A program made the position numbers and the translations under genes. From a virus, in the IMG/VR virus record IMGVR_UViG_3300030419_000776, positions 1-27,522 of that record: a stretch of 27,522 bases of DNA. One strand, 5' to 3'. Under the pieces are notes generated by a model. The model worked only from the letters and a program-made list of their open reading frames with translations, was not told where the DNA came from and searched no databases. Every line of letters begins with the position of its first letter. Position 1 is the first letter of the stretch. Below are positions 1-27,522 of this stretch, piece after piece.

Positions 1-36
1 TAGGCGTAGGCGTAGGCGTAGGCGTAGGCGTAGGTG
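1..36 (-). repeat. In-frame hexanucleotide repeat coding a Pro-Thr linker
   Basis: Five perfect copies of TAGGCG fill bases 1-30 and a sixth copy with one change lies at 31-36. The array runs off the window edge, so its true length is unknown. On the coding strand each unit reads CCTACG, that is Pro-Thr. Unit gain or loss keeps the frame and only changes linker length. Confidence 0.9.
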
Positions 37-2044
37 TACACCCTCCACACGAGCTATTTACCTGTAACGTAGTTACGCTACAATCTGACGTTGTTCCTAC
101 AGCTATAATTTTCCAACATTTAGTTCCATCAAATCCTGAACCACATGAACCTCCTCCACCTCCACTAATCTTAAGAGCCACTCCTATGGTACTAGAATCG
201 TATGTTCCTACTAACGTAACATAAGCTGTTGAAGAAGCATCAGAACAATCTTCAATTTGAACATTGGTTGTAGCTACTGGCGTAGGTGTTGGTGTAGGAG
301 TTGGCGTAGGGGCAGCACAACTAACTTTAGCATTAACCGTACCTGAAGAGTTAATTAGTAATTTATAATCAGGTGTCGCTTGACCGAGAACATTTGACAC
401 CCCATACCAATCTAAAGCTCCATTAAATACTGTAGACTGAGATGAGTTAGCGTACATGGTGTCTCCAACTATAATTAACCCTACATTAGCTCTACTTGTA
501 AATATATAATCACTTGTTGCGTAATTACAAGCTGTAGATTCCACCCAGCCATTTCCTGCTGTAGCATTTACATAAGTAGTTGGACTTTCACAATCAAAGC
601 AGTTTACATAATTAGTTAATGCCTCAATACTTACGCTTGATGTTGCGGTTGTTGTTTGAGCATTAGAGAAACATAAATCATTACCACTTACATTATACTT
701 TATTACATTTGGCCAACTAGATGTTGTTGTAAGTTTTCTAAATACTTGCGTGGTAGAAGTATAACATTCTGTATACTCTTTATATTCATATATTGGCGTT
801 GGTGTACACCCTCCACAACTAGAGTCTGCACTGTCTACTGTAACAGTTGAATCATAAGAGCTGGCAGCTGCATCGGTTATCTCCCAACAAGTTGCTCCTG
901 TAAATTCTGGGTTAGGGCCTCCTGCTGCTCCGGTTATTCTTAAAGCTTGTCCTACTATATATCCTCCTGTTCCTGAGATTCTTATATCATAAGTTGGTGT
1001 TGTTGTTCCACACTCTCGTATTGTTACATCCTGTGTAGGAGCTGTAGGGGTTACTGGAGTTGGGGATGGAGGTGCGCTACAGTCTACTATTGCATTTACC
1101 ACACCTGAAGCATTTATTAGTAAAGCAAATCCACTATCTAAATTAGGATAATGATTAATTACATTGGTTACACCATAATAATTTGTTCCACCATTCCACA
1201 CATTTGTAAGACCTACATTTGTATAAATTATATCATTCACTTGTATTGAAGCAACGTTAGCTCTTGATGTATACATACTGTTTGTAGCTTGCGCTGCACA
1301 AGCAGCTGCTGAGTTACCAACTCCACTACCTACAGTGTAAGTAGAAAAGATTTCTGTTCCAGTAACAGTAGGAACTGGTGCTACAGGCACTGGTACAGGT
1401 GTTGGTGTTGGTGTACAAGCAACACAACTAGCATAAGTGGGTAAACCTGCTGCATCCACTAAAGAAGTAGAACCTGTAACTACAGGATTTTCCCAACAAT
1501 TTCCGCTATATCCTAAGAAAGAAGGGAAAACATATCCTGATACCCCTCTAAATACCTGAGTTGTTGAACCTCCACATTCTGTATATTCTTTATAGTCATA
1601 AGTAATAGCCGGTACAGGTGTTGGTATAGGTGTTGGCGTTGGCGTGCCTGTACATGTAGCACAATCCGCAAAACTAGGAAGACCATTAACATTAACCGTA
1701 GATGTAGAACCTGTAACTACAGGATTTTCCCAACATTTTGAATCATATTCTACTGAAGCTGGCCAGCTTCCTCCTGATACTACTCTAAACACTTGAGTTG
1801 TAGCGCCTCCACATTCTGTATATTGTCTATAATCATAAAGGATTGGTGTTGGCACTGGAGCAGGTGAAGCACAGCTAGGACAGGTAATTTCTGCATAAAG
1901 CACTCCTGAAGCTTGTTGTCTATATATGCTTTCATTTGAATACCAGCCGTCTGGCGCAAAAACAGTTAAATCAGCATCCGTATACAGTGCTGTAGCAGTT
2001 GAAAAACTTGCTGAGCTATAATAATATGTACCTAATGCTGCCAT
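1..2044 (-). CDS. Pro-Thr-linked Cys-rich modular adhesin (3' end beyond window)
   Basis: Translation from the ATG at 2044 stays open to base 1, giving about 681 residues with no stop, so the C terminus is missing. The chain is a string of about 70-110-residue modules, each rich in Cys, Tyr, Thr and Gly, mostly separated by linkers such as TPTPTPIPTPVP. Three module types recur. Type A has YTECGG, TTQVFR, CWENPVVTGSTS and a closing CxxC. Type B has SRANV, WYGV and LLIN-SG-VNA followed by Cys. Type C ends in SSCGGCTPTP. I read the order as B-like, A, A, B, C, A, B, C. No signal peptide or membrane segment is visible. It directly follows the tail-hub gene, which ends in a related module, so a virion-attached fibre or adhesin is the natural inference. 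Pro-Thr linkers are typical of extended surface proteins. I do not know a named family for it. Confidence 0.8.
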   Translation of the reverse strand, partial: MAALGTYYYSSASFSTATALYTDADLTVFAPDGWYSNESIYRQQASGVLYAEITCPSCASPAPVPTPILYDYRQYTECGGATTQVFRVVSGGSWPASVEYDSKCWENPVVTGSTSTVNVNGLPSFADCATCTGTPTPTPIPTPVPAITYDYKEYTECGGSTTQVFRGVSGYVFPSFLGYSGNCWENPVVTGSTSLVDAAGLPTYASCVACTPTPTPVPVPVAPVPTVTGTEIFSTYTVGSGVGNSAAACAAQATNSMYTSRANVASIQVNDIIYTNVGLTNVWNGGTNYYGVTNVINHYPNLDSGFALLINASGVVNAIVDCSAPPSPTPVTPTAPTQDVTIRECGTTTPTYDIRISGTGGYIVGQALRITGAAGGPNPEFTGATCWEITDAAASSYDSTVTVDSADSSCGGCTPTPIYEYKEYTECYTSTTQVFRKLTTTSSWPNVIKYNVSGNDLCFSNAQTTTATSSVSIEALTNYVNCFDCESPTTYVNATAGNGWVESTACNYATSDYIFTSRANVGLIIVGDTMYANSSQSTVFNGALDWYGVSNVLGQATPDYKLLINSSGTVNAKVSCAAPTPTPTPTPTPVATTNVQIEDCSDASSTAYVTLVGTYDSSTIGVALKISGGGGGSCGSGFDGTKCWKIIAVGTTSDCSVTTLQVNSSCGGCTPTPTPTPTPTP
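30..800 (-). repeat. A-B-C module block, second copy
   Basis: This is the second occurrence of the three-module order A (about 800-580), B (about 580-270) and C (about 270-36). It matches the block at about 800-1613 in order, Cys spacing and signature words (YKEYTEC, SRANV, SSCGGCTPTP). The A module here has lost the CWENPVV segment. Boundaries are approximate. Confidence 0.65.
800..1613 (-). repeat. A-B-C module block, first copy
   Basis: Modules A (about 1613-1370), B (about 1370-1040) and C (about 1040-800) occur in the same order as in the block downstream. The word GGTGTACACCCTCCACA at the C/linker junction is present at the end of both blocks (32-48 and 801-817). This suggests duplication of a three-module unit. 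Confidence 0.65.
1467..1498 (-). repeat. 32-nt perfect direct repeat, copy 1
   Basis: Bases 1467-1498 are identical to 1704-1735. On the coding strand they encode the WENPVVTGST part of two successive A modules. Perfect nucleotide identity within otherwise diverged modules indicates a recent duplication or gene conversion. Confidence 0.9.
1704..1735 (-). repeat. 32-nt perfect direct repeat, copy 2
   Basis: Second copy of the repeat at 1467-1498, 237 bases away, which equals one A module plus linker. Both copies are in the same reading frame of the adhesin gene. Confidence 0.9.
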
Positions 2045-2055
2045 TTATAATTTTA

Positions 2056-2063
2056 CAAAGTTA
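2056..2063 (-). promoter_or_regulatory. Bacteroidota-type -7 box (TAACTTTG) before the adhesin gene
   Basis: The 25-base gap between the hub gene and the adhesin gene contains TAACTTTG on the coding strand, about 12 bases before the ATG at 2044. It fits the Bacteroidota -7 consensus TAnnTTTG. No clear -33 TTG is seen at the usual 19-21 base spacing. The call depends on the recurrence of the box in other gaps of this window. Confidence 0.5.
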
Positions 2064-2069
2064 ACCATT

Positions 2070-5000
2070 TTATACTGAACATCTTGAGTCTCCACATCCT
2101 GTTACTTGCACTGTTACTTCTCCATCAGTCCCTGTTCCTCCTACCGCATATAATGAAGCACATCCTTTAACTACTCCTCCAAATGAATACTGAACTTCAT
2201 CTCCAACCACAATACCTAAACTTGTCACTGCTTTTACATATACAGCTTGTAGATTAGCACAATCTATTCCAATGTAATAATCGTAAGTTGGCGCTGGTGT
2301 CGGACTCGGAGCAACCGGTGTAGGTGTCGGTGTAGGCGGGAATGTACAGCTACAACAAGAGTCATACCCGTCTACTGTAGAAAAACATAATTGCTCTCCT
2401 AATGAGTTTCTTAAATCATACACTAAATAAAGTTTATCTCCTCCAGCTGGAAGGGTAAATCCTGCTGAGTATAAATTAGGAGCACCTGAAGTAACTATTG
2501 GTGTTGCTGCTACTGATGCTGCTAAAAGTATATTCATATCCGTTGAATTATTTTCATATAGAGCATCAGTCCTTAAATATCTAAACGCATTATCAGTAGT
2601 GTTAAAGACGAAGTCATCAAAATTAATTTTATTAGACCTCATTGTTATAACCGCTCCGTCTGGAGGAATTACATTTGTTCCTTGTCCTCCCTCTAGTTCT
2701 CTATACTGAGAAACAATAGGGTCGTTTGGACTAGCGGCAAACGTAACTAAATCCGATTGCGTAGGCGAGGTTACCGTGCCTTGTGTCCATAAATACTCTG
2801 TATGAATAAATTGACCTGCATTAGCGTTTGTTGTTAAGGTAATACTGTATACGTTAAATAATACTGGCCCAGGACATTTTACGGTTACCTGTATGGTATC
2901 ATCCACTGTAGCATCTGTAGATACAATTAAAACCACTTCTGTTGGAGAAGGCAGGCTTTTATCAAAACTTAATGTACCGCTTTGATACACGACCCCTGTT
3001 GAGTAAGTTACCCCATTGTAAATAGCCTGAATAGTATACCCAGTTCCAGAAGACTGTCCTTCCGTTATAATGTCATCACCCCCTTCAGTTACTATTTGCT
3101 GTTCTGTTCCTTCAGTTATAATTGGGTCTGTGTTTTCAAAAGGTATAACATAATCAATATAAACTGTGCCTGTTTCATCAGTGACGTCTACACAATAAAC
3201 AAATTCTTTGGTAGCTACTACCGTAATATTTTTAGTTACTCCACAAGCAGTGCACAGCTCAGTTTCAGGTTTTATAATAGTGTTAGAAGTAAAAACATAC
3301 TCGTGCATGTAGGGGTCATATCCTCCTAATTTTTGAGTAGGCGAGGCTTCAGCAAATAAATCTCTAAACCAACTACGCATTCCCTCGTTCGATATTACCG
3401 TAAGTGTTTCATCTTGTGCAGATGAACCTGTTAATTTAATAATAACATTTCTTTTAGCATCTGAAAAGAATTTATCTTCACCAAAAGCTGCAAAACTTTC
3501 GGGGTGATTACTAATACCGTAATCTTCAATACGTGCAATTTGTTGGCCTAAAACTTCAGGAACAGAAGTCACTACTCCTCCTCCTGTTGAGTCAGATAAA
3601 AGATTTTTACCTGCTAACACGTAAGATATTTTGTCTTCTTGTAGGGTTAAAACATCAGTTTCTCTAGCATATAAAATCTCTACATCCCCATAAGTTTCTT
3701 CTAGTGCTTTAAAATTTAATAACCCTAAATTAAATTCATTCAATCTATTAACGTTAGATTCATCATTATACACCCCACTGTATGTTATATCTGCAAACCT
3801 ATGAGCTTCTTTATACTCTTCGTTCGAGGTAGTAAATACTCTGTTTCCTAAAGTGAAAGATTGACCTTTAATTGAATCTCTTATTTTATAACTTTCCGCC
3901 CCATTTCCAAACGCAAAACAGTTAATAAAACCAGGTTGAACTATAGCTGATTGTATTATATCCCCATTAGAGTCTTTAGTTTGGCTTTGCACGTTACCTA
4001 TGTGTGTTCCATTACTTATGTTGTAACATGTGTCATTTTCATACCACACATCCGGCAAAGCATCCCCTGCTTCTGTTTCAAAAATATAAGTAGCGGAATC
4101 TCCTCTATACACGGTAAAAGAAACATCTAATATAGACTGTTCATTAGAAGATTTTCCTAATGAATAAGAACCCGAAACTAAAAGATAAATTAAATTGTTA
4201 CCCGCTGCATCTTGTGTACTTGTGTCTTCATATATTCTATAATAAAAATCATCATTAAAATCTAAAGAGGCCGGTGACCCTCCTCCAAAATAAGTAGAGC
4301 TATTTAGGTCGCTGTCTGTTTTCATGCTTGCATATATACCTGTAGTGGTGAAAGGAGGAGCTCCCGTGCTTACTTGAGGGGTGACATAGGTATTGTTTAT
4401 AGTTTGCTGTTGGCCTGGATTTTTAACTCCACTATTTAATGTGCTAGCTACATTATCTCCAATAAACCAATCAGCCATATTAGTATAGCTTGTGGATGCT
4501 GTAAGAGTTTGTTCTAATACATAATTACGTCTTCCTGTTCCTGCGCCTGTGCCTGTTCCATTTCTTTGCATCTCTACCTTCATTACTATTCTTGTTCCTA
4601 CTGGCACGTCATAAACATCATAAACCGGTGTTGTACCAGAAGTGTTTGTGGCAGTAAAAAAAGGAAAAGCTACCACAGGGATAAACCCTGAGATTACAGA
4701 TTTTATTTTTTTGGGGTCAACCGCTATTACTGCATTTGGGTCTTGAATAGAAGTAAAATTAGAAGCGTTTATTTTCATATAAACTCCACCTATAACTTCT
4801 ACAGATGAACCAGCTGCATCATAAATAGTAATAAACCCTGCTGATTGAGCTTCTTTTTCCAACACTGTCGCCGTTATACATCGAGTCATTGGGCCTGTAG
4901 TGTCAGCTTTTACTATTAACCTATCTCCAGCCTCAACTTTAGTAGCATTCTCTCCTTCTAATAAAAAGTAACTTGCATTAGAGACCGTGTCTCTATACAC

Positions 5001-7013
5001 AACATTACTGTATATAGTATTGTAGCTTTCTTTAGTGGGTTTTACCACAAACTTATATTTAGTAGCCCAACTAGGAGGCTTTTGTCCTATCGGTATTTCT
5101 ATCTGCGCATAGTTTCGTGAAGTAGATTTACTACACGGGATAGTTATAGAATTATAAGGGCTAACTAAAGCTGTTGAGGCTCTATTGTAATCATCCATAT
5201 AAACTATGCCAAACTCATACCCTCTATTACTGTGTAAACTTTTAATACTGGTGCTCTCTCTAAAACTGGCAGTTGCATTTACAATACCATAATAAGAATA
5301 AAGAGTGAAACTGCTGTCTGTATATGTTGCAGCTAAACTTTGAATTTTAAGAGACTTAGAAGAAGTTCCTGATATCGTTGCGGTTATAGGCTCTCCTTTG
5401 GCTGGAGAAGCAGCAGTTGATGAGGTTATTCCTGTTTGTAATAAATTTGTATAAGTAGCATCAAAAGCTTCAGGAATAGTTCTATTAAATACGTCAGTTA
5501 ACGTATTTCCGCTACCTGCCTGCGCATTACTTAAAGTCTGAATTGTAGAGGCTGTTCCTATCTTTTCTTGAAAATCAGTACTTGTAACAAAGTCATAAAC
5601 AGTATTATAATCTTCTATTAGAGTATATGTCCAGCTTAAATCATAAACTGCCGCACTAGGAGTAGGAGCAGGAGCTACACCCGAACTAAGTTCATTAGCA
5701 AAATAAGTTACACCAAAATTTATAGTTAATTCTGTACCCGCTTTTAATTTAGATTCACCAGAATCTAAAGCGCTTAAATCTAAATTTAAAACACTATCTG
5801 ACACAGACTTTACCGCTGAGGTGGGGGTGTATGTATAGTCACCCTGACTTGTCTGTGCTGGAATAGTTAGAATAGATATTTCTTCAGATTTATAAGTAGC
5901 GGTAAAATCTAAATTAATTTTACTTCCCTCTGCATCTGTCAGATTATAACCTTCTTTATAATTTCCATACATAAGCCTATTACCCATTAATGTTTGGGCT
6001 TTTGCATATTGAGGAACATTATCATACAGTCTTAAAATTTCTGAATCCGGCAATACCGTGAAGATTTTTCTGTTAGTAAAAGGGAATGTAACAAGAGAAT
6101 TATCAGTATATCCTAATTCTTTCTTATTAAAAGTTTCGATAACTTTAATAGTAGAGTTATCGGCTTCTTTAAATAAAAGCTGTATAGATTTAACAGCACT
6201 TCCTCCTGTGTTAAATGTAACATTACAAGCGTTATCTGCATTAACCATCCCCTCATTCAGATAACTGTTAGCGCTAAAATCAAAAGTTTTAGGCTTGAAT
6301 GCGGGCTCACTAAACTGAGAAGTGGCCGAATACTCATTGTTCGCATATTGATACCTATAGGCAAAACAAATTAACTTATCCTCTAAGTACGCATCATCTA
6401 TAGTAGATACATAATAAGTTTCAATCGTAGGAGCAGTAGTAGGAGGTTTTTTTATAACCAAGATTTCATCTTGATTAAATGTATCTAAATCTGTACCTGA
6501 AGCAGGGTCTCCATAATTTTGTTTTATATTTATTACTCTTGGAGCATTAAAATTATCTGTAAAAAAAAGTAAATTTTCTATTTTATCAACCCCTGTTATT
6601 AAGTAATTAGGATTAAAATTTAATGTGGTATCAATTCCATTTCCATTATCTATACTTATTACATGATAGATAAGCTCACCTGTTTCAACATCAAATGAAA
6701 TAACTAAATCTAGCTTACCAGTTGCACCTTGAGTAAAGGCTGGGTCATGAACAAACCAGTAAATAACTAAATTAGCACCATCCTCAAAAGCACCTATACA
6801 TCTTGCTTGAGAACTCAGGGGAGTTCCATCTACATATTGAAGGGTGGTTAAGGGAATATTTCCTTTACTATTTTCTACAGCTCCTATCTCGGTTTCTTCT
6901 GTAGAACCTAACCTTACATTCAAAGCGTCTACATATTCTCCATTAGGAACGAGCCTTTCATCAAGGCTCTTGTTCATACGTCCCCTTATAAAATTTCTTT
7001 GAATGTTTGCCAT
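2070..7013 (-). CDS. Large tail hub / stabilisation-type protein with C-terminal Cys module
   Basis: 1647 residues. The N terminus (NKSLDERL at about 14-21, GEYVDALNVR at 25-34, then an acidic patch and GAVENSKGN) is what I recognise in the large 'stabilisation' proteins of short-tailed marine and crAss-like phages, which relate to the P22 gp10 tail hub and the crAss muzzle. A central conserved stretch near residues 595-615 has EFGIVYMDDYNRAST. Around 1294-1324 the motif ITEG/VTEG occurs three times. Near 1557-1574 a PTPTPTPVAPSPTP linker leads to a final Cys-containing module of about 70 residues like those of the next gene. It starts one base after the neck-protein stop. The family call is from remembered motifs. 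The role (ring closing the portal and carrying fibres) is inferred from position. The C-terminal extension is unusual for the family as I know it. Confidence 0.7.
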   Translation of the reverse strand: MANIQRNFIRGRMNKSLDERLVPNGEYVDALNVRLGSTEETEIGAVENSKGNIPLTTLQYVDGTPLSSQARCIGAFEDGANLVIYWFVHDPAFTQGATGKLDLVISFDVETGELIYHVISIDNGNGIDTTLNFNPNYLITGVDKIENLLFFTDNFNAPRVINIKQNYGDPASGTDLDTFNQDEILVIKKPPTTAPTIETYYVSTIDDAYLEDKLICFAYRYQYANNEYSATSQFSEPAFKPKTFDFSANSYLNEGMVNADNACNVTFNTGGSAVKSIQLLFKEADNSTIKVIETFNKKELGYTDNSLVTFPFTNRKIFTVLPDSEILRLYDNVPQYAKAQTLMGNRLMYGNYKEGYNLTDAEGSKINLDFTATYKSEEISILTIPAQTSQGDYTYTPTSAVKSVSDSVLNLDLSALDSGESKLKAGTELTINFGVTYFANELSSGVAPAPTPSAAVYDLSWTYTLIEDYNTVYDFVTSTDFQEKIGTASTIQTLSNAQAGSGNTLTDVFNRTIPEAFDATYTNLLQTGITSSTAASPAKGEPITATISGTSSKSLKIQSLAATYTDSSFTLYSYYGIVNATASFRESTSIKSLHSNRGYEFGIVYMDDYNRASTALVSPYNSITIPCSKSTSRNYAQIEIPIGQKPPSWATKYKFVVKPTKESYNTIYSNVVYRDTVSNASYFLLEGENATKVEAGDRLIVKADTTGPMTRCITATVLEKEAQSAGFITIYDAAGSSVEVIGGVYMKINASNFTSIQDPNAVIAVDPKKIKSVISGFIPVVAFPFFTATNTSGTTPVYDVYDVPVGTRIVMKVEMQRNGTGTGAGTGRRNYVLEQTLTASTSYTNMADWFIGDNVASTLNSGVKNPGQQQTINNTYVTPQVSTGAPPFTTTGIYASMKTDSDLNSSTYFGGGSPASLDFNDDFYYRIYEDTSTQDAAGNNLIYLLVSGSYSLGKSSNEQSILDVSFTVYRGDSATYIFETEAGDALPDVWYENDTCYNISNGTHIGNVQSQTKDSNGDIIQSAIVQPGFINCFAFGNGAESYKIRDSIKGQSFTLGNRVFTTSNEEYKEAHRFADITYSGVYNDESNVNRLNEFNLGLLNFKALEETYGDVEILYARETDVLTLQEDKISYVLAGKNLLSDSTGGGVVTSVPEVLGQQIARIEDYGISNHPESFAAFGEDKFFSDAKRNVIIKLTGSSAQDETLTVISNEGMRSWFRDLFAEASPTQKLGGYDPYMHEYVFTSNTIIKPETELCTACGVTKNITVVATKEFVYCVDVTDETGTVYIDYVIPFENTDPIITEGTEQQIVTEGGDDIITEGQSSGTGYTIQAIYNGVTYSTGVVYQSGTLSFDKSLPSPTEVVLIVSTDATVDDTIQVTVKCPGPVLFNVYSITLTTNANAGQFIHTEYLWTQGTVTSPTQSDLVTFAASPNDPIVSQYRELEGGQGTNVIPPDGAVITMRSNKINFDDFVFNTTDNAFRYLRTDALYENNSTDMNILLAASVAATPIVTSGAPNLYSAGFTLPAGGDKLYLVYDLRNSLGEQLCFSTVDGYDSCCSCTFPPTPTPTPVAPSPTPAPTYDYYIGIDCANLQAVYVKAVTSLGIVVGDEVQYSFGGVVKGCASLYAVGGTGTDGEVTVQVTGCGDSRCSV

Positions 7014-7014
7014 T

Positions 7015-7929
7015 TTATTTTAACCACTTATTCTCACCTCTCAAGTTCATTAATAATCTGCCTGGGTGAATATTACTTAACCTTATTTTTGCGTTTCTCA
7101 ATAAAGCTTGCTTATCTTTTCTTGCTCTATTAACTATATATTCCTGCACTCCAAATCTTCCATTTAAGATGGCGTACTTAATATATGCGTAAATGTATTC
7201 CTCAAAAAGCTTGTTCAAAGTAATACTGCTATCATCTCCATTTTCCATTCCATCTGAAATATATTGAAGCACACAATCTTGATTAGCCATAGTAGAGTCA
7301 AAATTTATTACCCCCGCTTTTTTATCAATAGTAAAAGTCGGATTAAAATTAGCTGTTTCTGTATTTAAACCATAGCGAGCCCCAATTCTATATAAGTCAT
7401 TATTACAGTTGATACACTCAGGATTTACTGTTTGGTCATTTATTTCGTTTAAATATATAGTTTGTAATGACCCATCTTTTCTTTCTATATCTAATGTAGA
7501 TTCTATAACTGTTGCATTATTATCTCCGTCATAAGTAAAATCAGCTGCCCCTGTCTGAAGATAAGATGTAGCGGATTGAACTTGTATATTTTCAGTAAGC
7601 TCTCTTAACACATTATCTTTAAGTAAATAAAGCTTAACCCAATTAACATAATCAGGAGGTAAAACAAAGCGCAAGTCGTCATATACTTTAAGCTCTAAAG
7701 CTTTTATTTGTTTAAAAGCATCGTAATTAAGCTCTTGAATACCACGTTTAGCGTGAAATAATATCTGATATCTATTGATGTTATTAATTAACTCGTGGTT
7801 TCCTTCATACATTAATTGAAAATTTTTAACTATATCCTCTAAACTCACATATTGATAAGAACCCCAATTTGCATCTGTAGGATTTACACCATCGTTTGTA
7901 TAATATTTTTTTTGATTTATATATGCCAT
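7015..7929 (-). CDS. Head-tail connector / ring (tail tubular-like) protein
   Basis: 304 residues. The N-terminal half has SLEDIVKNFQLMYEG (about 29-43), FHAKRGIQELNYD (about 58-70) and LPPDYVNWVKLYL (about 94-106). I recognise this pattern from neck proteins of uncultured marine and crAss-like phages, placed next to the large hub protein in a P22 gp4-like or ring-protein role. Four Cys occur in the whole chain, with CINC at about 172-175. The basic C terminus (NRARKDKQALLRNAKIRLS) follows a helical tail. It lies 2 bases after the preceding neck gene and 1 base before the hub gene, so the three are surely co-translated. Function is inferred from family pattern and position; no enzymatic motif is visible. 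Confidence 0.6.
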   Translation of the reverse strand: MAYINQKKYYTNDGVNPTDANWGSYQYVSLEDIVKNFQLMYEGNHELINNINRYQILFHAKRGIQELNYDAFKQIKALELKVYDDLRFVLPPDYVNWVKLYLLKDNVLRELTENIQVQSATSYLQTGAADFTYDGDNNATVIESTLDIERKDGSLQTIYLNEINDQTVNPECINCNNDLYRIGARYGLNTETANFNPTFTIDKKAGVINFDSTMANQDCVLQYISDGMENGDDSSITLNKLFEEYIYAYIKYAILNGRFGVQEYIVNRARKDKQALLRNAKIRLSNIHPGRLLMNLRGENKWLK

Positions 7930-7931
7930 AA

Positions 7932-8663
7932 TTAAATATTAGTTTGATTTTGTTGTTGTTCTGATGCGAGTCCAAACTGAAACACATCTGCTTCTCTTAT
8001 TGATACTCCTGCGTATTGTAATATTTTAGCCACCAAATTATTTGCATCATCTTTCGGAAGTTCAAAATCTTGAAAATCATTTTGTGTTTGGTCAAACAAT
8101 GGTTCTCCTCCATATAAAGTAACATAAGTCCATTTAGGGTCTTTGGGATACCTAATATATTGAGCTTGCACGTCATTAGCCCCGTTAAAAGTATTAGGGA
8201 ATACAGTAATTGCATCAGCCTCTTGCGTATAAGCTGGATAGGTAGCAGAAGGAGAAGTTAATAACGAGCTATTAAGCAGCGTTATTTTATTATGTGTAAC
8301 TTTCTCGGCCTCCCCTTTTAATACTCCCCCTGAAAAACAAAGAACTTTATTTAATAAATAATAATCTGAACCTGTTGTTGCTTCAGAAGGAAGGAAAAAA
8401 ACATTTTGTGTTTTTTGAGTTAAAAAAGAAGTAATAGAAAATGTATCAATAACCTCTTCATAGCTGAGCTTTATATCCGCATAACCTGTACCTGACAAGC
8501 GCATGTTCTCTTCATTGATTTGCTCATTATATTTTATAAAATATTCATCAAAAATATCCAGCTGTGCTTGTTTTGCAAATAAGTTAAAATCACTAGGAGA
8601 TATATACCCGTAATTATTCTTATTTATGATAGATAACACAGTATTTCTAACAGAATTTATCAT
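7932..8663 (-). CDS. Neck / head-completion structural protein (conserved in marine phages)
   Basis: 243 residues beginning MINSVRNTVLSIINKNN. An in-frame ATG at 8774 would give 280 residues. I reject it because the extra 37 codons would run through a strong rho-independent terminator (8691-8722) and overlap the preceding gene, while the sequence after 8663 begins with a conserved-looking NYGYISPSDFNLFAKQAQLDIF. A box TATCTTTG lies 17 bases upstream of the chosen start. Other visible words are RLSGTGYADI, AQYIRYPKDPKWTY, FQDFELP and ILQYAGVSIRE. I associate these with conserved structural proteins next to the neck protein in marine podoviruses. The Gln/Asn-rich end (QQQNQTN) is probably flexible. 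A ring or head-closure role is inferred from location only. Confidence 0.6.
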   Translation of the reverse strand: MINSVRNTVLSIINKNNYGYISPSDFNLFAKQAQLDIFDEYFIKYNEQINEENMRLSGTGYADIKLSYEEVIDTFSITSFLTQKTQNVFFLPSEATTGSDYYLLNKVLCFSGGVLKGEAEKVTHNKITLLNSSLLTSPSATYPAYTQEADAITVFPNTFNGANDVQAQYIRYPKDPKWTYVTLYGGEPLFDQTQNDFQDFELPKDDANNLVAKILQYAGVSIREADVFQFGLASEQQQNQTNI

Positions 8664-8679
8664 TTGAATTTGTTTTATA

Positions 8680-8687
8680 CAAAGATA
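8680..8687 (-). promoter_or_regulatory. Bacteroidota-type -7 box (TATCTTTG) before the neck genes
   Basis: TATCTTTG on the coding strand, 17 bases before the ATG at 8663 and immediately after the terminator hairpin. The arrangement terminator then promoter would start a separate neck-hub transcript. No convincing -33 TTG is found, because that position falls inside the hairpin. Confidence 0.5.
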
Positions 8688-8690
8688 AGC

Positions 8691-8722
8691 AAAATAAAAA
8701 AGCACCCTGATTTGGGTGCTTT
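8691..8722 (-). terminator. Rho-independent terminator after the small structural gene
   Basis: On the coding strand the stem AAAGCACCC / GGGTGCTTT (9 bp, perfect) closes a 6-base loop AAATCA and is followed by TTTTTATTTT. The stop codon of the 93-aa gene is about 33 bases upstream. On the plus strand the hairpin is followed by only three T, so it acts on the minus strand. Confidence 0.85.
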
Positions 8723-8754
8723 CTCGCTGTCGATAGTAAAGGAAGGATATTTCT

Positions 8755-9036
8755 TTATGCGACTGCAATTCCACTTACAGCATAAGGTAGGTTATCTACA
8801 TCATACGCTGGGTTTGTCCAAGAAGTAGTTAAAGCTGCTACAACTGCGGATTCAATAGTGTCTCTTTGCGTTTCATCTCCCGCACCTGCTGTTGCGTGAG
8901 TAACAGTGGTTACTTGACCACCTCTATATGTAATTGTTACTGTAGTAGTAGATGCTTGCTCTATTAATACAATTCCGGTAATCGCTACCAACTGGTATTG
9001 CTCTCCGGTTACTGGGATATTTAAAAATTTTTGCAT
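8755..9036 (-). CDS. Small conserved structural protein (93 aa)
   Basis: 93 residues: MQKFLNIPVTGEQYQLV, then a beta-rich stretch with ASTTTVTITYRGG (about 29-41), a VTHATAGAGDETQRD segment, an Ala-rich helix (IESAVVAALTTSW) and a C-terminal NLPYAVSGIAVA. I recall very similar short proteins in uncultured marine phages beside capsid genes, where they are taken as virion proteins. No catalytic motif is present. It is a single-gene unit, with the box TAACTTTG 30 bases upstream and a strong terminator just downstream. That suits a high-copy virion component such as a capsid decoration or cement protein, which is inference. Confidence 0.5.
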   Translation of the reverse strand: MQKFLNIPVTGEQYQLVAITGIVLIEQASTTTVTITYRGGQVTTVTHATAGAGDETQRDTIESAVVAALTTSWTNPAYDVDNLPYAVSGIAVA

Positions 9037-9065
9037 TGTAAAAAAATTAATAGTTAAACTTATCG

Positions 9066-9073
9066 CAAAGTTA
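9066..9073 (-). promoter_or_regulatory. Bacteroidota-type -7 box (TAACTTTG) before the 93-aa gene
   Basis: TAACTTTG on the coding strand overlaps the stop codon of the 276-aa gene (9071-9073) and lies 30 bases before the ATG at 9036. The 11-base word GCAAAGTTACG (plus strand) is shared exactly with the box before the scaffold-like gene. No -33 element is apparent. Confidence 0.5.
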
Positions 9074-9901
9074 CGAATTTTTTGCTAACGATTTTAAATG
9101 TTTAAACGACTCCAGCCCATCATCGCTTTGAAAGAACGATGCTATTATATACATAGGGTCTTCACCATAAGGCACATTACACATTTTCTTTTTGTTAGAT
9201 GGGGTATTAAACCACACTTCACGTTTTTGATTTCTTAACTGCAATAAACCTTTGTCTATTATGTTTTGAATAGAAGCATTAAGCTTAAGCATAGGGTCTT
9301 TAAGCAATCTCATAAACCCACCAGGGTCTTTTTTAGCAAAGATTAATATATCACGTCTTAATTCCGATGTAGTTACAGTGGTAACATCTCTTTGAAATAA
9401 AACTCTAGCTACATTTTCTACTTGCTCTACGTCTAATTGTCTAGCTTCAATTAATGCGTCCACCTCTGTATTAAGGTCACTCACTATTTCAGCCGCTTCT
9501 TTAGCCTTATTTATTTCTACAAAAATTCTCCCATTACCTGGGTGTAAAGCTAAAAATTGCTGTAGGACTTGGTTGTTTTTAGGCACATATAAAAACCCAT
9601 CTTCAAAAACGATAGGTTCTAAAATTGCATTATCATCTTGCTCATCCTGAAAAGGAGAGTTTTGATTTCTTGCATATCGAAGTGGTCTATTAATACCTGT
9701 TTCTTCATCGAAATGCAGTAAAGGGAATCTGTTCGTGTGTCTTGACGCTAATATAAGCGATAAGGGAGCAGTTTCTCTAGTAAGTTTATATGATTTGTCT
9801 ACGTATTTTGGAGTAGACTTTTTTGGTTGAGGCTTAGTTTTTTTCTTTTTTTTAACCGCCTCTTTGGTTTCCTGTGTAGGAATATCTTTTTCTTTTTCCA
9901 T
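9071..9901 (-). CDS. Conserved phage protein of unknown function (276 aa)
   Basis: 276 residues. The N terminus is very basic (KEAVKKKKKTKPQPKKSTPK, about 13-32) and probably disordered. A globular part follows with ASRHTNRFPLLHFDEETG (about 52-69), RYARNQNSPFQDEQDD (about 75-90) and LEPIVFEDGFLYVPKNNQVLQQF, then LALHPGNGRIFVEIN and a helical C-terminal half. I recognise this pattern from marine phage head regions but know no assigned function. It sits right after the major capsid gene, separated by a terminator hairpin, so its expression would be reduced relative to capsid. The basic tail could contact DNA or capsid, which is speculation. The start at 9901 is preceded by an A/T-only leader with TTAAA repeats, similar to the leader of the scaffold-like gene. 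Confidence 0.5.
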   Translation of the reverse strand: MEKEKDIPTQETKEAVKKKKKTKPQPKKSTPKYVDKSYKLTRETAPLSLILASRHTNRFPLLHFDEETGINRPLRYARNQNSPFQDEQDDNAILEPIVFEDGFLYVPKNNQVLQQFLALHPGNGRIFVEINKAKEAAEIVSDLNTEVDALIEARQLDVEQVENVARVLFQRDVTTVTTSELRRDILIFAKKDPGGFMRLLKDPMLKLNASIQNIIDKGLLQLRNQKREVWFNTPSNKKKMCNVPYGEDPMYIIASFFQSDDGLESFKHLKSLAKNS

Positions 9902-9927
9902 TGTTATTTAATTTAATTTAATTTAAA

Positions 9928-9964
9928 ATTTAAAAATAGGGGCACATTATTATGTACCCCTATT
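9928..9964 (-). terminator. Terminator hairpin after the major capsid gene
   Basis: Eleven bases after the capsid stop the coding strand folds as AATAGGGG, U, ACAU, loop AAUA, AUGU, G, CCCCUAUU, followed by TTTAAATTTT. The only non-Watson-Crick position is a U-G wobble, allowed in minus-strand RNA, but it becomes a C-A mismatch in plus-strand RNA. This supports action on the minus strand. The U tract is short and interrupted, so partial read-through to the next gene is likely. Confidence 0.75.
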
Positions 9965-9974
9965 GAATTAAGTA

Positions 9975-11438
9975 TTAATCTTGAAATAAGAAGAAGTTGT
10001 TTGCACCTAAAGTACATACAGCTCTTTCACTCAAGAAGTTTACTTGCATGTTATCCACATCACTTGTCGCAGCACCACCAGCAGAACCAGTAATCCACGT
10101 TTTGTAACGTCTGTCTTCAGTTTCTGAAGCTCTATATCTAACATGTAAGAAAGGTCTTTTAGCGTTTTTACCAAGAATTTGGTCGTAAACACTTGTAGAA
10201 CCAGCTGGAACTAATAGTCCATTGATTTTACCAGAACCTGCACCTGATGGTAAACCACCTCTCATTGTAGGGTCGTTTAAGTATTTCCAATCAGTTTTGT
10301 AGAAGTCATAACCTCTTCTAAATCCAGAGAATCCTAGATTTAAAGCCATTTCTTCGTCATTGTCAAATAGACCGTAAGAAGTACCACCCGCTCCATAAGA
10401 GTTTTGAGCAGCTAACATGTCGTCCATATCAAAAATGAATTGTCTGTTTGCGAAAATTACATTTTCTTCTATAGCTCCCTGCTTGTCTAATCTACTAATA
10501 ATAGAGTCAAAATCTGCTAAAGTAGTTGGGTTACCACCATCCCAGATGTTTCCTCTTTGCGTAACTGCGTAGAAAATTCCATCAGAACCAGCACCTGGGT
10601 CTGCTGCCCCACCAGCGCTACCTAAGATAGCAGCTGCACCTGAGTTTTGCTCAGCTGGCACAGTTTCAATCATTGCTGTTTCTAAATAATCATCAAATCT
10701 AAGTCTTGTTTCGTGCTCAGATTTTAAATACCAAAGGTATCCTGTAGCTCCATCTTCAGTAGTAATTTCTACCCATCCAATTTGAGCCATATCAGAACCA
10801 GATACATTGTAAGTATCTTTAATGATAATAGGCTTGTTGTCAAAAATGAAGTCATTAGCTTCTAATGAACCTGTCATTCCTGCTGTACCTTTTTTAAATT
10901 CTGAACCGTAAATGAATACAGTAACATCTGCGTTACCTACCCCTGTTCCTGCTGTAACTAAACCACCTGCTTCGTAAAAGTCAGCTGTGAACTGTCCTCT
11001 ACCACCAGCGGCATTATTTACTGCACTAACTACTGCTTTGTTTGAACCAGAGCCATCATTTTGAACAACCATAATTGTTTGTCCTACTCTAATAACCTGC
11101 TCAGCAGCAGCTGGGTCTAATACATCATTTACTTGAAAAGTTGCTTGGTCAGCATTAACCAAAGCACCACTTCCCACACTTGTATATTTTGTGTGTAATC
11201 TACCTTGCTCTGCCCATTTAATAAGGTCAGAGTTCGTAGGCATCTCTGCACCTACCATTCTTAAGAATGAAGATATAGTTCTATTTCCATATCTCTCAAA
11301 CTCTTTCTCGTAAGTGTCAGGTAAGTATTGATTTAACCAATCGAAATCCGCATTAGTTAAATAATTTTGAGCTGTCGGAGTTCTTTCTGAACTCGGTGTC
11401 AACGCATACGTTGGCGTTGCTTTCACTTGTCCTGCCAT
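9975..11438 (-). CDS. Major capsid protein (HK97-type, inferred)
   Basis: 487 residues. The N-terminal segment has NYLTNADFDWLNQYLP (about 25-40), YEKEFERYGNRTISSFLRMVG (about 43-63) and DLIKWAEQGRLHTKY (about 71-85), which I recognise from capsid proteins of uncultured marine and crAss-like phages. Many Gly/Ala/Asp-rich loops follow and the chain ends in a beta-rich NNFFLFQD. Length, position after portal and scaffold-like genes, and a strong terminator directly downstream all fit the most abundant virion protein. Codon use looks smoother and more GC-rich at third positions (ACC/GCT-type runs) than in neighbours, as expected for high expression. This is an impression, not a count. No N-terminal delta-domain or protease is obvious, so whether it is cleaved is unknown. 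Confidence 0.75.
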   Translation of the reverse strand: MAGQVKATPTYALTPSSERTPTAQNYLTNADFDWLNQYLPDTYEKEFERYGNRTISSFLRMVGAEMPTNSDLIKWAEQGRLHTKYTSVGSGALVNADQATFQVNDVLDPAAAEQVIRVGQTIMVVQNDGSGSNKAVVSAVNNAAGGRGQFTADFYEAGGLVTAGTGVGNADVTVFIYGSEFKKGTAGMTGSLEANDFIFDNKPIIIKDTYNVSGSDMAQIGWVEITTEDGATGYLWYLKSEHETRLRFDDYLETAMIETVPAEQNSGAAAILGSAGGAADPGAGSDGIFYAVTQRGNIWDGGNPTTLADFDSIISRLDKQGAIEENVIFANRQFIFDMDDMLAAQNSYGAGGTSYGLFDNDEEMALNLGFSGFRRGYDFYKTDWKYLNDPTMRGGLPSGAGSGKINGLLVPAGSTSVYDQILGKNAKRPFLHVRYRASETEDRRYKTWITGSAGGAATSDVDNMQVNFLSERAVCTLGANNFFLFQD

Positions 11439-11465
11439 GATTTTATATTTATTTTAAAATTATTA

Positions 11466-12653
11466 TTAAGTTTTCTTTATACTCTTTATTTTCAATCCTC
11501 GGCTTGAAGGCTGAGAGACTGATTTAACTTGAAAACCTGATTTTACAGAAACCTCTGGAGCATTACGTTGAGTCATATTGACGTTTTTAGTTTTACGTAT
11601 TACTTCATCGGTTGCCTGCGACTTGCCTTGTTCATAAAAGAACTGAGCAAATTTTTCAGGATTCATTGCGAGAGCTAAAGCCTTGTGGTAACCTTCTGCA
11701 TCTTTAATAAAACCATTGTTATCCAAATATTTATTAATTAAATTTAAAGGAGTTGCGTTAGTTTTTTTAATTTCCGCAGCTGTACCGGGGGAATAAACCA
11801 TCTCATCTTCTCCTATTTTGAATTTAAAACCTTTAAACTCAGGAGTGAATAATTCATCGCTTTTTTTGACAAACCATTCTCTTTTTTGAGCTGCTTGTTC
11901 CTGTTGGATTTTAGCATTCTCTAAATATTGCCTATACTCAATAAGTTCTTCGTTATTAGCAGTGGCAGAACTTTCTCTTGACTCAAGAGGCTGTTTGTAT
12001 TGTTCCTGCTGTTGTTTTAAAAACTTTCTTGCCTTAGCAATCTCTTTTTTCTTTGCTAGCTTTATTTTTTTTATCTCCGCTGGTTCATGTACTTCTTCAT
12101 CAAAAGTAAACTCCTCCATCAAAGAATCAATATCATCAGAGTCTAAACCTTCTTCGGTTATTGTTAAATACTCTCTAAGCAAAGCGTCTGGCGAATAGTC
12201 TGAATAATCTTGCTGTAAACGAGCGTAATCATTCATTCCTCTTCCAGTTTCTTGTTTATATTTTAGGTATGCCGCAACGTCTTCAGGCAAATCTTCCGCC
12301 TCCTCACGTTTGCTAATTAACTCATCCATTGAGTTAACTTCCTTGCCATACCTTTTTTCAATAAATGAAAGAACATCTTCTTCATTAACCTCTGGTGGCT
12401 GCGTAAGCGTCGGAGGCTCTTCTTCAACTGGAGGCGTTTCGGCCTCTTCTTTTATTTCTTCTTGTACTCCCTCCTCTTCTTTTATCTCTTCCTGCACATC
12501 TTCCTGTACTTTTTCTTCCTCTTTTACTTGTTCAGCCTCAACTGGCTGTTGAGTAGCTTCTTGTTTTTGCTCATGCTTATCAAGAAGTTCTTGTTCTATT
12601 TGCTGAGTAGATTTTTCTTCTATATCAGTTACTTCTCTTACTTTTATTTCCAT
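11466..12653 (-). CDS. Scaffold-like acidic protein between portal and capsid
   Basis: 395 residues. The first 90 or so residues are dominated by Glu, Gln and Val with imperfect repeats (VQEDVQEEIKEE, GVQEEIKEEAE), ending in a Pro-rich PPVEEEPPTLTQPPE. The middle is helical and charged (EIKKIKLAKKKEIAKARKFL, QQQEQYKQ). Later there is a compact segment with LFTPEFKGFKFKIGEDEMVY and NLINKYLDNNGFIKD. The C terminus is basic (RGLKIKSIKK). Acidic, coiled and flexible with a basic end, placed directly between portal and major capsid, is the usual profile of an internal scaffold whose C terminus binds capsid protein. No protease motif is seen. The role is inferred, and a minor head protein is the alternative. 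A TAACTTTG box lies 24 bases upstream. Confidence 0.55.
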   Translation of the reverse strand: MEIKVREVTDIEEKSTQQIEQELLDKHEQKQEATQQPVEAEQVKEEEKVQEDVQEEIKEEEGVQEEIKEEAETPPVEEEPPTLTQPPEVNEEDVLSFIEKRYGKEVNSMDELISKREEAEDLPEDVAAYLKYKQETGRGMNDYARLQQDYSDYSPDALLREYLTITEEGLDSDDIDSLMEEFTFDEEVHEPAEIKKIKLAKKKEIAKARKFLKQQQEQYKQPLESRESSATANNEELIEYRQYLENAKIQQEQAAQKREWFVKKSDELFTPEFKGFKFKIGEDEMVYSPGTAAEIKKTNATPLNLINKYLDNNGFIKDAEGYHKALALAMNPEKFAQFFYEQGKSQATDEVIRKTKNVNMTQRNAPEVSVKSGFQVKSVSQPSSRGLKIKSIKKT

Positions 12654-12676
12654 TTGATTTAATTTAATTTATTTTG

Positions 12677-12684
12677 CAAAGTTA
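12677..12684 (-). promoter_or_regulatory. Bacteroidota-type -7 box (TAACTTTG) before scaffold and capsid genes
   Basis: TAACTTTG on the coding strand, 24 bases before the ATG at 12653, in the 48-base gap after the portal gene. The following leader is A/T-only with TTAAA repeats. It would drive the scaffold-capsid pair that ends at the hairpin near 9945. No -33 TTG is seen at standard spacing. Confidence 0.5.
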
Positions 12685-12701
12685 CGTAAAATATAAACAC
12701 A

Positions 12702-15137
12702 CTATCTAGGCTCAAATTCAGCTAAGTCAAACCCATCTAAAGAATCTTCGTTAGACTCAAAGTTTTTAGGAGGTAAATTGTTTTTACGCTGATTTATTAA
12801 CTCAGATTGTTGTGTATTTTGTTGGCTTATCCTGTCGCTTTTAGCTTGTTCTTTTTCATTCTCTCTATCACTTATTTGCGCCTGGGTCATTCCTTGTAGA
12901 TGTAAATTATACTGAAACTCTTGCTCCATTAATTGAGATTTTAACACGGCTTCTGTCTTTTGTTTTTCAATCTCAAAAGCAATATCCGCCTGTCTATACT
13001 TCATTTTAGCTTGAGTTTCCATTTCTATTTTTTGTGCAGCTACCTGCGCAGCCATTTGCTGTGACTGTAATTGTTGTTGAGATATTACAGCTTGCTTTTG
13101 TAGTTCTCTTTTTTCGTCAGCCTCTTCTTTAGCTTTTCGTTTAACTTTCAATAATTGATTAGCTAGTTTAAGATTTTTTATCTCTCTAATATCTATAGCA
13201 TCTTCTAAATTAATATCGCCTTTAGATAAAGCCATTTGTATGTTTTGTTCAAGCATAGCTTTTTGCTCTTCATCTGGAGATAACTCAATAAAGATTCCAA
13301 AGTCATAAATATATAATTCCGCAATATCCCCTAGTATACTTACATTATATTTTCCAATTTTATTTATAAAATCTTCTTTAAAATCCGAGTATTCTAATAT
13401 ATCCGCCACTCTATAAGTTAACGCTTCTGCTAAGGTTCTATATATATAAAGACTTCCATCTAATATATGACGGGTAGCGGTATTAGAGCTTAACGCAGCT
13501 AGTTTTTGAACACCAACCAAGGCATCTGAATTTGCTATAGTACCATCTCTCGCTTCATTTAAGCCTGTTACAGCTCGAATCATATCTAAGTAGTGGTTAA
13601 GGTTTGCTATAAGCATTTGTGCCTTAGAAGCTCCTGAATTGCTTGTGAGTTGTTGTATAGGAACTTTACCTTGGTTATAATCCCCTTCTTGTGTATAACT
13701 TCTACCAATTACACTACCAGTTTGGAAATATAATCTTAATGCGTCTTGCGGATTATAGGCTGCCCCTGTTCCTAAGTCTACTTCGTTTAAACCATCTGCA
13801 TCAATATATACTCCATCTGGAACAGTTCTAGCTATTACTTGTTGAAGTTTTAAATGAGTCATTTGGATTAAGTCAGCATAAGGAATCATTCTTCTTACTA
13901 AAGACTCCACTACACCTTTGTACATTCGAGGTGCAACTGCCACATAGTTTGGTATTGCATGCTGAGAAGCTGACTTAGGTCTTACCATATTTTTAGCAAG
14001 CTCCCACTTAAGTATAATGTTAGTCCCCATTACCATCACCCCTTCATACCACACATCTATTGTTTTTTCAATTTTTTCAAAATTTCCTTCTTCCATCATT
14101 TCTTCTGGAGGATTAAACCCATCATCTTTTTCTATCATCTTTATGTTTCCGTTATCGGAAACTTTCTTTTTGTAAACTATTTTTTTAGTTGTCTTGTAAT
14201 TAAAATACATTAACGTACATGTGTCTCTGTAAAAAATATCATTTTCATAAAACTGTGCTACATTAAAATAGTTAAACCAAGTTTGGCTGTACTTTGATAT
14301 TTTATCTAAATCTTCTCTGGTTAATGTAGGGTCTATTTTATTAAGCTCTGTAATTGGAACAGTTTTAATTTCACCCCAATAAAAACAATCTTTAAAGTGA
14401 GGGTCTTCTGTATAGCTATATACAATATTTGCTGGGTCAACATAAGATATATCTACTCCTGCGCCTGGTAAAAATTCATGTTTGGCTACTGCCATTCCTG
14501 TTACCATTATATCGTAATCTAACCTTTTACGTATATCATCATAATGATTTTCGGCAAACATAGTATCAATAGCTTCTTCTTCCGCAATTTCAATAGCAGG
14601 CTTGTAGTTTAAGTTCATATAAAGACTTAGCTCTTCATCGCTTGCAGGTAATTCATCTGGATTCATAATAAAAGGGTCAAACCCTGTACCCTCTTGAATA
14701 ATGCTTAACACATCCTTTGCCGCCATCTGCCCCTCAATCATTTCTTGATATTTATTTCTTTTAGATTGAGACAGGGCGTCTTGAGCATAGGCGTTTACTT
14801 TAAAAAGCCTGTCAGACATTCCATTTACCACTATATCTACAAACTTAGGAATAATAGGCACAGGCGTCCAGTCTAAGTTAAGGTAAGATAAATCTCCATC
14901 TACAGCTAACTCATTTTTATATTTGGCTATAGATTGTTCTCCTCTTGCGTATAAGCGAAGTCTATTAAAATCTCTCCACTGTTGATAGTATCTACAACCA
15001 GTAGAATCTTTTCTAAACCATTCGTATTGTATTGCTTGTCCAATTTGTAATCCAAACTCGTAAGTTTCCTTTTCTGCGTCTGAGACAAATTGACTAGGAA
15101 ATCCTACAGATGAAATATTTATTGTAACTTCTTTCAT
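12702..15137 (-). CDS. Portal protein with long Gln-rich coiled-coil tail
   Basis: 811 residues. It overlaps the terminase stop by ATGA, the classic terminase-portal junction. The N-terminal 100 residues have YYQQWRDFNRLRLYARGEQ and IIPKFVDIVVNGMSDRLF. The body contains VTGMAVAKHEF, GVDISYVDPANIVY, a segment around NMVRPKSASQHAIPNYVAVAP and later VTGLNEARDGTIANSDALVG, all of which fit large portal proteins of marine and crAss-like phages. From about residue 665 to 775 it is a long Gln/Glu/Lys-rich helix (QQQLQSQQMAAQVAAQK and onward), followed by a charged disordered end. The tail probably forms the portal barrel reaching into the capsid. The portal forms the dodecameric ring through which terminase pumps DNA. 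Assignment rests on context and overall pattern. Confidence 0.75.
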   Translation of the reverse strand: MKEVTINISSVGFPSQFVSDAEKETYEFGLQIGQAIQYEWFRKDSTGCRYYQQWRDFNRLRLYARGEQSIAKYKNELAVDGDLSYLNLDWTPVPIIPKFVDIVVNGMSDRLFKVNAYAQDALSQSKRNKYQEMIEGQMAAKDVLSIIQEGTGFDPFIMNPDELPASDEELSLYMNLNYKPAIEIAEEEAIDTMFAENHYDDIRKRLDYDIMVTGMAVAKHEFLPGAGVDISYVDPANIVYSYTEDPHFKDCFYWGEIKTVPITELNKIDPTLTREDLDKISKYSQTWFNYFNVAQFYENDIFYRDTCTLMYFNYKTTKKIVYKKKVSDNGNIKMIEKDDGFNPPEEMMEEGNFEKIEKTIDVWYEGVMVMGTNIILKWELAKNMVRPKSASQHAIPNYVAVAPRMYKGVVESLVRRMIPYADLIQMTHLKLQQVIARTVPDGVYIDADGLNEVDLGTGAAYNPQDALRLYFQTGSVIGRSYTQEGDYNQGKVPIQQLTSNSGASKAQMLIANLNHYLDMIRAVTGLNEARDGTIANSDALVGVQKLAALSSNTATRHILDGSLYIYRTLAEALTYRVADILEYSDFKEDFINKIGKYNVSILGDIAELYIYDFGIFIELSPDEEQKAMLEQNIQMALSKGDINLEDAIDIREIKNLKLANQLLKVKRKAKEEADEKRELQKQAVISQQQLQSQQMAAQVAAQKIEMETQAKMKYRQADIAFEIEKQKTEAVLKSQLMEQEFQYNLHLQGMTQAQISDRENEKEQAKSDRISQQNTQQSELINQRKNNLPPKNFESNEDSLDGFDLAEFEPR

Positions 15138-17380
15138 CTCATTAATTCACTTAAAATTCCTTTATTATTATATCTTGCAAAGTTAAGGTTTATTTTTGAT
15201 TGTTTTTGTTCAGGTAAATACAAATTCTTTTGATTAGCCATTATAGCTAACCCTGAACTAATACTAGCATCAAATCTCGTTCTGCTACTTATATCAAATC
15301 TTGCCCAGTCCTCTAAAGTTCTGGTGAAATACATAGAACCCATTTCTCCTATAGGTCTATAGGTAGCGTCTAAATCCATTCCGACATATTTTTCTATATA
15401 TGATTCTATAGCCGCTGCGTGAGACTGCTTAACATCTTCAGAGGTGTTGGGTATTCCTCCTAATTCTTTTTCTGTTTTAGATAATTTATTATAATGTTTG
15501 TCGGGCCTGTTCATACAAAACCCTCTATATCCTCTATTTTTAAAGTGATAAAGTAATCTAGGTTTATTATTTTCCACAAGTATTGGCATACTATAAAACA
15601 CGCACGCCATTAATACTTCTTCAAAAAATATCTCAGCTGTTTGAGGTCGTGCTACATATTCTAAAAAAAATTCATTACTAGGAGCTTCTTCCATGCTGAA
15701 TTTAGTTAATCCATGCAAAGCCCCGTTAGAACCTCCTCCACCTACAGTTCCTGATATATCATAAGAGTCACATCCAAATGCCCCTATGTGTTCGTTAACA
15801 GGAAAATACATCCCGTGTTTTTGTATTTTTTTGTTAGTTAATATTTTTTTAGGAGTCCAAGTTATCTTAAATCTTCCCCTAGAATCTGGTGTCCAGATTA
15901 CTTCTGAATCTTTTTGTCCATCTTTCCAATAAAATCTTCCTCTTGTTACGTGATGCTCCATAATAAGAGAATCATTATAATCTATTTGACTGTATATTTT
16001 AGTTAAATTAAATAAAGATGACTGACTCTCATCTCTAAATGCGTGAGACTCAGTTCTAGGAAACTGTCTATAATATTCATTTAAAGCATCTGCGTCTTTT
16101 TTTAAAGACTCTACTTCTGCTTCCCAATAATCTATCGCTCCTACGGTAATCATTTCGTCATCAACTCCTAATACCGGTTTCTCAGGAGTTCTAAAAACAG
16201 GCATTCCATATTTATCTATAAAACCTTCCATGTTCCATTCCATAGGAATAAACAAAGAATATAACCCGCTTTTAGTTTGACCATTGGCATTACGGTTAGC
16301 TATATTAGAATCTTCAAATAGTTTTTTAAAGTTATCTCCCCCTTTGCTAAGTGCATTTGAAGTTGACCCCATCATACATTTCCCAATTATTTTGCTTCCT
16401 AGTCTTAAACAAGTTTTGGTTACCCTCCAGTTATTTAAAATATTATTAGGCTTAATCCATTTACCAGATTCATCATGAACTAATAACAACAACTTCTCTC
16501 CATCATAAGAGTTATCATCTGTGTTTTTCCAGTCAATAGTAGTGTCTAGCCCTGTTAATTCTTCATCTACTTCATCATACATATTTTTTTTAGTAATCTT
16601 GGAAGCTGGAACTCTAAACGCTAGTTCTGTTTTAGGTTTATCCATCCCATCTTGAATAGGTTTAAAAAAGAAAGGAAGCCTATTAGCTATTGGTACAACT
16701 TTATCAGTAAACATTTTTTTTGCATCCGCTCCTGTTTTAGATAGAATACCTACTCTTGAGTCTCTAACTAATGTTCCTGTATTAATACATTCAGAAGACC
16801 CCATAAAAGAAAATCCAGAACGTCTTATTTTTAAATAATCTAAACCGAAACATCTTTTATCTGCCTTACACGCTTCCCAGTATAAAAAGAAAATCCTGTT
16901 AGCTTCTCTAAAGTCAGGATATCCCACATCAATACTTGTCCATTGTAAATACATATAATGAGAACCTGTTATATAAGTAGGTTTGCCGTTATTATAAAAC
17001 CAAAATCCAAACTCTCTTTTATCAAACTCTGCCTCTATATAGTCCACCCATTTAGATTTAAACTGCGGAGGGTGTTCGTTCCACTGAAATATAGAATTAA
17101 TTCTACTAAGCTCTCTTGGGAGCTCATCTCTCTCCCAGTATTGTTTTTCTTTTTTGTCAGAACGTTTATAAGTGTCTTTGGGTGTAGGGGGTAATCCAAT
17201 CGCTAATCCATTAATATTTATTATCTCTCCTACTTGTCCACTTTTAGAGATTACTACAAAATCATATTTTTCATTATACCCATATAGCCAAGTGCGAGCT
17301 CGATTTTTTTTAGTAAAAACAGCTTTAGGCACATAATCTTTAATTACGTGATATAAATTATTTTGAGCGTCTTTCTGCAA
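15134..17380 (-). CDS. terL: Terminase large subunit
   Basis: 748 residues. It is the packaging ATPase and nuclease that docks on the portal. The N-terminal ATPase part has a degenerate Walker A region (KIRRSGFSFMGSS, 184-196), Walker B LLLLVHDE (297-304, acidic pair D303/E304) and a coupling motif GSTSNA (338-343). The RNase H-like nuclease part has FGCDSYDIS with D538 and D541, then VEN with E603, and a late Asp cluster (D691, D696, D704). It overlaps the preceding 92-aa gene by 23 bases and the portal by 4 bases. The long N-terminal 160 residues and missing classical GxxxxGK[ST] P-loop are typical of the terminases of marine and crAss-like podoviruses as I remember them. The assignment is firm; exact catalytic residues should be confirmed by alignment. 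Confidence 0.88.
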   Translation of the reverse strand: MQKDAQNNLYHVIKDYVPKAVFTKKNRARTWLYGYNEKYDFVVISKSGQVGEIININGLAIGLPPTPKDTYKRSDKKEKQYWERDELPRELSRINSIFQWNEHPPQFKSKWVDYIEAEFDKREFGFWFYNNGKPTYITGSHYMYLQWTSIDVGYPDFREANRIFFLYWEACKADKRCFGLDYLKIRRSGFSFMGSSECINTGTLVRDSRVGILSKTGADAKKMFTDKVVPIANRLPFFFKPIQDGMDKPKTELAFRVPASKITKKNMYDEVDEELTGLDTTIDWKNTDDNSYDGEKLLLLVHDESGKWIKPNNILNNWRVTKTCLRLGSKIIGKCMMGSTSNALSKGGDNFKKLFEDSNIANRNANGQTKSGLYSLFIPMEWNMEGFIDKYGMPVFRTPEKPVLGVDDEMITVGAIDYWEAEVESLKKDADALNEYYRQFPRTESHAFRDESQSSLFNLTKIYSQIDYNDSLIMEHHVTRGRFYWKDGQKDSEVIWTPDSRGRFKITWTPKKILTNKKIQKHGMYFPVNEHIGAFGCDSYDISGTVGGGGSNGALHGLTKFSMEEAPSNEFFLEYVARPQTAEIFFEEVLMACVFYSMPILVENNKPRLLYHFKNRGYRGFCMNRPDKHYNKLSKTEKELGGIPNTSEDVKQSHAAAIESYIEKYVGMDLDATYRPIGEMGSMYFTRTLEDWARFDISSRTRFDASISSGLAIMANQKNLYLPEQKQSKINLNFARYNNKGILSELMR

Positions 17381-17636
17381 ATCCTTGTTTTGTATTAGTT
17401 TTTTCTATTTTATCTCCTGACTCTAAAACCTCTTCTTCTGCATCTATCTTATTAAGTATATCAAAGGCATCAAATATAGCCAGCTTCTTTGTGGCTGCTG
17501 CATTTTTTAATCTATCAGCTGCCAGCTCATCTTCTGGGTCAGGTTTAATTATATCTTCTTTAGCTACCTTTATTAATTGCTCTACTGCTCTACGTCCTGC
17601 TTGAATAATACTTTTTTTTAATTCTTCTGAGTTCAT
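17358..17636 (-). CDS. Small terminase candidate
   Basis: 92 residues, mostly helical and charged: KKSIIQAGRRAVEQLIKVAK (about 8-27), an acidic DPEDELAADRLKNAAATKKLA (about 33-53) and FDAFDILNKIDAEEE. It lies directly upstream of the large terminase and overlaps it by 23 bases, the standard place for a small terminase. The length is at the low end for that role, and no helix-turn-helix is obvious by eye. I recall near-identical short proteins (ADRLKNAAATKKLAIFDAF) beside terminase in marine phages, generally unannotated. It could alternatively be a packaging accessory. The start codon lies inside the stop region of the preceding gene (stop at 17633), so translation is coupled. Confidence 0.5.
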   Translation of the reverse strand: MNSEELKKSIIQAGRRAVEQLIKVAKEDIIKPDPEDELAADRLKNAAATKKLAIFDAFDILNKIDAEEEVLESGDKIEKTNTKQGFAERRSK

Positions 17637-18196
17637 AATTTTAATGTTATTTGATGGTCATACATACGATATAATTTTTCATCATCTACAGTAAACTCAT
17701 ACTCACTGTCGGGTTTGAAGCAAATTCTATCTCCCTTTTCAACTCCTTTAGAAGATAAGTATTTATTAGGGTATTTCATAATCCCTATCAAAGGTTCTTC
17801 TGTTCCTAGCTTAGATACAAAAGATTCTTCTTTAGGTATAGGTTTTACAAAACAATACCTATCATGACAATACCACTCACCTTTATGCTTATACATAAAG
17901 AACTGGTCATTTTCAATAAAAAATAAATTGTCTTTAAAAAAACTCTTTCCGCTTTTTTGTCTTCCCTTCATGTCGTTGTAAAACTTAAACACGTTATGAT
18001 GAACCAAAAGAATATCTCCTTTTTCTATTTGTCCGTTATACCCTATAGGAGTAGCTACCACTTCTGCTTCTCTGTTAGCTGCTTTATGGTTTTCTTCTGA
18101 GGTACTGGTTATAATTTCCATCCCTTCTATAGTCTTAGTATTTTTATAACGCTTATTATCTACAGGTTTAACGATAAAATAAAAAGGTGACTTCAT
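17633..18196 (-). CDS. Possible tandem GroES-like protein (187 aa)
   Basis: 187 residues. Two halves look alike. The first has FIVKPV (7-12), a switch to VVATPIGYNG (46-55), then IEKGDILLVHH (57-67) and NLFFIENDQFFMYK. The second has CFVKPIP (115-121), LIGIMKYPN (136-144), VEKGDRICFKP (152-162) and DEKLYRMYDHQITL (172-185). In GroES-type co-chaperonins a Val-Lys-Pro strand, a Gly-x-Val strand, a VKVGDxVLF strand and a final EYLILRESDILAV strand occur in this order. Both halves follow it, the second more closely. I infer two GroES-like folds in one chain. Its job (capsid folding with host GroEL, or simply a beta-barrel virion protein) cannot be told. It overlaps its neighbours by TAATG upstream and by 4 bases downstream. 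Confidence 0.45.
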   Translation of the reverse strand: MKSPFYFIVKPVDNKRYKNTKTIEGMEIITSTSEENHKAANREAEVVATPIGYNGQIEKGDILLVHHNVFKFYNDMKGRQKSGKSFFKDNLFFIENDQFFMYKHKGEWYCHDRYCFVKPIPKEESFVSKLGTEEPLIGIMKYPNKYLSSKGVEKGDRICFKPDSEYEFTVDDEKLYRMYDHQITLKL

Positions 18197-18420
18197 TAAA
18201 AATTTATATTATATTCTATAGCTACAGGCATATTTGAATTAAACTCTTTCCATAATAATATTTCATCATTTTGCTGTATCCATATTTTTACACTGCTAGT
18301 GTGCTGTACATACTGAATAAGATGAATAGTGTATTTCCCCCCTAATACTTCTTGCCCTACAATGTAGTGCATAGAGCTAGATTTATAATCCGGCCCTATT
18401 GAAATTTTTCTTATATCCAT
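18196..18420 (-). CDS. Conserved hypothetical small protein (74 aa)
   Basis: 74 residues: MDIRKISIGPDYKSSSMHYI, then VGQEVLGGKYTIHLI, a beta hairpin with VKIWIQQNDEILLWKEF and an ending MPVAIEYNINF. I have seen this pattern in uncultured marine phages upstream of the terminase, always without known function. It looks like a small all-beta domain. The stop overlaps the start of the GroES-like gene (TAATG), so the two are translationally coupled. A TATCTTTG box 23 bases upstream makes it the first gene of a possible packaging transcript. Confidence 0.6.
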   Translation of the reverse strand: MDIRKISIGPDYKSSSMHYIVGQEVLGGKYTIHLIQYVQHTSSVKIWIQQNDEILLWKEFNSNMPVAIEYNINF

Positions 18421-18442
18421 TGTATTAGATTAAATTTAACTA

Positions 18443-18450
18443 CAAAGATA
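18443..18450 (-). promoter_or_regulatory. Bacteroidota-type -7 box (TATCTTTG) before the packaging genes
   Basis: TATCTTTG on the coding strand in the 38-base gap before the ATG at 18420. The gap is otherwise A/T-only. It would start transcription of the 74-aa gene, GroES-like gene, terminase and portal. No -33 TTG is visible at standard spacing. Confidence 0.5.
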
Positions 18451-18458
18451 TAAATTAT

Positions 18459-18596
18459 TTATCTGCCTTGACCTTTGTATCTTTTAAGATAATTTTTGGA
18501 AGATTTAAGTTTAGAGGATTTAGTTTTCGCATGAACACCAGGTCTTCTTTTTTTTGGCTTCTCTAAATAAACAAAAGTAAAGTTTCTTCTAGCCAT
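18459..18596 (-). CDS. Lys/Arg-rich micro-protein (45 aa)
   Basis: 45 residues starting MARRNFTFVYLEKPKKRRPG, then VHAKTKSSKLKSSKNYLKRY and ending KGQGR. More than a third of the residues are Lys or Arg. The ATG shares a base with the stop of the holin gene (TAATG). I recall the same pattern (PGVHAKTKSSKLKSSKNY...GQGR) as a tiny conserved ORF near terminase in marine and Bacteroidota phages, which supports it being real. The composition suggests nucleic-acid or ribosome binding, but no function is known to me. Confidence 0.65.
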   Translation of the reverse strand: MARRNFTFVYLEKPKKRRPGVHAKTKSSKLKSSKNYLKRYKGQGR

Positions 18597-19054
18597 TATT
18601 GTTTTTGGATAGTTTTGAACTTCTCCGCCCCCCTCGAACCGAAGTATGCTACATAGACGGTAATAAGCAAGCTTTTCAGCAAGTCAACCCAACCGCTATC
18701 TACATCAAATTCTAAACCGGTACTATCAATAAAGATTAGTAAAACCATAGATATAGTTAAGAATATTAACGCCATTGGACGAGTGTTCTTGGACATCCAA
18801 GAATCCGACTTCATGTCGCTTGCCCATCTTTTAGAAACTTCCTGCATCTCTACAGTGTCTTGCTCTAAAAGCTTGAGAGCTTTCTCCTTGTCCTCTGGCG
18901 GGAGCTCAGGGTCTTTTTTAATGAGGTTTTTAACAACTCCCATTATCCCTCTATCTGGCAATACATCTCCCATATTGGAAATAATTCCAGAGCCTGCTCC
19001 TAATAAGAATTTTCCTACCGCTGTATCTTTTAACTTTTTCTTTTCTTTACCCAT
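18596..19054 (-). CDS. Holin, 3TM superfamily type
   Basis: 152 residues. The cytoplasmic first half has an amphipathic GKFLLGAGSGIISNMG (14-29) and charged helices (PPEDKEKALKLLEQD). SWMSKNTRPMALIF (85-98) leads into transmembrane segment 93-110, and a second one spans about 122-138, followed by YFGSRGAEKF. The pattern W[ML]SKNTRP, a membrane pair and YFGSRG.EK is what I know from the 3TM phage holin family, whose first segment is often weak. It would permeabilise the inner membrane at the end of infection. The M15 endolysin gene is 92 bases upstream with one small ORF between, so holin and endolysin are neighbours as in many lysis cassettes. Confidence 0.75.
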   Translation of the reverse strand: MGKEKKKLKDTAVGKFLLGAGSGIISNMGDVLPDRGIMGVVKNLIKKDPELPPEDKEKALKLLEQDTVEMQEVSKRWASDMKSDSWMSKNTRPMALIFLTISMVLLIFIDSTGLEFDVDSGWVDLLKSLLITVYVAYFGSRGAEKFKTIQKQ

Positions 19055-19143
19055 TTGATTTTTTTTGTTTTTCTTCCGGCTGCTTGCTTGTACCCATTAA
19101 GCACATAGCGCCTAGCCATTTTCTCTATTCTTTTTAAACCCAT
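19030..19143 (-). CDS. Small basic ORF (37 aa) between endolysin and holin
   Basis: Starts 3 bases after the endolysin stop and overlaps the holin start by 25 bases. It encodes MGLKRIEKMARRYVLNGYKQ followed by AAGRKTKKIKWVKKRKS, 37 residues with a strongly basic second half. Tight packing between genes and a clean start favour a real gene, but nothing else proves it. A role in lysis timing cannot be read from the sequence. It could also be a chance ORF filling the gap. Confidence 0.45.
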   Translation of the reverse strand: MGLKRIEKMARRYVLNGYKQAAGRKTKKIKWVKKRKS

Positions 19144-19146
19144 ACA

Positions 19147-19608
19147 TTAAATTTGCTCGTAGTGTGTTTTGCCGTTTTTCTTATACGCTTTTAAACACCT
19201 ACCTCTGTTTTCGTTATTATTGACATAAGAGACATGTACCCAATCAGGGTTTTTCTTGTCACCAAACTCCCATATCAACTGGTCAAAGTTAAGATTATTC
19301 TTTATATAGTCAAACATTTGAGCGTTTGTTTTATGCCCATACGTGTCATCTATATCTATAGCTTTTCCTTGACAATGCTGTGAACGCTCACTTCCTCCTA
19401 TAGCAGAATTTAATTCTTTACATCTGAAAAATGAATTTATTTTAATTGGGCCTCCTACCCATTCTCTTAATGGCTCAAAGATTGCTTGAGCAATAGTTCT
19501 CATATTTCCAAGCTCATAAGCATCAGGATTGTTATCTATGTTTAATCGTAAAGCAGTGTTGGATTTTATCCCTTCTTTAAATGATATGTGTTCACTTATT
19601 TTTTCCAT
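19147..19608 (-). CDS. Endolysin, M15 family peptidase
   Basis: 153 residues. The central and C-terminal part carries the zinc-peptidase signature of the M15 (VanY / Peptidase_M15_3) type: SxHCxGxAxD with H78 and D85, then a WEFG segment with E114 as likely general base, and WVHVS with H125 as third zinc ligand. The spacing is as expected. Such enzymes cut peptide cross-bridges of peptidoglycan. There is no signal peptide, so release would depend on the holin two genes downstream. The N-terminal 45 residues (ISFKEGIKSNTALRLNIDNN) are also typical of the subfamily in marine phages. It starts inside the end of the 51-aa membrane protein gene (17-base overlap). The first residues MEKISEHISF fit the family start. 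Confidence 0.85.
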   Translation of the reverse strand: MEKISEHISFKEGIKSNTALRLNIDNNPDAYELGNMRTIAQAIFEPLREWVGGPIKINSFFRCKELNSAIGGSERSQHCQGKAIDIDDTYGHKTNAQMFDYIKNNLNFDQLIWEFGDKKNPDWVHVSYVNNNENRGRCLKAYKKNGKTHYEQI

Positions 19609-19747
19609 TTTCCAGTAGTTGCCAAATTTTGATTACTGTATAAACTAAAGTGGCTATAATTAATAAACCCTGTAGAACCTGATTTATTTCTGATATACTT
19701 ATAACGTAAACAATAACTCCCAGAAATGTAGGTTCAAAATCTGACAT
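19592..19747 (-). CDS. Small membrane protein in the lysis region (51 aa)
   Basis: 51 residues starting MSDFEPTFLGVIVYVISISE. It has one clear membrane span at about 24-43 (VLQGLLIIATLVYTVIKIW) and a shorter hydrophobic stretch at 8-18. The end is charged (LLENGKNK). The ATG overlaps the upstream stop (TAATG) and the gene runs 17 bases into the endolysin gene, so it is part of the same translated cluster. It may be a second holin, an antiholin or a lysis regulator. No lipobox or paired spanin partner is seen. The function is inferred from membrane topology and place. Confidence 0.6.
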   Translation of the reverse strand: MSDFEPTFLGVIVYVISISEINQVLQGLLIIATLVYTVIKIWQLLENGKNK

Positions 19748-20115
19748 TATTCTTCAGTTGTTAGTTCATCCCAACTCTGAGTGTCCTCGTTCCAGATATA
19801 CTCATTATCATCCTCGGGCTTTGGTGTAGGAGCTTGCCAATCATGGTTCTCATCTAACGACCAGCTTGGATAAGGTTGAGGAGAAATAAATACGTCATTA
19901 ATTTCATCGTAAGTGCTACCAGTCCCAGCAAACTGTTTTCTCATGTTAGCATTGTAAGATGTTTGTACCCAATTATTGTGACCAAACAAAGAGTTGCAAA
20001 ATTGTACCCCTTTAAGTTCATTCTCCTGACCTTCGTCATCAAGAAGTTCATTGTTGTGTACAACTATAACTTTTAATACTACGTTGTTTTCGTCAAGTTC
20101 TGCAAAATGTGCCAT
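19747..20115 (-). CDS. MAHFAELDE-family fibre-associated protein, short form (122 aa)
   Basis: 122 residues: MAHFAELDENNVVLKVIVV at the N terminus, ELKGVQFCNSLFGHNNWVQT, a central YNANMRKQFAGTGSTYDEI, then Trp-containing PQPYPSWSLDENHDWQAPTP and a closing YIWNEDTQSWDEL. The family is frequent in marine cyanophage-like and Bacteroidota phages, next to tail-fibre genes. It has no proven role known to me, although a fibre tip or assembly chaperone has been a common guess. It follows the 997-aa fibre gene and starts the stretch that leads to lysis. Its close relative at 24168-25034 has extra coiled-coil segments. Confidence 0.6.
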   Translation of the reverse strand: MAHFAELDENNVVLKVIVVHNNELLDDEGQENELKGVQFCNSLFGHNNWVQTSYNANMRKQFAGTGSTYDEINDVFISPQPYPSWSLDENHDWQAPTPKPEDDNEYIWNEDTQSWDELTTEE

Positions 20116-20125
20116 AATTTATATT

Positions 20126-23119
20126 TTAACTGTGGACATACGTTCCACTACCTGTGTATGTTAATATTGTTTCATCTCCATCAGTGGTTACTGTTGGTGA
20201 ACCAGTTACACTGCTGCTGTATTCAGAAGTTTTTAATCTTAAAATCACAACACCTGAACCTCCGTCTGCCGAAGTAGCTGACCTTGTTCCAGCTCCACCC
20301 CCTCCGGTATTCACTCCTCCCGGAGCAGATGCGGGAGTTCCTCCACCCCCTTGTCCTGCCGTTCCAGTTCCATTATAACCGGCTGCTCCTCCTGCATAAT
20401 AAGTTGCTGTTCCAGATATTGAACAATTCAATCCATCTCCTCCAGTTCCATCACTTAACCCTGGCTTACTAGCCCCACCACCTCCTCCACCATTGGAAGA
20501 TGAGCCTTGTCCGCCATAATAACCCTGAGCACCTGTACCGCTTCCACCTAATGGATTACCACTATAATTTGAGCCTCCACCTCCACATCCTCCAACTCTA
20601 CCTGTTCCTAAAGGTGAGGTTGTTACATCTCCTCCACCTCCACCCCCTACAGCAGTGATTGTAGCATTTCCAGTTATAGTAGAATTATTTCCACTCACTG
20701 ATACAGCACCAGAGTTTGAAGTTCCTCCCGCACCAATTGTAATTGTATATGTTCCTGAAGCTAATGTTATAGAAGGCTCTACAGCAGAACTTCCTCCTGA
20801 CTGAGTTCCGTATGAAGTAATTACTCCACCTCCTCCACCAGCACCATCCCAAGTCGCGCTATTCCATCCACCCGAACCTCCACCCGCTACAACCAGGTAA
20901 GCCATTTTTCCTGCACTAACACCCCCATGAGTTGGGTTTTCTTTGAAGGCTATATATTGATAAGTTTCAGCGCTTCCATTTGTCATTCCACTTGTTCCTG
21001 GAACTGTAAAGCCATCTGCATCGAAAGAAAATCCTGAAAAAGTGCCGTCAGTTGCAGTAGAGTTTGCTGCTAAAAAAACCGATGCACCTCTAGCTGAATC
21101 AAAAATTGCCCAATCTTCATTTTGCGTTGAACATTTTATCATTACATAGTTAGGGCTAAAACCAAGTCCTGTTATTGAGTTAGAGCTTCCTGTTCCGGTA
21201 TAATTTCCTATTTTACTAAATCCAGCTACTGAATCAAAACAATACGCTATGTATTGTCTACCCGATGTGTTAGCATTTCCAAAAGTTTGATTTAAAGTAA
21301 AAGTTGTTGCATTTGAAAAAAACCAATCTGTAGAAGTGTCTACGTCATTTGTTAAGTTCAAAGTAAGATAGTCACTATTACCTAATAATTCCATGTAATT
21401 TATCCAGTTGGTAGAAGCTGTATTCATACATTTAATTATTACAGTTTCCGGCGCAGCGCTTAATCCATGTCCCACTGTTGCTCCTGCTGTGGAGTTTCCA
21501 TCATATCTAACAATACTAAAACCCGCTGCTTGATTTACGGCAACTAAAGATTGTATTGTACCGTCTGAGTTAATTGTAGGAAGAGGGTTAGCTTTCCAGC
21601 TCCACGCCACCATATCTTCTCCGCTTTCATTTGTATAAACTCCTGAACCAACCGTAAAGCCATCTGCATCGAAACTATTAAAGTCATTAGCGGTTGTATT
21701 AAAATCAGCTGCATCTAAGTTTGTGTAGTTACCAGGAACAAGCTCAGACCCTAATAACCTAGTGTTATCAAATTCCATGTGGTCTCTGGCAACCGTTCTG
21801 TTTTTAATCCATACCCAGCTTGGGCCAAAACCTAAACCGGATATATACCTATTAGATGCTCCGTCCCCTGCAAATGCCGTAACGTTAAAACTATTCTCTA
21901 AGGTTGGTGCGCTTGATGCGTCAGCAGCAAAGGCTATATATAAAAAATTGTCGGCATTGGCGTTCCAAGAAGAGTCATCATTGGAAATTTTAAATCCATT
22001 GGTTAAAAAATCAACCGCATCATCTGTGCTGTCAATTTCAGCATTGTTAAGATTTGGAAACAAAACTTTTTGCCTATGATTTAATGGGTTTCTTTTATTA
22101 TCAACCATTCTCCAGTTTGATGTTGCGTTAGTGTTTTTTACTATTAATAAAGCCGGCTCAAATCCCGTATTTACTAAAGGGCCATTTTGCGAAGCATTAC
22201 CTGTGTACGAGCCTATTTTGGAATACTGAGCTACTGATTTAAAACAGTAAGCTATCATGTCATTTCCACTATTATTGACATCTGAATAACTCCCCAGAGA
22301 AATAACAGTATCACTAGGCGCAGTTGAATTAAAAGGGTTAGATGGTGTTTGGTAAGCGCTTGGGTCACTTAACTCCATAACTTGAGTCGTAGGGTCGGGA
22401 GTTTGGTTGGTATACATTTTCCAACCTGATATAGACGTAATACTTTTAAATATAATTATTTCAGGCGCTGCTCCTAATCCATGTCCCACTGTAGCATTCG
22501 CTCCAGTTCCGGGAAACTTTACTATTGAAAATCCTGCTTTTGTATTAACCTGTACATCACTTGTAATACTTCCCTCTCCATTACTTGTGGTTGTTCCCCC
22601 GTTTACTTTCCAACACCAAGCTACATAAGTTTTTCCACTACCGTTATAACCTCCATTACCCGTTGCATCATCACCTACAGAAAATCCATCAGCATCAAAA
22701 CTTGTAACTCCTTGTCCCGCTGGAAAGGTATAATCAGCATCAGTTAAATTTGAATATATAGCTTTTCCTGTTCCTCTTGTTGAGTCAGCTATTGGGCCAG
22801 AACCAGTAGTAGACCTCACCTTTACCCAAACAAAATCAGGTTGGAATCCAACCCCTGTTATTGATTGCGTTGACCCATTCCCCTCATATAAAACTGTATT
22901 AAAATGCTCGCTAGGTATTGGAGGTATTACTTCTGATTCTAACTCTCTCCATGCGCCTCCATCATAAAACTCTACTAAATTAGTTGTAGTGTTATATCTC
23001 CACTCACCAGTAGATGGACTTGTCGGTCTTTCTGCTGTCGTTCCATTTGGAAGCTGCAAAGCAGTATTTAAACTTCCTAAGTCAAATAAATCCGGTGATG
23101 TAATTTTTGTTGTTGCCAT
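20126..23119 (-). CDS. Long tail fibre with DUF7483-like repeats and glycine-rich tip
   Basis: 997 residues. Residues 1-60 are the anchor shared with two other fibres here (MATTKITSPDLFDLG, then SPSTGEWRYNTTTN and VEFYDGGAW). About residues 72-740 hold repeated units with recurring words: GVGFQPDFVWVK, SFDADGFSVG, YVAWCWK, GFSIVKF, ATVGHGLGAAPE and IAYCF. I read two complete and one partial set, belonging to what I know as the DUF7483 domain of marine phage tails. From about 741 a glycine-rich domain starts (MAYLVVAGGGSGG) and continues to about 960, ending with GVVILR and a short beta tail. Glycine-rich tips are known receptor-binding elements in other phages, so this is a candidate host-recognition fibre. 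Some repeat words are nearly identical in DNA as well (for example near 21460 and 22475). Confidence 0.7.
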   Translation of the reverse strand: MATTKITSPDLFDLGSLNTALQLPNGTTAERPTSPSTGEWRYNTTTNLVEFYDGGAWRELESEVIPPIPSEHFNTVLYEGNGSTQSITGVGFQPDFVWVKVRSTTGSGPIADSTRGTGKAIYSNLTDADYTFPAGQGVTSFDADGFSVGDDATGNGGYNGSGKTYVAWCWKVNGGTTTSNGEGSITSDVQVNTKAGFSIVKFPGTGANATVGHGLGAAPEIIIFKSITSISGWKMYTNQTPDPTTQVMELSDPSAYQTPSNPFNSTAPSDTVISLGSYSDVNNSGNDMIAYCFKSVAQYSKIGSYTGNASQNGPLVNTGFEPALLIVKNTNATSNWRMVDNKRNPLNHRQKVLFPNLNNAEIDSTDDAVDFLTNGFKISNDDSSWNANADNFLYIAFAADASSAPTLENSFNVTAFAGDGASNRYISGLGFGPSWVWIKNRTVARDHMEFDNTRLLGSELVPGNYTNLDAADFNTTANDFNSFDADGFTVGSGVYTNESGEDMVAWSWKANPLPTINSDGTIQSLVAVNQAAGFSIVRYDGNSTAGATVGHGLSAAPETVIIKCMNTASTNWINYMELLGNSDYLTLNLTNDVDTSTDWFFSNATTFTLNQTFGNANTSGRQYIAYCFDSVAGFSKIGNYTGTGSSNSITGLGFSPNYVMIKCSTQNEDWAIFDSARGASVFLAANSTATDGTFSGFSFDADGFTVPGTSGMTNGSAETYQYIAFKENPTHGGVSAGKMAYLVVAGGGSGGWNSATWDGAGGGGGVITSYGTQSGGSSAVEPSITLASGTYTITIGAGGTSNSGAVSVSGNNSTITGNATITAVGGGGGGDVTTSPLGTGRVGGCGGGGSNYSGNPLGGSGTGAQGYYGGQGSSSNGGGGGGASKPGLSDGTGGDGLNCSISGTATYYAGGAAGYNGTGTAGQGGGGTPASAPGGVNTGGGGAGTRSATSADGGSGVVILRLKTSEYSSSVTGSPTVTTDGDETILTYTGSGTYVHS

Positions 23120-23128
23120 TTTTTTATT

Positions 23129-24166
23129 TTATAAAGCTAATTCATATAAAGTGTTTTCTGGTTGATATGTTGAGGCTAAAATTAATTTTGTGTAATTTGC
23201 ATTAGGACGAATTGCATAAATTTCTTTAGAAGCTCCTGTCCCTAACAGAGTGTCAAAGTTATATTTAGTTGCAGTTCCTCTTGTTGTTATATCATACGCA
23301 GTACTTAAGGTATACTGTGCTAATCTAGCTGCATCTCCTGCAATGGTAAATTGTGTACCGTTGTCATTAAAAAACATACTTCTTGTGTTTCCTCCATCCA
23401 TATCTGCACTAAAATCAGCATCAGTTGTGTTGGCAATAGCGGTTGGACAAGAAGGCCCGGTATTCGGGTTACCGGCGGTAGTTAAATCAAACTGTCTCAT
23501 CGCGTTGTTCATCCAGAACATTTTGTTTTCATTATCTGTATATATCATAGTTCTCGCCGTTCTATCTCCACCTGTTCTTGAACACGCATAAGACCCAGCG
23601 GATTGTAATGTGGTTATATCTCCTGGAGTACCAAAAGCTTGAACATACCAGTCTGTATTTGTGTAAGGGTCATACGCCATTTGGTCTTCAGCAGCATTTA
23701 CAAGACACCCTGAAAGATAATTGTTAATTGAAGGGCTAGTTACTTGATATGAACCAACAGGCCCAGCACTGACAGTTGAAATATCAAAGGCTGTTGAAAA
23801 AGTGTATTTATGTAAAAAGTCTTGAGATGAACTATTCATTGATGTTATGTACATAGAAGTTCCATCTGGTACAAACGAAAGCCCTCTCATATTACCTTCT
23901 GTCACCGTTATAACTTGCGTGTCTATTAAAGAAGCGTTAGATAAATCTAAGGTAAGAGCTACATTATTTATCACTTTCCAATCCGACCCATTATAATACT
24001 CCATATCAGACGCAGACGCTTCCGAAGTTTCACCTGTATTATTTCTAATCATTGCCGCTTCAGGAGTGGGTTTATTAAACTGAGAGCCTGAAGGCATTTT
24101 AAGCCCGCTCTCTGAGGTTGACTCATTTAAATCTACTAACTCTCCTCTAACTTTTGTTGTTGCCAT
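23129..24166 (-). CDS. Tail fibre with beta-propeller-like C-terminal region
   Basis: 345 residues. Residues 1-65 form a variant of the shared fibre anchor (MATTKVRGELVDLNEST, later MEYYNGSDWKVINN). The rest shows blade-like repeats: a FVPDGTSMYITS strand pair followed by LHKYTFSTAFDIST, and later MFFNDNGTQFTIAG followed by LAQYTLSTAYDITT. The pattern 'D/NGTxMxIxx ... xxYxLSTxxDIST' is familiar from propeller-type phage tail proteins. Five or six blades are plausible, but only two are easily read. It lies between the coiled-coil protein and the 997-aa fibre, with 1-9 base gaps. A receptor-binding role is inferred from the anchor and position. Confidence 0.6.
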   Translation of the reverse strand: MATTKVRGELVDLNESTSESGLKMPSGSQFNKPTPEAAMIRNNTGETSEASASDMEYYNGSDWKVINNVALTLDLSNASLIDTQVITVTEGNMRGLSFVPDGTSMYITSMNSSSQDFLHKYTFSTAFDISTVSAGPVGSYQVTSPSINNYLSGCLVNAAEDQMAYDPYTNTDWYVQAFGTPGDITTLQSAGSYACSRTGGDRTARTMIYTDNENKMFWMNNAMRQFDLTTAGNPNTGPSCPTAIANTTDADFSADMDGGNTRSMFFNDNGTQFTIAGDAARLAQYTLSTAYDITTRGTATKYNFDTLLGTGASKEIYAIRPNANYTKLILASTYQPENTLYELAL

Positions 24167-24167
24167 A

Positions 24168-25034
24168 TTATATTATTTCCCATTTTTCTGTTTCATCATT
24201 CCAAAGCATCCACGCCCCATTTTCTTCACTCCAAATATAAGAATTTTTATCCTCTATATCGGGCTCTTCAACTGGGGGTTCATATAACCCTGCACCTGTG
24301 CTCCAAGTCCAGCTTGGATAAAGGGGCTTTGAATTATAAGGCTCAGAATAATATTCATAATCTACCCACTCGGCGGTGTCTTCTTTCCACCAGTATTTTC
24401 CTTCAGGCTTTTCTACAGGAGCTTCCCATAAACAAGTATCTTCATTTAGAGTCCAAGACTCATAAGGTTGAGGTGCATAAAACGCATCTTTTACAGGGTC
24501 GTAAGTATATCCTACCCCTGCATAATTTTTTCTAAAAGGTGTGCCATCTAATTGGTGAGCCCCACCTAGTGTGTTGAAAGAAGTTCTTTTACAAAGCTGG
24601 CCTTTACCGTAATACCCTTCCCAGTAATCTGTGTCGTCTGTCTCGGTTGGCGGTATATCCCCTCTCTCTTCAATTTTTTCTTTTATCTCTTTCTCTACTT
24701 CAATTCGCTCTTCTAATTTTTTTTCTCCACTTGCTTCCAACTCTCTTTTCTTATCGTGTAGCGCTTCTATTTCTTGCTCAAATTCCTCATCCCTTCCAAT
24801 CTCATATTTTACCTCAGACACTCCTGTTATAACAGCAGTTACTACGCAAAGACAATTGTCTATCTCTTGCTGCTTAGCCTCTATCTCTGCTTCTTTTGCT
24901 TCTATGGCAGCTGTATCTTCTTCGGTTGGTTCTTCAATAGAAGTTAAATTTCCAAGTTCTGACCATAAGCTGGCTAACTCTTCTTTAAGAGTTCCTGTTG
25001 TTTGGTCGTTATTTAAAAATGCGTAATGTGCCAT
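24168..25034 (-). CDS. MAHFAELDE-family protein with inserted coiled coils (288 aa)
   Basis: 288 residues. The ends match the short family member at 19747-20115: MAHYAFLNND at the start, GGAHQLDGTPFRKNYAGVGY (about 157-176), YAPQPYESWTLNEDTCLWEAP and a second Trp unit LYPSWTWSTGAGLYEPP ending in WNDETEKWEII. Inserted are two charged helical stretches rich in Glu and Lys: about 14-57 (LKEELASLWSELGNL, then AIEAKEAEIEAKQQEID) and about 82-124 (FEQEIEALHDKKRELEAS, then EERIEVEKEIKEKIEER). These would form coiled coils. A short VVTAVITGVSEV remains between them. It sits between two fibres that share an anchor. Its role is unknown; trimeric coiled coils would fit attachment to a fibre. Confidence 0.6.
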   Translation of the reverse strand: MAHYAFLNNDQTTGTLKEELASLWSELGNLTSIEEPTEEDTAAIEAKEAEIEAKQQEIDNCLCVVTAVITGVSEVKYEIGRDEEFEQEIEALHDKKRELEASGEKKLEERIEVEKEIKEKIEERGDIPPTETDDTDYWEGYYGKGQLCKRTSFNTLGGAHQLDGTPFRKNYAGVGYTYDPVKDAFYAPQPYESWTLNEDTCLWEAPVEKPEGKYWWKEDTAEWVDYEYYSEPYNSKPLYPSWTWSTGAGLYEPPVEEPDIEDKNSYIWSEENGAWMLWNDETEKWEII

Positions 25035-25035
25035 A

Positions 25036-26064
25036 TTAACTAAAACTTATTGTATCTGTTCCTGCTGTAAAACTTGTTACTTTGTCGCTACCACTGGTAG
25101 CTGTTGAACTTGTTAATCCGCTTCCTACCGTAATAGTTAGGAAGTCTGGATATCTGAGGATTACTATGCCTGAACCTCCTGTTCCACCGTTATTATCTAG
25201 GTTACCATCTCCCCCAGCTCCTCCTCCAGTATTTACAACTCCGTTGCTTCCTGCGCCTGATGTTCCTCCATTACCACCGCTACTTGTCCCACCAGTTCCT
25301 GCGCTAAAGCCATTTTGACCTCCACCACCACCACCTCCAGCGTATCTTTCACCACCAGACCCAGTAGTTATAGCGTTTAGTAAAGAATCTCCACCATTAC
25401 CTCCATTATTTGTACTGTGAGGCGAACCCGCAGCTGCGGCACTACCACCACCGGCTGCTCCTGTACCCGCATCTGAGTTACTTCCTCCGGCATAACCTTG
25501 ATTTGCTGTTCCTGCTCCACCATCTCCAGAGTTATCTCCCGCTTCTCCACCACCAGAACCTCCAGTTAATCCAGAATAAACGCCTGAACCTCGTGTTCCA
25601 CCTCCACCACCACCTGTAGAGGTAATTGTAGCAAATACCGAATCACCTCCTGAAACTCCGGTAGCTGTGTTTACTGTTGCTCCAGCTCCCCCCGCTCCAA
25701 CCGTGACGGTATAACTTACCCCTAATGATAAATTAAATTGAGATTCTGCGCTTGCACCACCTCCTGATGTGCTACCGTAAGATGTTCTAAGCCCTCCAGC
25801 TCCACCACCACCTCCAGCAGTAAATCCTCCGCCTCCGCCTCCGCCTACTACTAAAAAGTCTATTCCAGGGCCAAGTGCTGCTCCTTCAGCAAATCTTTTC
25901 CAATCTGAGTTGTCTTTGTATTCTAATCTATTATCGGTAGTATTTAAACGTAGGTCTCCGGTTGAGCCGGCAGGTCTTTGCGCTTTAGTACCTTTAGCCC
26001 ATACCAGACCGCCAGTGTTACCACTCATGTCAATTACGTTTGTAGTTACTTTGGTTGTTGCCAT
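25036..26064 (-). CDS. Glycine-rich tail fibre (342 aa)
   Basis: 342 residues. Residues 1-62 are the shared anchor (MATTKVTTNVIDMSG, then STGDLRLNTTDNRLEYKDN). IDFLVVGGGGGGG at about 69 begins a glycine-rich domain of roughly 240 residues with many GGGGG and GGAG runs, closed by GGSGIVILRYPDFLTI and a beta-rich Ser/Thr tail. The same closing pattern (GGSG-VVILR) ends the 997-aa fibre, so the two tips are related. Glycine-rich tips of this kind form polyglycine-type helices in known phage adhesins. It is followed after 1 base by the coiled-coil protein gene. The receptor-binding role is inferred. Confidence 0.65.
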   Translation of the reverse strand: MATTKVTTNVIDMSGNTGGLVWAKGTKAQRPAGSTGDLRLNTTDNRLEYKDNSDWKRFAEGAALGPGIDFLVVGGGGGGGFTAGGGGGAGGLRTSYGSTSGGGASAESQFNLSLGVSYTVTVGAGGAGATVNTATGVSGGDSVFATITSTGGGGGGTRGSGVYSGLTGGSGGGEAGDNSGDGGAGTANQGYAGGSNSDAGTGAAGGGSAAAAGSPHSTNNGGNGGDSLLNAITTGSGGERYAGGGGGGGQNGFSAGTGGTSSGGNGGTSGAGSNGVVNTGGGAGGDGNLDNNGGTGGSGIVILRYPDFLTITVGSGLTSSTATSGSDKVTSFTAGTDTISFS

Positions 26065-26073
26065 GAGTTATAT

Positions 26074-26742
26074 TTATGTAATTACTATTATCTGTATACC
26101 ATTGGTTGCCGTTACAGGTGGATTGGTTGCAAATGTTAATGTGTTACTTGATACAGTCCAATTAGCGACTCCTGAAGAGTCTAAATAATTTTGCCACACC
26201 CCGCTAATGCTTACTAAACAGTTTTGTGCAGCAGTAGGAGTAGAGCCTAAAGTTAGCGCTCCTAATGCTGAACCAGTTCCTGTGAATTGATTTATAGAAC
26301 CAAATCCTCCTCCTGAACTAGCAAAAGTTACATTGTTTCCTCCAGACTGAGTAATTGTCATTCCTGTTCCGGCAGTTAATTGAACAGTAGAATTATCAGT
26401 TCCTGAACCTGAAGTTAAGTTTAAATCAACATTAGACGCGTCTGTAGTTGCATTTAAGTCGTATGTGTCAGCTGCTGGAACAGTTGCCGCTATAGTTAGC
26501 TCGCTAGCGCTAGTTCTGGTAATTGTAATATTAGAGCCTTCAGTTAAAGTAATAGCGTCATTAGTACCATCACTACCTGCGAGGTTAATATCTTTTGTTG
26601 CTGAAGGAACATCTATTGTATATGTTGTTCCTGTTATTAAAGAGGGAGCTATTTGAATGTTATCTGTACCTTTGTATCCTACTAAATAAGATATGTCCGA
26701 TAATGCTGACCCCGTTGTAAATTGTGAAAATTTTACTGCCAT
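26074..26742 (-). CDS. Fibre-like repeat protein (222 aa)
   Basis: 222 residues: MAVKFSQFTTGSALSDISYLVGYKG at the N terminus, written here as MAVKFSQFTTGS and ISYLVGYKG, a start I know from tail proteins of marine phages. Thr/Ser-rich beta repeats follow (ITLTEGSNITITRT, then VQLTAGTGMTITQSGG), typical of fibre shafts. The last third (ALGALTLGSTPTAAQNCLVS and GVWQNYLDSSG) looks like a small globular tip. It lies 9 bases before the glycine-rich fibre gene and may be a connector or a short fibre. No catalytic residues are visible. Confidence 0.55.
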   Translation of the reverse strand: MAVKFSQFTTGSALSDISYLVGYKGTDNIQIAPSLITGTTYTIDVPSATKDINLAGSDGTNDAITLTEGSNITITRTSASELTIAATVPAADTYDLNATTDASNVDLNLTSGSGTDNSTVQLTAGTGMTITQSGGNNVTFASSGGGFGSINQFTGTGSALGALTLGSTPTAAQNCLVSISGVWQNYLDSSGVANWTVSSNTLTFATNPPVTATNGIQIIVIT

Positions 26743-26754
26743 TTTATTTTTCTT

Positions 26755-26907
26755 TTACGGTGCTTGTTCTGTTATTAAATCTACACTAGTTGCTTCTGAC
26801 ACCATCTGAACTCCTAGCTCTGTTATTATATCTTCCCCTCCGTAAGGTGGAGTAATCCCTAATTCATTTATTCCTATAAAGTTCCCTATGGCAATTAAAT
26901 TCGGCAT
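26755..26907 (-). CDS. Small ORF with ITE motifs (50 aa)
   Basis: 50 residues starting MPNLIAIGNFIGINELGITP, then a GGEDIITELG and ending SVDLITEQAP. It fills an otherwise empty 190-base gap between two structural genes, with 24 bases before it and 12 after. The IITE/LITE words echo the IITEG-IVTEG-IITEG run of the 1647-aa hub protein (about residues 1294-1324), a motif often seen in phage tail proteins. The gene is probably real because of its position and the shared motif. Function unknown. Confidence 0.55.
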   Translation of the reverse strand: MPNLIAIGNFIGINELGITPPYGGEDIITELGVQMVSEATSVDLITEQAP

Positions 26908-26931
26908 ACTATAAACTTATTTTTATTCCGA

Positions 26932-27402
26932 TTACCATAAAGCTAATATGTTCGAGGCAGACGTTCCTGTCGCCCACACTTTAGCTACTTGCACTGGGAA
27001 GAATGCTCCTGTATTAATTCCAATAAAGGTAACCTCATCTCCAGCTACAGTAGTAACTTTTAAATTTCCTGCTGTACCAATATATAATACTGCGCCTTCT
27101 TGCTCTCCTCCATATATTGCGTAAGTTTTTCCTGAAACGGCAAATATATTGTTAGCTACATTTAATGTATTATCATCTTCTATACCTGTTACAGTAGTTT
27201 GAGTACCGTCAGCAGTATTAACGATTATCATTCCTAGCTTAACTCCATTTGTTAAAAATGTAGCTCCCGTATCAATTAATTGAGTTGCGCTACCTGATGT
27301 AGTTGTCCCTGTTGGGCCTAATGTACCTATATCTGGAATGTCAGTATTATCACTTGTGTTTACTGACCAGGCTCTTCCTGCTTGTAATTTTTGATATGCC
27401 AT
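26932..27402 (-). CDS. Decoration-like virion protein (156 aa)
   Basis: 156 residues. The N terminus MAYQKLQAGRAWSVNTSDNT and the C-terminal half (AVLYIGTAGNLKVTTVAGDE, TGAFFPVQVAKVWATGT and NILALW) match a short virion protein I remember from many marine phages, usually about 90 residues. Here an extra segment of about 65-70 residues sits at roughly 28-97 (SATQLIDTGATFLTNGVKLG and ADGTQTTVTGIEDDNTL). It resembles small beta domains found in fibres. So this is a domain-inserted version of the family. The usual form is assumed to be a head decoration or fibre-base protein. Function is inferred, not shown. Confidence 0.5.
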   Translation of the reverse strand: MAYQKLQAGRAWSVNTSDNTDIPDIGTLGPTGTTTSGSATQLIDTGATFLTNGVKLGMIIVNTADGTQTTVTGIEDDNTLNVANNIFAVSGKTYAIYGGEQEGAVLYIGTAGNLKVTTVAGDEVTFIGINTGAFFPVQVAKVWATGTSASNILALW

Positions 27403-27408
27403 TTCTTT

Positions 27409-27522
27409 TTATCTTTTATACGGAAACATTCTATTGAGGGAATCGCGCCTCTCATTGCATCCGCAATCTTTATTTAATTTATTACTTACAACGTCCACCG
27501 CTTTTTTGATTCCAGTGAATTT
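27409..27522 (-). CDS. C-terminal end of an upstream small gene (5' part outside window)
   Basis: Open from the window edge to a TAA at 27409-27411. The last 37 residues are KFTGIKKAVDVVSNKLNKDC, then GCNERRDSLNRMFPYKR. The ending CGC-ER-..LN-.FPY is familiar from short proteins of Bacteroidota and their phages. The stop is 6 bases before the next ATG, as expected for an operon neighbour. The function is unknown to me. Confidence 0.6.
   Translation of the reverse strand, partial: KFTGIKKAVDVVSNKLNKDCGCNERRDSLNRMFPYKR

Follow-up and report, generated by a model that had tools for sequence, protein, structure and literature searches.

A Cys/Pro-rich modular putative adhesin at a split muzzle gene of a crAss-like phage, with candidate hydroxyproline glycosylation of its linkers

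The muzzle forms the tail tip of phage crAss001, where the crass domain is probably in contact with the cell, and muzzle length varies through insertions that can alter surface properties (PMC10172136). In plant extensins and arabinogalactan proteins (AGPs) prolyl 4-hydroxylase (P4H) acts first and is followed by HPAT (HPAT1-3 are GT95), and AO, SO, TO and VO are the arabinogalactan glycomotifs (PMC7933510). In Dictyostelium a cytoplasmic P4H has as its partner a glycosyltransferase that belongs to the Pfam family GlcNAc (PF11397), and Skp1 is modified by a Hyp GlcNAc-transferase; this family, GT60, comprises protist polypeptide alpha-GlcNAc transferases of mucin-type glycosylation, for which Thr is a further possible target (PMC8724618). 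Paramecium bursaria chlorella virus 1 (PBCV-1) is cited as encoding a P4H whose substrates are viral peptides (Eriksson et al. 1999, cited in PMC9301287), and P4H, whose viral use "remains cryptic", is reported as abundant among the viral auxiliary genes of the Baltic Sea (PMC9301287). At least two virion glycoproteins are reported for Xanthomonas phage XacN1 (PMC5852040). A search of the non-subscription literature for phage hydroxyproline or a phage arabinosyltransferase returned nothing relevant.

Here we analyse a 27,522-bp stretch of viral DNA, which as a whole is called the window (Table 1). Our best explanation, to which as a whole we give a probability of roughly 60%, is that the window comes from a crAss-like podovirus related to phages of Flavobacteriia, in which prolines of tail-tip linkers would be hydroxylated and would then receive sugars, making stiff, sugar-coated stalks. 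The product of the modular ORF would be the exposed, receptor-facing part of the muzzle complex, with small Cys modules threaded on Pro-x linkers; a P4H would turn linker prolines into hydroxyproline in the cytoplasm, and glycosyltransferases of an adjoining gene cassette would then add sugars. The outcome would be a protease-resistant stalk that spaces the modules and alters the surface chemistry of the tail tip, acting like plant extensin/arabinogalactan proteins or the Hyp-glycosylation of Skp1.

Table 1. Features of the window and of its modular ORF (coordinates in the window; minus denotes the reverse strand).
Feature	Coordinates	Strand	Remark
Window	27,522 bp		linear viral record
Modular Cys/Pro-rich putative adhesin ORF, N-A-A-B-C-A-B-C	2..2044	-	681 aa, open at base 1
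Pro-Thr linker 6, cut by contig end	2..43	-	(TAGGCG)n in DNA
Module C8	38..271	-	alignments, predicted structure, clade HMMs
Pro-Thr linker 5	269..319	-	
Module B7	317..580	-	alignments, predicted structure, clade HMMs
Module A6	590..790	-	alignments, predicted structure, clade HMMs
Module C5	806..1033	-	alignments, predicted structure, clade HMMs
Pro-rich linker 4	1034..1081	-	
Module B4	1079..1363	-	alignments, predicted structure, clade HMMs
Pro-Thr/Pro-Val linker 3	1364..1420	-	
Module A3	1415..1603	-	alignments, predicted structure, clade HMMs
Pro-Thr linker 2	1601..1651	-	
Module A2	1652..1840	-	alignments, predicted structure, clade HMMs
Pro-rich linker 1	1844..1879	-	
Module N	1871..2044	-	also heads 180-425 aa protein in Pro-poor relatives
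Muzzle C-terminal extension	2070..3281	-	ends in Pro-Thr linker and Cys module
Cys module T, muzzle protein C-terminus	2073..2288	-	
Pro-Thr linker before module T	2289..2339	-	
Muzzle body, residues 1-1244 of 1647-aa P0002	3282..7013	-	PHROG 14478, E 2e-213
Two virion structural proteins upstream of muzzle gene	7015..8774	-	PHROG 13977, 14543
Major capsid, scaffold-like, portal and large terminase genes	9975..17380	-	

With the described muzzle proteins (crAss001 gp44, PMC10172136; phi38:1 gp097) the locus shares a body and a C-domain that match the two parts of gp097, whereas phi38:1, elemo and MW202828 have no Cys modules, Pro-x linkers or cassette at the point where the muzzle is split here. 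With plant extensins and AGPs it shares a P4H, an HPAT-family enzyme and alternating X-Pro, but the phage version is viral and would be cytoplasmic, and no later arabinosyltransferases were identified. The Skp1 system likewise combines a cytoplasmic P4H with a PF11397 transferase; in the phages, however, the substrate would be repetitive virion linkers, the glycosyltransferase content is variable, and the PF11397 family also covers Thr-directed enzymes. PBCV-1, as presented in the citing paper, is a eukaryotic algal virus, whereas the enzyme here is a two-domain bacteriophage protein with a genetic link to a tail-tip protein and to glycosyltransferases of Hyp type. XacN1 carries a GT60 homologue (42% identical) and its virion glycoproteins were detected, but no P4H or Pro-rich neighbour is established there, nor are its glycoproteins and their sites identified.

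The affiliation of the phage rests on gene order and on the terminase. The order terminase-portal-capsid-ring-muzzle is crAss-like, and the two proteins upstream of the muzzle gene are, from their position in it, probably tail ring or connector proteins. TerL is 76% identical to that of MW202828 (Manatee Spring) and about 46% identical to those of Flavobacterium Elemovirus phages, with matches also in Cellulophaga, Tenacibaculum and Maribacter phages. PF23898 Crass_capsid was matched under the cut-off (E 0.028), and the nearest isolates belong to Elemovirus and Pervagoviridae, neither of which NCBI places in Crassvirales. The window is collinear with the relative L002 (L002 and L070 being one contig); over 17 kb the two DNAs are 90% identical.

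The muzzle is a single ORF both in Cellulophaga phi38:1 (gp097, 1324 aa) and in Flavobacterium elemo (gp22, 1493 aa). Residues 1-1244 of P0002 align to gp097 3-1074 (E 2.5e-137), and the muzzle C-domain (MUZC) of L002 aligns to gp097 1078-1323 (E 4e-32) and matches PF25729 crAss_MUZ_C (E 3e-19). Judged by these alignments, P0002 and MUZC are homologous to the body and the C-terminal domain of the crAss-type single-ORF muzzle. The C-terminal extension of P0002 has no counterpart in phi38:1 or elemo, and the similarity of its module T to A/C is weak and not significant. In the window clade, a single point of the muzzle chain holds the C-terminus of P0002, the putative adhesin, an enzyme cassette and the start, rich in Pro and Cys, of the C-domain protein.

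Because the window contig ends before the cassette position, a cassette in the window phage is expected from its relatives. Past the adhesin, L002 has a P4H, an epimerase/dehydratase of sugar-nucleotide type, an unknown gene, an HPAT-like glycosyltransferase and the muzzle C-domain. This P4H is a two-domain protein of 433 aa, the second half of which resembles cyanophage 2OG oxygenases. The first half matches PF13640 (E 3e-15) and, by phmmer, bacterial P4H structures (E 8e-26); the iron and 2OG ligands of the P4H (H92, D94, H161, K171) are kept in 9/9 rows having that half. By homology and its intact HxD/H/K site the relatives' protein is assigned to the prolyl 4-hydroxylases, and it would be catalytically active. 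The slot between adhesin and muzzle C-domain holds the cassette in nearly all clade loci that span it. The minimal cassette is P4H alone (L152-154, L162), and in other phages the same slot carries O-FucT, GlcNAc/GT60, carbamoyltransferase, radical-SAM/SPASM, FkbM or DXD glycosyltransferases.

Does the enzyme go together with the linkers? Among 48 dereplicated loci of the clade, 37 have linkers and an oxygenase gene (among them L067, with the second oxygenase half only), four (L045, L059, L069, L080) keep Pro-Thr linkers in the absence of P4H, and seven have neither. Pro-poor relatives are arranged as muzzle, N protein and muzzle C-domain, without P4H, in 7/7 cases. On the tree, the link between Pro-linkers and P4H amounts to one change of the linker trait within the clade, and therefore the clade association cannot count as an independent statistic; a test of independent pairs within the clade has one pair only and cannot reach significance. 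Outside the clade, we counted loci with a Pro-rich protein or a relative of HPAT or GT60 no more than 5 kb from P4H, and loci of a single gene, thymidylate synthase, were used as the control. Dereplication left too few control loci in an initial comparison, which was rerun at other thresholds. Such a neighbour was found at 18/42 P4H loci versus 1/55 control loci (Fisher p 3e-7), and at 15/37 versus 1/27 under stricter dereplication (p 5e-4), where dereplication counts loci, not independent gains. A Pro-Thr protein, an HPAT/GDSL fusion and P4H stand together in L245, P4H, HPAT and GT60 are neighbours in L239, PPPPPPYV repeats lie near P4H in L289, and L258 and L262 provide further pairings.

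These neighbourhoods have to be weighed against the reading in which the Pro-x linkers are unmodified polyproline-II spacers and the cassette acts on host surface polysaccharide or host proteins, e.g. in superinfection exclusion, and owes its place in the structural operon to late expression alone. Phage glycosyltransferases frequently act on host surface glycans. DNA is another of their targets (PMC5852040), the single-domain P4H genes of Erwinia and Salmonella phages are not beside annotated structural genes, and four loci, as noted, keep their linkers without P4H. We nevertheless consider host-directed action unlikely: the cassette lies at the muzzle split point and adjoins strongly Pro-rich proteins while Pro-poor relatives are without it, P4H and HPAT act on polypeptides, and phages of other groups also have P4H next to Pro-rich proteins.

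Modification of the linker prolines themselves is also consistent with the composition of the linkers. In the window adhesin, Pro-rich stretches comprise 95 residues, compared with a mean of 2.8 and a maximum of 30 in shuffles (n=500). In nearly all phages with P4H, Pro occupies about every second linker position and the other residue drifts; Pro-Pro spacing of 2 accounts for 48-94% of linker gaps (x = T/S/A/V), the linker Pro fraction being partly set by the linker definition. At the sequence level such linkers carry the repeated X-Pro substrate motif of extensin/AGP type. Thr makes up 0.12-0.51 of the non-Pro linker residues at loci with P4H and 0.58-0.60 at the P4H-less loci (n=4, one subclade), a difference that is suggestive. 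L088 has a long (VP)n linker, and types with O-FucT and carbamoyltransferase have AP/VP linkers with a Thr share of 0.12-0.26.

The linkers might instead be O-glycosylated on Thr/Ser, in a mucin-like manner, by GT60 or O-FucT, with P4H otherwise used or fine-tuning some sites. Where their targets are known, O-FucT enzymes act on Ser/Thr, and the P4H-less loci have GT60 and Thr-rich linkers. GT60 is also the family of protist mucin-type glycosylation (PMC8724618). However, many linkers of P4H-bearing phages are poor in Ser/Thr, such as the (VP)n linker and the AP/VP types just mentioned, and P4H is the constant member of the cassette, alone in some phages. Thus we regard Thr/Ser as the main target as quite unlikely.

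The glycosyltransferases that would follow the P4H are of several kinds. The HPAT family (PF23452) is matched in L002 at 25.2 bits against a cut-off of 23.9, and at 26-33 bits in L125, L225, L245 and L276. L225, L245 and L276 are phages unrelated to the window clade. Within the clade 11/16 members match PF23452 at E<=1 (best E 4e-8, a weak match), and the L239 and L268 homologues have no PF23452 match. The HPAT-like D107xD109 is invariant. The top PDB matches of the HPAT-like model were GT-A enzymes of GT6 kind (E 0.02-0.07), which is merely supportive because the model is poor (pLDDT 53). HPAT relatives were found neither in INPHARED nor, at the sensitivity used, in GTDB genome contigs. GT60 (PF11397) is matched at E 1e-14 to 3.5e-76 in L009, L012, L033 and L045 and in the unrelated L239 and L274. 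On the 48-locus tree P4H hardly varies, whereas the glycosyltransferase type switches nine times; HPAT never occurs there together with GT60 or O-FucT. The chances are about even that phages encode modular Hyp O-glycosylation pathways dedicated to Pro-rich tail-tip linkers, with a sugar chemistry exchangeable at a fixed locus, in which P4H would work with HPAT-, GT60- or O-FucT-type transferases and sometimes with radical-SAM, carbamoyl- or methyltransferase genes; the product would be a phage-made glycoprotein of the extensin/AGP kind.

The modular ORF starts with ATG; it is free of stops through to base 1, where the initial annotation had noted an open frame. Base 1 lies inside the (TAGGCG)n array coding for a Pro-Thr linker, probably the reason for the assembly break at this point; an exact-sequence extension of the contig past base 1 was looked for and not found. 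The further modules expected beyond this point are present in the full-length homologue of L002 (875 aa, 86% identical), which carries modules D and E past the window's end point. The adhesin itself was found in four relatives, and the neighbouring 1647-aa protein at 79 loci. No match to P0001 was obtained by tblastn in 50,697 phage records, and the Pfam search of the adhesin found no family, in line with the earlier remark that no described family has this architecture. The PHROG search gave one weak match of unknown function, and the BFVD matches are mostly uncharacterised phage proteins.

The name adhesin, also given at the outset, is plausible because the gene lies at the muzzle split point and because L005 and many further loci have its modules fused straight onto the muzzle ORF. 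Pro-rich modules occur in three neighbouring proteins, i.e. at the muzzle C-terminus, in the adhesin and at the N-terminus of the split-off muzzle C-domain. In the Pfam and whole-model fold searches neither a receptor nor a fold was matched, and the Cys modules do not resemble the receptor-binding folds known from phages, which would suit a capsid-decoration, injected or internal protein; the location and fusions of the gene, the Cys modules in all three neighbouring proteins and the position of the muzzle at the tail tip in crAss001 (PMC10172136) make such a role very unlikely.

HMMs rebuilt on the relatives found all eight modules (E 4e-27 to 2e-42) in the order N-A-A-B-C-A-B-C, and thereby recover the twofold A-B-C order first noticed by the sequence reader. 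Module pairs were aligned globally, with z from shuffles: A2/A3 are 62% identical (z 25), A3/A6 48% (z 13; A6 against A3/A2, z 13-16), B4/B7 44% (z 14.5) and C5/C8 37% (z 11.5). The copies of the three-module unit thus align at 37-48% identity with z of 11.5 or more, and over all copies the similarity is far above chance (z 11.5 to 25), which upholds its proposed duplication. The division into three module types holds in part: copies of a type are alike, but A and C share weak similarity (z about 4.5 for A2) and a similar strand pattern in the predicted structure, so that there may be two fold types rather than three unrelated ones, and module N is a type of its own. AlphaFold2 predicted seven separately folded modules within the whole-ORF model (pLDDT about 75-90) and did not resolve N; the main linkers are mostly at pLDDT <50. 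When the whole adhesin model was compared with PDB structures, nothing was matched at E <= 0.001, and Z stayed <4. TRF detected no long tandem in the DNA, i.e. the repeat exists at the protein level only.

In module trees of 12 phages, B4 and B7, C5 and C8, and A6 and A2/A3 form separate clades, which places the A-B-C duplication before this group, with the modules inherited by position. As read from the alignments and trees, the duplication is real yet ancient. Relatives differ in both number and order of modules: N-A(1-4)-B-C-A-B-C-(A/D)-E (in its D form N-A(1-4)-B-C-A-B-C-D-E), N-A-C-A-E and A5-C-A-E. The row most identical to window C8 comes from L122, not L002, which indicates some mosaicism. 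From these architectures, modules are gained and lost mostly at the adhesin ends, around a stable core; the suggested adding, losing and shuffling of modules therefore applies to the ends and to some mosaicism, but not to the old A-B-C core with its stably inherited positions. A recent tandem duplication by unequal crossover, with copying still ongoing via the Pro-Thr hexamer repeats, is scarcely credible despite the presence of these hexanucleotide repeats and the variation from 1 to 4 A modules at the N-terminal end, since the copies share merely 37-48% identity and the position-specific clades are common to 12 phages.

If the proposed hydroxylation and glycosylation of tail-tip linkers is true, phages build structures that contact the host with a modification known from plants, algae and protists, and the swapping of sugar chemistry at one locus could affect host range and phage decay. 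The cassette argues that some "auxiliary metabolic genes" would be virion-maturation enzymes. The viral use of P4H has been called "cryptic" (PMC9301287), and therefore the proposal that the linkers are its substrate gives a direct, testable answer.

In the predicted prolyl 4-hydroxylase (P4H) protein, the second half is similar to the 2OG-Fe(II) oxygenases of cyanophages, and its own metal ligands are mostly intact, both in L002, the relative with the 86%-identical full-length adhesin homologue, and in homologues of this protein. Because of this likeness and these ligands, the second half may have a different hydroxylation target. At another locus, L067, the second oxygenase half is the only one present.

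The order P4H, radical SAM/SPASM gene, GT60 was observed in several cassettes, including those of phages outside the clade with the split muzzle gene. The radical SAM/SPASM class includes peptide-modifying enzymes, and it is possible that the product further modifies the protein on which P4H and GT60 would act. Where P4H is joined by the O-FucT set, whose small hydroxylase-like protein has a weak PhyH match, the linkers are AP/VP-rich and Thr-poor. One subclade (L045, L059, L069 and L080) has no P4H, which was either lost or never present, and keeps Thr-rich linkers, GT60 and a two-domain DXD glycosyltransferase.

Locations of P4H-associated genes in relatives and other phages
Feature	Location	Also in
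Two tandem 2OG oxygenases (P4H protein)	L002 12685-13986	homologues
Radical SAM/SPASM gene, between P4H and GT60	L009 11811-12713	L029, L241, L274
O-FucT, NodU-like carbamoyltransferase and small hydroxylase-like protein, with P4H	L004 2706-6661	L038-L048; L109-L113
HPAT-like domain fused to GDSL-lipase-like domain	L245 4491-5945 (287-kb phage contig)	

The HPAT-like fusion is flanked by a Pro-Thr protein and a P4H. A P4H with 44% identity to that of the clade was also noticed in MT838812, a 6-kb record from human faeces that is labelled as phage and has no annotation; this record may be bacterial DNA. The nearest complete Pro-poor relative (L006, MW202828) carries GroEL and 10-kDa chaperonin genes at 8958-10848. 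In the window, a second fibre-like gene cluster (20126-27402), with a DUF7483 tail-fibre domain and glycine-rich domains, lies at the opposite end from the adhesin.

The window terminates within a (TAGGCG)n repeat encoding Pro-Thr (1-38). Since many relatives' contigs also stop inside the adhesin, such repeats probably cause assembly breaks and the under-reporting of adhesin genes. In the comparison with L002, the distal modules B7 and C8 (38-580) reach 79% and 73% identity, respectively, to their best relatives, lower than the 90-98% of the other modules; this suggests that the distal part of the adhesin changes more quickly or undergoes exchange.
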